Part shown: positions 1-64,000 of the stretch, one piece after another
Layout of the letters: each line of letters opens with the position of its first letter
How positions within the stretch are numbered: the stretch's first letter is position 1
DNA from: Novosphingopyxis baekryungensis DSM 16222
Lineage (GTDB): Bacteria; Pseudomonadota; Alphaproteobacteria; Sphingomonadales; Sphingomonadaceae
Assembly (NCBI RefSeq): GCF_000420305.1
Contig: NZ_ATUR01000006.1
Span: 124,001 to 188,000, forward strand
Direction of reading: 5' to 3'
DNA: 64,000 nt
Position numbers and translations under genes: made by a program
The notes under the pieces: generated by a model
The model's database searches: none
What the model saw: the letters and a program-made list of their open reading frames with translations, nothing else
What the model was told of the DNA's origin: nothing

Positions 1-1
1 G

Positions 2-229
2 CAGACCAACGCCAGCTATCTGTTCGCCATCGCGCAGAATGACGATGCGAAGGACCCGGAGGCCAAGACGGTCCTGCGCGAGGCAGCCGCCGCCGCCAAT
101 GTTCGGGCAGAGATCGAGGTGTATCCGGCCGATCATGGCTGGACCGTCATCGACAGCCCATCCTATGACCAGCCTGCTGCCGAGCGGGCCTGGGGCCGGA
201 TGAGCGCCCTGTTCCAGCGCGCTCTTTGA
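2..229 (+). CDS. Dienelactone hydrolase family protein, C-terminal part
   Basis: The left edge cuts this gene; 75 residues and a TGA stop are visible in the frame starting at base 2. The segment contains the strand-turn DHGW, which matches the catalytic histidine region of dienelactone hydrolase-like alpha/beta hydrolases (usually a DHGF/DHGW after a YPxA stretch). The preceding NASYLFAIAQNDD resembles the family's region that carries the catalytic Asp. Such enzymes hydrolyse lactones or esters in the cytoplasm; the substrate cannot be told from the fragment. The nucleophile region lies outside the window. It converges on the minus-strand lipoprotein gene that follows. Confidence 0.75.
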   Translation, partial: QTNASYLFAIAQNDDAKDPEAKTVLREAAAAANVRAEIEVYPADHGWTVIDSPSYDQPAAERAWGRMSALFQRAL

Positions 230-288
230 ACGCCTTTAACCGGCCGAGCTGAAACCGGCTTACATGTGACCGGCCTGGCCGCGCAGCA

Positions 289-576
289 TCAGGGCTGGCG
301 GTCACCCGGCTGCTGGCGCCCGCTGCCATCCGCCTGCGCGTCCTGCCCTGCATAGATGGCGGCAGCCGCCGCAGCCGCCTCCGCCTGATGGTCTTCGATC
401 GACTGGGCGGTGTCTTCTTCCAAGATGCGCACCGCCTCGTCGGCGGCCTCGTCCAGCGACTGGGCCTCCGCCTCGATCTCCGCTTCGTCACCCAGATCGG
501 GGTCGGACGCGGCAGGCTGCGCGCTACAGGCCGCGAGCAGTGCCGGCAGGAGCAGCGCGGGGCAACGCAGGGCCAT
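289..576 (-). CDS. Small acidic lipoprotein, function unknown
   Basis: A 95-residue protein begins with a short hydrophobic leader ending in LLAACS, a good lipobox with Cys16 as the lipidated residue. The mature part is very acidic and rich in Ala, Glu, Asp and Gln (poly-Ala near residues 67-73), with no aromatic core, so it is probably extended or helical at the membrane surface. The start lies 3 bp after the stop of the M28 peptidase gene, so the two are probably one minus-strand transcription unit. No family is recognised. The gene is short and compositionally biased, but the lipobox and spacing support it. Confidence 0.6.
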   Translation of the reverse strand: MALRCPALLLPALLAACSAQPAASDPDLGDEAEIEAEAQSLDEAADEAVRILEEDTAQSIEDHQAEAAAAAAAIYAGQDAQADGSGRQQPGDRQP

Positions 577-579
577 CGC

Positions 580-1977
580 TCACATCTCCCCTGATGCCGC
601 CATCGGCTCCGGCGCGATCGCGCCGTCATGATTGGCGACAATGTTCAGCACCGTGGTCCAGGCGGCGACATTCTGTGCCATCTGGGCCGGGTCCACCTTG
701 TCCATCGTATCGTCGGGCGTGTGGTGCAGATCGAAATAGCGTGTGCCGTCCTGCTGCAGGTCGATCACTGCCGGCTTGGCCGCCTCGATAATCGCACCCA
801 CATCGGCGCCGCCATGCGCGTGCGCATCGCCGCGCTCGATCCCCAGTGGAGCCAACGCCAGGGCAATCTCATCTTTCAGCGCCGCATCGGCCAGGTGAAA
901 GTCCACCTTCCAGACGCGGTCGGCGCCGAAATCCGATTCCATCGCCAACGCGTGCGGCTCATCGGCATGCGCCTTGCCATAAGCGGCGCCGCCGAACACG
1001 CCGACTTCCTCCGCGCCCGCCCAGAGAAGGCGGATGGTGCGCTTCGGCTGGCCTGCATCCATCACCCGCTTGGCCGCCGCGGTGACGATGCCGCAGCCCG
1101 CCGCATCGTCGAACGCCGATGGCGCCAGATCCCAGCTATCGAGATGGCAGGCGATCACGATGGGGGCAAGCGAGGCATCGCTGCCCGCCACCTCGGCGAT
1201 CACATTGCCGCTTTCCTGCATGCCCATATCCCTGGGCGTCAGCACCAGCTTCATCCTGACCGGCTGGCCGAGCGCCACGAGCCGTTCCAGCGTATCCGCA
1301 TCGGGATTGCTGATCGCGCCGGCGGGTATGTGCTTCACGCCCTCATCAAAGGTGGTGCCGCCGGTATGCGGATTGCGATGCTGATCGGTACCGATCGAGC
1401 GAATGACGATGGCCGATGCCCCTGCCTTGGCCGCAAAATTCGGGCCGCGCCAGCGCGCTGGGCCGGCAAAGCCATAGCCCGACCCATCCTGCGTCACGCG
1501 CATGTCATGCGTCACAAAGGCGATCTTGCCGTTCAGGCTGCCCGCAGGCGCGGCGATCAACTGGCTCATATTGGGGAAATAGACGATCTCGCCCTCGATC
1601 CCCTTGTCCCCGGTCGATCCACTGGTGCCCAGCGCGGTGATGTACATGTCCTGCGGCACCGGCGCGGTGACCTGTGCCATCTCCTTGCCGCGCACCCAAA
1701 CGGGCATCTGGAACGGCTCCACATGCACATTGGCAAAGCCCAGCGCATTCAGCCTGCGCACCGCCCAGTCGCGCGCCCGCGCCTCGTCCGGCGTGCCCGC
1801 CATGCGGTGGCCGACTTCGGTGACCAGCCCTTCGGTGATGTCATAGGCGACATCGTCCGACATCGCGGCCTTCTGCATGTCGTTCAGGTTGCGAAGATCC
1901 TGTTGCGCCATGGCGGGCACGGCGCCTGCGCACAGAGGGGACAGGACGAGGGCGAGCAGGGGGAGCTGTTTGATCAT
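580..1977 (-). CDS. Secreted M28 family zinc metallopeptidase
   Basis: The 465-residue protein starts at the Met that opens a clean Sec signal peptide (MIKQLPLLALVLSP, cleavage near AMAQ); an in-frame extension upstream would place an unlikely leader before it. The M28 dizinc site is visible in order: HLDSWD (His and bridging region), SAFDDAAG (bridging Asp), AEEVG (catalytic Glu and ligand), ESDFGAD (ligand Asp) and HHTPDD (ligand His). A protease-associated-like region precedes the catalytic domain. The layout resembles bacterial carboxypeptidase Q/aminopeptidase homologues, which release amino acids from peptides in the periplasm. Exo-specificity is not readable from sequence. It heads a small unit with the lipoprotein downstream. 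Confidence 0.88.
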   Translation of the reverse strand: MIKQLPLLALVLSPLCAGAVPAMAQQDLRNLNDMQKAAMSDDVAYDITEGLVTEVGHRMAGTPDEARARDWAVRRLNALGFANVHVEPFQMPVWVRGKEMAQVTAPVPQDMYITALGTSGSTGDKGIEGEIVYFPNMSQLIAAPAGSLNGKIAFVTHDMRVTQDGSGYGFAGPARWRGPNFAAKAGASAIVIRSIGTDQHRNPHTGGTTFDEGVKHIPAGAISNPDADTLERLVALGQPVRMKLVLTPRDMGMQESGNVIAEVAGSDASLAPIVIACHLDSWDLAPSAFDDAAGCGIVTAAAKRVMDAGQPKRTIRLLWAGAEEVGVFGGAAYGKAHADEPHALAMESDFGADRVWKVDFHLADAALKDEIALALAPLGIERGDAHAHGGADVGAIIEAAKPAVIDLQQDGTRYFDLHHTPDDTMDKVDPAQMAQNVAAWTTVLNIVANHDGAIAPEPMAASGEM

Positions 1978-2069
1978 GGGCTCCGGTGTATCGGCGCGCA
2001 TGGCTCTTGCCAAGGATGGTTGAAGCGGACGCGGCACGGCGCTATTTGGCATCTGATCCTATTCACCAG

Positions 2070-2148
2070 CGTCATTCCGGCGAACACCGGAATCTCACCA
2101 CACTCAAGCGTCAGCCTCGCTGAGATCCCGGCCTCCACCGGGATGACG
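2070..2148. repeat. Intergenic imperfect palindromic element
   Basis: CGTCATTCCGG at 2070-2080 is matched by CCGGGATGACG at 2138-2148, and inner arms GGAATCTC and GAGATCCC also pair. The 79-bp element can fold into a long hairpin with a loop near 2100-2118. It lies between the divergent M28 peptidase and ettA genes. The architecture (GTCATTCCGG...CCGGGATGAC) is that of the dispersed extragenic palindromes common in alphaproteobacterial genomes. Only one copy is seen in this window, so dispersal is inferred. Confidence 0.7.
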
Positions 2149-2168
2149 ATAGACCGAAAGCAACGAAC

Positions 2169-3848
2169 ATGGCCGCCCAGTACAGCTTCGTCATGAAGAA
2201 CATGACCAAGACCTTCCCCGGGGCGCCCAAGCCCACGCTCAGCAATATCAATCTGCAATTCTATCAGGATGCCAAGATCGGCATCGTCGGGCCGAACGGC
2301 ACCGGCAAGTCCACGCTGATGAAGATCATGGCGGGCATCGACAAGGAATTCACCGGCGAGGCATGGCCGGGCGAGAATATCACCGTCGGCTATCTGGCGC
2401 AGGAGCCGGACCTCGATGAGAGCAAGACGGTGAAGGAAAACGTCATGGACGGCGTTCGCCCCGTGGCGGATCTCGTCGATCGCTTCAACGAGATCAGCAC
2501 GCTGATGGGCGATCCGCCCGAGGATGCCGATTTCGATGCGCTCATGGAAGAAATGGGCACGCTGCAGGAAAAGATCGATGCGGTCGACGGCTGGGCGCTC
2601 GACAGCCATCTGGAGCTGGCGATGGAAGCGCTGCGCTGCCCGCCCGGCGATTCGCCCGTCACCAAGCTGTCCGGCGGCGAGAAGCGCCGCGTGGCGCTGA
2701 CCCGTCTATTGCTCGAAAAGCCCGATATCCTGCTGCTCGATGAGCCGACCAACCATCTCGATGCCGAAAGCGTCGCCTGGCTGGAAAAGCATTTGGTCGA
2801 TTATGCCGGCAACGTCATCCTCGTCACCCATGATCGCTACTTCCTCGACAATGTGGTGAACTGGATCCTCGAGCTCGATCGCTCGCGCTACTTCGTCTAT
2901 GAGGGCAATTACTCCACCTATCTGGAGAAAAAGGCCAAGCGACTCGAACAGGAATCGCGCGAGGACAAGGGCCGTCAGAAGGCGATCGAGGACGAGCTGG
3001 CCTGGATCAGGCAGAGCCCCAAGGCGCGCCAGACCAAATCCAAGGCCCGTATCCGCGCGTTCGACGAACTGGTCGAAAAGCAGGAAAACCGCGCGCCGGG
3101 CAAGGCGCAGATCCTGATCCAGACGCCCGAACGTTTGGGCGGCAAGGTGATCGAGGCGGACGGCCTGACCAAGGCGTTCGGCGACAAGGTCCTGTTCGAG
3201 AACCTCACCTTCAGCCTGCCGCCGGGCGGCATCGTCGGCGTGATCGGCCCCAATGGCGCGGGCAAGACCACGCTGTTCAAGCTGATTACCGGCAAGGAAC
3301 AGCCCGACAATGGCTCGATCGAAATCGGCGAGACGGTGCATCTGGGCTATGTCGACCAGAGCCGCGACCATCTCGATCCGTCCAAAAATGTCTGGGAGGA
3401 AATCTCCGACGGCCATGACTTCATGAAGCTCGGCAAGCATGAAATGGCGACGCGCGCCTATGTCGGCGCGTTTAATTTTAAAGGCGGCGACCAGCAGAAG
3501 AAGGTCGGCAAGCTATCGGGCGGTGAGCGCAACCGCGTGCACATGGCCAAGATGCTGAAGGAGGGCGGCAACGTCCTGCTGCTAGATGAGCCGACGAACG
3601 ATCTGGATACCGAAACCCTCGCCGCGCTGGAAGAGGCGCTGGAAAGCTTCGCCGGCTGCGCCGTGGTCATCAGCCATGACCGCTTCTTCCTCGATCGCCT
3701 GGCCACGCACATCCTGGCGTTCGAAGGCGACAGCCATGTCGAATGGTTCGAAGGCAATTTCCAGGAATATGAAGAAGACAAGATCCGCCGCTTCGGTGAG
3801 GACGCGCTGAAGCCGGGCCGGACCAGCTACAAGAAGCTGACGCGCTGA
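2169..3848 (+). CDS. ettA: Energy-dependent translational throttle protein EttA (ABC-F ATPase)
   Basis: A 559-residue soluble ABC-F protein with two nucleotide-binding domains and no membrane part. Domain 1 has Walker A GPNGTGKST (about residue 42), signature LSGGEKRR and Walker B ILLLDEPTNHLD. Domain 2 has GPNGAGKTT, LSGGERNR and VLLLDEPTNDLD. The charged linker near residues 245-320 is the P-site tRNA interaction motif region. Length and the arm-like insertion in domain 1 (ISTLMGDPPEDADFD) match EttA, which binds the ribosomal E site and gates the first elongation steps according to ATP/ADP ratio. The N-terminal MAAQYSFVMKNMTKTFPG is typical for alphaproteobacterial EttA. The upstream region holds the palindromic element. 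Confidence 0.96.
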   Translation: MAAQYSFVMKNMTKTFPGAPKPTLSNINLQFYQDAKIGIVGPNGTGKSTLMKIMAGIDKEFTGEAWPGENITVGYLAQEPDLDESKTVKENVMDGVRPVADLVDRFNEISTLMGDPPEDADFDALMEEMGTLQEKIDAVDGWALDSHLELAMEALRCPPGDSPVTKLSGGEKRRVALTRLLLEKPDILLLDEPTNHLDAESVAWLEKHLVDYAGNVILVTHDRYFLDNVVNWILELDRSRYFVYEGNYSTYLEKKAKRLEQESREDKGRQKAIEDELAWIRQSPKARQTKSKARIRAFDELVEKQENRAPGKAQILIQTPERLGGKVIEADGLTKAFGDKVLFENLTFSLPPGGIVGVIGPNGAGKTTLFKLITGKEQPDNGSIEIGETVHLGYVDQSRDHLDPSKNVWEEISDGHDFMKLGKHEMATRAYVGAFNFKGGDQQKKVGKLSGGERNRVHMAKMLKEGGNVLLLDEPTNDLDTETLAALEEALESFAGCAVVISHDRFFLDRLATHILAFEGDSHVEWFEGNFQEYEEDKIRRFGEDALKPGRTSYKKLTR

Positions 3849-3869
3849 ATTATTGGCACGAACAAGGAT

Positions 3870-3911
3870 GCAGAAGCGCTGCCACGACCCGTCTCGGGGC
3901 GGCGCTTCTGC
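3870..3911 (+). terminator. Hairpin downstream of ettA
   Basis: GCAGAAGCGCTGCC (3870-3883) pairs with GGCGGCGCTTCTGC (3898-3911), a 14-bp stem with one G-T pair and a 14-nt loop, starting 21 bp after the ettA stop. No T-run follows, so termination at this point is inferred from position and stem strength only. The rest of 3849-4099 shows no gene. Confidence 0.5.
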
Positions 3912-4099
3912 AATACCGGTTCGGTGGACGTCTGCTTGTGGGCATCGACCAATTCGAACGGCCTGAAAGGTCGCAGGATGTGCGATATGTCCACCGCCTA
4001 TGATCCCAACTTCTTGCCAGCGCACAGTGATTTTGCCATCGCGCGTTGATGCAGCCTGATCCTCATGCCCAGCGGCATGACAAAGGAACCCTATCCAAC

Positions 4100-4732
4100 A
4101 TGGCCAACCAAGAGATATCCCAAGGGTCTGGGCGCACCCGCTTCAAGCGAAAATTGCAGCAGTCCTTGGGGGGCTGGGGAGTCTTCCTGCAGGGTTTCGT
4201 CGAGCATCCGGTCATGGTCGGTTCGATCATACCGTCGTCACGCTTCACCATCAGGAAGATGCTGGCACCGGTCGATTGGGATCACTGCCGCCTGTTCGTG
4301 GAATATGGACCAGGGGTTGGCACCTTCTGTCGTCCCGTGCTCGATCATTTGCGCAAAGATGGCACGCTGATCGTCATCGATACAAACAAGCTGTTTATCG
4401 ACTATCTCAATCGCCAGATTGTCGACCGTCGCTTCATTGCCGTTCATGGCTCGGCAGAGGATGTCGAGGAGATCATTCGCGCGCATGGCCACAGCCATGC
4501 CGACTATATTCTGTCGGGGCTTCCATTCTCCACATTGCCGGCCGGGGTAGGACACCGCATCGCCGCTGCCACCTACCGTGGCATTCGCCAGGGCGGTGCA
4601 TTCCTGACCTATCAGTTCAGCAAGGCGGCACAAAATTTCACCGAACAATATTTCGACCGGGTGGAGAGTGGATTGGAATGGAGAAACGTTCCACCATGCC
4701 ATCTCGCCTGGAGCTGGAAGGGCGAGGCCTAA
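4100..4732 (+). CDS. Class I SAM-dependent methyltransferase, phospholipid N-methyltransferase-like
   Basis: The 210-residue protein has the Rossmann motif I as VEYGPGVGTFCRPVL (about residues 68-82), followed by an acidic strand end IVIDTNK for ribose binding and the motif IV region YILSGLPFSTLP. A positively charged N-terminus (RTRFKRKLQQS) and the GSIIPSSR segment before motif I are typical of the PmtA-like family, which methylates phosphatidylethanolamine or related lipids at the membrane. The substrate is not proven by sequence. The ATG at 4100 is preceded by AAAGGA; an upstream TTG/ATG at 4046-4049 would add about 18 residues of unlikely composition. It stands alone. Confidence 0.72.
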   Translation: MANQEISQGSGRTRFKRKLQQSLGGWGVFLQGFVEHPVMVGSIIPSSRFTIRKMLAPVDWDHCRLFVEYGPGVGTFCRPVLDHLRKDGTLIVIDTNKLFIDYLNRQIVDRRFIAVHGSAEDVEEIIRAHGHSHADYILSGLPFSTLPAGVGHRIAAATYRGIRQGGAFLTYQFSKAAQNFTEQYFDRVESGLEWRNVPPCHLAWSWKGEA

Positions 4733-4836
4733 GCGGCGTGTTTTTGGCTCTCATTTGGCTCAGACCCTAGGATGGCCACTTCCGGGAATCGCGTATGATG
4801 TAGTCCGTGTTCGCGATTGAGGTGGCAAGCGGGCGT

Positions 4837-5313
4837 TTATTCAAAGGCCGTGGGTGGCCACTCGCTGGTGTCATGATCCGGATGCTGGAACGAGATGATG
4901 CTTGCCAAGTGGGCAGCGGCTCGTGGTTCGTCCGTCGGATGTTCCGGCAACCCTCTCAGTGCCTCGAAATCAGCGATCCGGTCGGGTGAAGCCAGTTGTT
5001 CGGTCAGATTAAGCACAGGCGGTTTGTCCATCGCGCCAAGCGCGAAACTGATGTGCCCTTCGCCGTACTCGAAGGTGAGAGGCGTGCCGCAATCCTTACA
5101 AAAGCCACGACGCACCTTGTTGGAACTCCGGAAATATCGGGGATGACCTCTGCTCCAGATCACAGCATCGAACGGCGCGCCGACATAAGCACCGAAGAGC
5201 CCGCCTGTCGCCTTCTGGCACATTCGACAGTGACAAATGGACGCTTCTTCGAGTTCGCCCTTGATCCGGAAGCGCACCGCTCCGCACTGACATCCTCCAG
5301 TATTGGTCGTCAT
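4837..5313 (-). CDS. GFA (CENP-V) family zinc protein
   Basis: The 158-residue protein has the cysteine pattern of the GFA/Mss4-like fold: GGCQCG near the N-terminus, CHCRMC about 25 residues later, and CKDCG in the middle. Family members bind zinc; the founding enzyme speeds formation of S-hydroxymethylglutathione, but most paralogues, probably including this one, have unknown substrates. The start at 5313 has a clear GGAGA ribosome site nine bases upstream; the longer reading frame lacks one. GC content here is lower than in the flanking genes. A perfect 13-bp palindrome lies 80 bp upstream. Confidence 0.85.
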   Translation of the reverse strand: MTTNTGGCQCGAVRFRIKGELEEASICHCRMCQKATGGLFGAYVGAPFDAVIWSRGHPRYFRSSNKVRRGFCKDCGTPLTFEYGEGHISFALGAMDKPPVLNLTEQLASPDRIADFEALRGLPEHPTDEPRAAAHLASIISFQHPDHDTSEWPPTAFE

Positions 5314-5392
5314 CGCAAGAGCGTCTCCTTTTTGCGGAATGTCCGTAAAGTTGTCTTTAGCTGCCAAGCAGGTTTCTTAAGCGAGAAATCTT

Positions 5393-5405
5393 TGACGGAC
5401 CGTCA
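5393..5405. promoter_or_regulatory. Perfect palindrome, possible repressor operator
   Basis: TGACGGACCGTCA is a perfect inverted repeat around a single central base, placed 80 bp upstream of the GFA gene start and downstream of the lipoprotein stop. Its size and symmetry resemble TetR-family operators. No TetR gene is nearby, so the regulator is unknown and the role is inference. Confidence 0.35.
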
Positions 5406-5448
5406 GCATTAAGACGCACTATGCCGGGGGTATCGCAGAATGCTGCGC

Positions 5449-6333
5449 CTAGCGGGATTTCGGTAAACTAGTGAATTCATCGAAAGACAGTCGACATGCG
5501 ATGAAGGGACGTCCCAGCTCAGAGATACGCCGATTTACGATAACCGGATCGTTAAGGAGTGAGCCTTTCGAAACGGCAAGTCCGAGCCGAGCAGCATCGC
5601 GGTCGCCGAAAAAAACGAAATTCCGCGAAGAGATTGTGTCCTCGCCACAAAGCTTGGCTGGCAACATCGCCGTATCTGTCGCATCGACTGCGTAGATTAT
5701 CGCGGGATCCACACCTGCGCCACGCAGGAGAGTATCTTGTCTCATCCTGTTATTGTCAAAGGTGTCGAGTAGTCGTTGTCGATCAGCGCTAGGATCGGGT
5801 ATTTTATCTCCCATTTCAGCATATAGTCGATCTAAGCTTGATTCAATTCGAAACCGTGATTGATCAGAGAAGCCGCCGTGAAAAAGGACAAGGGTGTTAG
5901 GCGTGGTCTCGCGGTGTGGAACGCCGGAGAAAAGATAGTTGGCACAGGATGATGCACATAATTCGTGAGCAAGAACGACGCTTCTCTGTCGTTGCAAATC
6001 TTCCGCTATCGTCAACGCAACCTCGGCGTCGCCACCATGTGATCGGATGACGAGCATCTTGCCAGTTTGTTCGGGACCACTCGCCCATTCTGCCAGAGCA
6101 AGAGATCCAGAACCGGCATCTTTGCGTTCGATGGTACCATCAAAGCAACCTAATGAAGGATTGGGTGCAAAAAATACGCCAGGCTCTGTCATCTTGGTGG
6201 CATGACGGCCTTCGAACCAGCTTAAACAGGCTGCTTCGGGCGCGACCTGTCGATCAGACTTATGGCTATTGAAAGAAACGCAGCCGGCCACCATCGGCGA
6301 CGCCAACAGCAGTAGATTGAGAATCCACTTCAC
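5449..6333 (-). CDS. Lipoprotein with ClpP/crotonase-fold serine protease-like domain
   Basis: The chosen GTG start gives VKWILNLLLLASPMVAGC, a lipoprotein signal with Cys18 acylated; an upstream TTG at 6399 would bury this leader. The exported part has MLVIRSHGGDAEVALTIAEDL followed by HELCASSCANYLF, the oxyanion GGD strand and the SSCA serine motif of periplasmic ClpP-like proteins. A FHGGF motif follows where the catalytic His is expected. A peptidase or scaffold role at the envelope is therefore likely, but the substrate is unknown. The gene is visibly poorer in GC than its neighbours, which with the isolated position suggests recent acquisition. About 294 residues. Confidence 0.7.
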   Translation of the reverse strand: MKWILNLLLLASPMVAGCVSFNSHKSDRQVAPEAACLSWFEGRHATKMTEPGVFFAPNPSLGCFDGTIERKDAGSGSLALAEWASGPEQTGKMLVIRSHGGDAEVALTIAEDLQRQRSVVLAHELCASSCANYLFSGVPHRETTPNTLVLFHGGFSDQSRFRIESSLDRLYAEMGDKIPDPSADRQRLLDTFDNNRMRQDTLLRGAGVDPAIIYAVDATDTAMLPAKLCGEDTISSRNFVFFGDRDAARLGLAVSKGSLLNDPVIVNRRISELGRPFIACRLSFDEFTSLPKSR

Positions 6334-6633
6334 CGTGCTGAACACCTGGTGTCCCCTGTTTAGGTCGATCACTGATCGATATTGCAAAGCAATTCTCAAA
6401 GCAACAAACTGAGAGAGCTAATCCGTTGGCGCTTGGAAGGGAGAGCCAGCGAGCAAGAAACAGCCGGTTTTCGTTTCGCTTCTGCAAACAAACGATTACT
6501 GGTTTTTTTGGTACGGACGATAGGTGTTCCTGGAAGCAGACGCTAAATGCTGGCGCTCATACCTGCGTATAGCAATGCTAGCTGTGCCACTTTAGAGAAA
6601 CGCCGAACCTCCTAGCAACGCAGGCAAAAGATC
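6334..6633. other. AT-richer intergenic region without a recognisable gene
   Basis: This 300-bp divergent interval between the ClpP-like lipoprotein and the HNH gene is AT-richer than the rest of the window and holds short direct echoes such as CAAAGCAA and a T-run at about 6501. It probably contains both promoters, but I could not place convincing -35/-10 boxes and saw no small gene with a ribosome site. Confidence 0.5.
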
Positions 6634-6978
6634 ATGGCACGTAAATATTCCAGAGGTGGCTATCAGCCCGATGCTCCAGCCGAAGAAGCCGCTGCGGAGG
6701 AACCGCCGGTGCCGTGCTGGCTATGTGGCCGCCCCACGGGGGAGACCATTGTCTGGCATCATCCGGTGCCCAAGAGCCGGGGCGGGCGGGATGTGGTGCC
6801 GATGCATCCGATCTGTCAGCAGACGCTTATAACGAATTTCACCAATAGCGAACTGCAGCGCCATGGCATGGACGTGCAGGCGCTGCTGGACGATCCGGCC
6901 GTGCGCAAATTTGTGGACTGGGTTGCGAAAAAGGACCCCGATTTCAACGCTGGTATAGCGAAGAAACCGAGGTCCTGA
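6634..6978 (+). CDS. HNH endonuclease-like protein
   Basis: The 114-residue protein has a zinc-binding pair CWLCG (about residues 28-32), a WHHPVPKSRGGRD core (first His of the HNH motif plus the conserved KSRGG turn), and VVPMHPICQQTL, in which His and Cys complete the motif; then a helix with TNSELQRHG. A disordered acidic Ala/Glu stretch precedes the domain. This matches short HNH proteins found singly in sphingomonads. Nuclease activity and target are not established; the absence of a methylase or phage gene beside it argues against a restriction or packaging role. Confidence 0.7.
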   Translation: MARKYSRGGYQPDAPAEEAAAEEPPVPCWLCGRPTGETIVWHHPVPKSRGGRDVVPMHPICQQTLITNFTNSELQRHGMDVQALLDDPAVRKFVDWVAKKDPDFNAGIAKKPRS

Positions 6979-7017
6979 TCTGGCGTTCGCGCCGTTCCGG
7001 CCTGTCGCGGTGACCGC

Positions 7018-7290
7018 CTAGCGGCGCTTCTCGAATGCCATATGCCCCTCTGCGGGTACGACGCTTCTGTCGATCTTGATAACATCGGCAGCAGGCGGGC
7101 CGTCCTGCGCAAGTACGGTCAAGCGGTCCAAGGCCTCTTCCTCGCCTTCGGCATGGATTTCCACCGTGCCGTCGTCGCAGTTTCGGACCCAACCTGTCAG
7201 GCCAAGATCTTGCGCGGCGTTGACCGTCCAGTTGCGATACCAGACGCCCTGGACGCGCCCGTGCACCGTCAGGCGATTGGCGGCGGGCAT
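7018..7290 (-). CDS. acyP: Acylphosphatase
   Basis: The 90-residue length is the family's usual size. The phosphate-binding loop VHGRVQGVWYRNW carries the catalytic Arg, and GWVRNCDDGTVEIHAEG carries the catalytic Asn and the strand that closes the ferredoxin-like fold. The enzyme hydrolyses carboxyl-phosphate bonds in acylphosphates such as acetyl- or carbamoyl-phosphate in the cytosol. The ATG at 7290 lies 4 bp after the stop of the acidic 80-residue protein, so the two are probably cotranscribed; an ATG at 7314 inside that gene is possible but has no better ribosome site. Confidence 0.9.
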   Translation of the reverse strand: MPAANRLTVHGRVQGVWYRNWTVNAAQDLGLTGWVRNCDDGTVEIHAEGEEEALDRLTVLAQDGPPAADVIKIDRSVVPAEGHMAFEKRR

Positions 7291-7294
7291 TGGT

Positions 7295-7537
7295 TCAGGT
7301 CGCTGCGCTTTCATTGGGCTTGGTGTCGGCGCGGTCGTCGCCCTTGTCCACGCCGGTGCTGGCTTCGGGTTCATCCACACGCTTGGCTTCGGCACGCGTG
7401 CCGACGGCGGTCTGCTTTTCGCCGCCTGCGCGGCTCTGCTCGGCACCGGCGCCCAGCGCATCCTTCTGCGCGGCATCGATGATGCGGCTGTCGTCATGGT
7501 CGCGGGCGGTTTCGGTGCGCTTGTTTTCGTCGGTCAT
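7295..7537 (-). CDS. Small hydrophilic acidic protein under a general-stress promoter
   Basis: The 80-residue protein is almost all charged or small residues (many Asp, Glu, Lys, Ala, Thr; no Trp, Tyr or Cys), so it is predicted to be disordered. An AAGGAG ribosome site sits 6 bp before the ATG and makes the gene convincing despite its bias. The EcfG-type promoter at 7565-7590 lies just upstream, which suggests induction in the general stress response; hydrophilic stress proteins of this kind often protect during desiccation or osmotic stress, but that role is inference. No family is recognised. Confidence 0.75.
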   Translation of the reverse strand: MTDENKRTETARDHDDSRIIDAAQKDALGAGAEQSRAGGEKQTAVGTRAEAKRVDEPEASTGVDKGDDRADTKPNESAAT

Positions 7538-7564
7538 GTTGATCTCCTTGTGATGTGGAGGGTC

Positions 7565-7590
7565 AACGGACGGGCAGGGAAGGGCGTTCC
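7565..7590 (-). promoter_or_regulatory. EcfG-type general stress response promoter
   Basis: On the minus strand GGAAC (7590-7586) is separated by exactly 17 bases from CGTT (7568-7565). This is the -35/-10 consensus of the alphaproteobacterial general stress sigma factor EcfG. A start of transcription near 7558 would give a 20-base leader with the AAGGAG site of the acidic protein gene. The location fits exactly, which lowers the chance of coincidence. Confidence 0.75.
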
Positions 7591-7812
7591 AGACAGCGTC
7601 GGAAGTCGTGCGGAAGAAGGAAAAAACGCTGTCCTACAGGGGCGTTGGGCATCTAAGCAGGGTGCAGCTCTTTCAACTTGTTCGATATTGCCTGGGTTTG
7701 CCGGTCACACCGAGGCAGCTTTTACGCCGCATTCGGGGGTCTCCATCCGGCGGCACGTTTCCCCGCCTGGACTGTGTGACCTGTGTGAACCTGGCGGCCC
7801 CGCGTCCCGTGC

Positions 7813-8556
7813 TTATCGCAGGCGTTTGACCCACAGCTGGTTGTCGTCACGGCGTTCGGTGTTGAAGTTGGGCACGGCTTCGAACAGGTCGCTGAGGCGC
7901 GAAAAGCCGTAGTTGCGCACGTCGAAGCTCGACCGGTTGCCGGCGCGCTGGCCCACCTGCGACATGTTGGCGAAGCCGCGTTCGTCCCGGTCGCTGGCGT
8001 TATACGCATCGACCAGCAGCGCGATCAGCTTGTCGTCCACCTGGCCGCGCTTGCCATTGCCGCTGGGGCTCTCGCTGTCGCCGCTTTTGGCCGGGCCTTC
8101 GCGGCGCGTGCTGTCGCTGCGGGTCAGCGCATCGACGTCGATGAAGCGGCTGCAGGCGGCCTTGAACGCCTCGGGCGTCTTGGCGCTGCCGAAGCCATAG
8201 ACGGGGTAGCCATCCTGCCGCAGCCGCATGGCCAGCGGCATGAAGTCGCTGTCCGAACTCATGATGCCAAAGCCATTCACCCGGCCGGAGAAGAGCATGT
8301 CCATCGCATCGATAGTCATCTTCATGTCGGTGGCGTTCTTGCCCTTGGTCATGTCGAACTGCTGCTGCGGCTCGATGCCGTAGACGTGCAGCTTGTCGAC
8401 CCAGCCCTTGAGCGCCTGCTTGCGCCAGTTGCCATAGGCGCGGCGAATATTGACCTCGCCCAGCTCGGCCATGACGGTGAGCACGGCGTCGATGCCATGG
8501 TGGGACGCGTTGTCTGCGTCGATGAGGAGTGCGGTGTTGCGATTGCCTTCGGTCAT
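7813..8556 (-). CDS. NYN-domain putative RNase with C-terminal LOTUS/OST-HTH domain
   Basis: The 247-residue protein opens with a NYN (LabA/DUF88, PIN-like) domain: ALLIDADNAS carries the first acidic residues, KGKNATDMKMTIDAMDML the middle acidic cluster and IMSSDSDFMPLA the SDxDF motif, together the metal-binding nuclease centre. A low-complexity Ser/Gly/Lys linker (about residues 148-170) joins it to a winged-helix LOTUS domain (DDKLIALLVDAYNAS...YGFSRLSDLFEAVPNF). This two-domain form is widespread in bacteria and is expected to bind RNA and cleave it, but its target is unknown. It follows putP on the same strand, separated by a triplicated repeat. Confidence 0.85.
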   Translation of the reverse strand: MTEGNRNTALLIDADNASHHGIDAVLTVMAELGEVNIRRAYGNWRKQALKGWVDKLHVYGIEPQQQFDMTKGKNATDMKMTIDAMDMLFSGRVNGFGIMSSDSDFMPLAMRLRQDGYPVYGFGSAKTPEAFKAACSRFIDVDALTRSDSTRREGPAKSGDSESPSGNGKRGQVDDKLIALLVDAYNASDRDERGFANMSQVGQRAGNRSSFDVRNYGFSRLSDLFEAVPNFNTERRDDNQLWVKRLR

Positions 8557-8585
8557 GGCGCGGACTTGGACCGCGCAGGCGTTCA

Positions 8586-8660
8586 GATCAACCCGCTTTG
8601 CGCGGGGGGGAGGTCAACCCGCTGTGCGCGGGGGGAGATCAACCGGCGTCGCGTGCGGGG
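8586..8660. repeat. Three tandem 24-26 bp repeats covering the 3' end of putP
   Basis: Copies at 8586-8611, 8612-8636 and 8637-8660 share the pattern RRTCAACCSGCNNTGCGCGGGG with small differences. The third copy contains the putP stop codon; the other two follow it and each again holds an in-frame-like TTGA. Copies 1 and 2 each carry a CCCGC/GCGGG inverted repeat that could act as a terminator. It looks like the tail of putP copied in tandem. Confidence 0.7.
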
Positions 8661-10156
8661 ATCGGTTCGCCCGGGCGGGCATCGGCGTGGGGCGAGGTGG
8701 CCAGGCTGACACCGACGATCGCCGCCATGGCCGCCACGAAGCCAGGGATGATCTCGTAGATCCCTTCGCCGCCCAGGAACGCCGCGTTCCAGCCAAGCGC
8801 GATCCACGCGATGACCACCACGGCACCCGTCACCAGGCCGGCCACGGCGCCCGCGCCGGTCATGCGCTTCCACATCAGCGAAAGAAGGATGAGCGGGCCG
8901 AAGGCAGCGCCGAAACCGGCCCAGGCGTTGGAGACGAGGCCCAGCACTTCGCTCTCCGGATCGAGCGCGATGACGCAGGCGACCAGCGCAACGAGCAGCA
9001 CGCAGACGCGGCCGATGTTCACCATCTCGGTCTCGCTGGCATGTTTGCGGATGAAGAGGCGGTAGAAGTCCTCTGTCAGCGAGCTGGAGGCGACCAGCAG
9101 CTGCGAGGAGATCGTGCTCATGATCGCGGCCAGCAGCGCAGCCAGCAGGAATCCGGTGATGAGCGGGTGGAACAGAAGGTCCGCCAGCACGATGAAGATG
9201 GTTTCCGGATCCTCGATCGGCAGCCCGTTGCGCTCCATGAATGCGCGGCCGGCAATGCCGACGCCGAGCGAGCCGAGCAACGCCACGCCCATCCAGGTCA
9301 TCCCGATATTGCGGGCACGCGGGACATCCTTGACCGAGCGCAGCGCCATGAAGCGCACGATGATGTGCGGCTGCCCGAAATAGCCCAGGCCCCAGGTGAC
9401 GGCCGACAGGAAACCGATGAAGGTCAGCCCGGCGAACAGGCTGAGAAAGTCCGGATCGATCGCAGTCACTTCGCGCACCATCTGGCCCACACCGCCTTCG
9501 CCCATGGTCGCCACCACCGGCATGAGGACGAGGGCCACCACCATGATGCAGCCCTGCACGAAATCGGTCAGGCTGACGGCAAGGAAGCCGCCGACCATGG
9601 TATAGGCCAGCACGACGCCGGCGGTGATCCAGATGCCGAAGGTGTAGTCGCTACCGCCAAGCTCCTGCGGCAAGGTGCCGAACAAGCCGGCGAAGCTGGT
9701 GGCGAACAGCTTGCCACCGCCCACCAGGCCTGCCGCCGTGTACACCGCGAAGAAGACCACGATGATGACCGCCGAGATGGTCCGCAAGGCGAGCGCCTGG
9801 CTCGGGAAGCGGCGGGAGAGGAACTGCGGAATGGTCAGGCTGTCGTCCAGATCGGCCGTCTGCTGCCGCAAGCGCGGCGCGACGAGGATCCAGTTGGCAA
9901 ACGCGCCCAGAAACAGGCCGATGCCGATCCATGCCTCGACCAGACCGGTCGCATAGAGCGCACCTGGCAGACCGAGCAGGAGCCAGCCACTCATGTCCGA
10001 CGCGCCAGCGGACAAGGCGGCGACCGCGGGAGTCAGCTGCCGTCCACCGAGCAGATAGCCCTCGCTGCTGTCCGTCGATTTCCACCAGGCATAGGCGCCA
10101 ATGGCGATCATCAGGATGAAATACAGGGCTAGGGAGATGAGTGTACCGGTCTGCAT
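8639..10156 (-). CDS. putP: Sodium/proline symporter PutP
   Basis: A 505-residue integral membrane protein of the SSS family with about 13 hydrophobic segments. Typical PutP features are the N-terminal SEGYLLGGRQLTPAVAALSAGASDMSGWLLLGLPGA (Na+ and proline binding in TM2, with the conserved SDMSGW), YFGQPHIIVRFMA in the middle and AAIMSTISSQLLVASSSLTEDFYR in TM9, which forms the second sodium site. It imports proline with Na+ across the inner membrane. No putA or regulator is adjacent. Its 3' end is duplicated in tandem. A long open frame on the opposite strand (8450-10132) is a codon-bias shadow. Confidence 0.95.
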   Translation of the reverse strand: MQTGTLISLALYFILMIAIGAYAWWKSTDSSEGYLLGGRQLTPAVAALSAGASDMSGWLLLGLPGALYATGLVEAWIGIGLFLGAFANWILVAPRLRQQTADLDDSLTIPQFLSRRFPSQALALRTISAVIIVVFFAVYTAAGLVGGGKLFATSFAGLFGTLPQELGGSDYTFGIWITAGVVLAYTMVGGFLAVSLTDFVQGCIMVVALVLMPVVATMGEGGVGQMVREVTAIDPDFLSLFAGLTFIGFLSAVTWGLGYFGQPHIIVRFMALRSVKDVPRARNIGMTWMGVALLGSLGVGIAGRAFMERNGLPIEDPETIFIVLADLLFHPLITGFLLAALLAAIMSTISSQLLVASSSLTEDFYRLFIRKHASETEMVNIGRVCVLLVALVACVIALDPESEVLGLVSNAWAGFGAAFGPLILLSLMWKRMTGAGAVAGLVTGAVVVIAWIALGWNAAFLGGEGIYEIIPGFVAAMAAIVGVSLATSPHADARPGEPIPARDAG

Positions 10157-10206
10157 GGCGACCGTGGATAAGCATCGCGAACGCTATGTCCACCCTGGCG
10201 GCGACA

Positions 10207-10824
10207 TCAGGGGACGAGCCATTGGCCTTCCCACCGGTCACCGGTCCAATCGAAGCGCGCACGACGATGCCCCTGATGGGCAAGATAGAGATACTCTATC
10301 CGTTCGATGGTGACCCGTAGAATGGAGAAATTCGGCCGGGCTGGCGCAAGCTGCTCGTCCGTGGGCTTCACGCCCTCCAGCTCCGCGCGCAGCCCGGAGG
10401 TTGGATGCGCCACCATCGTACCCGGCGCCGGATCTGCAAGATAGCAGCGGCGGGCATAATTGTCCGCGTTATCCCATGCTTCATCAGCGGCTGCTGAGCG
10501 TGTCTCAATCTCGCTATGGCCATGCAGCCGAAGCTGGATCTTGGCATCGGCATCGTACAGGAGGATGCCGGTACGGGCATCCTCCTGCAGCTCATCTACT
10601 TTGTCGGCGCGCGAATCGGTGTGGAAACGCAAGCGGCGATCGGCCCGCCGGGCCTCCCGCATCACCATGACACGCAAGGATGGCGCGCCGGACTGATCGA
10701 GAGAGGCAATGGTCGCCGTGTGGCACGGACTGTGCCGGTCCGCCGCGCCTTCCTCGATCAGCGCCCATGAGCGCGACAGCGAGCCGGCAAGATCGTCATA
10801 ATATGCCGGCAGCGCATCGCTCAT
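10207..10824 (-). CDS. Pyridoxamine 5'-phosphate oxidase-like flavoprotein
   Basis: The 205-residue protein has the split-barrel FMN-binding fold of the PNPOx-like group: [24 protein letters not shown] near the N-terminus, [15 protein letters not shown] for FMN phosphate contact, then [20 protein letters not shown] and a C-terminal [18 protein letters not shown] that resembles the substrate-binding tail of PdxH. It is shorter and more divergent than true PdxH, so the substrate may be another flavin or F420-type reaction rather than PNP. It starts inside the stop codon of the upstream carbonic anhydrase gene (4-bp overlap), implying translational coupling. Confidence 0.78.
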
Positions 10825-11459
10825 CGTACGGTTTCGAACTTGTCCGATTCCTTGTTGAGCACATGCAATTCGCCGTCTTCGATAGCGAAATAAGCGCCTT
10901 GCAATTTGAGCGAGCCATTCTCGACCTTCTCGGCCACATAGGGAAAAGTCATGAGATTGTTCAGGCTGACGCGCACGCCGGCCAGCTCCATGGCACGGCC
11001 GGCCTCGCGGCCCTCCTCGCCATATTGCTCGACCACGCCCTTGCGCGCCTCACGCAGCATACGGACCCAGTCCGCAATATGCGCGCCCTCACCATGATCG
11101 GCATCGGCAACATTGCCGGACAGCGCCGCGTTGCAACCGCCGCAGCGACCATGGCCCATGACGACGATTTCCGGCACCTTCAAGAATTGCACCGCAAATT
11201 CGACGGCGGCGGAAACACCGTGGAAACCGGGGCTGGTTTCATAGGGTGGAACGAGCGCCGCCACATTGCGCACCACAAAGATTTCGCCGGGCTTGCTGTC
11301 GAATACCAGCGCAGGATCGACCCGGCTGTCCGAACAGGCAATCACCATGACCTGCGGGGCCTGGCCTTCGGTCAATTCCTCCCAGCGTGCACGATGTGCC
11401 TCCCAATCGCTGCTGTAGAAATGACGGTATCCATCGATCATGTTGCTAAAGTCAGTCAT
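10821..11459 (-). CDS. can: Beta-class carbonic anhydrase
   Basis: The 212-residue protein contains the zinc site of beta carbonic anhydrases: CSDSRVDP (first Cys and the Asp-Arg dyad) and, about 60 residues later, HGRCGGC (His and second Cys). It interconverts CO2 and bicarbonate in the cytosol and supplies bicarbonate for carboxylases. GIVxxxxxL-type loops and the C-terminal [14 protein letters not shown] strand agree with the clade common in alphaproteobacteria. It is divergent from lipA across a 69-bp promoter region and overlaps the PNPOx-like gene by 4 bp. Confidence 0.94.
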
Positions 11460-11528
11460 GGAAATCCTTTACCAGTGGTGTGTCGGAAGGGGTGGCAAGC
11501 GCGGCCCACCATCGCTATCTCGCCTCAT

Positions 11529-12470
11529 ATGAACGACATGACCAATCCCCCGGTTCCCGAGCCCCGTCGCGAGCGCATCCGTAAACCTGACTGGATCCGC
11601 GTCAAGGCGCCCACCAGCAAGGGCTTTGCCGAGACGCGCAAACTGATGCGGGAGCTGAACCTCAATACCGTTTGCGAAGAGGCAGCCTGCCCGAATATCG
11701 GGGAATGCTGGACCAAGAAGCATGCGACGGTGATGATTTTGGGTGACGTATGCACGCGCGCCTGTGCCTTCTGCAACGTCAAGACCGGCATGCCGCGCGT
11801 CGTGGACAAGACCGAGCCGGCGCATGTCGCTGAAGCGGCGGCCAAGCTTGGCCTTGAGCATATCGTCATCACTTCGGTGGACCGGGATGATCTGCCGGAT
11901 GGCGGCGCAGACCAGTTTGTGCGCGTGATCCGCGAACTGCGCGATCAGACGCCAAGCACCACCATCGAAATTCTGACACCGGATTTTCGCAACAAGCACC
12001 GGCAGGCGATCGAGAAGATCGTTGCCGCCGGTCCGGACGTATATAATCACAACCTGGAAACGGTGCCGCGGCTTTATCCCACCATCCGCCCTGGAGCGCG
12101 CTATTACGCATCGCTGCGCCTTCTGGACGAGGTGAAGCAGCATGATCCGTCGATCTTTACGAAGTCCGGCATCATGCTGGGACTGGGTGAGCAGCGATTG
12201 GAAGTGCATCAGGTAATGGATGACATGCGCTCTGCCGATGTCGATTTCCTCACCATGGGCCAGTATCTACAGCCAACGCCGAAGCATGCGGAAGTGATCG
12301 ACTTCGTCACGCCGCAGGCGTTCGATGCCTTCGCCGCCATTGGGCGCGCTAAGGGTTTCTTGATGGTCGCCTCCAGCCCGTTGACCCGTTCCAGCTATCA
12401 TGCTGGCGATGATTTTGCGCAGATGCGCGCGGCGCGGGAGGAGAAGCTCGCAAAGGCAAAACTGCGCTAA
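11529..12470 (+). CDS. lipA: Lipoyl synthase
   Basis: The 313-residue enzyme has all three signature sites: the auxiliary cluster ligands [12 protein letters not shown] (about residues 50-61), the radical-SAM CTRACAFC (about 76-83) and the C-terminal RSSYHAGD with the serine ligand. It inserts two sulfurs into octanoyl groups on lipoyl domains of 2-oxoacid dehydrogenases and glycine cleavage H protein. The ATG at 11529 is chosen because a longer in-frame extension runs through the divergent carbonic anhydrase gene. The stop overlaps the next gene's start by one base (TAATG), coupling it to ratA. Confidence 0.97.
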
Positions 12471-12940
12471 TGCCTCGTCACAGCGAAAAACGGCGCATGC
12501 CCTATACGCCCATTCAGATGTATGAGCTGGTGGCAGACGTGAAACGCTATCCCGAGTTCTTGCCTTGGGTAATCGCCATGCGCTTGCGCAAGGACAGCGA
12601 TACCGAAAGCATTGCCGATATGGTCGTGGGCTTCAAGGCCATTCGGGAAACCTTCACGTCAAAAGTCGTCAAGGTGCCCAAGACCAAAATTCACGTCGAA
12701 TATGTCGATGGTCCGCTGCAATATCTGCGCAATGACTGGAGCTTCGAAAGCGATGGCGACGGCGGTTGCGTGGTACATTTCGAAGTCGATTTCGCTTTCA
12801 AGAACCGATTGTTCCAGACGATTGCCGGGCAATTTTTTGAAAAGGCGTTGATGCGGATGATCGGGGCGTTCGAAATGCGCGCCCAAGCGCTTTACGGTCC
12901 GTCTGGAAGTAGCAGCTCGAGCGCGCAGATTACGGCCTGA
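12470..12940 (+). CDS. ratA: RatA/COQ10-type SRPBCC protein
   Basis: The 156-residue START-like protein has the hallmark opening MPYTPIQMYELVADVKRYPEFLPWV and the C-terminal helix FFEKALMRMIGAFEMRAQALYG. Homologues are COQ10, a coenzyme Q chaperone needed for respiration, and RatA of E. coli, reported to interfere with 70S ribosome assembly. In alphaproteobacteria next to lipA a ubiquinone-binding role is more likely, but this is inference. An internal ATG at 12497 (MPYTPIQ) would give the more usual N-terminus. Its last 49 bp overlap the 3' end of cinA on the other strand. Confidence 0.88.
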   Translation: MPRHSEKRRMPYTPIQMYELVADVKRYPEFLPWVIAMRLRKDSDTESIADMVVGFKAIRETFTSKVVKVPKTKIHVEYVDGPLQYLRNDWSFESDGDGGCVVHFEVDFAFKNRLFQTIAGQFFEKALMRMIGAFEMRAQALYGPSGSSSSSAQITA

Positions 12941-13407
12941 AGCCGGATGTCGGCGCGGCTCTTGTCCTCGCCGAAATCCTTGCGATCGGCCTGGATATTC
13001 TCGGGATCCTCGCCTCGCCCGGCCTTGGCGAACACCACCGTGCCCACCGGTTTCTGCTCCGTTCCACCGCCGGGGCCAGCCACGCCGCTGATGGCTACCG
13101 CAACATCGGCATCGCTATGCGCCAACGCGCCTTGCGCCATGGCCCATGCAACCGCCATCGATACTGCACCGAAAACCTCGATGAGGTCCTGTGGCACGTC
13201 CAGCATTCCGATTTTCGCGTCGTTGGAATAGGTCGTGAAGCCGCAATGGAAAACGGCGCTGCTGCCGGGGATCTCTGTCAAAGCGGCTGCGACCAGACCA
13301 CCGGTGCAGCTTTCCGCCACGGTGACCGTGCGGCCTATCGCCTTGTTTTCATCGATGACTCGCTGCGCAAGTTCGTAAACATCTGGCGGAAGGATGTGGC
13401 TGTCCAT
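12892..13407 (-). CDS. pncC: Nicotinamide-nucleotide amidase, CinA C-terminal domain protein
   Basis: The 171-residue protein consists only of the CinA C-terminal amidase domain, with the catalytic AESCTGGLVAAALTEIPGSS and SGVAGPGGGTEQKPVGTV. It deamidates nicotinamide mononucleotide to nicotinic acid mononucleotide in pyridine nucleotide salvage. The stand-alone form, without the N-terminal molybdopterin-binding-like domain, is usual in Proteobacteria. The ATG at 13407 has an AAGGA site and follows the ispDF stop by one base, so the two genes form one unit. The name cinA is also used. Confidence 0.92.
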   Translation of the reverse strand: MDSHILPPDVYELAQRVIDENKAIGRTVTVAESCTGGLVAAALTEIPGSSAVFHCGFTTYSNDAKIGMLDVPQDLIEVFGAVSMAVAWAMAQGALAHSDADVAVAISGVAGPGGGTEQKPVGTVVFAKAGRGEDPENIQADRKDFGEDKSRADIRLQAVICALELLLPDGP

Positions 13408-13408
13408 A

Positions 13409-14560
13409 TCAAGTCCTTTGTTCGAGCAGGGCGGTGGCCTGCGCGGCGATTCCCTCGCGCCGGCCAGTATACCCCAGTCCTTCGGTTGTCGTGGCCTTGA
13501 TACTGACCCGTCCCGTTTCGACACCCAGAATTCCGGCGACCTGCGCGCGCATGGTTTCGCGATGCGGACCTATCTTTGGCGCTTCGCAGATAATCGTGCA
13601 GTCGACATTGCCGATGGCGTAGCCAGCCTCTGCCGCAAGTGAAACGGCATGGGCCAGGAAACGATCGGATCGCGCGCCACGCCATTGCGGATCGCTGGGC
13701 GGAAAATGGCTGCCGATATCGCCCGCGCCAATGGCACCCAGAACGGCGTCCGTGATGGCATGGAGCGCCACATCGGCGTCGCTATGGCCCGAAAGGCCGA
13801 AGTCATGTGGAATGGCAATGCCGCAGAGCCACAGCTCTTCCCCGGCCAACAGACGATGGACGTCATAGCCGCTTCCGATACGCACGGCAGGCGATCGAGA
13901 TGAGGCGCCTGCGGCGGGCTCATCGAAATCTTCTGCAAAGGTGATCTTCTTCAACCGTTCGTCACCAGGTACCTGCTTCACCTCTCCGCCGGCCGCGCGC
14001 AGTATCTGGGCATCGTCTGTGGCCTCGGCACCTGATGGCCAGGCGCGATGGGCTTGCAGAATTGCTTGCAGGTCGAAGGCTTGCGGCGTCTGCACGCGGC
14101 GAACGGCCTCGCGATCGAACGGGCTGCCATCGGTAGCCATGATCAGGCTGTCGGGCACTGGCAGCACGGGGATTGCCCCGGGCGCGGTAATCAGAGCCTC
14201 CAGAAGGGTAGATACCACATGGTTCGGCACATCCGGCCGCGCCGCATCGTGGATCAGCACCAGTCCATCGGCCCCATTCGCGCAAAGATGTTCCAGGCCA
14301 TTTTGGACGCTGTCTCTTCGCGTTGCGCCGCCAATAATGATGACGACGTCCATATCACGCAGAAGCTTCTCTGCAATCTCCCGCTGCCCGTCGCCCACCA
14401 CCACCGTGAGGCTTTTGAGCGGGCGGTACGCGCACAGGCTCTCCACGCTCCGACGCAGCAGGGCCTTGCCGTGATAGGGGCGAAACTGTTTCGGCACGTC
14501 GCCGCCCGCTCTGCTTCCCGTACCAGCTGCGACGATCAATCCGTGGGTATTCTGCGCCAT
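13409..14560 (-). CDS. ispDF: Bifunctional IspD/IspF of the MEP isoprenoid pathway
   Basis: A 383-residue fusion. Residues about 1-220 are IspD (MEP cytidylyltransferase) with GLIVAAGTGSRAGGDVPKQF, the CTP-binding loop, and IHDAARPDVP. Residues about 228-383 are IspF (MECDP synthase) with SGYDVHRL (zinc ligands Asp and His), GLSGHSDADVALHAITDA and IKATTTEGLGYTGRREGI. The fused form brings non-consecutive steps 2 and 4 of the pathway into one chain and is typical of alphaproteobacteria. The ATG at 14560 is preferred over an upstream in-frame Met because it begins directly with the IspD strand. It is divergent from dusB. Confidence 0.97.
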   Translation of the reverse strand: MAQNTHGLIVAAGTGSRAGGDVPKQFRPYHGKALLRRSVESLCAYRPLKSLTVVVGDGQREIAEKLLRDMDVVIIIGGATRRDSVQNGLEHLCANGADGLVLIHDAARPDVPNHVVSTLLEALITAPGAIPVLPVPDSLIMATDGSPFDREAVRRVQTPQAFDLQAILQAHRAWPSGAEATDDAQILRAAGGEVKQVPGDERLKKITFAEDFDEPAAGASSRSPAVRIGSGYDVHRLLAGEELWLCGIAIPHDFGLSGHSDADVALHAITDAVLGAIGAGDIGSHFPPSDPQWRGARSDRFLAHAVSLAAEAGYAIGNVDCTIICEAPKIGPHRETMRAQVAGILGVETGRVSIKATTTEGLGYTGRREGIAAQATALLEQRT

Positions 14561-14667
14561 GGCGGTCCTGTAGCCCCCCATGAACTTGTCCGCCAAGGCA
14601 TTTCACGCTAAATGCAGGGCAAATAGCGGTCACATCCGCTTCCCATTTCTGTTCTGGATCAAACGGC

Positions 14668-15666
14668 ATGCGGCTTTCGCCCATTCAAATCGGTGACATC
14701 ACGATCGCGGAACCGGTTATCCTGGCGCCAATGACCGGGGTGACGGACATGCCGTTCCGGCGGATGGTGCGTCGCTATGGCTCGGGCCTGAATGTCACGG
14801 AAATGATCGCCAGCCAGGCGATGGTGCGTGAGACCCGTCAGTCCGTGCAAAAGGCAGCGTGGCATCCGGTGGAAGAGCCGGTGTCGATGCAGCTGGCTGG
14901 TTGCGATCCGGAAGTGATGGCGGAGGCGGCCAAGCTCAACGAGGATCGCGGCGCCGCGATTATCGACATCAATATGGGCTGCCCGGTCAAAAAGGTGGTG
15001 AATGGGGATGCAGGTTCGGCGCTGATGCGCGATCTGCCGCTGGCCACCAGATTGATCGAAGCCACCGTTAAGGCGGTAAAGGTGCCCGTGACGGTCAAGA
15101 TGCGCATGGGCTGGGATCATGGCAGCCTGAATGCGCCGGAACTGGCGCATATCGCTGAAGATGTCGGCGCCAAGCTGATTACCGTGCATGGCCGCACGCG
15201 CAACCAGATGTACAAGGGCAGCGCCGACTGGTCCTTTATTGCCAAGGTCAAGGCGGCGGTATCGCTGCCCGTCATCGTGAACGGCGATATCTGCTCCATC
15301 GAAGATGCGGACATGGCGCTGCAACAAAGCGGCGCGGATGGCGTGATGGTTGGCCGCGGGGCCTATGGGCGCCCGTGGTTGCTTGGCCAGATCATGCGGT
15401 GGCTGGCAGACGGCACTCGCCTGCCGGATCCGTCGCTGTCGGAGCAGTATAGACTGATCGATGAGCATTATCGCGCGATGCTCGATCATTATGATGTCGA
15501 TGTCGGCGTGCGCTGCGCACGCAAGCATCTCGGCTGGTACGTCAGGGGGCTGCATGGCTCGGCCGAATGGCGCAATGCCGTCAATCAGGAGGCCGACCCT
15601 GCCAAGGTGCTCGATATGCTCGCGCGCTTTTACGAGCCCTATATCGAGCGCGCCGAAGCGGCCTGA
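14668..15666 (+). CDS. dusB: tRNA-dihydrouridine synthase B
   Basis: A 332-residue TIM-barrel flavoenzyme. [14 protein letters not shown] opens the barrel with the FMN site, [19 protein letters not shown] carries the catalytic Cys, VKMRMGWD and [13 protein letters not shown] give phosphate and RNA contacts, and [11 protein letters not shown] with [12 protein letters not shown] closes the FMN site. It reduces uridine in the tRNA D-loop with NADPH. This is the nifR3 gene of alphaproteobacteria, which often heads nifR3-ntrB-ntrC-ntrY-ntrX; here it is followed at 86 bp by ntrY, with no ntrB or ntrC between. Confidence 0.95.
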
Positions 15667-15752
15667 TCGCTCAGGCGTTCCGGCGACGCGCCGAAGCCCG
15701 CTTCTTCTGCTGTTTTGTGGTGAAACGGCCACGGATATCCGCTAACCGTGTC

Positions 15753-18035
15753 ATGATGGCAACAGCACTGCCCGATATTGACACGCCGGATGGCTCCAAC
15801 GGGCCGCGGTTGCTGTCACGCGTGAAAGCCTGGGCCAGCGACGATCGCGCTGTGCCGGTCTGGGAATGGATCAGCACGCTGTCGCTTATCGTTACGGCGG
15901 CGATTACCTATTGGGTGTTGACCGGTCAGACCAGCAACAATGTTCCGCTCAGCCCGGTCGTAATGGCGGCTTTGCTGGTGGCCAACCTGCTTGCTGCGAC
16001 ATCGATCCTGTTTCTCATCGGGCGGCGCATGGCGGTGCGCCGTGCCGAACGCTCATCGATCGGTAGCAAGGGCCGTCTGCACGTGCGGCTGGTCGCCCTG
16101 TTTTCGCTGATCGCCGCGGTACCGACTCTTCTCGTCGTTATATTCGCCTCCATCCTGTTTCAGAGCGGGGTGCAATTCTGGTTCTCTGACCCTGCGCGCG
16201 GAATGATCGAGAATTCGGTTTCTCTCTCGAAGGGTTATTACGCGGAGAAACTCAACGACGTGCGCAACGAAACGCTGACCATGGCCAGCGATCTGCGCAC
16301 GGTGCTGAGCGAGACCAATTTGCAGTCGTCGGCGTTCCAGGAAGTCTATGTGCTCCAGACCATCGGGCGAAAGTTCGATCAGACGGTGGTCGTGCAATTA
16401 GGGGCCGATGGAAAGCAGCGCACCGGCGCCGTCATCGGCACCGTGGATCGCGAGAATCCGGACCGTCAGTGGCTGTCGCCCGAAATGCTCCAGCTTTTGC
16501 GATCGGGCGATCCGGTCGTGGTCCAGGCGGATGCGGACAAGATCGAATCGGCAACGCCCATTTTTGCGGACTCCGGCCTCTATCTCTATGCCGTGCGCGA
16601 GGTGAATTCCGCGGGGTTCGAGATGGGTGACCGCGCGCAGGAGGTGCTGAACGATTACCGCGCGCTGGCCGAACGGTCCCGGCGCCTCCAGCTGCAGTTC
16701 AATGCCGCTTTGTTCCTAATCTCGCTCATCATCATTGGTGCCGCCGTCTGGGTGGCGCTGCTGGTTGCCGATCGCCTGGTCAATCCCGTCACCGAATTGG
16801 TGCATGCCGCGCAGGACGTGGCCAATGGCAAGTTGTCGGCACGCGTGCCCATTGTTGGAGATCGGCCGGACGAAATTGGAATTTTGCGCCGTTCGTTCAA
16901 TCAGATGACCGAACGGCTCGAGGCGCAAACCGGTGATCTGCTGGCGGCCAACAGCCAGCTTGAAACTCGGCGAGCCTTTATCGAGACCGTTCTGGAGTCG
17001 GTCACGGCCGGCATTATCAGCCTTGGCGATAACGGCCGTATCCGGCTGGCCAATAGCATTGCGCAGCAGCTGCTGGGCGGGGAAGGCGAGGATTTGATCG
17101 ACCGGCCGTTGCGCGAGGTGTCGCCAGCCATGGCCGATCTGGTCGAAGGTGGCGATCAGCGTGCCGTCCTTCAGATTGGCAGCGGTGACGATGCGCGGAC
17201 CTTGTCCGTCACCCTGTCGGTCCGCCCCGATGCCAAGGTGCTGACGTTCGAGGACATCACCCAGCAACTCGTCGATCAGCGCCGCGCCGCCTGGGCCGAT
17301 GTGGCCCGGCGCATTGCTCATGAAATCAAGAATCCGCTCACGCCCATTCAGCTTGCCGCGGAACGGCTTAAGCGCAAGTTCGGAAAGACCATCCTGGAAG
17401 ATGAAGCCGTCTTCTCCGAGCTGACGGCGACGATCATCCGTCAGGTTGGCGATTTGCGAAACATCGTGGATGAGTTCTCTGCGTTTGCACGCATGCCGAA
17501 GCCGGTCTTCCGCCGCGAAGTTCTACAGGACATGGCCAAGCAGTCGCTTTTGCTGCACGAAGTAGCCCATCCGGATATTCGTTTCGCAATGATTGCGCCC
17601 GATCACGACGTTGAACTTGTGTGCGACCGCCGTCAGATTGGGCAGGCCCTGACCAATATCATCAAGAACGCCGTGGAAGCGGTCGGCGAGCGCGCTGCGT
17701 CTCATGATGATTTCGAACTTAGCGACGGTGAAATCACCGTTCATATCCTCTGCGCGGATGACAAGCTTGCGATTGAAATTTCCGATAACGGCATCGGCTT
17801 GCCGGCTGATCGTGACAGGATCGTCGAGCCTTATATGACGACGCGCGCAAGCGGGACCGGACTGGGGCTCGCTATCGTCAAAAAGATCGTCGAGGAACAT
17901 TTCGGCGAAATTGAATTCAGCGACTCCGCATCTGGCGGAACTGCCGTCGCCCTGCGCTTTTCGCCCGCTCGTCTGGGCCATCCCGGGAGCGAAATTCTGC
18001 GCGATACCGATACTGGACCGAAGGACCATATATAA
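15753..18035 (+). CDS. ntrY: Nitrogen regulation sensor histidine kinase NtrY
   Basis: A 760-residue membrane kinase. Near the N-terminus are three to four hydrophobic helices (about residues 40-160), then a periplasmic or extracytoplasmic segment, a further helix near 320, a HAMP domain (DRLVNPVTELVHAAQDV), a PAS domain (FIETVLESVTAGIISLGDNGRI), the phosphoacceptor HEIKNPLTPIQLAAERLKRK (His near 522) and the ATPase boxes NIIKNAVEA, ISDNGIGLP and GTGLGLAIVKKI. It phosphorylates NtrX in nitrogen or redox/envelope control. Tandem ATG codons at 15753 and 15756 are both possible starts; ORF sequence further upstream overlaps dusB and lacks membrane character. The next gene begins 2 bp after its stop. 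Confidence 0.95.
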   Translation: MMATALPDIDTPDGSNGPRLLSRVKAWASDDRAVPVWEWISTLSLIVTAAITYWVLTGQTSNNVPLSPVVMAALLVANLLAATSILFLIGRRMAVRRAERSSIGSKGRLHVRLVALFSLIAAVPTLLVVIFASILFQSGVQFWFSDPARGMIENSVSLSKGYYAEKLNDVRNETLTMASDLRTVLSETNLQSSAFQEVYVLQTIGRKFDQTVVVQLGADGKQRTGAVIGTVDRENPDRQWLSPEMLQLLRSGDPVVVQADADKIESATPIFADSGLYLYAVREVNSAGFEMGDRAQEVLNDYRALAERSRRLQLQFNAALFLISLIIIGAAVWVALLVADRLVNPVTELVHAAQDVANGKLSARVPIVGDRPDEIGILRRSFNQMTERLEAQTGDLLAANSQLETRRAFIETVLESVTAGIISLGDNGRIRLANSIAQQLLGGEGEDLIDRPLREVSPAMADLVEGGDQRAVLQIGSGDDARTLSVTLSVRPDAKVLTFEDITQQLVDQRRAAWADVARRIAHEIKNPLTPIQLAAERLKRKFGKTILEDEAVFSELTATIIRQVGDLRNIVDEFSAFARMPKPVFRREVLQDMAKQSLLLHEVAHPDIRFAMIAPDHDVELVCDRRQIGQALTNIIKNAVEAVGERAASHDDFELSDGEITVHILCADDKLAIEISDNGIGLPADRDRIVEPYMTTRASGTGLGLAIVKKIVEEHFGEIEFSDSASGGTAVALRFSPARLGHPGSEILRDTDTGPKDHI

Positions 18036-18037
18036 TC

Positions 18038-19423
18038 ATGTCGCTCGATATTCTCATCGTCGATGACGAAAAAGACATTCGCGATCTCGTTGCCGGCGTG
18101 CTGTCCGATGAAGGCTATGAAACGCGCACGGCGGAAAATAGCGATAGTGCGCTGGATGCCATCACCGACCGCCGGCCATCGCTTGTTCTTCTGGATGTCT
18201 GGCTGCGTGGATCGAAGATGGATGGCCTTGAAATCCTGAAGGAGGTCAAGGCTGCCGACCCCGATCTGCCGGTTATCGTTTTTTCCGGTCACGGAAATAT
18301 CGACACGGCCGTTGCGGCGGTGGGCCTGGGGGCCATCGACTTTATCGAAAAGCCGTTTGAAGCCGAACGGCTCATTCATCTGGTCAATCGCGCCACCGAG
18401 ACCGAGCGTCTGAAGCAGGAAAATGCTGCTTTGCGCGAGAAAGTCGGACAGGCGGAAGAGCTGACCGGCAATTCGAGCGCTATCAACAATGTTCGCGCGA
18501 CGCTGAAGCGTGTCGCAGGCACCGGAAGCCGGCTATTGATTTCCGGGCCGGCCGGTGTGGGCAAGGAAGTTGCCGCCCGCCTTTTGCATGGCTGGAGCCC
18601 TCGCGCATCGGCGGCCTTTGTCACCGTCAGTGCGGCGCGCATGACGCCAGATCATGTCGAGGAAGAACTTTTTGGCATCGAGCGCGAAGGCAAGCTGGTG
18701 CAGGCCGGGCTGCTCGAACGGGCCCATGGCGGAACATTGTTCATCGATGAAGTGGCGGACATGCCGCTTACCACGCAAGGCAAAATCCTTCGGGTGCTGA
18801 CCGATCAGAGTTTTATCCGTGTTGGTGGCAGTCGGTCCGTCCGTGTCGATGTACGCTTTGTCACGTCCACGGCCCGGAACCTGTCCGACGAGATCGAAGC
18901 CAAGCGTTTTCGCGAGGATCTATATTATCGCCTGAATGTCGTGCCAGTCGATCTGCCGCCGCTGATTGACCGGCGTGAGGACATTCCCGCGCTCGTTCGA
19001 CATTTCGTGGCACGCTTTTCCAACGAACAGCGTGTCGTTCCGCCCGACATCACCGAAGAGGCGATGGCAGCGCTGCAGTCTTGCGAGTGGCCAGGAAATG
19101 TTCGGCAATTGCGCAACGTCATCGAACGCACGATCATTCTGGCGCCGGTCGAACGCCGAGAAAAGATTGAGCTCGACATGCTGCCGCCTGAGGTGATCGG
19201 AGAAGAAAATGGCGGCGGCGGCGCCATTACCAATCTGATGGGATCCCCCTTGCGAGAGGCGCGGGAGACCTTCGAGCGCGAATATCTTCGCGTGCAGATT
19301 CGGCGTTTCTCGGGGAACGTGTCGCGAACAGCCACGTTTATCGGCATGGAACGCTCGGCTCTTCACCGAAAACTCAAATTGCTCGGCATCTCCGATCGCA
19401 AGAAAGACGATGGTGAAGACTGA
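18038..19423 (+). CDS. ntrX: Response regulator NtrX
   Basis: The 461-residue protein has a receiver domain (DDEKD acidic pocket, phosphoacceptor in LLDVWLRG near residue 53, Lys in IEKPF), an AAA+ domain with a modified Walker A GPAGVGKEVAARLLH and FIDEVADMP, and a Fis-type helix-turn-helix (NVSRTATFIGMERSALHRKL). The loop between ELFG and the Walker B strand is short and lacks GAFTGA, so contact with sigma-54 is unlikely, a recognised peculiarity of NtrX. It acts as a DNA-binding regulator paired with NtrY. A hairpin lies just after its stop. Confidence 0.95.
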   Translation: MSLDILIVDDEKDIRDLVAGVLSDEGYETRTAENSDSALDAITDRRPSLVLLDVWLRGSKMDGLEILKEVKAADPDLPVIVFSGHGNIDTAVAAVGLGAIDFIEKPFEAERLIHLVNRATETERLKQENAALREKVGQAEELTGNSSAINNVRATLKRVAGTGSRLLISGPAGVGKEVAARLLHGWSPRASAAFVTVSAARMTPDHVEEELFGIEREGKLVQAGLLERAHGGTLFIDEVADMPLTTQGKILRVLTDQSFIRVGGSRSVRVDVRFVTSTARNLSDEIEAKRFREDLYYRLNVVPVDLPPLIDRREDIPALVRHFVARFSNEQRVVPPDITEEAMAALQSCEWPGNVRQLRNVIERTIILAPVERREKIELDMLPPEVIGEENGGGGAITNLMGSPLREARETFEREYLRVQIRRFSGNVSRTATFIGMERSALHRKLKLLGISDRKKDDGED

Positions 19424-19434
19424 CCGCGGAGGGC

Positions 19435-19488
19435 AACATCAAACCGTGATGTTTCACTAGGCATTTTTCATGCGAGAACTGATCTCGC
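19435..19488 (+). promoter_or_regulatory. Two hairpins between ntrX and hfq
   Basis: AACATCA (19435-19441) pairs perfectly with TGATGTT (19447-19453), and GCGAGA (19472-19477) with TCTCGC (19483-19488). The first could be a weak terminator for ntrX; the second ends 8 bp before the GAGGG ribosome site of hfq and could affect its translation. Both are small stems, so function is tentative. Confidence 0.4.
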
Positions 19489-19509
19489 CAAATTCGAGGG
19501 AACAATCGA

Positions 19510-20004
19510 ATGGCAGAAACCAACAACGGCCTACAGGACCTATTCCTGAACGATTTGCGCAAGACCAAGACGCCGGTGACGATGTTTCTGGTCAAGGGCG
19601 TGAAGTTGCAGGGGATCATTACCTGGTTCGATAACTTCTCCGTCTTGCTACGACGGGACGGGCAAGCGCAGCTAGTCTACAAACATGCCATTTCCACTGT
19701 GATGGCGTCCGAGCCGCTTGATCTGGAGCCATTTGACAAGATGATGGCGTCCGGCACCCATCGTAAAGGCGTGCTGCAGGAGGTGTTCCTGCACGCCGTT
19801 CGCGATACTGCCGAACCGGTGACGATGTTCCTGGTAAACGGCGTGATGTTGCAAGGCACGATCCGGGCTTACGACCTTTTTTCCTTGTTGCTGGAACGCG
19901 AAAATATGTGCCAGCTTGTCTACAAGCATGCGATTTCGACCGTGCAGCCGCTGCAGCCGATCAGTTTGGCCGATTATAACCGAACCGATGAGGACGAAGA
20001 TTGA
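19510..20004 (+). CDS. hfq: Hfq RNA chaperone with two tandem Sm domains
   Basis: Ordinary Hfq is 70-100 residues with one Sm fold; this protein is 164 residues and has two. Domain 1 (about 7-66) has [22 protein letters not shown] and YKHAISTV; domain 2 (about 88-147) has [22 protein letters not shown] and again YKHAISTV. Mapped on E. coli Hfq, domain 1 keeps rim basic residues (R17, K18, K20) and the distal-face Lys (K32). Domain 2 has Asp99 and Ala101 in the rim patch and Met113 in place of Lys31, but keeps the proximal Lys139-His140. A trimer of this chain would form the six-membered ring with alternating faces. It mediates sRNA-mRNA pairing. Tandem Hfq has been noted in sphingomonads. Confidence 0.95.
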
Positions 20005-21326
20005 GCGGCTTTTCGCTCGACCGCGAAGATGAATTTTCGCGCGGCGCTCGTACGGTTCTGGTCCTTCCGCAGATCGACCGGGATAGCAGCTTTGACGTTT
20101 CTGCGCGGCTGGAAGAGGGAAGGGGGCTTGCGCTTGCGATTGGTCTGAATGTAATTTCGTCTCACGCTTATCGCGTTCGTGCACCGCGCGCCGCGACCCT
20201 TCTAGGCGGCGGGCAGGTGGAAGAGATCGCGCAAATTGTCGCGGACGGTGAAGCAGAATTGCTGATCGTCGATGCGCAGTTGAGTGCCATCCAGCAGCGC
20301 AATCTGGAAGACAAGATTGGCGTCAAGGTGATCGACCGGACCGTTCTCATTCTCGAAATCTTCGGCGAGCGGGCCGCTACGGCGGAAGGTCGTCTTCAGG
20401 TGGAACTCGCGCATCTGGATTACCAGGCCGGTCGGCTGGTGCGAAGTTGGACGCATCTGGAGCGGCAGAGAGGCGGCTTCGGTTTTCTCGGCGGCCCCGG
20501 CGAGACCCAGATCGAGGCCGATCGGCGATTGATCCGCGACCGTATGGCAAAGCTGCGGCGCGAACTGGAAGATGTCCGGCGCACCCGCACATTGCATCGT
20601 GACCGCCGGCAGCGCGCGCCATGGCCGGTCATAGCGCTGGTCGGTTATACCAACGCGGGCAAGTCCACCCTGTTCAATCGACTGACGGATAGTGACGTCA
20701 TGGCGGAAGACCTCCTGTTCGCGACACTCGATCCCACCATGCGCCAGATAGCCTTGCCGGGTCTCGACAAGGCGATCCTGTCCGACACGGTCGGTTTTGT
20801 GTCGGATTTGCCGACAGAGTTGATTGCTGCGTTCCGGGCTACGCTCGAAGAAGTCACCGCGGCGGACCTGATCGTTCATGTCCGCGATATCGCGCATGAA
20901 GAGAGCGAAGGGCAGCGTGACAATGTCATCGCGATCCTGAAAGATCTCGGCGTGAATGGGGAAGGGGAAGACGACCCCATTCCGATGGTCGAGGTCTGGA
21001 ACAAGATCGACCTTCTGCCGGAAGAGCGGCGGGACGAATTGCACGCCATCGCCCAGTATGACGATAATGTGCTCATGATATCGGCTGCCGAGGGCACGGG
21101 CGTCGAGAATATGGCAGAGGCGTTGTCCGCGCGCCTCACCGAACATGATGTGGAGCGCAGTATCATTCTACCGTCAGCGGACGGCAAGATGCTTGCCTGG
21201 CTTCATGAAAATGGCCGCGTGATCGATCAACAGGTGCGCGGTGAGGATATGGTGATCGATGTCCGCATGTCGCTAAGGAACTGGGGCCGCTTTCGGCGCT
21301 TCGATCAGGATCTCGACGCCCGCTGA
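20001..21326 (+). CDS. hflX: Ribosome-associated GTPase HflX
   Basis: The 441-residue protein has the HflX N-terminal domain ([15 protein letters not shown]), the glycine-rich [19 protein letters not shown] linker and a G domain: G1 [10 protein letters not shown]3 [11 protein letters not shown]4 NKID, G5 SAAEG. HflX splits stalled or heat-damaged 70S ribosomes and binds 50S subunits. The only start fitting the N-terminus is TTG at 20001, overlapping the hfq stop in TTGA, so translation is expected to be coupled to hfq, the classical hfq-hflX linkage. Its last 22 bp overlap mazG on the other strand. Confidence 0.94.
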
Positions 21327-22084
21327 ACCTCTTTCGCCGCTATCCACAGGTCGTCGAGGGAAGGCGCGTCCAGCGATGCCAGATCCTGTGTTGAACGGTC
21401 TTCCATAATCCGGAAACGCCCTTCAAACTTCTCCGTGGCTGACTTGAGAGCGGCTTCAGCATCTACCCCGTGATGGCGTGCGTAGTTGACTACTGAGAAC
21501 AGCAGATCCCCAATTTCTTCCTGCACATCGGCAGGGGTGATGGCCGTTTCGACCTCGGCCAGTTCTTCGGTAATCTTTTCCCGCGCTCCAGATATATCGG
21601 GCCAGTCGAAACCGACCCGGGCCGCTCGTTTCTGTATCTTTTGCGCGCGCAGGAGAGCGGGAAGGGCGCGTGCAACTCCGTCCAGCGCGCCACTGGCTCC
21701 GCGTTCCGTCGCCTTGATCTCCTCCCAACGACGTTCCACCGATACAGGATCGGTGGCACCGTCCGCCGCAAAAATATGCGGATGGCGCCGGATCATCTTT
21801 TCGCAAATGGATTTGATCACATCGCAGATGGCGAAAGCACCCTGTTCCTCTGCGATCCGCGCATGAAACACAACCTGTAGCAAAAGGTCGCCCAATTCAG
21901 ACTGTAGGTCTTCCATGTCCTGCCGATCAATGGCATCGGCCACCTCATAGGCTTCTTCTATCGTATAGGGCGCGATGCTGGCAAAATCCTGCGCAAGATC
22001 CCATTCGCAGCCATCTTCTGGATCGCGCAGGCGAGCCATGATGCTTAGCAGATCATTGAGCGATGAATTTGGACTGGTGGTCAT
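21305..22084 (-). CDS. mazG: Nucleoside triphosphate pyrophosphohydrolase MazG
   Basis: A 259-residue protein with the two MazG repeats. The first (about residues 8-120) has CEWDLAQDFASIAPYTIEEAYEVADAI and LQSELGDLLLQVVFH, whose EExxE and ExxD residues bind Mg2+; the second (about 150-230) has KITEELAEVETAI and VQEEIGDLLFSVVNYAR. It hydrolyses NTPs and dNTPs to monophosphates, cleansing the pool and in E. coli lowering ppGpp. It is the last gene of the mltB-to-mazG series and sits 18 bp after the small membrane protein gene. Note CEWD where the family usually has CPWD. Confidence 0.95.
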   Translation of the reverse strand: MTTSPNSSLNDLLSIMARLRDPEDGCEWDLAQDFASIAPYTIEEAYEVADAIDRQDMEDLQSELGDLLLQVVFHARIAEEQGAFAICDVIKSICEKMIRRHPHIFAADGATDPVSVERRWEEIKATERGASGALDGVARALPALLRAQKIQKRAARVGFDWPDISGAREKITEELAEVETAITPADVQEEIGDLLFSVVNYARHHGVDAEAALKSATEKFEGRFRIMEDRSTQDLASLDAPSLDDLWIAAKEVQRASRS

Positions 22085-22102
22085 CGAGCGCGATAATGCA
22101 TA

Positions 22103-22279
22103 TTATGTTAAACCAAGGATCAGTCGGATGAGCAGGAAAGCGGCTAGAAAGATGGCTATCCAGATCAGCGCTATTCTCAGCGCGCCTTTCATTGGCACGC
22201 GCCGCGCCACCAAAGCGCTGATGCACAAGACCAGCATACCGATCGCCCAGATCAGCTGCATGCCATAGCCGCCGCTCAT
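22103..22279 (-). CDS. 58-residue two-helix membrane protein
   Basis: This small gene starts MSGGYGMQLIWAIGMLVLC and ends ILGLT with a TAA. It has two hydrophobic helices (about 7-25 and 36-55) joined by a basic loop (ARRVPMKGALR). Its ATG lies in an ATGA overlap with the stop of the MBL hydrolase, and mazG starts 18 bp downstream, so it is embedded in an operon, which is the main support. The helix-ARR-P-helix pattern resembles the membrane anchor of the alphaproteobacterial retropepsin-like (TIGR02281) proteases, of which it could be a reduced relative lacking the protease domain. That resemblance is from memory and not tested. Confidence 0.7.
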   Translation of the reverse strand: MSGGYGMQLIWAIGMLVLCISALVARRVPMKGALRIALIWIAIFLAAFLLIRLILGLT

Positions 22280-23043
22280 CCCAGATCGATTTCCAGACCG
22301 TCATAAGCCGGCTCGACATGTTCCGGAAGTTCGGCGAGCAATGACAGATAATCCATCGACTGATCCAGATGGGTCAATACCGCGCGCTTGGGCTCCAGTT
22401 TGCGTATCCATCCCAGCACCTGATCAAGATGGGCATGGGTGGGATGCGGCCGACGGCGTAGGCAATCGACAATCCATAGATCCACATGCTTGAACAGCTT
22501 GGCATCTTCAGCCGGTAAATCATTGAAATCCGTGCAATAAGCTATGGACATGCCATCGATATCGAAGCGCATACCGGCAGATGTGATCGGTCCATGTGGC
22601 AGATCGACCGCCCGCACGCGGAAACCCGCTATTTCGTTATCATCGCCCAGCGCACCGACCTTGGCATAAGCTGGATAGCTGTTAAAACCCTGGAATGCAT
22701 AGGGAAACCGATCGATAAGGATCTCTCGCGTACGGTCTCTGGCATATCCCTGCACCGTATCGCGATTGTTGAAATAGACCGAACGTAGCTCATCGATGCC
22801 ATGACAGTGATCGGCATGCTCATGCGTCCACAGAACCGCGTCCAAAGTTGCGACCTGGGCGTCAAGAAGCTGCTCGCGCAGATCCGGGCCGGTATCTACA
22901 AGAATGCGCTTGCCCTGATGCTCGACAAGGATGGAGGCGCGGCGCCGGCGGTTCTTGGGATAATCCGGATCGCAATCACCCCAATCGTTGCCGATCCTGG
23001 GCACGCCGGAACTGGTACCGCATCCGAGAATTCTGACCTTCAT
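22276..23043 (-). CDS. MBL-fold hydrolase, PhnP-like
   Basis: A 255-residue metallo-beta-lactamase-fold enzyme with LGCGTSSGVPRIG at the N-terminus, the metal motif THEHADHCHG (about residues 72-81), DLPHG, CTDFNDLP and HAHLDQVL/LTHLDQSMDY. The opening GCGTSSGVP and CxxCxPxYPKNRRRR-like region match the PhnP subgroup (cyclic phosphodiesterase in E. coli), here with CDPDYPKNRRRRAS. In alphaproteobacteria this gene sits after tatD and metG, outside any phosphonate locus, so the physiological substrate is open. It overlaps both neighbours by 4 bp. Confidence 0.88.
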   Translation of the reverse strand: MKVRILGCGTSSGVPRIGNDWGDCDPDYPKNRRRRASILVEHQGKRILVDTGPDLREQLLDAQVATLDAVLWTHEHADHCHGIDELRSVYFNNRDTVQGYARDRTREILIDRFPYAFQGFNSYPAYAKVGALGDDNEIAGFRVRAVDLPHGPITSAGMRFDIDGMSIAYCTDFNDLPAEDAKLFKHVDLWIVDCLRRRPHPTHAHLDQVLGWIRKLEPKRAVLTHLDQSMDYLSLLAELPEHVEPAYDGLEIDLG

Positions 23044-23816
23044 CGCTGCGCCTTATTGAACAATCGATAGAAATTGTCGGACGTAGTTTCGGCCAGCGAT
23101 TCCAGTGAGACGCCACGCAGTTCCGCTACATAGTTTGCCGTATCAACAACAAAAGCCGGTTCGCACGGCTTGCCGCGATGCGGCACTGGAGCAAGAAACG
23201 GGCTATCTGTCTCCACGAGCAGGCGGTCGGCCGGGACCGTTGCTGCCACCGCCTTCAATTCCTTGGCATTCTTGAACGTCACAATGCCGGAAATGGAAAT
23301 ATACAATCCCAGATCGAGCACTTTTTGTGCGAAATCGGCGCTGGCCGTGAAGCAATGGATCAGAGCGGGAAAAGCCCCCTTCCCCATTTCTTCGTTCAGG
23401 ATAGCAAAGCTGTCATCCTCGGCCTCGCGCGTGTGAATGATCAAGGGCAGGCCAGTGTCGCGGGCAGCGGCAATATGGGCCCGGAAACCGCGCTTCTGCT
23501 GATCGCGGTCGCTATGATCATAATAATAATCGAGACCGCTTTCACCCAAAGCTATCACGCGCGGATGATCTGCACGCGCAACCAGTTTCGCCCGGTCCAT
23601 GTCGGGATGCGCATCAGCTTCATGCGGGTGAATACCGATCGATGCCCACACATCCGCTTCGCGGGTGGCGGTGGCCACGACGGCGTCCCATTCGCTTTCA
23701 CGAGTCGAGATGTTGAGCATGGCCGACACACCGCGAGCCCGCGCGGCCGCGAGCACTTCCGGCTGCCGATCGATCAGCCCTTCATAGTTCAGGTGGCAAT
23801 GACTATCGACCAGCAT
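23040..23816 (-). CDS. tatD: TatD family metal-dependent DNase
   Basis: The 258-residue TIM-barrel hydrolase begins MLVDSHCHLNYEGL, with the HxH metal pair, and carries IGIHPHEAD, GESGLDYYYD (bridging Glu), IIHTREAEDD (His), HCFTASADFA (His) and ETDSPFLAP (Asp), all the expected ligands. TatD-type enzymes have 3'-5' exonuclease activity and a quality-control or D-Tyr-tRNA-deacylase-like annotation history. The start at 23816 is preferred since upstream in-frame sequence lies in metG; the overlap with metG is 14 bp. The order holB-metG-tatD is a conserved set in this group. Confidence 0.94.
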   Translation of the reverse strand: MLVDSHCHLNYEGLIDRQPEVLAAARARGVSAMLNISTRESEWDAVVATATREADVWASIGIHPHEADAHPDMDRAKLVARADHPRVIALGESGLDYYYDHSDRDQQKRGFRAHIAAARDTGLPLIIHTREAEDDSFAILNEEMGKGAFPALIHCFTASADFAQKVLDLGLYISISGIVTFKNAKELKAVAATVPADRLLVETDSPFLAPVPHRGKPCEPAFVVDTANYVAELRGVSLESLAETTSDNFYRLFNKAQR

Positions 23817-25380
23817 CGGCAGCCTCCTCCAGTTCCAGCCGTGGGAAGATGCCGGTGGGCTTGTCCAATGCTGCACCGTCCCGCACACGCGTCTCGAACC
23901 ATGCCATGCTGCCATCGAGATTCTGCCAATCGCGCTCGATCACGCCCATTTGATCGAGCAGCCTTGTGGCGGACTCCGGGATAACCGGGGCGATCGCGAT
24001 CGCGAGCGTGCGAAGGCAGATGAACAGCTGATTGAGCACGGCCACCATGCGGTCAGGATCCGTTTTCTTTAGCGTCCACGGTGCCTGATCATCGACATAC
24101 TGGTTGCACGCAAAGACCGCCCGCATCCATGCTTCAAGCCCTTGCGAGAATGCGAAGCGTTCAAATGCATCCGGAAGCTCTGTTCCGCAGGCCTGTTCCA
24201 CCAGCGCGTAAAGTTCGCGATCAGCATCATTCTGTTGCCAATCTCTCGAAAGAACTCCGCCCAGGTTCTTGTGAATCATCGACAATGTTCTCTGCGCCAG
24301 ATTGCCGAAGCTGTTGGCCAGATCGGCATTGGCGCGCGTGACAATGGCTTCATCGGAAATGCTGCCGTCTTGTCCGAAGCTGACATCGCGGATCAGGAAA
24401 TAGCGAATGGCATCGGCGCCGAACCGGTCGACCAGGGCAATGGGATCGGTAACGTTCCCAAGCGACTTGGATTCCTTCTGTCCGCGGTTCAAGATAAACC
24501 CATGGGCATTGACCTGCTTGGGCAAAGCAACGCCGGAGCTCATCAAAATGGCAGGCCAGTAGACGGCATGGAAGCGCACGATATCCTTGCCGATAAGATG
24601 CACGTCGGCCGGCCAATATTTCGAGACGAGCCCCTCCGCGTCATCCGGAAAGCCGAGCCCGCTGAGATAATTGGTCAGGGCATCGATCCACACATACATG
24701 ACATGCGCCGGGTCCCCCGGCACCTTCACGCCCCAATCGAAACTGGTTCTCGAGATGCTGAGATCGTTCAGACCGCCTTCGACAAAGCGAATAACTTCGT
24801 TGCGGCGGCTGTCAGGCTGGATAAATTCCGGCTGCTCTGCGTAGAGCTCCAACAGCTTTTGCTGATAGCTGGACAGCCGGAAGAACCAGCTTTCCTCCAC
24901 GGTCCATTCGACTGGCGTGCCTTGGGGGGAAAGTTTCGTTTTGCCCTCCCCGTCCAGCAGTTCACCCTCCGCATAGAAGGCTTCATCGCGCACGGAATAC
25001 CAGCCTTCATAGCGATCTCGGTACAGATCGCCCCGCGCCTCCATACGGCGCCAGATTTCCTGCGCAGCGACATGATTGGCTTCTTCGCTGGTGCTGATGA
25101 AGCGGTCGAAGGAGATCGCATAACACTCGCAAAGCTCGGTAAAATGCGGCGTCATTTCCGCAGCAAAGGCTGCAGGCTCCATGCCTTTTTCGCGCGCAGT
25201 CTTGACCATCTTCAGGCCGTGAACATCCACGCCGGTCTGAAATCGAACGTCATAGCCTTGCGAGCGACGAAAGCGGGCGATCACATCGGCGGCAACGCCC
25301 TCATAGGCATGGCCGATATGCGGCTTGCCATTGGGATAGTTGATCGCGGTGGTGATATAAAATGGGGTTCGGTCTGTCAT
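23803..25380 (-). CDS. metG: Methionine--tRNA ligase
   Basis: A 525-residue class I synthetase. HIGH is at residues 21-24 (KPHIGHAYEG), the connective-peptide region has WYSVRDEAFY, the anticodon-binding helical bundle covers about 370-500, and no C-terminal EMAP/tRNA-binding domain is present. Two usual motifs are changed: TGTDEHG reads TGVDVHG (residues 49-55, Asp52 kept), and KMSKS reads KESKS (near residue 303). The changes may be a clade feature, since all other hallmarks are intact. It charges elongator and initiator tRNA-Met. Its ATG overlaps the stop of holB by 4 bp. Confidence 0.95.
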   Translation of the reverse strand: MTDRTPFYITTAINYPNGKPHIGHAYEGVAADVIARFRRSQGYDVRFQTGVDVHGLKMVKTAREKGMEPAAFAAEMTPHFTELCECYAISFDRFISTSEEANHVAAQEIWRRMEARGDLYRDRYEGWYSVRDEAFYAEGELLDGEGKTKLSPQGTPVEWTVEESWFFRLSSYQQKLLELYAEQPEFIQPDSRRNEVIRFVEGGLNDLSISRTSFDWGVKVPGDPAHVMYVWIDALTNYLSGLGFPDDAEGLVSKYWPADVHLIGKDIVRFHAVYWPAILMSSGVALPKQVNAHGFILNRGQKESKSLGNVTDPIALVDRFGADAIRYFLIRDVSFGQDGSISDEAIVTRANADLANSFGNLAQRTLSMIHKNLGGVLSRDWQQNDADRELYALVEQACGTELPDAFERFAFSQGLEAWMRAVFACNQYVDDQAPWTLKKTDPDRMVAVLNQLFICLRTLAIAIAPVIPESATRLLDQMGVIERDWQNLDGSMAWFETRVRDGAALDKPTGIFPRLELEEAADAGR

Positions 25381-26378
25381 TGCCGAGCATCCCTATGGGT
25401 TGATAGCCCTGCCAGCAACCGTGCCATGCGAAAAACCACAGACTGTTTGTCCAGCGTGAGAGGAATGGCGCGGGCAGCCAGATCGGTGGCCTCCCGCCAG
25501 GCATCGATAACCGGCGCCACGTCCGAAGGCTGCCGTTCCCGCGCAATTGCGGCGAAATAGGCCGGCGCCTGCTCCAGAAAGGCCAGATAGCGCTCATTCG
25601 CCGCCTTCAGTGACAGCTTCTGCGCGAGCGCCGAGCCCAGGCGTCCGCTACGGTCACCTTCCCGGTAAATCGTGCCGAGCTGCTGCGTTATATCAGCCAT
25701 ATCGAGACCATGCATGGCCAGCGCCCGTCCGGGAGAGCCTTCTGCTGCCAGAATGAGCGCTGAGCGTTCGGAAACTCCAAGGTCCGGCAATCTTTCCGAC
25801 AGAAAGGCTTCCATTCGCTCTGTCGTCAACGGATCGAACCGCTGCACGCGGCAACGCGAACGAATGGTAGGAAGCAAGCGCTGCGGTGCGTGGGAGACGA
25901 GGAAAAACACCGTATTTTCAGGCGGCTCTTCGAGGTTCTTCAACAACGCATTGGCTCCGCCACGCTCCAGATCATCGGCGGCGTCGATGATGATCACACG
26001 CCGCGACGCAATCGCGGTTTTGGATCCAAGCAGCGGCTGCAATTGCCGTACCTGATCCACGCTGATGTTTCGCTTCAGATCCGTTTCATCGGTGACGTCT
26101 TCCAGATCCTGACCGTCTTTCTTTGGCAGGCGCTGTAGAATTTTCAGGTCTGGGTGCGATCCAGCGCGCATGAGCGCGGACGCCGGGCCGGTATCGGCGG
26201 AATCAAACCCATCCGCACCATCGCTGTCACTCAGAAGCAATCGCGCTGCTCGAACGGCGAAGCTTGCCTTGCCCATGCCCTTTGGTCCGCTGAGCAACCA
26301 GGCGTGATGCAACCGAGATTCGCTGAGACCGGCCAGAAGGGCTGCTTCGGCTGTGTCATGTCCAATAAAGTCTGCCAT
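25377..26378 (-). CDS. holB: DNA polymerase III subunit delta'
   Basis: The 333-residue clamp-loader protein starts MADFIGHDTAEAALLAGL and has a Walker-A-like GPKGMGKASFAV, the helix NISVDQVRQLQPLL, VIIIDAADDLERGGANALLKNLEEPPENTVFFLVS (Walker B position with degenerate acid residues) and SRCRVQRF sensor 1. No CxxC zinc module is visible, unlike E. coli HolB, which is usual in alphaproteobacteria. It works in the delta-tau3-delta' complex that loads the beta clamp. It lies between tmk (gap 3 bp) and metG (4-bp overlap), the standard neighbourhood. Confidence 0.93.
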   Translation of the reverse strand: MADFIGHDTAEAALLAGLSESRLHHAWLLSGPKGMGKASFAVRAARLLLSDSDGADGFDSADTGPASALMRAGSHPDLKILQRLPKKDGQDLEDVTDETDLKRNISVDQVRQLQPLLGSKTAIASRRVIIIDAADDLERGGANALLKNLEEPPENTVFFLVSHAPQRLLPTIRSRCRVQRFDPLTTERMEAFLSERLPDLGVSERSALILAAEGSPGRALAMHGLDMADITQQLGTIYREGDRSGRLGSALAQKLSLKAANERYLAFLEQAPAYFAAIARERQPSDVAPVIDAWREATDLAARAIPLTLDKQSVVFRMARLLAGLSTHRDARQ

Positions 26379-26381
26379 ATC

Positions 26382-27011
26382 TCAGGAGATATAGTCGGAC
26401 AGCGCCGACACCAAGGCCTCGGTCACTTGCTCTGGCGAGCCGGTGGCGGGCACAATGCAAAAGCGATCCGGATCGGCCGCGGCAAACCGGTTAAAAGCAT
26501 CGCGCACGCGCTGGTGAAAGTCGCCGTCCCGGCCGCCGAACCGATCGCTCAGGCCGCCGTCCCGCATCGTGGCACGCCGATCGGCCTCCTCAGCCGGCAG
26601 TTCCAGCAAAAGCACGCAATCGGGCAGAAGACCGCCGCTGCCGATCCGATGAAGCGTCAGCAAGTCTTCGTCCGAAAGACCGGAAGCGCTCTGATATGCG
26701 CGGCTGCTATCGAGAAAGCGATCACTAATGACCCACTGCCCGCGTGCCAGCGCCGGCCTGATCAGCCGCGCGACGTGATCTGCCCGTGCCGCAGCAAACA
26801 GCAGCGCTTCGCCTTGTGGCGTCCAGCGATCCGCTTCACCGGAAAGCAGCAGATCGCGAACGGCCTCTGCTCCAGCAGTGCCGCCCGGTTCCCGGGTCGT
26901 CACCACATCCAGTCCCTTTCGGGAAAGCTCGGCGGCGAGCGCTTTCACCTGAGTGGACTTACCCGTCCCCTCACCTCCTTCGAGGGCAATGAAACGCCCG
27001 CGCCTCATCAC
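26382..27011 (-). CDS. tmk: Thymidylate kinase
   Basis: The 209-residue kinase has the P-loop FIALEGGEGTGKSTQ, the TREPGG dTMP-binding motif, the DRFLDSSRAYQ segment (DRY-like) and a LID with Arg-rich loop DRRATMRDGGLSDRFGGRDGDFHQRV. It phosphorylates dTMP to dTDP. The start has two consecutive ATG codons (27011 and 27008), the second overlapping the stop of the D-Ala carboxypeptidase gene, so either may be used. It belongs to the dac-tmk-holB-metG-tatD operon. Confidence 0.95.
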   Translation of the reverse strand: MMRRGRFIALEGGEGTGKSTQVKALAAELSRKGLDVVTTREPGGTAGAEAVRDLLLSGEADRWTPQGEALLFAAARADHVARLIRPALARGQWVISDRFLDSSRAYQSASGLSDEDLLTLHRIGSGGLLPDCVLLLELPAEEADRRATMRDGGLSDRFGGRDGDFHQRVRDAFNRFAAADPDRFCIVPATGSPEQVTEALVSALSDYIS

Positions 27012-28144
27012 GCGAAAAGGGACAGAAAACCGTTCCAGATGCGCGCAAACACTCCGGCTTCGCCAACCTCTTCGCCAGCCACCAGAGGCATGCGTTGCAT
27101 GCTGCCATCCGCAGTGGTCACGATGAGTTCGGCCACCTTGGCGCCCTGTGCGATCGGGGCCTTTAACGGGCCTTCATATTGCACGGACAGCTTATAGTCT
27201 CCGCCTTGCGTAGCCGGCAGGGTGACGGCCAGATTGCGCGGCGCCACCAGCGGCACGCTGCGCGATCCGCCCTGCTGCACGGCGGCCGTGGCGACCTGCG
27301 CGCCCTTTTCGAACAGCGGCTTGGTCGTCCAGGCACCAAAGCCCCATTCCATGAAGGACACCGCCTCCTTGATGCGGCCATTATAGCTATCAAGACCGGC
27401 GATCACTTCGACCAGTCGGCGACCGTTCTGCTCTGCTGATCCGGTAAAGCCATAGCCGGCTTCTTCCGTATGGCCTGTTTTCAATCCGTCGGAGCCCTGC
27501 ACCTTGCCGATCAGGGGATTGCGGTTGGGCTGCTTGATGCCCTGCCAGGTAAATTCATGCTGGCCATAAAATTCATTATAGAGGGCCGGATGCTCTTCAA
27601 ACGTCGCCTTGGCGAGCGTCGCCAGATCGCGCGCTGTCACATACGTTACGCCTTCGTCCGGCCAACCATTGGCGTTGCCAAAATGGCTGTTCTTCATGCC
27701 AATGGCACGGGCCTTCTCGTTCATCATGCCAACGAACGCCTGCTCCGATCCAGCGAGGCCCTGTGCGAGCACCACGCTGGCGTCGTTGCCAGACAGGGTC
27801 ACCACGCCGTGCAGCAACTGCCCGACGGAAACCTGTTCATTGACGCCGAGAAACATGGAGGAACCGCGGTTATTCCATTCGCGCCAAGTATCCTCGCGCA
27901 CGCGGATCTTCTTGTCCTTGGACACCTTGCCGCTGTCGATCATGTCGAACGCCACCAGCACGGTCATCATCTTGGCCATGGACGCGGGCGGGATCCGCCT
28001 GTCGGCGTCTCGCGCATAAAGTTCGGCGCCGGAGCTTAGATCGACCATATAAGCGATCGGCGCCGCGCTGTCATAACTCGGCGCGGCAGCCGATGCGGGA
28101 ACAGCCAGGGAAAGTGCGGCGGCAAGGGTAAGGAAAGAACGCAT
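27008..28144 (-). CDS. D-alanyl-D-alanine carboxypeptidase (PBP5/6 type)
   Basis: The 378-residue protein has a Sec signal (MRSFLTLAAALSLAVPASA), then the serine site PPASMAKMMT (Ser and Lys of SxxK), VTLSGNDASV (SGN) and LKTGHTEEAGYGF (KTG), all peptidase S11 motifs. A C-terminal beta-domain (about 285-350) is followed by an amphipathic end GVFARIWNGFLSLFA, which would anchor the enzyme at the outer face of the inner membrane. It removes the terminal D-Ala from peptidoglycan pentapeptides. Together with mltB and rlpA upstream it makes the front of the operon a cell-wall remodelling set. Confidence 0.94.
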   Translation of the reverse strand: MRSFLTLAAALSLAVPASAAAPSYDSAAPIAYMVDLSSGAELYARDADRRIPPASMAKMMTVLVAFDMIDSGKVSKDKKIRVREDTWREWNNRGSSMFLGVNEQVSVGQLLHGVVTLSGNDASVVLAQGLAGSEQAFVGMMNEKARAIGMKNSHFGNANGWPDEGVTYVTARDLATLAKATFEEHPALYNEFYGQHEFTWQGIKQPNRNPLIGKVQGSDGLKTGHTEEAGYGFTGSAEQNGRRLVEVIAGLDSYNGRIKEAVSFMEWGFGAWTTKPLFEKGAQVATAAVQQGGSRSVPLVAPRNLAVTLPATQGGDYKLSVQYEGPLKAPIAQGAKVAELIVTTADGSMQRMPLVAGEEVGEAGVFARIWNGFLSLFA

Positions 28145-28194
28145 GAAATTCCGTTTGATCTGGTTGGCCGCCAGCGCGCCGGCAGCAGGGACGA

Positions 28195-29025
28195 TTAGCG
28201 ATTCACCAATCTGGCATCCGAATAGCCCGCACGGCGCGCCTCTTCCAGCCCTTCCCTTGCACCATGCTGATCAGGATAGGGGCCGAGGAGCACTTGCCAG
28301 ATGCCCGATGGTGCCCGGTGCATCGATGCCCCCAGCTTCTCTGCGAGGAGCGCGGCGTAATCGTGGTTGGAAAAACTTGCCACCTGCACGGCAAAGCCAG
28401 TGGCCGAATGGATAGATGCGACAGGGCCGTCATTGGTCGGTTCATTCAGGCGCGCACGCAGCGAACGCAACTTTTGTTCAGGCAGCGTCGGTCGCGCGGC
28501 GGCCGCCCTGCCCGCGCGCAGCGCGGCGCGTTCACCCTCGTCGGGTTGAACGCGCTTGACCCGCACAGGCGCCACCCCGGCAGCTTGAATGCCCAATATC
28601 CGCGCAGCTCCCTCGGACAGATCGATAATGCGCTCGGGCAGAAAGGGGCCACGATCGTTCACGCGCACCAAGATGGTGCGTCCGGTATCGAGCGAGGTCA
28701 CCTCGACATAGCTGGGCAGCGGCAGGGTCCGGTGGGCGCCACTGATGGCATTGCGCCGAAAGGCTTCTCCGCGCGCCGTTGGCCGCCCCTCATGATCACG
28801 CCCATACCAGCTCGCATATCCCACCGCGTCATAATCCGCATCGTCCACGGGCACATAGGTTGCACCGCGCACGGTATAGGGATGGCCGATTTTTACCGGA
28901 TAGTCGCTGACCGGCTTGTCCGCGATTTTCGAGGGCCCGGTTCCGCCCGAGCAGGCGCCCAGAAGCAGCAATAAACCGGCGCTGAACGCGATTTCAAGGC
29001 TGTATCTGACTCGCAAGCAGGCCAA
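28195..29025 (-). CDS. rlpA: RlpA-type lytic transglycosylase/septal ring lipoprotein
   Basis: A 276-residue lipoprotein (leader ending LLLLGACSG). The double-psi beta-barrel has ASWYGRDHEGRPTARGEAFRRNAISGAHRTLP with the catalytic Glu/Asp region and RVNDRGPF; the C-terminal SPOR domain (about 205-275; FAVQVASFSNHDYAALLAEKL) binds denuded glycan at the division septum. RlpA cleaves such glycans in Pseudomonas. The start appears to be TTG at 29025, inside the end of mltB (32-bp overlap); a second TTG at 29016 is possible. No ATG fits the leader. Confidence 0.92.
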   Translation of the reverse strand: MACLRVRYSLEIAFSAGLLLLLGACSGGTGPSKIADKPVSDYPVKIGHPYTVRGATYVPVDDADYDAVGYASWYGRDHEGRPTARGEAFRRNAISGAHRTLPLPSYVEVTSLDTGRTILVRVNDRGPFLPERIIDLSEGAARILGIQAAGVAPVRVKRVQPDEGERAALRAGRAAAARPTLPEQKLRSLRARLNEPTNDGPVASIHSATGFAVQVASFSNHDYAALLAEKLGASMHRAPSGIWQVLLGPYPDQHGAREGLEEARRAGYSDARLVNR

Positions 29026-30031
29026 CTCCCATGGCGTAGAAATTCGAGCAATTATAATCCAGGATCGCGCGATAATTCTGCGTCAAAAGATAGGCCGTAT
29101 TGCCTGGGCCATCGGGCTCCAGCAACGTCGCCAGAATTTGCTCTTTTTCCTGTGGCCAATAGCCTTGCTGGGCACGAAAGCCGAGGCGATCCCACTCCGC
29201 CAATGTCATCCAGCGGCTATGTCGCTCGAATACGCGTGGGCAACGGGTCGGGACGGTCTTGTTGCGGTAGGCTTGCCGGTCGAAACCTGACGGCACATCG
29301 ACGGCCACGCCCCATGGGCGATCACGCCGCCAGCCCGCCGCCACCAGATAATTGGCGATCGACGCCATGGCGTCGGCTTCGCTATCCCAGATGTCGGCAA
29401 AACCATCGCGGTCCTCGTCGACTGCCAGGCGAAGATAGACGGACGGCAGGAATTGCGGTTTGCCCATGGCGCCCGCCCAGCTGCCCGTGAGCTTGTACCG
29501 TGGTACGCCGCGATCAACCATTTTCAGCGCGGCGACCGCTTCGCTTTCGAACAAGGCACGGCGGCGACCTTCATAGGCCAGTGTCGCCAGAGCGCCGATG
29601 GTATCAAAATTGCCGGTGTAGCTGCCAAAATTGCTTTCCTTGCCATAAATGGCAAGGATGATGCCCGGCGGCACGCCCAATTCACGTTCGATCTGATCGA
29701 GTTGCGGCTGCAACTGCCGGTATTTGTCGCGGCCCGGCCCGGCTTTGCCGACAATGGCACGCTGTTCGTCCGATCCTGTGAACATCGGGATGGGGCCACT
29801 GCCCCCGCCGCCGCTTGCCCGCTGATCGATGCTGATGGCGGTTTCGCTGAACTCCAGCGTCGGCAGCACGCGGTCGAGCGTCTGTGCGCTGACGCCATCA
29901 GCCAAAGCAGCAGCACGCAGCTGCGGCAAGTAAGCCTGAAAGCCAGTTGCGTCCTGTGCCAGGACCGGCTGGGAGCCTGCCAGAAAAAGCGACCCGAAAC
30001 AGGCGGCGGCTAAGATAATGTTACGCGGCAT
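28994..30031 (-). CDS. Lytic murein transglycosylase, MltB-like
   Basis: The 345-residue protein has a Sec signal (MPRNIILAAACFGSLFLAGS, cleavage near VLAQ) and an SLT_2 domain: ILAIYGKESNFGSYTGNFD carries the catalytic Glu, SWAGAMGKPQFLPS and DIWDSEADAMASIANYL complete the family pattern. There is no lipobox, so it is soluble in the periplasm, unlike E. coli MltB. It cuts glycan strands to form 1,6-anhydro-muropeptides. The ATG at 30031 has GAAGGA eight bases upstream; an ATG at 30037 would sit too close to that site. It heads the long minus-strand operon. Confidence 0.9.
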   Translation of the reverse strand: MPRNIILAAACFGSLFLAGSQPVLAQDATGFQAYLPQLRAAALADGVSAQTLDRVLPTLEFSETAISIDQRASGGGGSGPIPMFTGSDEQRAIVGKAGPGRDKYRQLQPQLDQIERELGVPPGIILAIYGKESNFGSYTGNFDTIGALATLAYEGRRRALFESEAVAALKMVDRGVPRYKLTGSWAGAMGKPQFLPSVYLRLAVDEDRDGFADIWDSEADAMASIANYLVAAGWRRDRPWGVAVDVPSGFDRQAYRNKTVPTRCPRVFERHSRWMTLAEWDRLGFRAQQGYWPQEKEQILATLLEPDGPGNTAYLLTQNYRAILDYNCSNFYAMGVGLLASQIQP

Positions 30032-30178
30032 GAGCATTCCTTCTGCGCCAATCGAACACAGGCGCATGCGTCTTCTTGCACGGATCAAGGCAATGGCAAA
30101 CCGCAAATGGACCGATCGCATGCACGGCTGGCCGCGGGACTTTGCAAGCGCCCCAGACCAAGCTATGGGGCTCCCGCC

Positions 30179-30268
30179 GGAAGGGTGGCAGAGTGGTCGA
30201 ATGCAGCGGTCTTGAAAACCGCCGTGGGTGCAAGCTCACCGTGGGTTCGAATCCCACCCCTTCCGCCA
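30179..30268 (+). tRNA. tRNA-Ser (UGA anticodon)
   Basis: Ninety bases fold as a class II tRNA: acceptor GGAAGGG with CCCTTCC, discriminator G and encoded CCA, anticodon stem GCGGT/ACCGC with loop CTTGAAA (anticodon TGA), a long variable arm GTGGGTGCAAGCTCAC and the T-loop GTTCGAATC. It reads UCA and other UCN serine codons. The 3' end is followed 18 bp later by an integrase remnant. Confidence 0.97.
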
Positions 30269-30286
30269 CTCTTCAATCCGCATTGA

Positions 30287-30660
30287 CCCATTGTCGTCCG
30301 CAAACCGCGCGACAAGACTGACGAGCTGGCCGATAGGAACAACCTGTTTCTTCATGTGACCGCCAAGGGGTATAAGATCTTCCACTACACATACCGATAA
30401 GACGGCAAAGAGCAGTGCCGGTCATCGGCGCATTTCCGGACGTAGGATGGAGCGATGCGCGCGAGGCGATGGATAATGCGCGCAAGCTGCTGAAGGAAGG
30501 GTGCAGCCCGAAGCACGCCATCGCCAAGAAGCACCTGATTGGAGAAATGAGCTTCCACTAAAGCTTCGAGAGAATTGCGCGCCGCTATATGCGCAGCATC
30601 AAGCGCGACCTGATCCCCGAACCGGCGTATGTGGTGCTGGAAGGCATCAACTTTTCCGTC
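30287..30660 (+). pseudogene. Remnant of a tRNA-associated tyrosine integrase
   Basis: Translation gives the N-terminal arm-binding domain of a P4-type integrase in pieces. RKPRDKTDELADRNNLFLHV followed by GYKIFHYTYR ends at a stop (30398). After a frameshift near 30412, IGAFPDVGWSDAREAMDNAR and KLLKEGCSP run to a second stop (30559), then SFERIARRYMRSIKRDL continues in that frame. The catalytic Arg-His-Arg-Tyr domain is missing. The position directly downstream of a tRNA-Ser 3' end is the usual attachment site of such elements, so this is a fossil of an integrated element. Confidence 0.85.
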
Positions 30661-30930
30661 CTTTTGCGAGGGTCGGCCTCTCATCGGACGTGGATGAACA
30701 TCAGGGGCCACCTCGCAAGCGCCGCGCGAAGACCACAGTATCGCACCGGCGGATTGTACCGGGCATAGTTTGAACATCGTCGTGGCTGTCTAAACTTCGC
30801 AAGGACCAACCAGCCATGTCGCCTGCCGCAGCCCACCAGTCCGCTTGGGGTTGGTGGACAGGGCATCAGACAAGGACAGGCCTGCGGCGGGCTTGCGGTC
30901 TTCAGATATGCCGGAATGGAGCCCACCGAA
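30661..30930. other. Unassigned stretch after the integrase remnant
   Basis: No gene with a ribosome site or family motif was found here. The open frames in this stretch are short and inconsistent. It is probably debris of the same mobile element plus the promoter of the following lipoprotein gene. I saw no repeat of the tRNA-Ser 3' end in this interval. Confidence 0.5.
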
Positions 30931-32598
30931 ATGCGCCATAGCTTCCACACCAAACTCCCAATTGCCCTATGCTTTTCGGGTGCCCTTGCTGCCTGTGCAG
31001 GGCAAACCAATGCGTCCTCCGAAACGCATGGCGTGGCGACTGGCGCGCTGGACCAGGTCGATATTGCCAGCATGCCTTTGCCCAGTGGTGCGCGGCTGCT
31101 CAGTGCGACATATACGCCTTCCGGCAAGGTGCTGGTGACACTCGACAGCGGCGGCGATGAGGGCGGTGAACAGGGGCGCTCCATCAACCTCGCCACGGCC
31201 AATGATGACGGCAGCGAGATGCGGTCTTTCTTTTCGGGCAACATTCCCGAACGCCCGCTGGACAACGGCTTGCGGTACATGGTCTTTCCCGACAACCGCC
31301 GCATATTTATCGGTGATTTTGTAATCGAATGCTCGACATCGCTCGAAACTTGTAGTGACGCGCGCCTTCTTCCTGTCGCCTATCCAGCCGAGATCGCTAG
31401 TGGCGCCCATGTCGCCTATCGATGGTCCGAAATGGTTGTCGCCCCGGACAATCGCTCCGTTGCCTGGACCACGCTGCTGGCAAACTATTCCGCCATGGTT
31501 TTCGTCGGAGAATTGCTCCTGAAAGATGACGGATATGTAATTACCAAGACGCAGATCGTGAGCACGATCAATCCGTTCTCCGCCGATCCGGAGCATCCCG
31601 ATGGCGTCATCCCGCAAACAGTCCGTGGCGGCGAGGTGAAACAGTTCATGCACGGCGGCACGTCGCTTTCGCTTGCCGGACTCCTGCAGCGCGACATCGC
31701 CGATTCCGTGGTCCATCATCTTGCGACGGGTGAAATGGAAGCCGTTACCCTGACCCCAGGGTATACCGAAACCACCATATTTTCGCCGGACGAGCGACTT
31801 GGCGTCACCATGACCACGCGATTTTCGCCGCGCAGCGATCCCGCCATATTTGGACTGGTGCCTCGCCCCTATCCCGATAGCCTTAATATAAACCTCAACA
31901 TGCTCGCCTATAGTTATGGCGTAACCGGCGTACGGAGGCAGAGGGCGGGCAATATCGGTCCTGCGTTGATCGACATCGAACGGTCCAAGATCGGCGGTAC
32001 CGATTATCATGGCACCAACCTCAACAGCGATCCGGAATGGGTCTATAATTCGCCGTTATCATGGCACCCGAGCAGCACGCGGGCCATGTGGATCGAGCAA
32101 AATCGCGATACCGGAAAGCGGCGAATTCAGGTCATGCACATCCCTGAATACAGGCCAGGGAAAACGGTTGCGGCCAAGCCCACGCCAACCAGCCTTCCAT
32201 ATGCCATTACCGATTTATCCGTTGCCAAAAGCTATGCGCGCTCCGGCCAGGACATTGACGTCAAGGTGTATGGAAAAGCTTCCGGATATATCAGCTATCA
32301 ACGTGGCGCCGGATTGGTCAGAAAAACCTATGTTGATTTCAGCGACGATGGCACTTCCGTTTATTCGGGCACTGAGACGACCAAAGCCAATCCCCGTGCG
32401 AATTCGACCTATTCGGCGGACATGACGCTTTCCGGACCGAAGCCCGGGCGCATGCGTTTGTCGGTCACCTTTGGGCCCATTACCGGCGATTTGCCGGCGA
32501 AGATCCTTTTCGACAAGGGAGACGACGGCAAGCGGATCTCAGCAGGATTTGCCGAATATGATGGACGCCGATTGCAGCTATCAGACCTGCAACCATGA
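30931..32598 (+). CDS. Lipoprotein with PD40-like beta-propeller repeats, function unknown
   Basis: The 555-residue protein begins MRHSFHTKLPIALCFSGALA with the lipobox LAAC (Cys near residue 22). Through the chain recur short strand-turn motifs of TolB/PD40 propeller blades: TPSGKVLVTL, FPDNRRIFIG, APDNRSVAWT, SPDERLGVTM and HPSSTRAMWIE, spaced roughly 60-160 residues, which suggests a six- or seven-bladed propeller (about residues 45-410). A C-terminal region (about 420-550) looks like beta-sandwich. The role is unknown; it may bind a ligand or partner at the cell surface. It stands next to the integrase remnant. A terminator-like hairpin lies 80 bp after its stop. Confidence 0.65.
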   Translation: MRHSFHTKLPIALCFSGALAACAGQTNASSETHGVATGALDQVDIASMPLPSGARLLSATYTPSGKVLVTLDSGGDEGGEQGRSINLATANDDGSEMRSFFSGNIPERPLDNGLRYMVFPDNRRIFIGDFVIECSTSLETCSDARLLPVAYPAEIASGAHVAYRWSEMVVAPDNRSVAWTTLLANYSAMVFVGELLLKDDGYVITKTQIVSTINPFSADPEHPDGVIPQTVRGGEVKQFMHGGTSLSLAGLLQRDIADSVVHHLATGEMEAVTLTPGYTETTIFSPDERLGVTMTTRFSPRSDPAIFGLVPRPYPDSLNINLNMLAYSYGVTGVRRQRAGNIGPALIDIERSKIGGTDYHGTNLNSDPEWVYNSPLSWHPSSTRAMWIEQNRDTGKRRIQVMHIPEYRPGKTVAAKPTPTSLPYAITDLSVAKSYARSGQDIDVKVYGKASGYISYQRGAGLVRKTYVDFSDDGTSVYSGTETTKANPRANSTYSADMTLSGPKPGRMRLSVTFGPITGDLPAKILFDKGDDGKRISAGFAEYDGRRLQLSDLQP

Positions 32599-32680
32599 CA
32601 CCGCTGATTGGCGACCATGCGCAGGCGCTCTTGAGCGCGCGCCTCATCGGCGGAAAAGCTGCAACCGATCATCGTTTCGT

Positions 32681-32716
32681 AGGATGCGAAACCAGAAGAT
32701 CGATCATCCTTTTTTT
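32681..32716 (+). terminator. Intrinsic terminator candidate
   Basis: AGGATG (32681-32686) pairs with CATCCT (32705-32710), and inner GA/TC pairs extend the stem; a run of six further T residues follows (32711-32716). The loop is about 18 nt, larger than usual. It lies downstream of the propeller lipoprotein and upstream of the CoA-transferase gene. Confidence 0.55.
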
Positions 32717-32768
32717 CAGAGCCTTGCTAGCCTGACCTCCTGTTTTACGACGAGACTGAACCATCGCG

Positions 32769-33983
32769 ATGACCAATGACCCGACAGCCGAATGGGCCGG
32801 CCCGCTTGCCGGCATCCGTGTGCTGGACTTCTCACGCGTGCTTGCCGGCCCTGCGGCATCGCTGGCGCTGGCAGACCTTGGCGCGGAAATCATCAAGATC
32901 GAACCGCCGGGCACAGGGGACGAGACTCGCACCTTTCCCCCGATGCGGGGCGGCGAGAGCCATTATTTCCTGGGCAATAATCGCGGCAAGAAAAGCATCG
33001 TCATCGATCTGAAAACCACCCAAGGGGTCAAACTGGCGCGCGATCTGGCCAGCCGCTGTGATATTCTCGTGGAGAATTACCGCCCTGGCGTGATGGACCG
33101 CCTGGGCCTTGGCTACGACGTCCTTTCCGCGCTCAATCCGCGCCTGATCTATTGCGCCATCTCCGGCTTCGGCATGACCGGGCCGCTGCGCGACCGCCCC
33201 TCGTTCGACATTGTGGCGCAGGCGCTATCGGGCGTGCTCAGCGTGAATGGCGAGAAAGATTCGCTGCCGGTCAAGCTGGGTTTGCCGATGGGTGATCTGG
33301 TTGGCGGAATCAACGGACCGATCGGGATTCTGGCCGCGCTGCACGAGCGGCACAGCACCGGGCGCGGTCGGCTGATCGATGTCAGCCTGATGGACGGCCT
33401 TATCGGGCTGCTGGGATATATCGCCCAACTGAGTTTCTTCACCGGAGAAGACCCGAAGCCGCAAGGCTCCCAGCATGCCAATCTGGTGCCCTATGGCGCC
33501 TTCCCGGCCAAGGATGGCGCAATCATCATCGCTTGCCTGACCAACAGTTTCTGGACACGCATCTGTGACGCGCTGGGCTTCCCCGAAGCTGGCCCGGACC
33601 CGGCTTATGACAGCGCAGAAAAGAGGCGCGATCTGCGCGATCAGGTGAACGCCATGATTGCCGCCAAGACCGAGACGAAAACGATCGACGAACTCGTCAC
33701 CATCTTTACCGAGCATCAGGTGCCGCACGCGCCGATCCTGGGGGTCGGCGACGCCCTGCGGCAGCCGCAGGCTGTTGCGCGCGAGATGGTGGTGGAAGCC
33801 GATCATCAGACGCTCGGCAAGATTCCGATCGTTAATCGCCCGATCAAGTTTCCCGGACATCCTCAGCCAAAACCGACCGCCCCACCAACATTGGGCCAAC
33901 ACACGAATGAGATTCTCGGGGATATCCTTGAGCTGGATCCGGGTGAAATCGCGGAACTGCGCAAGACGAATATCATCGCCTGA
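32769..33983 (+). CDS. Family III CoA-transferase (CaiB/BaiF type)
   Basis: The 404-residue protein has the family's opening GIRVLDFSRVLAGPAASLALADLGAEIIKIEPPGTGDETR, the NRGKKSIVIDLK segment and the catalytic-Asp motif IDVSLMDGLIGLLG (Asp near residue 204 forms the acyl-aspartyl intermediate). These enzymes move CoA between carboxylic acids. It lies between the propeller lipoprotein and the uronate cluster and faces the GH79-like gene end to end; the acyl-CoA machinery 12 kb downstream suggests it may activate a substrate for that pathway, but the acid is unknown. A CoA-transferase would save ATP compared with the AMP ligase at 49435. Confidence 0.9.
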   Translation: MTNDPTAEWAGPLAGIRVLDFSRVLAGPAASLALADLGAEIIKIEPPGTGDETRTFPPMRGGESHYFLGNNRGKKSIVIDLKTTQGVKLARDLASRCDILVENYRPGVMDRLGLGYDVLSALNPRLIYCAISGFGMTGPLRDRPSFDIVAQALSGVLSVNGEKDSLPVKLGLPMGDLVGGINGPIGILAALHERHSTGRGRLIDVSLMDGLIGLLGYIAQLSFFTGEDPKPQGSQHANLVPYGAFPAKDGAIIIACLTNSFWTRICDALGFPEAGPDPAYDSAEKRRDLRDQVNAMIAAKTETKTIDELVTIFTEHQVPHAPILGVGDALRQPQAVAREMVVEADHQTLGKIPIVNRPIKFPGHPQPKPTAPPTLGQHTNEILGDILELDPGEIAELRKTNIIA

Positions 33984-34104
33984 TTGCGTTCCATACCCGC
34001 ATCACGGCTGTGCATGGCCGCCACGGTTTCCTGCTGTAGGGGCAACGACTGGGCCGCGATAAGATCGCATCCAGACCGTTGCATTGCCGGATCAAAAAAT
34101 CATA

Positions 34105-35664
34105 CTAATTGCAGGCTTTGTTCCCTGCGCCCGGCAAGGTGATGAAGCTGATCGACGTACCAGGGATTTGAACCGATCCCACGGCATCCTTACCCTCCAG
34201 TCCCGCCAAGGTTTCGTCCGCCAATAGTTCAGGCAGATGTCCGTTGATCGACACCGTCTTCGCGGTCGTCTCAGCTGCCGTCATGGTCCAGCTTTGCGCG
34301 CCTGGCCCCGTGATCAGTCGGTGCCGTTCTTCTCCAAGATTGATCACAGCCACGGTCACGCCGCCCGGCTTGCCCTTCTGGCATTGCGCATAAAGTTTCA
34401 GGTCACGCGATGGCGATTCCGGCGACGCCAGAACCGTTTGGCCCATGGTCCTGTCCCAGAGCAGCGCGGCCCAGTAATTTGGCCGCGGTGCAAAATTTTC
34501 ATCATCCAAAAGTGCATAATCCGAAGCTGCAAGGGTGTTGTGAAAGATCACATCGACGCCATTTTGGGCATGCAGCGCCATCTGATTGACATAGCGAAAA
34601 CTGTCGAGAAAGCTGGATGCCCATGGACTGCCACCGCAAGCGGCCTGTGCCGTCTCCGTTATCCAAATCGGATCGCCAGGTTCATAGGCATCCCGCAACT
34701 TGCGTATGTAGACGAGGTCTACGAGACTGCCGTCTAGCCACGCTGGCGTCAGTGCATCTTCCTGTTTCGCGGGCTTCAGGCGTGAGCGGCCGGCGCAACG
34801 CTGCGAGATCGTGCCGTAGAAATGATAGGATACGCCGTCCAGCATGCCGGAAATGCTCGGCATCACATCCTTGCTGAAGATGATCGACGTGCCTTTCATC
34901 GCCACCGGTACTTCGTCTCCATTGGAGCCCTCGTTCACATTGCCAATGCCAAAGATTTTCGCCTTGGGCAGCGCCTTGCGAACCCAGTCGTGAAAGATAC
35001 GGAAATCGCGAACATAGTCGGTAGCACCATAGTTTTTGGGCAGACTGGATAGGAAGGCAGCGTTGGGTTCATTGAAAAACTCGACGGCGGCGATGGTCCC
35101 GCCCTCCTGTTTCGTCAGATCCGCCAGACGTTGCGCTTGATCGGTGTTCCAGATGCCGTCTTCGTCGCGAGCGCCTGGGCCGACGGCGAAGCTCAACATG
35201 ATGGGTGCATCGACGGCTTTGGAAAACGCGATGACCTCGCGCCACTGATCCCGTGTCAGAATACCGTCATAGCCATCCGGTGCTTCGCTGATGTGTTCAC
35301 CTTCGAGGGGCAGATAGGTCTTGTTGGCCCAAGTCCCGCTGACGCGCATATAGGCTGGCGAAAGTTGCCGCGTGAGCGCACGCAATTTGGGATCGCCAAG
35401 CGCGATCGGCGGGCGCATGCGATACACCTCGTCTTCCGGTCCGCCATATGGTGCCCAGAAACGACCGCCGGTCACTTCGACCATCTCGACATTGTAGGAT
35501 TGAAACCGCTCGTCGACCTGCCCAATGGCGGGCAAGGATGCATAGGGACCGGCCTGCGCCATAGGCGGTGCAACCTTCTCTTCGGCCTTTGGTACCGCTG
35601 CGCATCCGGCGAGCATGGCTGCCAGAACCGCCGCGGGCCCTATATGGTACATTGGGCTTTTCAT
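34105..35664 (-). CDS. Lipoprotein glycosidase, GH79 (beta-glucuronidase/heparanase)-like
   Basis: The 519-residue protein has a lipoprotein leader (lipobox MLAGC, Cys21) preceded by a good GGAGAG site for the ATG at 35664. A TIM-barrel follows with VEFFNEPNAAF (NEP acid/base Glu, near residue 197) and WITETAQAACGG (nucleophile Glu, near residue 336), the spacing and motif style of clan GH-A glycosidases such as GH79. A C-terminal beta domain follows. GH79 enzymes cleave terminal glucuronic acid or 4-O-methylglucuronic acid from glycans. Its location behind the KDG kinase in a hexuronate cluster supports uronate release at the cell surface; the exact linkage and family need confirmation. Confidence 0.72.
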   Translation of the reverse strand: MKSPMYHIGPAAVLAAMLAGCAAVPKAEEKVAPPMAQAGPYASLPAIGQVDERFQSYNVEMVEVTGGRFWAPYGGPEDEVYRMRPPIALGDPKLRALTRQLSPAYMRVSGTWANKTYLPLEGEHISEAPDGYDGILTRDQWREVIAFSKAVDAPIMLSFAVGPGARDEDGIWNTDQAQRLADLTKQEGGTIAAVEFFNEPNAAFLSSLPKNYGATDYVRDFRIFHDWVRKALPKAKIFGIGNVNEGSNGDEVPVAMKGTSIIFSKDVMPSISGMLDGVSYHFYGTISQRCAGRSRLKPAKQEDALTPAWLDGSLVDLVYIRKLRDAYEPGDPIWITETAQAACGGSPWASSFLDSFRYVNQMALHAQNGVDVIFHNTLAASDYALLDDENFAPRPNYWAALLWDRTMGQTVLASPESPSRDLKLYAQCQKGKPGGVTVAVINLGEERHRLITGPGAQSWTMTAAETTAKTVSINGHLPELLADETLAGLEGKDAVGSVQIPGTSISFITLPGAGNKACN

Positions 35665-35688
35665 GACCGGCTCTCCCAGGCGTGGCGC

Positions 35689-35734
35689 GCGCAAATGCGC
35701 CGACTTGTTTGGGAAATCCTATGCGCGTTTGCGC
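35689..35734. promoter_or_regulatory. Paired palindromes upstream of the GH79-like gene
   Basis: GCGCAAATGCGC (35689-35700) is a perfect palindrome with a two-base centre, and GCGCGTTTGCGC (35723-35734) is the same pattern with one mismatch, 34 bp apart. They fill the 77-bp gap between the KDG kinase stop and the glycosidase start. They could be a two-site operator (LacI-like symmetry) or fold as one hairpin. Confidence 0.4.
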
Positions 35735-35741
35735 CGCCTGG

Positions 35742-36665
35742 TTAGACCCCAGGAATCTCATCGCCGGGCCGATACATAGCGGCATTGACCGGCGGAATAG
35801 CGCCACGCTGCTGTACGACCCAGCTCGCCAGTTTATTCCCGGCTCTGGCGGCCTCGATCCGAGACTTTCCATGCAGGCGCGCGGCCAGATATCCGCCATT
35901 GAACGCGTCTCCCGCGCCCGAGGTGTCCGTGGGCTGCTCTATCGCCTGGTCCGGCGCCAACATTGCGCCATCGACCAAGGCGCCCTGCCGACCGGCTTTT
36001 ACAACAATTTCTGCTACGCCGTGATCGTGCCAATGGGCCGCGACCGACGCATGATCGCTCGCGATGCCGAGGGCGATATCATCGTCCATCGTTGGCAGGC
36101 CGATAGAGACGCAACGCAGGGCGCGCCCGTGCCATAAGCGGGCTTCTTGCGCACTGCCCCAAAGCTGTGGCCGATAATTATTGTCAAAAGCCACCGCCTT
36201 TCCGGCCGCACGGACTTCGCCAAGCGAATCCAGTAAAGCTTGCCGGTCGGGTTCGGCTAAAATTGCCAGACTGATGAGGGAAAAATAAATGAGATCGGCG
36301 GACATCAGGGCTTTCCTCAGCGCCTGTTCGTCCGCGAGCTGCATCATTAACGTCGCCGCACTGTTTTTGCGCCGATAGGTAAATGTGCGCTCACCATGCG
36401 CATCGACAGCAATAAAATACACACCGCAATCTGCCTGTGCGGTACGCGACACATAATCGAGCTGCAGTCCCTCGCCCTGCCATTCCCCAAACAAATAATC
36501 GCTGAACGCCCCCAGCCCCAAAGCGCTGAATAACGCGCTACCGAACCCAAACCGCGCGAGATGAATTGCGGTGTTGACGACGTCACCCCCATGCGCACGC
36601 TGCCAGCCTCCAGCGCTATCCTGGCGAAATTCTACCATCCCCTCGCCAATGGCCAGTACGCGCAT
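35742..36665 (-). CDS. kdgK: 2-dehydro-3-deoxygluconate kinase (PfkB family)
   Basis: The 307-residue sugar kinase has the PfkB N-terminal GGDVVNTAIHLARFG and the C-terminal signature DTSGAGDAFNGGYLAARL with the catalytic Asp and anion hole. KDG kinases also show the FRQDSAGGW and YRRKNSAATLM segments seen here. It phosphorylates KDG to KDPG, the product of mannonate dehydratase, whose gene lies immediately upstream with a TGATG stop-start overlap. The ATG at 36665 is chosen for that coupling over a GTG at 36677. The KDPG aldolase that completes the route is not in this window. Confidence 0.9.
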   Translation of the reverse strand: MRVLAIGEGMVEFRQDSAGGWQRAHGGDVVNTAIHLARFGFGSALFSALGLGAFSDYLFGEWQGEGLQLDYVSRTAQADCGVYFIAVDAHGERTFTYRRKNSAATLMMQLADEQALRKALMSADLIYFSLISLAILAEPDRQALLDSLGEVRAAGKAVAFDNNYRPQLWGSAQEARLWHGRALRCVSIGLPTMDDDIALGIASDHASVAAHWHDHGVAEIVVKAGRQGALVDGAMLAPDQAIEQPTDTSGAGDAFNGGYLAARLHGKSRIEAARAGNKLASWVVQQRGAIPPVNAAMYRPGDEIPGV

Positions 36666-37873
36666 CACCAATTCCACATGGTTCCGTCTGATAGACGGGC
36701 AACCGGCAAATAGGCGGGCTTATAGGGATATTTCGCCGCCAGATTCTCATCGATGTCAACGCCATGGCCAGGCGTTTCGCCGCAGACCAGATATCCATCC
36801 TCAAAACGGTAATCATGGGGGAACACGGCATCCGTTTCTTCGCTGTGCCGCATATATTCCTGAATGCCGAAATTGGGCACCCAGCTATCGAAGTGCAGCG
36901 CGGTGCCCATGGTCACCGGCGAGAGATCGGTGGCGCCGTGACAGCCGGTGCGTACCTGATACAATGCCGCCAGATCAGCAATCCGCCGCAGATGGGTGAT
37001 GCCGCCAGCCCCTACGATCGTGGTGCGAATATAGTCGATCAACTGGTTCTGGATCAGATCCTTGGCATCCCAGATGCTGTTGAATATTTCCCCCACGGCC
37101 AGCGGCGTAACGGTGTGCTGACGGATCAGCTTGAACGCTTCCTGATTCTCGGCCGGCGTCACGTCTTCAAGCCAGAACAGCTGGAACGGCTCGAGCATCC
37201 TGCCCAGATTGGCCGCCTCCTGCGGGGTATAGCGATGATGGCCATCGTGCAGAAGATGATGATCGAAGCCATAGGTATCGCGCAGCTTTTCAAACAATTT
37301 CGGCACGTGATTCAGGGCCTTGCGCGTGTCCCAGCCAGTCTCGCTCGGCAAGGCGGCATCGGCAGGCTCGTAATAAAGTTTGCCGCGGCCCACGCCATAC
37401 GCATCCTTGATGCCCGGCACGCCGGTCTGTGCGCGGATCGCCTTGTACCCCATGTCGATATAGTCGCCGACGGCATCCACCGTCTCTGCGATATCGCTGC
37501 CATTGGCGTGACCATAGACCATGACGCGGTCACGGCTTCTGCCACCCAATAACTGATACAAAGGCATGCCCGCCATCTTAGCCTTGATGTCCCATAGCGC
37601 CACATCCACCGCCGCGATCGCGCGCATGGTGACCGGGCCACGCCGCCAATAAGCACCGCGGTACAGATACTGCCAGATATCCTCGATCCGGCGGGGATCC
37701 TTGCCAATCAGCGTGGGAAGCACATGATCTTCCAGATAAGATACCACGGACAGCTCGCGCCCATTCAGGGTCGCGTCGCCGATGCCATAGACAGCTTGAT
37801 CGGTTTCAATCTTCAACGTGACGAAGTTGCGGCCGGGGCAGGTCGTGATCACCCGGGCATCGGTAATCTTCAT
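36665..37873 (-). CDS. manD: D-mannonate dehydratase, enolase superfamily (ManD)
   Basis: The 402-residue length and sequence closely match the biochemically studied ManD of Novosphingobium aromaticivorans: [49 protein letters not shown] (catalytic Arg and Tyr region), [15 protein letters not shown] (metal Asp and catalytic His), [12 protein letters not shown] (metal Glu), [10 protein letters not shown] (metal Glu), and C-terminal [14 protein letters not shown]. It dehydrates D-mannonate to 2-keto-3-deoxygluconate. It starts at 37873 with AGGAGA eight bases upstream and leads the kinase/glycosidase operon. It is divergent from uxaC over a promoter with a long inverted repeat. Confidence 0.96.
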
Positions 37874-37905
37874 AGCGGCGATCTCCTGTTGGTAGGCGTC
37901 ACTTC

Positions 37906-37943
37906 TGGTGTCGGACAATCTTTACTAGATTGGTCTGACACTA
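37906..37943. promoter_or_regulatory. Long inverted repeat in the manD/uxaC promoter, probable GntR operator
   Basis: TGGTGTCGGACAATC (37906-37920) and GATTGGTCTGACACTA (37928-37943) are inverted copies: the complement of the right arm reads TAGTGTCAGACCAATC, matching the left arm with one extra base and two changes. Each arm contains a GTC-N-GAC core, close to the TNGTNNNACNA pattern bound by FadR-subfamily GntR regulators. The site is central in the 103-bp divergent region and the cluster encodes such a regulator at 43629. Confidence 0.65.
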
Positions 37944-37976
37944 TCTGGCAAGGAACTTGAGACAGGAGAGGAGCAA

Positions 37977-39386
37977 ATGATGACGAAGCTGTCACTGCAT
38001 GAGGACCGGCTGCTGCCAGCGGATGCGTCTGTTCGCGCGCTTGCACGGGACCTGTATCGCTCCGTTGCCGATCTGCCGATCATCAGTCCGCACGGGCATA
38101 CCGATCCGATGTGGTTCGCCACCAATGCCAACTTCACCAACGCCACCGATCTGTTGCTGGTGCCGGACCATTATGTGCTGCGGATGCTGTATAGTCAGGG
38201 CATTGCGATGGACGCGCTGGGCGTGCCCGGTAAAACCGGCGCGGCGGCCGATCCGCGCGAGGCGTGGCGGTTGTTTGCGGCCAATTATCATCTGTTTCGC
38301 GGCACGCCATCGTGCATGTGGCTGGACTGGGTGTTTGCCGAGCCCTTCGGCATGGACGTACGGCTGGAGGCCGAGACGGCGGATCTCTATTTCGATACCA
38401 TCGGTGACAAGCTGGCGCAGGATGACTTCACGCCCCGCGCGCTGTTCGATCGGTACAATATCGAGGTGATCGCCACCACCGAAGCGCCGACCGATCCGCT
38501 GCAGCATCATCAGGCGATCCGGGACAGCGGGTGGAAAGGCCGGGTCATCACCGCCTACCGCCCTGACCCCGTCGTCGATCCCGAGTTCGAGGGCTTTCTG
38601 CACAATCTGGATGTGTTTTCCGAATTGAGCGGAAAGGATGCGCGAAGCTATGACGGCTATCTCGCCGCGCATCGCGAGCGGCGGTCTTTCTTTGCGCAGA
38701 TGGGCGCAACCTCCACCGATCACGGCCATCCTACCGCCCGTACCGCCGATCTGTCCGACAGCGAGGCGCGGGCGCTGTTCGCGCGCGTGACCGGTGGTGC
38801 TCCCAGCGCTGCCGATGCCGAGCTGTTTCGCGCGCATATGCTGACGGTGATGGCGGGCATGAGCGTGGAGGACGGGCTGGTGATGCAGCTGCATCCGGGC
38901 GCCTTTCGCAACCATAATCCGTGGCTGTTCGATCAATATGGCCGCGACAAGGGCGCGGATATCCCGATGCGCACCGAATATGTCGCAGCGCTGCGCCCAC
39001 TGCTTGCCAGATATGGCAATGATCCGCGGCTCACGCTGATCCTGTTTACGCTGGACGAGACCAGCTACAGCCGCGAACTGGCCCCGCTTGCGGGCCATTA
39101 TCCGGCGCTGAAGCTGGGCCCGGCATGGTGGTTCCATGACAGCCCGGAGGGGATGCGTCGGTTCCGCGAGAATATGACGGAGACCGCGGGCTTCTACAAT
39201 ACGGTGGGGTTCAACGACGACACCCGCGCCTTCCTGTCGATCCCCGCCCGCCATGATGTCGCGCGGCGCGTCGATTGCGGTTTTCTGGCACGGCTGGTGG
39301 CCGAACATCGGTTGGAGGAATGGGAGGCGGCAGAGCTGGCGGCCGACCTGGCCTATAATCTGGCCAAACAGGCTTATAAACTGTGA
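37977..39386 (+). CDS. uxaC: Glucuronate isomerase
   Basis: The 469-residue protein is a UxaC-type amidohydrolase-superfamily isomerase. It has LHEDRLLPADASVRALARDLYRSVADLPIISPHGHTDP (HxH metal site), WLDWVFAEPFGMD and MQLHPGAFRNHNPWLFDQYGRDKGADIPMRTEYV. It interconverts D-glucuronate and D-fructuronate (and galacturonate/tagaturonate). It opens the plus-strand operon after a strong GGAGAGGAG site; tandem ATG codons at 37977 and 37980 are possible. The GTG start of uxuB overlaps its stop by 4 bp. Confidence 0.95.
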   Translation: MMTKLSLHEDRLLPADASVRALARDLYRSVADLPIISPHGHTDPMWFATNANFTNATDLLLVPDHYVLRMLYSQGIAMDALGVPGKTGAAADPREAWRLFAANYHLFRGTPSCMWLDWVFAEPFGMDVRLEAETADLYFDTIGDKLAQDDFTPRALFDRYNIEVIATTEAPTDPLQHHQAIRDSGWKGRVITAYRPDPVVDPEFEGFLHNLDVFSELSGKDARSYDGYLAAHRERRSFFAQMGATSTDHGHPTARTADLSDSEARALFARVTGGAPSAADAELFRAHMLTVMAGMSVEDGLVMQLHPGAFRNHNPWLFDQYGRDKGADIPMRTEYVAALRPLLARYGNDPRLTLILFTLDETSYSRELAPLAGHYPALKLGPAWWFHDSPEGMRRFRENMTETAGFYNTVGFNDDTRAFLSIPARHDVARRVDCGFLARLVAEHRLEEWEAAELAADLAYNLAKQAYKL

Positions 39387-40798
39387 GGCTGAGCCGCGAC
39401 ACGCAGGAGCAGCTGCCCGCCGATGTGGTACGCCCCGGCTATGATGTGGCCGCCACCCGCACCGGGATCGTGCATCTGGGTATCGGCGCGTTCCACCGCG
39501 CGCATCAGGCGGTCTATACCGATGATGCCATGGCGATGGCGGGCGGCGACTGGCGCATCATCGGCGTATCGCTGCGCAGCGATACGGTACGCGATCAGCT
39601 GGCACCGCAGGATGGTCTCTATACCGTCACGCAGCGCAGCGCCGATGCGCCGCAAACCCGCCTGATCGGTGCGATCGCGCAGGTGATCGTAGCCCCCGAA
39701 GAGCCGGAGGCGGTGATTACGGCGCTGGCAGATCCGCAGACGCGGATCGTGACACTGACGGTGACGGAAAAAGGCTATTACCAGACGGCGGAAGGCGGTC
39801 TGGACATCGATCACCAGGCCATCGCGGGCGAGCTGGCCGGCGGCAAACCGGTAACGATCTACGGCTTCCTGGCCCGCGCCCTGCAGCGCCGGCGCGCGGC
39901 CGATGCGGGCGGCGTCACCCTGCTCAGTTGCGACAATCTGTCGGAAAACGGCCAGCGTCTGCGCGCGCTCCTGCTCGATTTTCTGGAGCGGAACGATTCG
40001 GGTCTGGCGCAATGGACCGCCGACCACTGCTCCTTCCCCAGCTCCATGGTCGACCGTATCGTGCCGGCCACCACCGATGCCGATCTGGAATCGCTCACCG
40101 GGCGCATCGGCATGCAGGATAAGGGCGCGGTCTTCACCGAACCGTTTACCCAGTGGGTGATCGAGGACCGGTTCGCCGCCGGACGGCCCGCATGGGAGCA
40201 GGCGGGCGCGCAGATGGTGGCCGATGTCCGGCCCTTTGAAACCGCCAAACTGCGCATGTTGAATGGCGCCCATTCGGCGCTGGCCTATATCGGCCTGCTC
40301 AACGGCCATGACTATGTCCATCAGGCGGTGAACGACCCTGCGATCCGTCCGCTGATCGAGCGGCTCCTGCTGGAGGAAGCGGCCCCCACCATCGATGCTG
40401 CCGAGGGACAGGATCTGGAAGCCTATGCCGCCGATCTGCTGGCCCGCTTCGAAAACCCGGCGCTCAACCATCGGCTGATTCAGATCGCCATGGATGGATC
40501 GCAGAAAATCCCGCAGCGCTGGCTGGAAACGCTCCGCCATCATCAGGTCGAAGGACGCCGTTGCCCGGCCATTCTGCGCGCGCTGGCCGCGTGGATCATC
40601 CATGTGCGCGGCGCTCGCCATCAGGTCGACGATCCGATGGCCGATCAGCTGGCAGCGCTCTGGCAACGCCATGGCACGGACGGCATCGCGGCGGCGCTGT
40701 TCGGGGAGGAAGGTCTGTTCGCGCAGCGCTTTATTGCGGACGATGACACCATAGACCTGCTGCGCCAGCACGTCGCGAAGGATAGCCAGGGTGGCTGA
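39383..40798 (+). CDS. uxuB: Fructuronate reductase (mannitol dehydrogenase family)
   Basis: The 471-residue polyol dehydrogenase has the NAD-binding GIVHLGIGAFHRAHQAVYTDD opening and LTVTEKGYY, CDNLSENG and KLRMLNGAHSALAYIG, with the catalytic Lys of the family in the KLRMLN segment. In company with UxaC and ManD it should reduce D-fructuronate to D-mannonate with NADH. The start is GTG at 39383 inside the uxaC stop (GTGA). A large antisense open frame is a codon-bias artefact. The next gene, dctP, overlaps its end by 8 bp. Confidence 0.93.
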   Translation: MRLSRDTQEQLPADVVRPGYDVAATRTGIVHLGIGAFHRAHQAVYTDDAMAMAGGDWRIIGVSLRSDTVRDQLAPQDGLYTVTQRSADAPQTRLIGAIAQVIVAPEEPEAVITALADPQTRIVTLTVTEKGYYQTAEGGLDIDHQAIAGELAGGKPVTIYGFLARALQRRRAADAGGVTLLSCDNLSENGQRLRALLLDFLERNDSGLAQWTADHCSFPSSMVDRIVPATTDADLESLTGRIGMQDKGAVFTEPFTQWVIEDRFAAGRPAWEQAGAQMVADVRPFETAKLRMLNGAHSALAYIGLLNGHDYVHQAVNDPAIRPLIERLLLEEAAPTIDAAEGQDLEAYAADLLARFENPALNHRLIQIAMDGSQKIPQRWLETLRHHQVEGRRCPAILRALAAWIIHVRGARHQVDDPMADQLAALWQRHGTDGIAAALFGEEGLFAQRFIADDDTIDLLRQHVAKDSQGG

Positions 40799-41819
40799 CT
40801 GGAACAGGCGCGCGGTTCTGAAGCGAGGAGGCGCGCTGGCGGCTGCCGGATCGATCCTCCCGTCATTGGCTGGCTGCGGCATTCTGGGCCACCCCCTGCT
40901 GGCGGCTGACAGCCAGCCAAATGGTTATCCGACGGTCGAGGCACTGCGGTTTTTTGCCAGGGACTTGGCGAGCCGCACCGATGGCCGCCTGAACGTACAG
41001 GTCTATCCGTCGGAAACGCTGGGCAGTCAGAATGACAGTATGGAACTTGCCCAATTTGGCGGCGTGGACTTCATCCGTCTCAACATGGCCCCGTTGAACG
41101 TGCTCGTTCCGGAAACGAGCGTGCCCGCCCTTCCCTTTTTATTCCGCTCTATCCAACATATGCGCACGGTAATGGACGGTCGGATTGGCCGCGAAATTCT
41201 GGATGCGCTGGCAGGCTATGGCCTGATCGGGCTGGCCTTCTACGACAGCGGGGCACGGTCCATTTATACCGTCGATCGGCCGATCCACACACCATCCGAT
41301 ATGCGCGGGCTGAAAATCCGCGTGCAGACGTCGGATCTTTTCGTTGCGATGATCGAAGCGATGGGCGGGAACGCTACCCCCATGGCCTATGGCGAGGTTT
41401 ATCAGGGGCTCGTGCAGGGCGTTATCGACGGGGCGGAAAACAACTTTCCCTCCTACGAAAGTTCCCGGCATTTCGAACCGGCTCCGGTCTACAGCCTGAC
41501 GCGCCACGTCATGGCGCCAGAGGTGTTCGCCATGTCGCTGCGCAGCTGGAACAAGCTGTCATCCATAGACCAAGCGCATGTACGCGCCTCGGCGCAGGCT
41601 TCCGTCCCGGTGATGCGGAAATTATGGGACGATCAGGTGGCGACTTCCCGCAACATTCTGGACAAGGCCGGCGTGCAGATCTTTGCCGATATCGACCGGC
41701 CCGCCTTTGCCGCTCGCATGGAGCCGGTGTGGGATCGGTTCGCCGACCAGCCGCGACTGCGTCAGATGGTGGAGGATATTCGCGCATCCGGTCCATTCGA
41801 GGAAAATGACGATGATTGA
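40791..41819 (+). CDS. TRAP transporter solute-binding protein (DctP), probable uronate binder
   Basis: The 342-residue protein has a twin-arginine-like leader (NRRAVLKRGG) ending in a lipobox LAGC at Cys29, so it is probably a Tat-exported lipoprotein. The DctP domain shows DLASRTDGRLNVQVYPSETLGSQ, IYTVDRPIHTPSDMRGLKIRVQTS (with the conserved carboxylate-binding Arg) and YGEVYQGLVQGVIDGAENNFPSYESS. Two more TRAP subunits follow without gaps. The operon context with UxaC/UxuB argues for hexuronates as ligand, as shown for several DctP clades; this is inference. The GTG start overlaps uxuB. Confidence 0.88.
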   Translation: MADWNRRAVLKRGGALAAAGSILPSLAGCGILGHPLLAADSQPNGYPTVEALRFFARDLASRTDGRLNVQVYPSETLGSQNDSMELAQFGGVDFIRLNMAPLNVLVPETSVPALPFLFRSIQHMRTVMDGRIGREILDALAGYGLIGLAFYDSGARSIYTVDRPIHTPSDMRGLKIRVQTSDLFVAMIEAMGGNATPMAYGEVYQGLVQGVIDGAENNFPSYESSRHFEPAPVYSLTRHVMAPEVFAMSLRSWNKLSSIDQAHVRASAQASVPVMRKLWDDQVATSRNILDKAGVQIFADIDRPAFAARMEPVWDRFADQPRLRQMVEDIRASGPFEENDDD

Positions 41820-42297
41820 TCGCCTGGTCCTCGGCATCAGCCGAACCCTGTTGCTGGGATCCGCCATCGCGCTGGCGTTGATGATGGTCATTCTGTGTTG
41901 GCAGGTGCTGGCCCGCTATCTGCTCGGCAACAGCCCGGCCTGGGCGGAACAATCGGCGCTGCTACTGATGATCTGGATGACCTTTCTGGGTACTGCGTCC
42001 GGCATCGCCAGCGGTTTTCACATACGTATCGCGGAAGGCGTAACCAGCCTGCCGCCACCTTGGCATAGCCGCGCGGTGGCGGTCGCCAACCTTCTGATCA
42101 TGCTGGCCGGAATGATGATCCTCTGGTTCGGTGTCGTCCTTGTCACCGAAACCTGGAATAATGCCGTGCCCACTCTGCCGCTCTCCCGCGGCATGGTGTA
42201 TATCGTGATTCCGATATCCGGACTGCTCATAGCGTTGTTCGCGTGCCATCATCTGGTGCGCGGCGAGGAAACGGGCGGAAGCCTGGGCAGCGCATGA
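41812..42297 (+). CDS. TRAP transporter small permease (DctQ)
   Basis: The 161-residue protein has four hydrophobic helices and the DctQ motif WQVLARYLLGNSPAWAEQSALLLMIWMTFLG. DctQ links the binding protein to the large permease in the inner membrane. Two ATG codons are possible (41806 and 41812); both overlap the dctP stop, and a GAGGAA site lies 9 bases before the second. The stop overlaps dctM in ATGA. Confidence 0.9.
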   Translation: MIDRLVLGISRTLLLGSAIALALMMVILCWQVLARYLLGNSPAWAEQSALLLMIWMTFLGTASGIASGFHIRIAEGVTSLPPPWHSRAVAVANLLIMLAGMMILWFGVVLVTETWNNAVPTLPLSRGMVYIVIPISGLLIALFACHHLVRGEETGGSLGSA

Positions 42298-43577
42298 CCA
42301 CGATCCTGCTTCTCCTGCTTTTGCTGGCGGTTCTGTTATATCTCGGACTGCCCGTTGCGCTGGCCCTGTTCCTGTCTGCATCGGCCATTCTGGTCGCGCT
42401 CGACATTCCTCTGGTGGTCGCCGTGCAGCGCATGTCGGCCGGGGTCAATGTCTTCACGCTGATGGCGATCCCGTTGTTCATTCTGGCTGGGGAAATGATG
42501 ACGCAGGCGGGCATCGCCCGGCGCATGGTGCGCCTCTCCGAGAATCTCCTCGGCCCTGCCCCGGGCGGGCTCGGCCAAGTCACCATCCTGTCCTCCATGC
42601 TATTCGGCGCCGTCTCGGGCTCGGCTCTTGCCAGTGCTTCCGCGATGGGCTCCGCACTGGGCCCGGAGATGCGCAACCGGGGATATGACGCAGACTTTAC
42701 CGTGAACGTATCGACCACCGCGTCGATCACTGGTCTGCTCATCCCGCCGTCCCATAACATGATCATCTATGCCACGGCGGCGGGTGCAGGAATTTCAATC
42801 GGCGATCTGTTTATCGGCGGCGTCATTCCGGGAGTCGTAACTGGTATTGCATTGATGGTTGTGGCCGCGATTATTGCCACCCGGCGTGGTTATCCACGAG
42901 GCAGTTTTCCAGGCTTAGGTCCACTTCTGCGATCGGCAGCCGCTGCTTTTCCCGGCATTTTGACCGCGCTCATTATCCTCATCGGCATCTTGGCCGGCAT
43001 TTTCACCCCCACGGAGAGCGCTGCGATCGCCTGCGCATACACGCTCCTCGTGGGTATGTTTCTCTACCGCGAGCTCAACTGGCAGCGGCTGAAGCTTGCC
43101 TTCATCAACAGCGCGCGCACCACGGTGATGGTGATGTTTATCATCGCCGCCGCGTCGCTGTTCGGTTGGATCCTTGCCGTACTCAAGGCGCCGGAACAGC
43201 TTGCCGAGTTTCTGGCACCCGCCATGGTCAGCCCTGCCCTCACGCTGCTGGTGATCGCCGCCATGCTGCTGCTTCTGGGTACTTTCATGGACATGGCGCC
43301 GCTGATCCTCATCACGACGCCCATCTTCCTGCCGATCGCCACCTCCGTCGGCATGGACCCGGTGCAATTCGGCGTCATGCTCATGTTGGCGCTTGGCATC
43401 GGCTTGTTGACGCCGCCTGTCGGATCGGTGCTGTTCGTCGGCTGCGCAGCGCAGGGTATTCCCATGGGGCAGGCGTTGAAGACCATCTGGCCTTTCTATC
43501 TGGCCCTTCTGGTGGCGCTGATGCTGGTCACCTTCGTTCCTGCTCTCACCCTTTGGCTTCCCACGCTATTTGCATGA
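42294..43577 (+). CDS. TRAP transporter large permease (DctM)
   Basis: A 427-residue protein of about 12 hydrophobic helices with DctM features: LPVALALFLSASAILVAL, IPLFILAGEMMTQAGIARRMV, the SGSALASASAMGSALGPEMRNRGY segment, IPPSHNMIIYATAAG and GIFTPTESAAIACAYTLLVG. It is the Na+-driven channel of the tripartite carrier. The start is the ATG that overlaps dctQ by 4 bp. gntR follows after 51 bp. Confidence 0.94.
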   Translation: MTTILLLLLLLAVLLYLGLPVALALFLSASAILVALDIPLVVAVQRMSAGVNVFTLMAIPLFILAGEMMTQAGIARRMVRLSENLLGPAPGGLGQVTILSSMLFGAVSGSALASASAMGSALGPEMRNRGYDADFTVNVSTTASITGLLIPPSHNMIIYATAAGAGISIGDLFIGGVIPGVVTGIALMVVAAIIATRRGYPRGSFPGLGPLLRSAAAAFPGILTALIILIGILAGIFTPTESAAIACAYTLLVGMFLYRELNWQRLKLAFINSARTTVMVMFIIAAASLFGWILAVLKAPEQLAEFLAPAMVSPALTLLVIAAMLLLLGTFMDMAPLILITTPIFLPIATSVGMDPVQFGVMLMLALGIGLLTPPVGSVLFVGCAAQGIPMGQALKTIWPFYLALLVALMLVTFVPALTLWLPTLFA

Positions 43578-43628
43578 CGCCCGCTACTGACGCATGGACG
43601 AACCGGATGGCTTATCGAGGATGTGCAA

Positions 43629-44381
43629 ATGGACAGTTTTACAAAGGAAAGACTGTATAGATATGTGGCGCAGCGCATGCGCGACGATTTTACCAGCGGG
43701 CAGTATCGATCAGGCGATCGTTTGCCGTCCGAGCGTGAATTGTCCGCCAGATATGATGTGAGCCGCCCGACCATTCGCGAGGCTGTGATTGCTCTGGAGG
43801 TTCAGGGCGTCCTTGAAGTACGTTTGGGTTCGGGAGCCTATTTTTGCGCTATCCCCGAGGCGGACGCGCCGCCAGTATTCGATGTCAGTGCCTTCGAGCT
43901 TACAGAGGCGCGTTTGCTCGTGGAAGGAGAAGCGGCGGGTCTGGCGGCACATTATATCAATGATGCGGAGATCGCCGAACTTGGCGCCCTGGTGGACGAT
44001 ATGGAAAGCGAAAATCAGCGCAATGCCGGCACGGAAATCGCCGACCGGGAATTTCACATGACCATCGCGCGCGCAACGCGGAACATGGCGATGGCCATGC
44101 TGATCGAAAATCTGTGGGACGTGCGGGAGAAATCCAAGCCGACCGCGCTGTTATACACCAAGGCGCGTGCCGCCGATGTAAAACCGGTCGTGGCCGAACA
44201 TCGCGCCATCGTAACCGCTTTACGAAACCGGGACGCAGCCCAGGCCCGCGCGGCCATGCGCGCCCATCTTAGCGCAGTGCTCGACAGCTTGCTGTTCGCC
44301 ATGGAGGAGCAACATATCAAGCAGGCGCAGGAAGACGCTGCCGACCGGCGAAAACGTCTGGCGAAGACCATGCTGGGCTGA
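43629..44381 (+). CDS. GntR-family regulator, FadR/UxuR subfamily
   Basis: The 250-residue protein has an N-terminal winged helix (LYRYVAQRMRDDFTSGQYRSGDRLPSERELSARYDVSRPTIREAVIALE) and a C-terminal FCD domain in which the metal ligands appear as Asp in EIADREFH, His in FHMTIA and His in VAEHRAIV and MRAHLSAVL. FCD domains sense acids such as uronates. As the last gene of the uxaC operon it is the likely repressor of the cluster via the 37906-37943 inverted repeat. The ATG at 43629 has GAGGA seven bases upstream; a GTG at 43623 has a worse spacing. Confidence 0.92.
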   Translation: MDSFTKERLYRYVAQRMRDDFTSGQYRSGDRLPSERELSARYDVSRPTIREAVIALEVQGVLEVRLGSGAYFCAIPEADAPPVFDVSAFELTEARLLVEGEAAGLAAHYINDAEIAELGALVDDMESENQRNAGTEIADREFHMTIARATRNMAMAMLIENLWDVREKSKPTALLYTKARAADVKPVVAEHRAIVTALRNRDAAQARAAMRAHLSAVLDSLLFAMEEQHIKQAQEDAADRRKRLAKTMLG

Positions 44382-44428
44382 ACCGATTGACCGGATCAGA
44401 CTCCCGCTATGGTTAAATCGATTTCCTG

Positions 44429-45565
44429 TCAGGCCAGCAGCGCGAGCGGCTGTTCGATCAATCCCCGCAGAACGGACAGCAGCTTCGCTCCATCGGCCCC
44501 ATCGATCGCGCGATGATCGAAGCTGCCGGTGGCACTCATCACCGTTGCAAGTTCGATGGCCTCCCCCACGACATGCGCTCTTTTCTCGCCCGCGCCGACA
44601 GCGAGGATCATGGCCTGTGGCGGATTGATGACCGCATCAAATTGCTTGATGCCGAACATGCCCAGATTGGATAACGACGCCGTACCGCCCTGAAATTCAT
44701 GCGGCTGCAGCTTGCCGTCGCGTGCCTTCGCCGCCAGCATCTTCATCTCAAGACTGATCGCGGACAGGCTCTTTGCGCCAGCGTCGCGGATGATGGGGGT
44801 AATCAGCCCTGAAGGTGCTGCAACGGCAACCGAAATGTCCTGACGCGCATAGGCAATGATGCGTTCTTCCTGAAAGCTGACATTGCAGGACGGCACCTGT
44901 TTCAGCGCCAACGCCAGCGCCTTGATCAGAAGATCATTCACCGACAGCTTCAGATCTTGGCTTTCAAGACTGTCATTCAGCGACGTGCGCAATTCCAGAA
45001 GCGGATCGAGCTGGATATCGAGCGTCAGATAGATGTGCGGAATGGTCCGCTTCGCGTCAGTCAAGCGCCGGGCGATAGTTTTGCGTACATTGCTCAGCGT
45101 CTGGATCTCATGCGGAGGCTGCATGCCATGTCCGGTGGCCGCATGGTTGGTCTGTGCGCCGGTATCGGCCGGCGGAGCCTTCAGGGGTTGCTCCTGTACC
45201 CTTGCCGGATCGTAGTTTTCGATATCCGCCTTGACGATCTTGCCCTTCGGCCCACTGCCGCTAACGGACGCCAGATCGATGCCTCTCTGCTCGGCCATCC
45301 TTCTGGCCAGCGGCGAGGCGGAAATGATATCGCCGCCTTCTTCTTCGCCAGTCTTCGGCGGCGAGCCTTCGGCGTCTGCCGTCGGTGATGAAAAAACGCG
45401 TTGGCCAGCGTCTTCCACGTCCTGCTTCGTTATCTTGCCGCCTGGTCCGGTGCCGGTCAGCGCTTGCAGCGCAATACCGCGCTCAGCCGCCATGCGCCGC
45501 GCCGACGGCGTGGCCGGAGGATCTTGATCAGCCGGCTTGTCCAGGTCGGTAGGAGCGGTCGCCAT
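44429..45565 (-). CDS. 2-oxoacid dehydrogenase acyltransferase (E2) lacking a lipoyl domain
   Basis: The 378-residue protein has two consecutive peripheral-subunit-binding domains, [21 protein letters not shown] (about 20-40) and [20 protein letters not shown] (about 84-103), each with a GKI strand, then a complete catalytic domain (about 150-378) with PHIYLTLDI and the active site [11 protein letters not shown]. No lipoyl domain with a DKA/DKV lysine is present, and the 48 bp upstream to the mmsA stop cannot hold one. An upstream AGGAGG is on the wrong strand and no ribosome site is seen. E1 alpha/beta genes at 61014-62989 are the only partners in the window. It may need a lipoyl domain from elsewhere or act as a non-swinging acyltransferase. 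Confidence 0.85.
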
Positions 45566-45613
45566 ATTAGGAGGACTTTCTGGCTGGAACTGGTGGAAAC
45601 CGGACTGCGCCGG

Positions 45614-47116
45614 TCAGCCCATGGTCGGGATGACAAAGGCGTCCTTGTTGTCGGCTTCGGCAAAGCCATCCGGCCAGCGCTGCGTCACCGTTTTCACCTT
45701 GGTCCAGAAACGCAGACCTTCTTCGCCATATTGATTGGTGTCGCCGAAGGCGGAACGCTTCCAGCCGCCGAAGCTGTGATAACTGACGGGCACCGGAATC
45801 GGCACATTGATGCCGACCATGCCAACATTGACCCGCTGGGCAAATTCCCGCGCCGCATGGCCATTGCGTGTGAAAATAGCGACGCCATTGCCATATTGGT
45901 GCGCGCTGGGCAGGTGCACCGCCTCCTCGAAATTCTTTGCCCGCACCATCTGCAACACCGGCCCGAAAATCTCTTCGCGATAGCTTTCCATCGCGGTGGT
46001 CACGTGGTCGAGCAGTGTCGGTCCAACAAAGAAGCCGTTCTCATGACCTTGCAGCGAAAAGCCGCGGCCGTCGATGACGACTTCTGCGCCCTCGTTTTCC
46101 GCTGTATCGATCCACTGTTCGATCCGCTGTTTATGTTCCGGCGTTACCACCGGACCATAATGGGCTTCTGGATCGCTGGAGACGCCGACGCGCAAGGCAT
46201 GGATAGCCGGGATCAATTTTTCACGAAGCCGGTCCGCCGTGTCTTCCCCCACCGGCACTACAACGGGGAGCGCCATGCAGCGTTCGCCAGCGCTGCCGAA
46301 CGCCGCGCCACATAGATCGTTGACCACCATGTCGAGGTCCGCATCGGGCATGACGATACCATGATTTTTGGCACCGCCCATCGCCTGCACGCGTTTGCCC
46401 GCTGCTACGCCGCGCTTGTAGACATAATGCGCGATGTCCGACGATCCGACGAAGCTGATCGCGGGAATGTCCGGATGATCGAGGATGGCGTCGACCATCT
46501 CCTTATCCCCATGCACCACTTGCAGCAGCCCTTCCGGCGCACCGGCCTCCAGGAACAGTTCCGCCAGCCGAACCGGCACGCTGGGATCGCGCTCCGACGG
46601 TTTCAGGATGAAAGCATTGCCCGCGGCGATTGCCATCCCGAACATCCACATCGGGATCATCGCCGGAAAATTGAACGGTGTGATACCAGCACCGATACCC
46701 AGCGGCTGCCGCATCGAATAGACATCGATACCCGGCCCTGCGCCTTGGGTATATTCACCCTTTGAGACATGCGGAATACCGCACGCATATTCGATCACTT
46801 CGAGCCCGCGCTGCACATCGCCTTTCGCGTCATCGACCGTCTTGCCATGTTCGCTCGACAGCAACTCGGCCAGCTCCTGCATATGGTCTTCGAGCAACTG
46901 CTTGAAGCGGAACATGACCCGCGCTCGCCGCTGCGGATTGGTCATCGCCCAAGCGGGCTGCACCTTTTTGGCGTTCTCAACCGCGCGGTCCAGCAGTTCT
47001 GCATCGCCCAGAGAAACCTCTGCCTGCACCTTGCCGATGGACGGGTCCCACACCTGATGCTTGCGCCCGGTGCCGGGCCCCGTCGGACCGGCCATGAAAT
47101 GATCGATATGTCGCAT
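45614..47116 (-). CDS. mmsA: CoA-acylating methylmalonate-semialdehyde dehydrogenase
   Basis: The 500-residue ALDH-fold enzyme has GITPFNFPAMIPMWMFGMAIA, the loop FVGSSDIAHYVYKRG, and the catalytic-Cys motif GSAGERCMALPVVV, all typical of MmsA, as is the lack of the Glu general base of ordinary ALDHs. It converts methylmalonate semialdehyde or malonate semialdehyde to propionyl-CoA or acetyl-CoA with CO2 release. It is used in valine, inositol and beta-alanine catabolism, or in an unknown pathway here. It lies between an SDR and the E2 gene on the same strand. Confidence 0.94.
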   Translation of the reverse strand: MRHIDHFMAGPTGPGTGRKHQVWDPSIGKVQAEVSLGDAELLDRAVENAKKVQPAWAMTNPQRRARVMFRFKQLLEDHMQELAELLSSEHGKTVDDAKGDVQRGLEVIEYACGIPHVSKGEYTQGAGPGIDVYSMRQPLGIGAGITPFNFPAMIPMWMFGMAIAAGNAFILKPSERDPSVPVRLAELFLEAGAPEGLLQVVHGDKEMVDAILDHPDIPAISFVGSSDIAHYVYKRGVAAGKRVQAMGGAKNHGIVMPDADLDMVVNDLCGAAFGSAGERCMALPVVVPVGEDTADRLREKLIPAIHALRVGVSSDPEAHYGPVVTPEHKQRIEQWIDTAENEGAEVVIDGRGFSLQGHENGFFVGPTLLDHVTTAMESYREEIFGPVLQMVRAKNFEEAVHLPSAHQYGNGVAIFTRNGHAAREFAQRVNVGMVGINVPIPVPVSYHSFGGWKRSAFGDTNQYGEEGLRFWTKVKTVTQRWPDGFAEADNKDAFVIPTMG

Positions 47117-47135
47117 GATAGTCCCTCGTTTTCGC

Positions 47136-47912
47136 TCAGCGCTCGACCCATTCGGAGGTCAGGGCGCGAGCCGATAGATATTTCGTCTTGGTCCAACCGC
47201 CATCGACCACAATCGATTGGCCGTTGATCATTTCCGCGCTGGGCGAGCATAGGAAGGCTATGACGTTCGCCACGTCATCCGGCTCGGCCAGGCGCGGATA
47301 GGGCGTGGTTTCAACATTGGCGCGCTGGAACGTCTCATCATCAAAACGATGGCGGACCATGTCTGTCATCGTCACGCCCGGCGCGACGCAATTGCTGCGG
47401 ATGCCGCGCGGACCATATTCCACCGCCATATGCTCGGTGAGCGAGCGCAGCCCGCCCTTGGCCGCAGAATAGGGTCCTCCCCGCCTGCCCCCGATCATTG
47501 CATAGGTGCTGGTCACGTTCACTACCGCGCTGCCCTCGGTCATGTGCGGGATTGCTTCGCGGCAAAGGCGGAACGGCGCGCGCAGCATGACATCGAGGAA
47601 CCGGTCCAGTGTCTCGTCGTCGGTATCGTGCAGCGGAGTCGGGCTGCCCAGACCGGCATTATTGATCAGCGCATCGATCCGCCCGAACCGTTTCAGCGCG
47701 GCATCGATGATGCGTTTCGGCGCGTCGCCTGCCGTGACATCAATCGAGAGCGTTAGCACACGATCGTCCCCGCCAAGTGATACTGCCAGATCGGCCAGCT
47801 TGGCTTCATCACGGCCGATCCCGACCACCGCCACACCAGCTGCGCATAGCGCCTTCGCCGTGGCAAGCCCGATACCGCTACCGGCCCCGGTAATGATCGC
47901 CGTTCTGCTCAT
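47136..47912 (-). CDS. Short-chain dehydrogenase/reductase
   Basis: The 258-residue classical SDR has the TGAGSGIGLATAKAL cofactor loop, LINNAGLG, the serine of VVNVTSTYAMIG and the YSAAKGG Tyr-Lys pair. The start at 47912 places the cofactor strand directly at the N-terminus; a longer frame runs into the oxygenase. Located 10 bp after a Rieske oxygenase gene, it could oxidise the cis-diol or alcohol made by that enzyme, like other dihydrodiol dehydrogenases, though the substrate is unknown. Confidence 0.88.
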   Translation of the reverse strand: MSRTAIITGAGSGIGLATAKALCAAGVAVVGIGRDEAKLADLAVSLGGDDRVLTLSIDVTAGDAPKRIIDAALKRFGRIDALINNAGLGSPTPLHDTDDETLDRFLDVMLRAPFRLCREAIPHMTEGSAVVNVTSTYAMIGGRRGGPYSAAKGGLRSLTEHMAVEYGPRGIRSNCVAPGVTMTDMVRHRFDDETFQRANVETTPYPRLAEPDDVANVIAFLCSPSAEMINGQSIVVDGGWTKTKYLSARALTSEWVER

Positions 47913-47922
47913 GCTGTGCGCC

Positions 47923-49326
47923 TCAAAAATCCATCTCCTGGATCTCGCCGTCAAAATTATGCGCAAGCTTATGGGTCGCCACATTCAGTTTTTCGGCATC
48001 TTCGCCGCGCAAATGCGCATCGATCACGCGGTTGTAATTGCTGATCATGCCTTCGATCCCCTTTCCGAGGCGCATGAACTCAAACCCCGCAGCATGCAGA
48101 CCCTTCTGCTGCATCGGAATATTGCCATAGTCCTGGCGCGGAATGGTGGGGAACTGGTCGCTGTCACAGGGCAGTACCGTCGGCTCGGCGACGGCCTTGT
48201 GCTCATCATCCGGTGCAAAGTTGGTCAGCGACCAGATTTCGAACAGGCATTCTTCCGGCCCCAATGGCCGTATCCGATAAGCTGAGGCGCTGCTCATGGT
48301 CGGCAGCAGGAAATAATGCGGGAATATGAACTCGACCGCCTTGACCGGGTTCGTCTGCGCCACGGTGTTGAGATCGGGCAGATCCTCGCCCCGCGCGCGC
48401 AACTGCTCGACAACCTGATGCTGCACGATGCCGTACCACATCATGACCGCCTGCTCGGGGTCCTCCGGCAAATCGACCTCGAGCAGTTGCCCGGCAATCT
48501 CCACCTCCTTCTCGTGGATCATCCCGGCCATGCCGTCATTCAGCAACTTCATATGTTCATATTGCGCGTGAATATTCTCGCGCACCGTCAGGTTGGGATT
48601 GATCGGCACACCGATCCCGCCCGTATCCTGCCCGTACATGCTGTTATACAGTTGCGGCAGCATCTTCTGCAGCTGCGGATGAGTCTTCATGACATGGTAG
48701 CCCTCCATGAAGGCTTCCATCGCGACCTTCCAGTTCGCGGGCAAAGTGGTGGAATACCACCATTCGGCGCGCTGCTTGTCCATGCCGCGCGCTTCCAGAT
48801 CGTCCAATACAGGCCCGATGCTTTCGCGCAAAGACGCAGCGTCGTCGTCAAAATTGATGAAGGCGCAGCCGATGGCGGTTTCAACACGGCACGGCACAAG
48901 GTCGACCTCGGCCTGCGCCAGCTGCTCCTCGCTGAAAAAATGCCGGCCATAGACGAAGGTGTTCTCTCCTTCGATGTTCCAGCGCCATCCATGGAATGGG
49001 CAGATGAAGCCCGCCGACTTGCAATTGCCCTGCCCGCCAGGCTTGGCGATTGGCACACCGCGATGGCGGCAGGCATTGTGGAACGCCTTCACCCCGTTTT
49101 TCGTCTGCACGATGATGACGGAACGATCGAGATTGGAATATTCAACCCAGTCGCCGACATTCTCGATGAGTTCCAGACGGCAGGCCATTTGCCAGACATG
49201 AGGCCACAAACGCTCGTTTTCCGCCGCGAAAAATGTTTCGTCATAATAGCGCTTGGCCGGAATGCGTTCCGGATTATCGACGGGAAATGGAATGTCGAAC
49301 GTCGCGCTCGGATCGGCCTCGGCCAT
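47923..49326 (-). CDS. Rieske non-heme iron oxygenase, alpha subunit
   Basis: The 467-residue protein has the Rieske cluster motif NACRHRGVPIAKPG...FICPFHGWRWNIEG (Cys-His and Cys-His, about residues 84-115) and the catalytic mononuclear iron site NWKVAMEAFMEGYHVMKTHPQ (bridging Asp replaced by Glu or more distant; two His visible). It hydroxylates an aromatic or aliphatic ring with electrons from a separate reductase. No ferredoxin, reductase or beta subunit is in the window, so it is probably a three-component or alpha3-type oxygenase using a shared reductase. A GAGGA site precedes the ATG at 49326. Confidence 0.88.
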   Translation of the reverse strand: MAEADPSATFDIPFPVDNPERIPAKRYYDETFFAAENERLWPHVWQMACRLELIENVGDWVEYSNLDRSVIIVQTKNGVKAFHNACRHRGVPIAKPGGQGNCKSAGFICPFHGWRWNIEGENTFVYGRHFFSEEQLAQAEVDLVPCRVETAIGCAFINFDDDAASLRESIGPVLDDLEARGMDKQRAEWWYSTTLPANWKVAMEAFMEGYHVMKTHPQLQKMLPQLYNSMYGQDTGGIGVPINPNLTVRENIHAQYEHMKLLNDGMAGMIHEKEVEIAGQLLEVDLPEDPEQAVMMWYGIVQHQVVEQLRARGEDLPDLNTVAQTNPVKAVEFIFPHYFLLPTMSSASAYRIRPLGPEECLFEIWSLTNFAPDDEHKAVAEPTVLPCDSDQFPTIPRQDYGNIPMQQKGLHAAGFEFMRLGKGIEGMISNYNRVIDAHLRGEDAEKLNVATHKLAHNFDGEIQEMDF

Positions 49327-49397
49327 GGACGAAAAATCCTCTTTAGCTTTGTTGGCAGGCAGTCCTAACCAACTATGGCAGCGATGCGAATATGACC

Positions 49398-49406
49398 GGT
49401 CGGACC
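49398..49406. promoter_or_regulatory. GGTCGGACC palindrome upstream of the Rieske oxygenase
   Basis: The perfect palindrome GGTCGGACC at 49398-49406, within ACCGGTCGGACCAAC, lies 72 bp upstream of the oxygenase ATG and is the same GTC-N-GAC core seen in the manD/uxaC operator. A FadR-type GntR or similar factor could bind it. Short size makes the call weak. Confidence 0.3.
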
Positions 49407-49434
49407 AACGCTCCGGCGATGTCAGCTGCGCTGC

Positions 49435-51018
49435 CTAGCCGCCAAGCTGCGCGCGCAGGACATGCTTCAGCACCTTGCCGGCGTCGTTGCGTGGCAAGGC
49501 ATCGCGCAGCACCACCGCCTCTGGATATTTGAACTTCGCCACGCCTTGAGCAGCAAGATGCTCCGCCAAAGTGCTGACATCCGGTCTTGTTCCGGTGCGG
49601 GGAACCACAACGGCATGGGCACGCTCGCCCGTACGGACGTCGGGCACGCCTACAATCGCGATATCCGCTATATCCGGATGCCCTAGCAAAAGATCCTCAA
49701 TCTCTTTGGGCGCAATATTCTCTCCATTGCGAATGATGATATCCTTGATACGCCCGGTCACGGTCAGGAAGCCGTCCGCGCTCATGCTTCCTTGATCGCC
49801 GGTCCGGTAAAAACCATCGTCGTCGAATGCCGTCCTTTCATCCGCCTGATCGATATAGCCTGCCAGCATCTGCGGTCCGCGCGCGAGAATTTCCTGCCCC
49901 GGCCCCAATCTGATCTCGGCATATCCTGCCTTGCCGTCGGTGAGCGCAGCCTCTGGCATGCTGCTGCGGCTTAACGCACCGACGGCGGTCACCGGCACTT
50001 CGGTGGATCCATAGACCCGGCTCACGCGCGCACGATCGAACCAGTTTGCAGCGTCCTCGATCAGGCGCGGCGGTACCGAAGCGCCGCCGCAAATGAAAAC
50101 CTTCAAGGCGGGCAGATGCGCGCCTTCAGCCTTGGCGGCAGCGAGCAGATGCTCCAGGAACGGTGTTGCTCCGGCCATATGCGTCACATGCTCTTCCGCC
50201 ATGATGGTAAGCGCCGCAGCAGGATCCCAACGCTCCATCAGAATAGCGCTGGATCCCAGGAGCAGCGGCGCTTCGAATACATAAATGGAGCCACCAATAT
50301 GGCTGATCGGTGAGGGCACGAGAAACCGGTCGCCCGGCTCGACCAGCCAGTGCTCGGCAATCTGGCGCAACAACGCATGCAGCGAATTGTGGGTGTGCAG
50401 CACACCCTTGGGCCGGCCTGTGGTTCCCGACGTATACATCACCATGCGCACGCTGTTTGGATCGAGCATGAGAGGCTCGCGCGGGACGCTCCGGTCCACA
50501 ATCTCGGCAAAGCCATGCTCTCCCTGCCCGCGCACGACCACGATCTCGGGGGGATCATTGTGCCCGGCGGCCACCCGCCGCACCATGTCCGCATAGGCGA
50601 AGCCGTTGAAGCTTTCCGGCACGAATACGACCCTGCTGGCGCAGTCTTTTAGGATGAAACTTAGATCATGATCGCGCAGGCTTGGCAGAATGGGATTGGC
50701 AACCAGTCCGCAATAGGTTGCCGCGGCATAGATGATGGCGGCTTCATGCCAGTTTGGCATCATGAACGAGATGACCTGGCCTCGCTCGGTGCGCGCCCCA
50801 AGCCATCCGGCCAGGCGGCTGGCAGAAAGGTGGCAGTCGCTGGCCGTGAGCCTGACATCGCCATCGATCAACAGAACCCTGTCCGGGGTCTGCCCCGCGA
50901 TCCGCGGCAGCACCTGCCCCAATGTTTCGTCCGACCACCATCCCCGCTGCCGTGCTGCGGTAGCCCGCGCCTCGTCCCAACGAATGCTCCAGCCATCGAT
51001 TGCGCGCCGCGTGATCAT
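49435..51018 (-). CDS. Acyl-CoA ligase (AMP-forming), ANL superfamily
   Basis: The 527-residue protein has the P-loop A3 motif MYTSGTTGRPKGVLHTH, YGSTEVPVTAVG (A5), the GYIDQADERTAFDDDGFYRTGDQGSMSADGFLTVTGR (A7-A8) and C-terminal PRNDAGKVLK with the catalytic Lys. It activates a carboxylic acid with ATP and joins it to CoA, the likely entry reaction for the pathway encoded around it; the N-terminal WWSDETLGQVLPRIAGQTPDRV resembles cyclohexanecarboxylate/medium-chain ligases. It is the first gene of the minus-strand set before the Rieske gene. The ATG at 51018 is preferred; a longer frame has no ribosome site. Confidence 0.9.
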   Translation of the reverse strand: MITRRAIDGWSIRWDEARATAARQRGWWSDETLGQVLPRIAGQTPDRVLLIDGDVRLTASDCHLSASRLAGWLGARTERGQVISFMMPNWHEAAIIYAAATYCGLVANPILPSLRDHDLSFILKDCASRVVFVPESFNGFAYADMVRRVAAGHNDPPEIVVVRGQGEHGFAEIVDRSVPREPLMLDPNSVRMVMYTSGTTGRPKGVLHTHNSLHALLRQIAEHWLVEPGDRFLVPSPISHIGGSIYVFEAPLLLGSSAILMERWDPAAALTIMAEEHVTHMAGATPFLEHLLAAAKAEGAHLPALKVFICGGASVPPRLIEDAANWFDRARVSRVYGSTEVPVTAVGALSRSSMPEAALTDGKAGYAEIRLGPGQEILARGPQMLAGYIDQADERTAFDDDGFYRTGDQGSMSADGFLTVTGRIKDIIIRNGENIAPKEIEDLLLGHPDIADIAIVGVPDVRTGERAHAVVVPRTGTRPDVSTLAEHLAAQGVAKFKYPEAVVLRDALPRNDAGKVLKHVLRAQLGG

Positions 51019-51186
51019 AGGGGTCCCCTTTTTTGCCGACTGTTGAACGGTCGCCATGCACCTTGGCAATGCGCGGGCATGAGGCAGGCCGGAAGCATCG
51101 CGGCGGTGATACCCGCAATCCTTGGCTAGGACCCGGCATGACCGCACGATAGGCCAGCGCAAAATCGAGACGCAGGAGAGCAGCTG

Positions 51187-51933
51187 ATGCAGTTGGAAGG
51201 AAAGGTCGCCGTCGTGACCGGTGCAGGATCGGGCATTGGTCGCGCTATTGCCGAACGTTTCGCCAGGGAGGGCGCAAAGGTCGGTGCGTGGGATCTCAAC
51301 GCAGACGGCGTTAACGAGACAGTGCAGACCATTAGCGATGCTGGTGGGCAGGCTTTGGCCATCGAAGCCGATTGCGCCGACAAGGACGCCATTGCGCATG
51401 CCGCAAGACAAACACGGGAACGTTTTGGCGATATCCAGATACTCGTCAATAATGCCGGGATTGCGCCTTTTGTGCCCTATCTCGATATTACCGATGAGCA
51501 GTGGGACCGGCTGATCGCGGTCAATCTGAAGGGGCCGCACCTTTGCACGCGCGAAATGCTGCCACCGATGCTGAAAGCGGGTTGGGGCCGTGTGATCAAT
51601 ATCACGTCCTCATCGGTGCAAAGCGGATCCTTTGCGCAAGGCCATTATGTCGCGTCCAAAGGCGGTGTGCTGGGCCTGACCAAAGCGCTGGCGCTGGAGT
51701 TCGCGGCAAGCGGCGTAACGTTCAACATGGTGCCGCCTGGCTTCGTCCATACGCCGGCACTCGACAATGCACCGGTCGATATAGAGAAGTTCGCCCAGAC
51801 ATTGCCCATGAAACGCGTGGGCCGCCCGGACGAGGTTGCCTCCGCCTGTCTGTTTCTGGCCAGCGAGGATTCCAGCTATATTACCGGCCAGACCATCAGC
51901 ACCAATGGCGGGCGCTACATGGGTTCTGCCTGA
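51187..51933 (+). CDS. SDR family oxidoreductase
   Basis: The 248-residue classical SDR starts MQLEGKVAVVTGAGSGIGRA after a GGAGAG site. It has ILVNNAGIAP, the Ser of NITSSSVQSG and HYVASKGGVLGL (Tyr, Lys). It resembles 3-oxoacyl-ACP or 3-hydroxyacyl-CoA reductases, so it could act on a beta-hydroxy intermediate. It is divergent from the AMP ligase by 168 bp and is followed by the TauD-like gene after 82 bp. Confidence 0.88.
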   Translation: MQLEGKVAVVTGAGSGIGRAIAERFAREGAKVGAWDLNADGVNETVQTISDAGGQALAIEADCADKDAIAHAARQTRERFGDIQILVNNAGIAPFVPYLDITDEQWDRLIAVNLKGPHLCTREMLPPMLKAGWGRVINITSSSVQSGSFAQGHYVASKGGVLGLTKALALEFAASGVTFNMVPPGFVHTPALDNAPVDIEKFAQTLPMKRVGRPDEVASACLFLASEDSSYITGQTISTNGGRYMGSA

Positions 51934-52015
51934 TCTCGATATCGCCCGGGCGGCTTCGCGCTAGCCGGGACCATGGGGTATAGTCCGCCCAAAGATATGC
52001 AATGGAGCCAGCAAG

Positions 52016-52861
52016 ATGACCGTCGGAACCAAGACCCAAGTCAAGCATGAAGCGATCAAGCCCATGATTGGCAGCCGCATCCTGAATTCGAAAGACGAGC
52101 TGCTGTCAGGCGATCTCGGCGATGAAATTCGCGAACTACTGGAGCAGAATGGCGTGCTGGTCTTTCCCGAAATCAACTTTACCGATGCGGAGCAGATCGC
52201 ATTCACCAAGACGCTGGGAACCTATGCGCCGGAACGTCAGGGCGATGACGAAGAAGTCACCAAGATCAGCATAGACCCCAAGGTTTCCGGCCCGACCGCG
52301 GAATATCTGAGAGGGTCGCTTTATTGGCACATCGACGGCACGATGCAGGAAGTGCCCATCCTTGCCTCGATCCTCGCATGCAAGAAACCCTCCCCCAAAG
52401 GCACGGGAAACACCGGCTTCTCCAACACCTATGCCGCCTATGAAGGGCTGCCGCAGGAGGAAAAGGACCGTATTGCCGACCTGAAAGTACGGCACGGCAT
52501 CTGGGCCTCGCTCTTTTTCTATCGCCCCGAACCGCCGCTGGACATGCTGAAAGCCATGCAGGCAATCGGCGACAAGGAATTGCCGCTGGTATGGTCCCAC
52601 GAGTCCGGCCGCAAGTCGCTCGTTATCGGCAACACGGCGCATACCGTGGTCGGGATGGACGTGATGGAAAGCCGTCTGCTGCTCAACGAGCTGCGCGAAT
52701 GGGCCACCAAGGAAGACTATACCTATACGCATGAATGGACTGCGGGCGATCTGGTGATCTGGGACAATACCGGGACCATGCACCGCGCCGAACATTATGA
52801 TGTGGAGAGCGGACGCCTGATGGTGCGCACGAAGCTGCAGGGCGAAGAACCCTTCGCCTGA
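52016..52861 (+). CDS. TauD/TfdA family Fe(II)/2-oxoglutarate dioxygenase
   Basis: The 281-residue protein has the facial triad: LYWHIDGTMQEVP (His and Asp, about residues 103-105) and the distal His in NTGTMHRAEHYD (about 260), with the 2-oxoglutarate-binding Arg in GRLMVRTKL. Family members hydroxylate small acids (taurine, 2,4-D, alkylsulfates); the target here is unknown. It is not a sulfonate gene cluster. It sits between two SDR genes and probably shares their transcript. Confidence 0.85.
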   Translation: MTVGTKTQVKHEAIKPMIGSRILNSKDELLSGDLGDEIRELLEQNGVLVFPEINFTDAEQIAFTKTLGTYAPERQGDDEEVTKISIDPKVSGPTAEYLRGSLYWHIDGTMQEVPILASILACKKPSPKGTGNTGFSNTYAAYEGLPQEEKDRIADLKVRHGIWASLFFYRPEPPLDMLKAMQAIGDKELPLVWSHESGRKSLVIGNTAHTVVGMDVMESRLLLNELREWATKEDYTYTHEWTAGDLVIWDNTGTMHRAEHYDVESGRLMVRTKLQGEEPFA

Positions 52862-52887
52862 TTGCCCGAACGGAAAGGCACCGCCAG

Positions 52888-53793
52888 ATGAATGAACTTC
52901 GGTTTGACGGACGCGTGGCTGTTATCAGCGGCGCGGGCCGGGGGCTGGGTCGTGCCTATGCGCTGCTTCTGGCGTCCCGCGGCGCCAAGGTGGTGGTAAA
53001 CGACAATGGCAGCGCTATCGCCGGGGCCGCGGAAGATCACGGCCCGGCGGAATCGGTGGTCGAAGAGATCAGGCGACAGGGTGGCACCGCGATGGTCTCC
53101 ACCGCGTCGGTCGCATCCCCAGATGAAGCGGCCCAAATCGTGCGCGATGCCATCGACGCGTTCGGGCGGATCGACATCCTCGTTCACAATGCCGGCAATG
53201 TCCGCCGCGCACCGATCCACGAAATGTCGGACGAAGCCTATCATTCGGTTGTGGATGTCCATCTCAGCGGTGGCTTCTATCTCGCCCGCGCCGCCATCCC
53301 GCATATGCGGGAGCAGCGATATGGCCGCTTCGTCCTCACCTCTTCGATCGGCGGATTTTACGGCAACGCGAATGTCGTGAACTATTGCGTGGCCAAAGCC
53401 GGCCTTATGGGTCTCAGCCGCGCCATCGCTGTCGAGAATGCAGAATTCGGCATTCAGAGCAATTTGATCTTGCCCGGCGCCGTTACGCGGCTGTCCGAGG
53501 GCATCGATACCAGTCAGTTTCCACCCATGGAACCAGACAAGGTCGCCCCCATGGTCGGCTGGCTGGCGCATGAAAGCTGTGACCGTTCGGGGGAAATTTT
53601 CGCCGCCGTCGCCGGCCGCATGGCCAAGTTCGAAATCGCCGAAACACAGGGTGTGTTCGCGCAGGATTGGACGATCGAAACCATTGCAGCCCGCCGGGAT
53701 GAAATCACTGCAACCGAAGACGAGAAACGCTTCGGGCTCAATGGCTTTCAGGAACATCTCGGCTTCAGTTTCGCGATGGCGAAAGCCAACTGA
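52888..53793 (+). CDS. SDR, hydroxyacyl-CoA dehydrogenase-like
   Basis: A 301-residue SDR of the type found in peroxisomal multifunctional enzyme 2 and bacterial (3R)-hydroxyacyl-CoA dehydrogenases: VAVISGAGRGLGRAYALLLASRGAKVVVNDNGS, ESVVEEIRRQGGTAM, LVHNAGNVRRAPIHEMSD, and YCVAKAGLMGLSRAIAVEN (Tyr-Lys). The extended length and ASPDEAAQIVRDAIDAFGRID are consistent. It probably oxidises a 3-hydroxyacyl-CoA in the surrounding acyl-CoA pathway. It lies 26 bp after the dioxygenase gene. Confidence 0.87.
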   Translation: MNELRFDGRVAVISGAGRGLGRAYALLLASRGAKVVVNDNGSAIAGAAEDHGPAESVVEEIRRQGGTAMVSTASVASPDEAAQIVRDAIDAFGRIDILVHNAGNVRRAPIHEMSDEAYHSVVDVHLSGGFYLARAAIPHMREQRYGRFVLTSSIGGFYGNANVVNYCVAKAGLMGLSRAIAVENAEFGIQSNLILPGAVTRLSEGIDTSQFPPMEPDKVAPMVGWLAHESCDRSGEIFAAVAGRMAKFEIAETQGVFAQDWTIETIAARRDEITATEDEKRFGLNGFQEHLGFSFAMAKAN

Positions 53794-53878
53794 GGCGGGC
53801 TTTTCGGGCACGGTTCGCCCTGCCGTTCAAGGATAGCGCGCGTGCCGCTGCAAAGATTCTAGCCAGAAAGCGAACATC

Positions 53879-55123
53879 ATGCCTGCGAAGAGCGCCAGAT
53901 CAGAATGGAAATCCCACTGGACGCTGCCGGTTGCGGCTGGCCTAGGCTATGCCACCAGCGTCATCCATATTTACGGGCTGGGCGTCTATATCGAACCGAT
54001 CAGCGAGAGCTTTGGCTGGAGCCGTTCGGTAACCACCTTCGGACTAACGATTGCTACGCTGATCCAGGCCCTGTTCGGTATCCCGATCGGCATGCTGGTC
54101 GACCGGATCGGGCCGCGTCCGCTTGGCGTTATTGGCGTGGCTTTGACCTGCGGCGCATTTGCCCTGTTGGGCACGGCATCCGGCAGCGAATGGCAGTGGT
54201 ATGGCCTGTGGGCGGTTATGGCTCTGGCCACTTTACCGGTGCAGGCCACCATCTGGACAGCAGCCGTGGCCAGCCGTTTCCAGGCATCGCGCGGGCTTGC
54301 CTTTGCCATTACGCTATGTGGCGCCTCGGTCGCCGCTGCACTTTTTCCATGGCTCGGCGCACGACTGATCGGTGCGTTTGGATGGCAAACGGCGATGGCT
54401 TATCAGGCACTGATCTGGCTCGCTATTGCCCTGCCCGTCATCATCCTTTTTTTCCGCGGCGCAAACGACGTGCCCAAAAGCCAAAGGGCGCAGATCGCCG
54501 CCGCGCCCGCCCCGGGCCAGCCTGAAGGTCTGAGCTTTGGCGAGGGCCTGAAATCATCGATTTACGCGCGGTTGATGCTGGCCAGCCTTCTTTTCACCTT
54601 TACCATTCTCGCGCTCGTCGTACATTTCGTGCCGATACTCACCGGCTTTGGCCTAAACACTGCCAGCGCTGCCGGGCTGGCCGGCCTTATCGGCCTCTTC
54701 TCGATCGCTGGCAGGCTCGGTACCGGTTTTCTGCTCGACCGCTTCAACGCTGCGCGCGTGGGCGCAGCCGTTTTTCTTCTGCCCATCGCAGCCAGTCTGA
54801 TGCTGATTCTACTTGGTCCGGACGGTGCCATCCCGGCAGCCATCATGGTCGGCCTCACGCTCGGGGCCGAGATCGATGTGATTGTCTACCTCGCCACACG
54901 CCATTTCGGTTTGAAAGCTTTTGGTGCGCTCTATGGCGGACTCCTGGTCGCCCTGTCGGTCGGCACGGCTACCGGTCCGCTGGCTGCATCTGCCATATTC
55001 GATCGCTATGGCGCGTATGAGCCGTTCCTCTGGGCGACGGTGGGCATGATGGTGGTCAGTAGCCTGTTCTTGCTCAGCTTGCCTCGGCCGCAATTCGGCA
55101 ATCTGAAAAGCTCAGAGACCTAG
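53879..55123 (+). CDS. MFS transporter, monocarboxylate-porter-like
   Basis: The 414-residue protein shows 12 hydrophobic segments with the MFS motif A region GMLVDRIGPRPLGV between helices 2 and 3 and an equivalent LDRFNAARVGAAVF in the second half. The N-terminal YGLGVYIEPISESFGWSRSVTTFGLTIATL is typical of the MCT-like/oxalate-formate group, which import mono- or dicarboxylic acids. It is the likely uptake carrier for the substrate of the neighbouring catabolic genes. It ends in a 12-bp overlap with the convergent aldehyde dehydrogenase. Confidence 0.88.
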   Translation: MPAKSARSEWKSHWTLPVAAGLGYATSVIHIYGLGVYIEPISESFGWSRSVTTFGLTIATLIQALFGIPIGMLVDRIGPRPLGVIGVALTCGAFALLGTASGSEWQWYGLWAVMALATLPVQATIWTAAVASRFQASRGLAFAITLCGASVAAALFPWLGARLIGAFGWQTAMAYQALIWLAIALPVIILFFRGANDVPKSQRAQIAAAPAPGQPEGLSFGEGLKSSIYARLMLASLLFTFTILALVVHFVPILTGFGLNTASAAGLAGLIGLFSIAGRLGTGFLLDRFNAARVGAAVFLLPIAASLMLILLGPDGAIPAAIMVGLTLGAEIDVIVYLATRHFGLKAFGALYGGLLVALSVGTATGPLAASAIFDRYGAYEPFLWATVGMMVVSSLFLLSLPRPQFGNLKSSET

Positions 55124-56554
55124 GCAGACATATTTGGTTTCCATATAGTCGCTCAATCCGTGGCGCGAGCCTTCGCGGCCGAGGCCTGACTGCTTGATGC
55201 CGCCGAAGGGAGCGACCTCTGTCGAAATGATCCCCGTATTGACACCGACCATGCCGGCCTCAAGGGCTTCGGCGACACGCCATATTCGGGCAATATCGCG
55301 CGCGTAGAAATAGCTCGCCAAGCCGAATTCGCTGTCATTTGCCCATTCAATCGCCTGCGCCTCGTCATGGAATCGTATGATGGCGGCCAGCGGACCGAAG
55401 GTTTCATCGCGGGCAATCAGCATGTCCTGCGTCGCATCGGCCAACACGGTCGGCTCGAACCAGGTGCCGCCCAGTTCAGACCGCTTGCCGCCGGCGCAAA
55501 TGCGTGCCCCCTGCCGGGTCGCGTCGGCCAGATGCTCCTCTACTTTCAGAACAGCCTTTTCGTCGATCATGGGGCCAATCTGCGTGCCGTCCTCCATCCC
55601 GCTGCCGAGCTTCAGCGCCCGTACGCGCGTCGCCAGTTTTTCCACGAACTGGTCGTATACCGCGTCCTGAACGTAGAAGCGGTTGGTGCAGACGCAGGTC
55701 TGACCGGCGTTGCGGAACTTGGATGCGATAGCGCCCCCGACGGCCGCATCGATATCGGCATCATCGAACACCAGAAATGGCGCATTGCCGCCAAGCTCGA
55801 GCGATAATTTCTTGATCGTCTGCGCACTCTGACGCATCAGCGTTCGCCCGACATCGGTGGACCCGGTGAAACTGATTTTGCGAACCAGGGGGCTGGCCGT
55901 TAGTGCCTCCCCTATTTCCGCCGCGCTGCCGGTCACGATGTTGAGCACACCGCGCGGCACACCGGCTTCCAGCGCCAGAGCCCCGATCGCCAATGCGGAA
56001 AGCGGCGTCTGCGATGCAGGCTTCAGCACCACCGTGCAGCCGGCGGCAAGCGCCGGTCCAATCTTTCTGCCAATCATGGCGGACGGGAAATTCCACGGCG
56101 TAATGGCGCCCACGACCCCTATTGGTTGCGTCAGGGTGAGAATGCGCTTGTCAACACCGTGCGAGGGGATCACCTCGCCATAGGCGCGTTTGCCCTCCTC
56201 AGCGAACCACTCGATGAAGCTGGCACAATAAGCGATTTCACCCACCGCTTCAGCCAGCGGCTTGCCCTGTTCGCGGGTCAGCAATTCGCCCAGCAGCTGC
56301 TTGTGCTCCATCATCAGATCGAACAGTTTGCGCAGGATGCCCGATCGCTCACTGGCCGTGCGCGCACGCCAGTCCGGTAAGGCCGCCTGTGCCGCCGCGA
56401 TGGCGCGCAATGTCTCCGCGCCGCCCATTTTGGGGACGGTGGCCAATTCGTCTCCATTTGCCGGGTCGACCACGGCAAATCGCGTGCCGTCGTCGGCATC
56501 GCACCACTGACCGTCGATCAGGCACTGCGTGCGAAGTAAGTCCTGCTGTGTCAT
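55112..56554 (-). CDS. NAD(P)-dependent succinate-semialdehyde dehydrogenase type
   Basis: The 480-residue ALDH has WNFPSAMIGRKIGPALAAGCTVVLKPASQTP, FTGSTDVGRTLM, the general base Glu in LELGGNAPFLVFDDAD, and the catalytic Cys in FRNAGQTCVCTNRF, with the C-terminal GIKQSGLGREGSRHGLSDYMETKYV typical of GabD. It oxidises succinate semialdehyde or a similar aldehyde-acid to the acid. In this cluster it may act on a ring-cleavage or side-chain aldehyde. The ATG at 56554 is chosen; upstream in-frame residues overlap the acyl-CoA dehydrogenase gene. Confidence 0.93.
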   Translation of the reverse strand: MTQQDLLRTQCLIDGQWCDADDGTRFAVVDPANGDELATVPKMGGAETLRAIAAAQAALPDWRARTASERSGILRKLFDLMMEHKQLLGELLTREQGKPLAEAVGEIAYCASFIEWFAEEGKRAYGEVIPSHGVDKRILTLTQPIGVVGAITPWNFPSAMIGRKIGPALAAGCTVVLKPASQTPLSALAIGALALEAGVPRGVLNIVTGSAAEIGEALTASPLVRKISFTGSTDVGRTLMRQSAQTIKKLSLELGGNAPFLVFDDADIDAAVGGAIASKFRNAGQTCVCTNRFYVQDAVYDQFVEKLATRVRALKLGSGMEDGTQIGPMIDEKAVLKVEEHLADATRQGARICAGGKRSELGGTWFEPTVLADATQDMLIARDETFGPLAAIIRFHDEAQAIEWANDSEFGLASYFYARDIARIWRVAEALEAGMVGVNTGIISTEVAPFGGIKQSGLGREGSRHGLSDYMETKYVCLGL

Positions 56555-56571
56555 GGGCCCCCCAGTGGCGG

Positions 56572-57495
56572 TCAAGAGTTTGATAGGCCCCAAAGGGCGT
56601 CGGCGGCTGCCGCGGCGTTGGAGGCCCGCCCGCCCAGCTCGCCGATCAACGCCTTCAGGCGATAGGTCCACATGTGCAGCGGATGCTCCAGGGTCATGCC
56701 CATCGCGCCCAGAAACTGGTGAAAATCATACACACAGGCTCGCGCGGACTCCTGCGCGTGCCACGCCGCCAAGGCGGCATCGCCGGGGTCCAGCGTTCCG
56801 GCGGCCTTCATAGCCAGCCAGTATACGCCGTTGGCACGCACTTGCGCTTCGGCCAGACGATGGCGCACCGCCTGAAAGGTGGCCAGCTGGCGGCCAAATT
56901 GTTCCCGCTCGCTGACATGCGCCACAGTGCTGGCCAGCGCTGCCGCCAGAAGGCCTGCCGCCTCTGCCGCCAGCGCCGCGCGCCAGCGGATGAACATGAT
57001 AGACGGCGCTATGTCGTGGATCTGCCGCTCATCGGGCAGCGCGACAAGGCTCGTCATCGGATAACCGTACAACGCCCCGGTTTCGGCGCGCAGATGATCT
57101 TGGGTTGCGACGAAGCTCTCGACCTCCTGCTCTCCCACGATCACAACCGTGGTGCCGGGCGCGAGAAAGCGAACCAGTTGCGGCGTGCGGCGCGACGCAA
57201 TTAGACAGATCGGCCCAGGCACCTCGCCCAGCAATGGCCCGATCATCGCGCTGAATGCGGCCTCGGTGGCGAAGGGAAGGCGGGCAATCCGCTCGATCAC
57301 TACAGCGGCGGTCACCGTGCCTAGATCGGGATCCCTTGCGACATCGAGAAAGCCGTTTAGGCGCAACTGGGCATCCAGATCGTCGCTGGTCGCAGCCAAT
57401 GGGGCATCGTGCAACGGCGCCGCCTCAAACGGGCGCACCAGGGTATCAACTGCGCTCAGAATGGCGCGCTGGTCATCTGTTAGGGCCAGATCCAT
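56572..57495 (-). CDS. Acyl-CoA dehydrogenase, small subunit type (pair A)
   Basis: A 307-residue acyl-CoA dehydrogenase homologue shorter than the usual 380-400 residues, lacking much of the middle beta domain. It keeps SEREQFGRQLATFQAVRHRLAEAQV and the C-terminal GAMGMTLEHPLHMWTYRLKALI, where Glu (near residue 270) corresponds to the catalytic base of MCAD. It starts in a TGATG overlap with the large subunit gene, so the two probably form a heteromeric enzyme with one flavin per pair, as known for steroid-degrading ChsE1-ChsE2 systems. Confidence 0.85.
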   Translation of the reverse strand: MDLALTDDQRAILSAVDTLVRPFEAAPLHDAPLAATSDDLDAQLRLNGFLDVARDPDLGTVTAAVVIERIARLPFATEAAFSAMIGPLLGEVPGPICLIASRRTPQLVRFLAPGTTVVIVGEQEVESFVATQDHLRAETGALYGYPMTSLVALPDERQIHDIAPSIMFIRWRAALAAEAAGLLAAALASTVAHVSEREQFGRQLATFQAVRHRLAEAQVRANGVYWLAMKAAGTLDPGDAALAAWHAQESARACVYDFHQFLGAMGMTLEHPLHMWTYRLKALIGELGGRASNAAAAADALWGLSNS

Positions 57496-58640
57496 CAGCG
57501 CGGCTCCCGTGGCAGTTCCAGCACATCGCTGGCAATGATGTTCAGCTGAATTTCGGCAGCGCCGGCAGCGATCCCCGCCACAATTCCACGCTGGTGATGC
57601 ATCTTGAGATATGGATGATCGTCCGCGAGAGCTTCCGGCAGATGCTCCACGATAAACTCCGCAACACGCCGTTCGCACATCACGGTCGCAAAGCGCGCGG
57701 ATGAACTTTCCTGTCCAATCACCTGCCCCTCCGCGCGGCGGGTGACGATGGCATAGCTGGCCATGCGGGCGGCCTCGGTCAGCGCAGCGGCTTCCGCCGC
57801 TTCGATCCGCACCGCCTCCCGCGTAAAATCGCCGCGGTGCTGCAGGATCGATACCGCCCGGTCCAGCGCGGCCCGCGCCAGCGAATAGCGCGGAATGCCG
57901 AGCCGTTCGTTGCGCAGCGAATAGGCAATGATCTCCCACGCCTGCCCCTCCTCACCAAGCCGGGCGGTGGCCGGTACACGCATGTCATCGAAAAACACCT
58001 CATGGATATCGCCCTCGCCGATCAGCGAGGGAATTTGCCGTACAGTGATACCGGGCGTGTCCATCGGCACCAGCAAGATGGTGATCCCGCGCTTGCGATC
58101 GTCGCTCGTTCGGCACAGCAGAAAGCATGTATCGGCCAGCCCGGCATAGCTGGTCCATATTTTCTGGCCATTGACGACATATTCATTGCCGTCCAATTCC
58201 GCGCGCGTCCGCAGAGAAGCCAGATCGGATCCGGAACCGGGCTCTGAAAATCCCTGGCACCATAGGGCTTTGCCCTCGGAAATCGGCGGAAGGTAGCGCT
58301 GCTGTTGCTGCTCGGTGCCGTAAGTGATCAGCGTGGGACCGATCCAGTTGACGTTCATATATTGGCCGCCGCGCGGTTCGCCCGCGATCCACATCTCTTC
58401 GGCCAGGATCGTCTGGAACCATGGGCCCAGGCCCTGCCCCCCAATGTCTTTGTCCCAATGCGGGGTAAGCAGATCTTCCCTGGCCAGCGCGGCGCAAAAG
58501 CTTTCCGCATAGCGGGTGAGCGAAGGCGATGCGGGCCCGTGTTGGGAGAAGCGCTCCCAATCCTCTGGCAGCGTATCGGCGAGAAACGCCTTAAGCCGCT
58601 CGCGAAACGCTTCCTCATCTTTGGTCCAGGTAAATTGCAT
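57495..58640 (-). CDS. Acyl-CoA dehydrogenase, large subunit type (pair A)
   Basis: The 381-residue protein has the flavin-binding regions WCQGFSEPGSGSDLASLRTRAEL and VNGQKIWTSYAGLADTCF, LGEEGQAWEIIAYSLRNERLGI, and a C-terminus EIQLNIIASDVLELPREP that lacks a Glu in the TEY position, as in the FadE subunits of heteromeric acyl-CoA dehydrogenases. It is the first gene of the minus-strand pair and lies back to back with pair B across 113 bp. A substrate with a short side chain attached to a ring is suspected from the family, not shown. Confidence 0.88.
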   Translation of the reverse strand: MQFTWTKDEEAFRERLKAFLADTLPEDWERFSQHGPASPSLTRYAESFCAALAREDLLTPHWDKDIGGQGLGPWFQTILAEEMWIAGEPRGGQYMNVNWIGPTLITYGTEQQQQRYLPPISEGKALWCQGFSEPGSGSDLASLRTRAELDGNEYVVNGQKIWTSYAGLADTCFLLCRTSDDRKRGITILLVPMDTPGITVRQIPSLIGEGDIHEVFFDDMRVPATARLGEEGQAWEIIAYSLRNERLGIPRYSLARAALDRAVSILQHRGDFTREAVRIEAAEAAALTEAARMASYAIVTRRAEGQVIGQESSSARFATVMCERRVAEFIVEHLPEALADDHPYLKMHHQRGIVAGIAAGAAEIQLNIIASDVLELPREPR

Positions 58641-58753
58641 GGCTCACTCCTACGCAAGCGAGGCTGGCGCGAACAGGGCGCGGCGCATCGCCGCCCCGAT
58701 ATCGCCGGAATGCCGCTTGTGAAAACACGCCACCAATCGGACTACCCAGGGCC

Positions 58754-59938
58754 ATGAGCACCGATCTTCAAGACTTCCGCGCCGAGATCCGCCAGTGGCT
58801 GGACCGGGAAGCCCCCACCGATTGGCGCAGCGCCGCGACACATGATGCGTTTGTGGAAAGCCAGCGCGCCTGGTTTCGCAAGCTGGTTGCCGCGGGATAT
58901 GCGGTGCCGCATTGGCCTGAACGGTGGCCGGGCGGTGGGCGCACGCTGCTGGAGCAGAAAATCATCTATGAGGAGCTTTCGCGCGCCGATGCACCGCGGC
59001 TGCTCCTGCCGTTCGTCTCTACCTATCATGCCTATGCCACAATTGGTGAATGCGGCACGCAGGAACAGCAGGAGCGCTATCTGCACGCTATTCTGGACGG
59101 GGAAACCTGGTGCCAGGGCTTCTCCGAACCCAATGCAGGATCGGACCTTGCCGCCATCCGCACCAAGGCCGTGCGCGATGGAGATCACTATGTCGTCACG
59201 GGCCAAAAAATATGGTCGACCATGGCGCAATATGCCGACATGTGCCTGCTGCTGGTCCGCACCTCGACCGAGGGGGCCAAGCAGGCGGGAATGACCTATC
59301 TGCTGATGGATATGGACAGCCCCGGCGTCACCGTTCGTCCGATCCATCAGATCCAAGGTGACGAGGAATTTGCTGAAATCTTCCTGGACGAGGTCAGGGT
59401 GCCGGTCGATCAGCGTGTAGGCGCAGAAGGCGCCGGGTGGGCGGTGGCGCAGGCCACGCTTGCCTCCGAACGGGGCCTGACCTTGATGGAGCTGTCCTAT
59501 CGCATGCGCGGTGCCCTCACGCGGATTGCACGGCAGCTGACGGAGGTTGGGCGCGCCGACGATCGCGGTGCCTTGCGTGATCTTGGCGCGCTGAAGATCA
59601 GGATCGATGCCGTCTGCGCGCTGGCCGACCAGTTCTTGCGCAAGCGGATGAACGATGAGGAGCAGATCGGAGACGCCTCGATCGTCAAGCTGGCCTATGC
59701 CCGCTGTCTGCGCGCCTATGCCGATCTCGGGGTGCGCTTTGCTGGCCTCGATGGGCAATTTCACGCGCCGATCACTTTTGGCGATCTAAATTCCGGCAAC
59801 TGGATGGCCGATTTCATGAACAGCTATGCCTGGACCATCGCGGGCGGCAGCGACGAAGTACAACGCAACATCATTGCCGAGCGCATGCTGGGCATGCCGC
59901 GCGAACCGAAGTCCTGGACGGCCGAGGTGGCGGCATGA
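58754..59938 (+). CDS. Acyl-CoA dehydrogenase, large subunit type (pair B)
   Basis: A 394-residue homologue with WCQGFSEPNAGSDLAAIRTKAVRDGD, VTGQKIWSTMAQYADMCLLLVRT, VGAEGAGWAVAQATLASERGL and a C-terminus AGGSDEVQRNIIAERMLGMPREP. The segment before it (FMNSYAWTIAGG) shows no TEY-like Glu, so the catalytic base should come from the partner, whose ATG overlaps this stop by 4 bp. Its layout repeats pair A on the opposite strand. Confidence 0.9.
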   Translation: MSTDLQDFRAEIRQWLDREAPTDWRSAATHDAFVESQRAWFRKLVAAGYAVPHWPERWPGGGRTLLEQKIIYEELSRADAPRLLLPFVSTYHAYATIGECGTQEQQERYLHAILDGETWCQGFSEPNAGSDLAAIRTKAVRDGDHYVVTGQKIWSTMAQYADMCLLLVRTSTEGAKQAGMTYLLMDMDSPGVTVRPIHQIQGDEEFAEIFLDEVRVPVDQRVGAEGAGWAVAQATLASERGLTLMELSYRMRGALTRIARQLTEVGRADDRGALRDLGALKIRIDAVCALADQFLRKRMNDEEQIGDASIVKLAYARCLRAYADLGVRFAGLDGQFHAPITFGDLNSGNWMADFMNSYAWTIAGGSDEVQRNIIAERMLGMPREPKSWTAEVAA

Positions 59939-60918
59939 GCGAGATGCGGCAAACGCTTGAAGACAGCGCGCGCAAGGTTTTTCCCAACTGGGAAGCGGCA
60001 CGGGATGCGAGCGATGCGTGGGCCCAAGTGGCGCAGCTTGGCTGGTTCATGGTCGGTGTGCCAGAAAAGATAGGTGGGCTGGGCCTGGGCGATGAAGGTC
60101 TGGCCATCATCTTTGCAGAACTGGGCCGCGCGCTGGTGCCAGGGCCCGTATTGACGCAGTTTCTAGTCATCGAGGCACTGGTGGCTGGCGCGCCGTTCGA
60201 GGAACGCGACGGCTTGCTGGAGCGCGCCATGAGCGGCGAGATCATGACAGCGTCGCTCGCCATCGGCGGGCGTTCCAGTGAGGCGGTGATGGATGCCGAC
60301 AAGGCCTCTCACATTCTGCTCCGCCGCGAGGATGTAGTCGCGCTAATCTCGCAAGATGGTGCGCAAGTGAAAGCCCGCGAAACATGGGACGTATCGCGCC
60401 GCCTGTTTGACGTCGCGGTCGTCGACGACGCGCAGCGTTACGTTGTGGCGCGTGGCCAAAAGGCGGCCCAGCTGAACGATCGCCTCGATACGCTTCTGTG
60501 CATCGCCCTTGCCGGTGATGCGCTTGGCGGCGCACGGGCAGCCCTGGGCTTGACGCTCGACCATCTCAAGGGCCGCAGCCAGTTCGACCGGCCGCTGGCG
60601 ATGTTTCAAGCATTGAAGCATCGAGTGGCCGATTTGAAGATGATGATCGACACCGCGGACGCGTTTTACGCCGATCGCACGTCGCAATCGCTCACGGCGT
60701 TAGAAGCCGGTGAGTTGAAAAACTTCTGCTGCGCGGTCTATCGCGATACTGTGGAAGACGCGATCCAACTGCATGGCGGCGTCGGTCTGACCACCGAATA
60801 TGCCATCCACCGCTTCTTCAAGCGCGCATTCCTGAACTGCGCACTGGGGGGCGATGCCGATTATTGGAATGAGCGCGCCGGACGTGCCGCGATGGCGGAA
60901 AGTCAGGCCAAAGCCTGA
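59935..60918 (+). CDS. Acyl-CoA dehydrogenase, small subunit type (pair B)
   Basis: A 327-residue partner with an N-terminal helical half (VPEKIGGLGLGDEGLAIIFAELGRALVP) and a C-terminal QLHGGVGLTTEYAIHRFFKRA, where the Glu of TTEY (near residue 288) matches the MCAD catalytic Glu. The coupling to the large subunit through ATGA supports a two-subunit enzyme. A strong hairpin 49 bp after the stop separates it from the convergent E1 beta gene. Confidence 0.9.
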   Translation: MSEMRQTLEDSARKVFPNWEAARDASDAWAQVAQLGWFMVGVPEKIGGLGLGDEGLAIIFAELGRALVPGPVLTQFLVIEALVAGAPFEERDGLLERAMSGEIMTASLAIGGRSSEAVMDADKASHILLRREDVVALISQDGAQVKARETWDVSRRLFDVAVVDDAQRYVVARGQKAAQLNDRLDTLLCIALAGDALGGARAALGLTLDHLKGRSQFDRPLAMFQALKHRVADLKMMIDTADAFYADRTSQSLTALEAGELKNFCCAVYRDTVEDAIQLHGGVGLTTEYAIHRFFKRAFLNCALGGDADYWNERAGRAAMAESQAKA

Positions 60919-60966
60919 TAGCCGCGTTATAGCGCAGCACGGTGGAAAAGTAGGTTGCCCTTCGTT

Positions 60967-60996
60967 GGCTCCCGTCCGGCTTTCCGGACGAGAGCC
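60967..60996. terminator. Bidirectional terminator-like hairpin
   Basis: GGCTC-C-CGTCCGG (60967-60979) pairs with CCGGACG-A-GAGCC (60984-60996) around a four-base loop; only the C/A position is unpaired. It lies between the convergent acyl-CoA dehydrogenase and E1 beta genes. There is no T-run on either side, so a Rho-independent role is inferred from position and stem strength. Confidence 0.55.
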
Positions 60997-61013
60997 CTTC
61001 ACGATATCCTGAT

Positions 61014-61997
61014 TCAGCTCATCAGGCCTTTCACGGCCGCAATCATGTCGGCAGGCTGCACGATGTAGGCATCCTCCAGCGCCTTGGCGAATGGGACCGG
61101 ACATTTCGGGGCGCCGAGCCGCCGCACCGGCGCTTTCAATTTGCCGAAGAGCTCCTCATTGATAGTCGCCGCGATTTCTGCACCCGGCCCAAAGTCGCGC
61201 ACCGCTTCATGCGCAATCAATACCCGGCCGGTCTTTTGCGCCGATGCCAGTACCGTTTCCCGATCCCAGGGAGAAATCGTACGCAGATCGATCAGCTCAA
61301 CCGAAACGCCCGCCTCGGCAAATCCTTCCAGCGCCATCTGCGCCCGAATGCACTGGCTCGACCAGGTGACGAGCGTGACATCGGTGCCTTCCTGCACGAT
61401 CCGTGCCTTGCCCAATGGTATCGGCCCCTGATCGTCGTCCACCTCTGACGGGATGAACATGGTGCCGGCGCTTTCGATGAAGATGCAGGGATCGGGGTCC
61501 TGGATACAGGACAACATCAATCCCTTATAGTCGGCCGGGCTGGATGGCGCGACGACCTTGATGCCGGCAGCATGCGCAAACCATCCTTCAAGATGATCGG
61601 CATGTTGCCCAGCCGTCTGCCAACCGGCGCCGGTCAGCGTGCGGATAACGATGGGCACGCTGGTTTGACCGCCGGACATGAAGCGCAATTTCGCTGCATG
61701 GTTGAAGATCATGTCCATCGCGACGGTGGTGAAATTCATCAGCATGATTTCGGCCACCGGTTTGTAACCGGCCATGGCCGCGCCGATGGCGGCGCCAACG
61801 ATCGCCTGCTCCGAAATTGGCGTGGACCGGACGCGGTCGCCGAATTTCGTCGAAAGCCCCTGCGCCGCCCCGGTGATCCCGCCGCCCTCCGGATCGGCAA
61901 TATCCTCGCCCAGAACCAGGACCTTTTCGTCCTCGGCCATCGCCTGGTGCAAAGCTGCGTTGACGCCCTGGATCGCGTGCATTTTCGTCGTGCTCAT
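61014..61997 (-). CDS. 2-oxoacid dehydrogenase E1 beta subunit
   Basis: The 327-residue protein has the transketolase pyrimidine-domain features: VLGEDIADPEGGGITGAAQGLSTKFG, TPISEQAIVGAAIGAAMAGYKPVAEIMLMNF, and GGQTSVPIVIRTLTGAGWQTAGQHADHLEGWFAHAAGIKVVAPSSPAD. It belongs to the pyruvate/acetoin dehydrogenase group. No N-terminal lipoyl domain is present, unlike many alphaproteobacterial PdhB proteins. Its ATG overlaps the end of the alpha gene by 4 bp. Together they decarboxylate a 2-oxo acid and pass the acyl group to an E2. Confidence 0.92.
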   Translation of the reverse strand: MSTTKMHAIQGVNAALHQAMAEDEKVLVLGEDIADPEGGGITGAAQGLSTKFGDRVRSTPISEQAIVGAAIGAAMAGYKPVAEIMLMNFTTVAMDMIFNHAAKLRFMSGGQTSVPIVIRTLTGAGWQTAGQHADHLEGWFAHAAGIKVVAPSSPADYKGLMLSCIQDPDPCIFIESAGTMFIPSEVDDDQGPIPLGKARIVQEGTDVTLVTWSSQCIRAQMALEGFAEAGVSVELIDLRTISPWDRETVLASAQKTGRVLIAHEAVRDFGPGAEIAATINEELFGKLKAPVRRLGAPKCPVPFAKALEDAYIVQPADMIAAVKGLMS

Positions 61998-62989
61998 GCC
62001 GACATCTCCTGTTCGAATACGTCGCGGCGCAGTTCATCAGCGGACGGCACTTCGCTGGCCATCCCGAATTCACGGGCTGCAGCGACTTCCTGCTCGATCT
62101 GCTGTGTCATCTCCTCAAGCTGGGCTTCCGTGGCATGACCATCGTCCAGCAACTTCTGGCGAAAAGCCGGCAGAGGATCGTTTTCCTTGGCCTTTGCCAG
62201 CTCACCCTCCGGCATATATTTCATGTCATCGCCGAGCACATGGCCCATGAAACGGAATGTGTTGCATTCCAGCAAGGTCGGGCCTTCGCCTGCGCGCGCG
62301 CGGTCGATGGCGGTGGCGACATGGGCATACATCTCAAAGGGATCATTGCCGTCGATCGTAAATCCCGGCATGCCATAGCCTACGGCGCGCTTTGAAATCT
62401 TGTCGACCGCCGTGCCCTTTTCGAAGCTGGTATGCTCGGCATAGCGGTTGTTGGGGCAGACGAAAATCACCGGCAATTTCCACAGGCCGGCAAGATTCAT
62501 CGCCTCGTGAAACGCCCCGATATTGGACGCGCCGTCACCGAAATAGGCGATAACGACCCGCTTCGATCCGTCCAGCTGCGCCGCCCATGCGAGCCCGTTG
62601 GCGATCGGCATGGAAGAGCCGACGATGCCGGTTGTCACCATCACCCCGGTTTCGGGATGCGTGAGATGCATAGGGCCGCCCTTGCCCTTGCAGGTGCCGT
62701 CGACACGACCTGCGATCTCCGCCCAAAGCGGTTTCAGCGGCATGTCCTTGGCCACCATGTCCTGAATGCCGCGATAAATGGTACAGATCTGATCTTCGTC
62801 GGTCAAAAAATGCGAAACGGTGGCAGGGATGACTTCTTGCCCACGCGCCGAATAATAAGGCATTTGCAACCGGCCTTTTCGGATCGTCGACAGTATAGCA
62901 TCGTCGTTGCGTTCAATGCGGACCATCCGGCGATAGATATCAACCAGTGCTTTCGTATCGGGCTGCGGCGCGTTACTCGCTTCGCTCAT
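61994..62989 (-). CDS. 2-oxoacid dehydrogenase E1 alpha subunit
   Basis: The 331-residue protein has the thiamine-diphosphate motif GDGASNIGAFHEAMNLAGLWKLPVIFVCPNN, the substrate-side IYRGIQDMVAKDMPLKPLWAEI and GGPMHLTHPETGVMVTTGIVGSSMPIANGLAWA. This resembles acetoin or pyruvate dehydrogenases more than branched-chain ones. GAGGA precedes the ATG. It is divergent from the enoyl-CoA hydratase gene over 103 bp that includes a palindrome. The only E2 in the window is the lipoyl-free gene at 44429. Confidence 0.92.
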   Translation of the reverse strand: MSEASNAPQPDTKALVDIYRRMVRIERNDDAILSTIRKGRLQMPYYSARGQEVIPATVSHFLTDEDQICTIYRGIQDMVAKDMPLKPLWAEIAGRVDGTCKGKGGPMHLTHPETGVMVTTGIVGSSMPIANGLAWAAQLDGSKRVVIAYFGDGASNIGAFHEAMNLAGLWKLPVIFVCPNNRYAEHTSFEKGTAVDKISKRAVGYGMPGFTIDGNDPFEMYAHVATAIDRARAGEGPTLLECNTFRFMGHVLGDDMKYMPEGELAKAKENDPLPAFRQKLLDDGHATEAQLEEMTQQIEQEVAAAREFGMASEVPSADELRRDVFEQEMSA

Positions 62990-63003
62990 GCTTTCCTCGC
63001 TTT

Positions 63004-63020
63004 GTTCGGAATAACCGAAC
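63004..63020. promoter_or_regulatory. Palindrome GTTCGG-N5-CCGAAC, possible operator
   Basis: GTTCGG (63004-63009) and CCGAAC (63015-63020) are perfect inverted arms around AATAA, placed 14 bp upstream of the E1 alpha start in the divergent region shared with the enoyl-CoA hydratase gene. Size and symmetry fit a TetR/MarR-type operator. No regulator gene is adjacent within the window. Confidence 0.4.
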
Positions 63021-63092
63021 TGTCGCGGTGGGAAAGGTTGAGGTCAACGGCGCAGCAACGCGCCACAGCGATATGTTCCGAACGGCAGATAG

Positions 63093-63878
63093 ATGACCAT
63101 GGCACTTCCTGAATATTCCACGCTGCTCCTGGCAAGACATGGCAGGCGGCTTACCATTACGCTCAACCGGGGAGACGCGCTCAACGCCTTCGACAAGGTG
63201 ATGCATGACGAGCTTCCCACCGCGCTGGAATTTGCACGCGACGATGCACATTCGGATGTGATCGTTTTGACCGGAGCCGGCCGCGCCTTTTCGGCCGGTG
63301 GCGATTTCGAACATATCGCGGCCAATGCTACGCAGCCGGAGCGATTCGACCATGAAATGGCGATGGCCAAGCGGATTGTGCTGGCCCTGCTCGATACCGA
63401 CAAGCCCGTCATCTGCCGCATGAATGGCCATGCGGTAGGGTTGGGCGCGACCATCGCATTGCTGTGCGATATCATTTACGCCGATGAGAAGGCAAAAATC
63501 GGCGATCCGCACGTCCTGATCGGACTGGCGGCCGGCGATGGGGGCGCGCTGATCTGGCCGCAGCGCATCGGCCTGACCCGTGCGAAGGAATTTCTGTTTA
63601 CCGGAGACCTGATCCGCGCACCCGAGGCGGTGTCGATCGGGCTCATCAACAAGGCTTTGCCCTCCGATGCTCTGGATCAGGCCGTCGATCACTTGGCGCA
63701 AAGGCTTTTAGGCCTGCCCCAAATGGCCTTGCGAGCGACCAAAAGGCTGACCAATCTGGAACTGAAGCGACTGGCGGACAGCCTTCTCGACAAAGGCATG
63801 GGATGGGAAAGCGAAACGGTACGAAGCCCTGAACATCGCAGCGCTATTGCCGCGATGCGCAAGGCACAGGGCGGTTAA
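63093..63878 (+). CDS. Enoyl-CoA hydratase/isomerase family protein
   Basis: The 261-residue crotonase-fold protein has ITLNRGDALNAFD, LTGAGRAFSAGGDFEH (first oxyanion region), MNGHAVGLGATIALLCDIIYADEKAKIGDPHVLIGLAAGDGGALIWPQRIG (second), and IGLINKALPSDALD. The Glu positions of true hydratases (two active-site Glu) are not both evident: Asp/His replace them at GDPHVLIG, so it may act as an isomerase or hydrolase rather than hydratase. It hydrates or isomerises an enoyl-CoA, the step after the acyl-CoA dehydrogenases. Confidence 0.88.
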   Translation: MTMALPEYSTLLLARHGRRLTITLNRGDALNAFDKVMHDELPTALEFARDDAHSDVIVLTGAGRAFSAGGDFEHIAANATQPERFDHEMAMAKRIVLALLDTDKPVICRMNGHAVGLGATIALLCDIIYADEKAKIGDPHVLIGLAAGDGGALIWPQRIGLTRAKEFLFTGDLIRAPEAVSIGLINKALPSDALDQAVDHLAQRLLGLPQMALRATKRLTNLELKRLADSLLDKGMGWESETVRSPEHRSAIAAMRKAQGG

Positions 63879-64000
63879 TCGATATTGCCGGGCGCAACCC
63901 AGCGCCGCTCTGCCGAAGATAGGCGCATCGCCTCCATCACGCGCTCCACTTCCAGCGCGCGCCCGAAATCCGGGGCGGCGCTTGCCTTACCATGGATGGC
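63875..64000 (-). CDS. Gfo/Idh/MocA family oxidoreductase, C-terminal end
   Basis: The window edge cuts this gene; 41 C-terminal residues and the TAA stop remain. The sequence PDFGRALEVERVMEAMRLSS followed by AERRWV matches the end of many Gfo/Idh/MocA sugar or polyol oxidoreductases (usually PDFxxALEVQRVMDAV). The NAD-binding domain lies outside. The stop overlaps the stop of the convergent enoyl-CoA hydratase by 4 bp. Function cannot be assigned further. Confidence 0.65.
   Translation of the reverse strand, partial: AIHGKASAAPDFGRALEVERVMEAMRLSSAERRWVAPGNID

Follow-up and report, generated by a model that had tools for sequence, protein, structure and literature searches.

The closest described counterparts of the genes treated here are the acyl-CoA dehydrogenase (ACAD) pairs Tcur3481-Tcur3483 (PDB 6wy8 and 6wy9) and ChsE4-ChsE5 (the title of PDB 4x28). 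Both are steroid enzymes, and they share with the pairs described below a large subunit carrying the flavin site and a glutamate on helix G and a small subunit carrying ADP motifs. For both ChsE4-ChsE5 and ChsE1-ChsE2, isoalloxazine ring, Glu and substrate are described as belonging to the alpha subunit, with the beta subunit in contact with ADP-ribose (PMC11153573). The pair architecture is also common to IpdE1-IpdE2 (FadE30-FadE33), which acts in C/D-ring degradation, and in fused ACADs of the CasC and FadE34 type the two equivalent halves reside in one chain. Fic32-Fic33 of Streptomyces ficellus, which we take to belong to an antibiotic-producing pathway, is a hint that pairs of this kind also occur outside steroid metabolism. 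Its PDB entry (8hk0) describes a complex of two proteins.

Two pairs of large and small subunits

The window, a stretch of 64,000 nucleotides (G000:C6:124001-188000), comes from a genome of 3.06 Mb in 10 contigs that is 99.99% complete. A sequence-only reading had proposed two divergent large plus small ACAD pairs at 56572-60918 of the window, and the four genes were confirmed there. On the minus strand, the large (alpha-type) subunit B (57495-58640, 381 aa) precedes the small (beta-type) subunit B' (56572-57495, 307 aa, AlphaFold pLDDT 87), and on the plus strand the large subunit A (58754-59938, 394 aa) precedes the small subunit A' (59935-60918, 327 aa, AlphaFold pLDDT 88.5). The divergent intergenic region measures 113 bp from start codon to start codon (58641-58753) and contains no match to the sigma-70 consensus sought there; a Rieske ferredoxin gene sits between the pairs in the relatives G022, L039 and L041 and on the RAC03 plasmid. 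The coupling of pair members by overlapping stop and start codons, also proposed earlier, was borne out, with 1 base common to the B stop and the B' start (TGATG, minus strand) and 4 bases common to the A stop and the A' start (ATGA). Among the fetched relatives, 53 large-subunit genes run into the following gene by exactly 4 bases (32 cases) or 1 base (21 cases), so this coupling is conserved.

When the PDB was searched by sequence, 4x28, 6wy8 and 6wy9 came out on top for both large subunits and 6wy8_A was the best match of both small ones. Foldseek searches with the AlphaFold models placed the 6wy8 and 6wy9 small subunits at the top for B' and A' (for A', 6wy8 chains C and A and 6wy9 chain B were the best folds), and 4x28_C followed in fourth place for B' and in ninth for A', so that the small subunits of these known pairs are the best or near-best structural matches of B' and A'. 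Fic32-Fic33 was among the better matches as well, of B' by fold and of A by sequence. Following the rule of PMC11153573 and PMC8399759 for dividing catalytic and flavin-ring motifs from ADP motifs between subunits, flavin-ring motifs and the helix-G Glu were found in the large subunits only and ADP-side motifs in the small subunits. B' retains the FAD-ADP motif REQFGRQLATFQAVRH plus QFLGAMG, and both small subunits retain R-x-x-F-x-x-x-(L/I)-x-x-F-Q and Q-x-x-G-(G/A). Each pair consists of adjacent, distinct subunits of the ACAD fold, the second of which is shortened, and relatives retain this pairing. A tree of 86 large subunits, built with quick IQ-TREE and supported by SH-aLRT values only, placed 81 of the 86 rows in one heteromeric-type group (SH-aLRT 92), few rows of the tree being homotetrameric enzymes, and the large subunits did not group with homotetrameric fatty acid dehydrogenases, the placement named beforehand as evidence against the earlier reading. 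Fold, motifs and trees support the assignment of both pairs to the alpha2beta2-type ACADs, the AlphaFold models being single-chain, and the earlier claim of this architecture agrees with the alpha2beta2 state of the solved relatives 6wy8 and 4x28, with the motif split and with the heteromeric-type tree group. We infer that large and small subunit of each pair would build one composite active site. Judging from the motifs and the solved relatives, flavin ring, acyl-CoA and base (Glu245 in B, Glu239 in A) would sit in the large subunit, and the half of the FAD site that binds ADP would come from the small one.

The sequence-only reading had also drawn attention to a TEY-like glutamate of the short subunits, which was understood here as the catalytic one. 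The residues are where it had put them, near positions 270 and 288 (the LEH Glu is Glu270 of B' and the TEY Glu is Glu288 of A'), but a catalytic role does not hold, as the true base positions lie elsewhere and the helix-G Glu is in the large subunits. The position of the MCAD-type base is 17 residues beyond TEY/LEH and is occupied by Leu/Gly in both small subunits. The window proteins were aligned with Mycobacterium aurum orthologues of FadE26 to FadE34 and with homotetrameric enzymes of the window's genome, among which a YEGT-bearing enzyme marks the J-K loop position. In this alignment the J-K loop position is taken by Leu287 in B', Leu304/Gly305 in A', Ala in B and Gly in A, the helix-G position is taken by Glu245 in B and Glu239 in A, and neither of these two known catalytic positions carries a Glu in B' or A'. 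The mark of the homotetrameric MCAD/SCAD type, a full-length subunit with the YEGT Glu of the J-K loop, is absent. In the AlphaFold models, LEH and TEY immediately precede helix J, and LGG is the sequence of the J-K loop. The small subunits of the known pairs lack a Glu at the TEY position (VDY in Tcur3481, MDH in the ChsE5 orthologue), whereas B' and A' keep it; it is also found in the N-terminal domain of FadE34, and because the corresponding domain of the FadE34-related CasC is reported to be without a catalytic base (PMC8399759), this Glu is no sign of catalysis. The catalytic Glu of LCAD and IVD is not at the MCAD position, that of LCAD being on helix G (PMC11153573). The helix-G Glu is kept in all 66 of the A- and B-type large subunits compared, and this residue of each large subunit, Glu245 of B and Glu239 of A, is the predicted base, in line with LCAD, IVD and ChsE4.

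A co-inherited module containing both pairs

In M. aurum the genes for B, B', A and A' form a tandem block (3189177-3193430), whose large subunits match those of the window with 291 bits (B) and 380 bits (A); the matches of the window's A to FadE30 and FadE29 of the same organism are 249 and 142 bits, respectively. A plasmid of Rhodococcus sp. USK13 carries the order B, B', enoyl-CoA hydratase, A, A', and the tandem, with or without the hydratase, recurs in Mycobacterium, Nocardia and Rhodococcus, often near a Rieske oxygenase, a Baeyer-Villiger monooxygenase (BVMO) and a TPP-dependent enzyme. Within the fetched flanks of 17 actinobacterial loci containing A and B, a short-chain dehydrogenase related to that of the window at 52888-53793 (plus strand) occurs in 14, a Rieske oxygenase in 12, a BVMO in 12 and a TPP enzyme in 10. 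Among proteobacteria, a block of about 100 kb is syntenic between G022 and the window region, Terrarubrum likewise has two divergent pairs, and in Sphingobium sp. RAC03 the pairs are plasmid-borne. The BVMO linked to the present pairs is PtlE-like (612 bits, cut-off 1100). A P450 with ferredoxin and Rieske oxygenases are also linked to the module, and uronate genes and a heparanase-like GH79 gene lie nearby.

Several neighbours in the window recur beside such pairs. A succinate-semialdehyde dehydrogenase family protein (55112-56554, minus strand, TIGR01780) is encoded immediately downstream of B'. Genes for the E1 beta (61014-61997) and E1 alpha (61994-62989) subunits of a 2-oxoacid dehydrogenase, both on the minus strand, are syntenic with the pairs in G022, L039, L041 and L044, and the enoyl-CoA hydratase/isomerase at 63093-63878 (plus strand) has a relative that several actinobacterial loci carry between B' and A. 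Farther on the other side, all on the minus strand, are genes for an AMP-forming acyl-CoA ligase (49435-51009), with genes of about 56% identity close to the B pair in L046, L047 and L049, a Rieske oxygenase alpha subunit (47923-49326), found near the pairs in G022, L039, L042, L044 and RAC03, a short-chain dehydrogenase (47136-47912), close to the B pair in several proteobacterial loci, and a protein of the CoA-acylating methylmalonate-semialdehyde dehydrogenase family (45614-47116; TIGR01722, above cut-off). A TauD/TfdA-type Fe/2-oxoglutarate dioxygenase is encoded at 52016-52861 on the plus strand.

An orthologue of B (at least 74% identity) is present in 11 of 348 genomes of the family, and all 11 carriers also possess the TPP enzyme (at least 77%; 2 other genomes; Fisher p 4e-19) and the BVMO (at least 55%; 1 other genome; Fisher p 6e-20), each identity threshold having been picked after the results were seen and these genome-level p values ignoring relatedness, for which the count collapsed to genera alone accounts (B with TPP enzyme, Fisher p 3e-9). 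As the same-genus genome G001 contains none of the three at the identity thresholds used, the module is accessory. A close A (at least 66%, a threshold chosen likewise) is found in 10 of the 11 B carriers (Fisher p 2e-18 over the 348 genomes, again irrespective of relatedness). In G201 and G233 the module genes are far apart and still co-occur. The B pair is found without A in, for example, Variovorax, and in Pseudomaricurvus (L045) it stands beside a fused ACAD, so that other pathways may be served by B on its own. A group of TPP enzyme, aldehyde dehydrogenase, Rieske oxygenase and BVMO genes in M. branderi is accompanied by neither an A nor a B pair within the 38 kb shown. Gene content shows that A and B form one co-inherited module, present in mycobacteria and related genera and in a small share of the sphingomonads, and this is what is new here. 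No description of the gene set was found in the literature searched, in which the module and its pathway are apparently undescribed.

Steroid degradation and other rival readings

According to the sequence-only reading, the block would degrade a cyclic or steroid-like acid. A steroid role, in which the pairs would be ChsE, IpdE1-IpdE2 or Scd-type dehydrogenases of side-chain or ring degradation of steroids or bile acids, fits the nearest solved relatives (4x28 and 6wy8) and two further products of the island, a KstD-like flavoprotein that scores 527 bits with the 3-ketosteroid-delta-1-dehydrogenase model (cut-off 789) and a ChsH2-type OB-fold protein that adjoins a thiolase-like protein. The tree points elsewhere. 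Its steroid references were the M. aurum orthologues of FadE26, FadE29, FadE30, FadE31 and FadE34, named from gene order and identity to solved proteins, together with Tcur3483, the Scd proteins being left out. B fell into a clade of 29 rows and A, together with the A subunits of the actinobacterial tandem blocks, into a clade of 12 rows (SH-aLRT 99 for each), and none of ChsE2, ChsE4, Tcur3483, IpdE1, FadE31 and FadE34 was in either clade of the 86-row tree. Tcur3481-Tcur3483 and ChsE4-ChsE5 occupy separate clades with long branches from A and B, and the FadE34 type differs in its clade and in being fused, A and B being separate polypeptides; a fused enzyme of 734 aa is also encoded in the island, about 27 kb beyond A'. 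IpdE2 is the top NCBIfam model for A', but its scores of 114.5 bits (A') and 46.6 bits are far from the cut-off of 450, and A does not group with IpdE1. Phylogeny against ChsE-type enzymes, the check proposed earlier, therefore speaks against the steroid part of the claim.

The steroid core genes are missing as well. Searches with HsaA, HsaC and IpdA of M. aurum, genes named in the same way from order and identity, returned nothing in the window's genome (G000), G022, G063 (Sphingomonas sp. OK281) or the RAC03 plasmid, whereas the positive controls G012 and M. aurum were matched. HsaC is absent from 10 of the 11 carriers of a close B, G197 being the sole carrier with it. Sphingomonadaceae possess a divergent bile-salt route, and in a MAG labelled Chol11 the matches to HsaC and HsaA were only weak and IpdA had none, so that these gene searches would exclude the canonical pathway better than a so far unseen steroid route. 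The steroid reading was rejected for this genome: the pathway differs from the canonical 9,10-seco route, and a steroid or bile-acid role appears improbable to us. The cyclic part of the claim is plausible in view of the linked Rieske oxygenase, BVMO and KstD-like enzyme.

A and B could also be alternative enzymes of one step, differing in the chain lengths or stereoisomers accepted, and indeed they are distant paralogues lying side by side, about 33-38% identical over the aligned part. The hydratase gene between A and B in the actinobacterial tandem block and the retention or loss of A and B together in 10 of 11 genomes speak against this, and we consider it unlikely, although somewhat less so than a steroid role; intervening hydratase and joint retention suggest sequential and not redundant functions, short of proof. 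Most improbable of all would be general fatty-acid or dicarboxylate beta-oxidation enzymes, such as the pimeloyl-CoA dehydrogenase PimC/PimD, placed in a catabolic island by chance. The pimC_large model is the best NCBIfam model of both large subunits, but with 204 and 215 bits they stay far below its cut-off of 623.85 (for PimD, 41 and 62 bits against 652.7), so that PimC/PimD were rejected, and most genomes of the family lack the pairs (20 of 348 have a B-type match of any kind at 1e-110), which track the BVMO and the TPP enzyme.

Proposed pathway and its meaning

Given the co-inheritance of A and B and their tandem arrangement in actinobacteria, with a hydratase between them in some loci, they are best read as two steps of one pathway, and of the two options left by the sequence-only reading, successive or alternative substrates, it is the former that gains support. 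With a probability of roughly 0.6, the two alpha2beta2-type ACADs catalyse two steps of one accessory, uncharacterised catabolic pathway, probably that of a terpenoid-like alicyclic acid. Gene content shows that the module, a tandem B-B'-[hydratase]-A-A' in actinobacteria and two divergent pairs in sphingomonads, is inherited along with the TPP-dependent enzyme, BVMO, Rieske oxygenase, short-chain dehydrogenases and aldehyde dehydrogenase. The oxygenases and the BVMO would cleave the ring skeleton of a bulky, alicyclic or terpenoid-like and probably branched compound, the resulting acid would be converted to its CoA ester, and B and A would desaturate successive acyl-CoA intermediates during shortening of the acid, with the hydratase acting in between. 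An alpha-oxidation-like step that bypasses a branched carbon would be compatible with the TauD-type dioxygenase and with the TPP enzyme plus aldehyde dehydrogenase.

A ring substrate is suggested by the enzymes linked to the pairs (BVMO, Rieske oxygenases, P450 with ferredoxin, KstD-like enzyme), and from this linkage together with the alpha-oxidation-like fit a terpenoid-like alicyclic acid is our best guess. Abscisic acid is one idea, hinted at by the degraders Rhodococcus P1Y and Novosphingobium P6W, for which a 2021 paper gives no genes. Saponin aglycones, considered on account of the uronate genes and the heparanase-like GH79, were set aside, the uronate block lying outside the G022 synteny and the saponin paper reporting steroid-type enzymes in Sphingobium RC1. 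Resin acids, brought to mind by the name Novosphingobium resinovorum, were dropped when no link was found. More tentatively, A and B with the TPP enzyme, BVMO and Rieske oxygenase may represent a ring-degradation pathway, as yet undescribed and spread between Actinomycetota and Sphingomonadales, in which Baeyer-Villiger cleavage, a TPP-dependent, alpha-oxidation-like C-C cleavage and two dedicated heteromeric ACADs would dismantle a branched terpenoid skeleton.

For enzymology, the residue to mutate is corrected from the Glu of TEY/LEH in the small subunits to the helix-G Glu of the large ones. Heteromeric ACADs are often taken as a marker of steroid degradation; here two of them form a separate co-inherited module in a host without the steroid core, and architecture alone should therefore not be used to call steroid catabolism. 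A, B, the hydratase, the TPP enzyme, the BVMO and the Rieske oxygenase provide a testable gene set for a pathway common to mycobacteria, nocardiae, rhodococci and sphingomonads.

Components of an apparently split 2-oxoacid dehydrogenase complex

The components of a 2-oxoacid dehydrogenase complex seem to be scattered over separate sites in the window and just beyond it. E1 alpha and E1 beta are encoded at window 61014-62989 (-), an E2 core that carries two E3-binding domains and lacks a lipoyl domain at 44429-45565 (-), and a separate lipoyl-domain protein of 76 aa 1.2 kb beyond the window end (L001:1007-1237, -; L001 and L002 are stretches past that end). A comparable E2 without lipoyl domain is encoded in genome G351, where its gene adjoins the A gene.

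Uronate catabolism and glycoside hydrolases

A uronate catabolism block (window 34105-44381) comprises UxaC, a mannitol-type dehydrogenase, PfkB, a TRAP transporter and GntR, and with it lies a gene for a heparanase-like GH79 protein (34105-35562). More glycoside hydrolase-type genes, GH39-like, were seen at locus L004.

The island and its relatives

In relatives, the Rieske ferredoxin gene sits between the A and B acyl-CoA dehydrogenase pairs, whereas in the window's genome it is found about 9 kb beyond the small-subunit gene A' (L001:5831-6145, +). The gene for the A large subunit in Sphingobium sp. DEHP117 (L040:13101-15117, -) is disrupted by an apparent transposase gene.

Continuing past the window, the catabolic island encodes a fused acyl-CoA dehydrogenase of 734 aa (L002:3510-5714, +). 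It also encodes a thiolase-like protein (window-scale 83370-84530, at the junction of L001 and L002) and a free-standing OB-fold protein of the ChsH2 type (L002:530-856, -), and these two are reminiscent of the Ltp2-ChsH2 aldolase.
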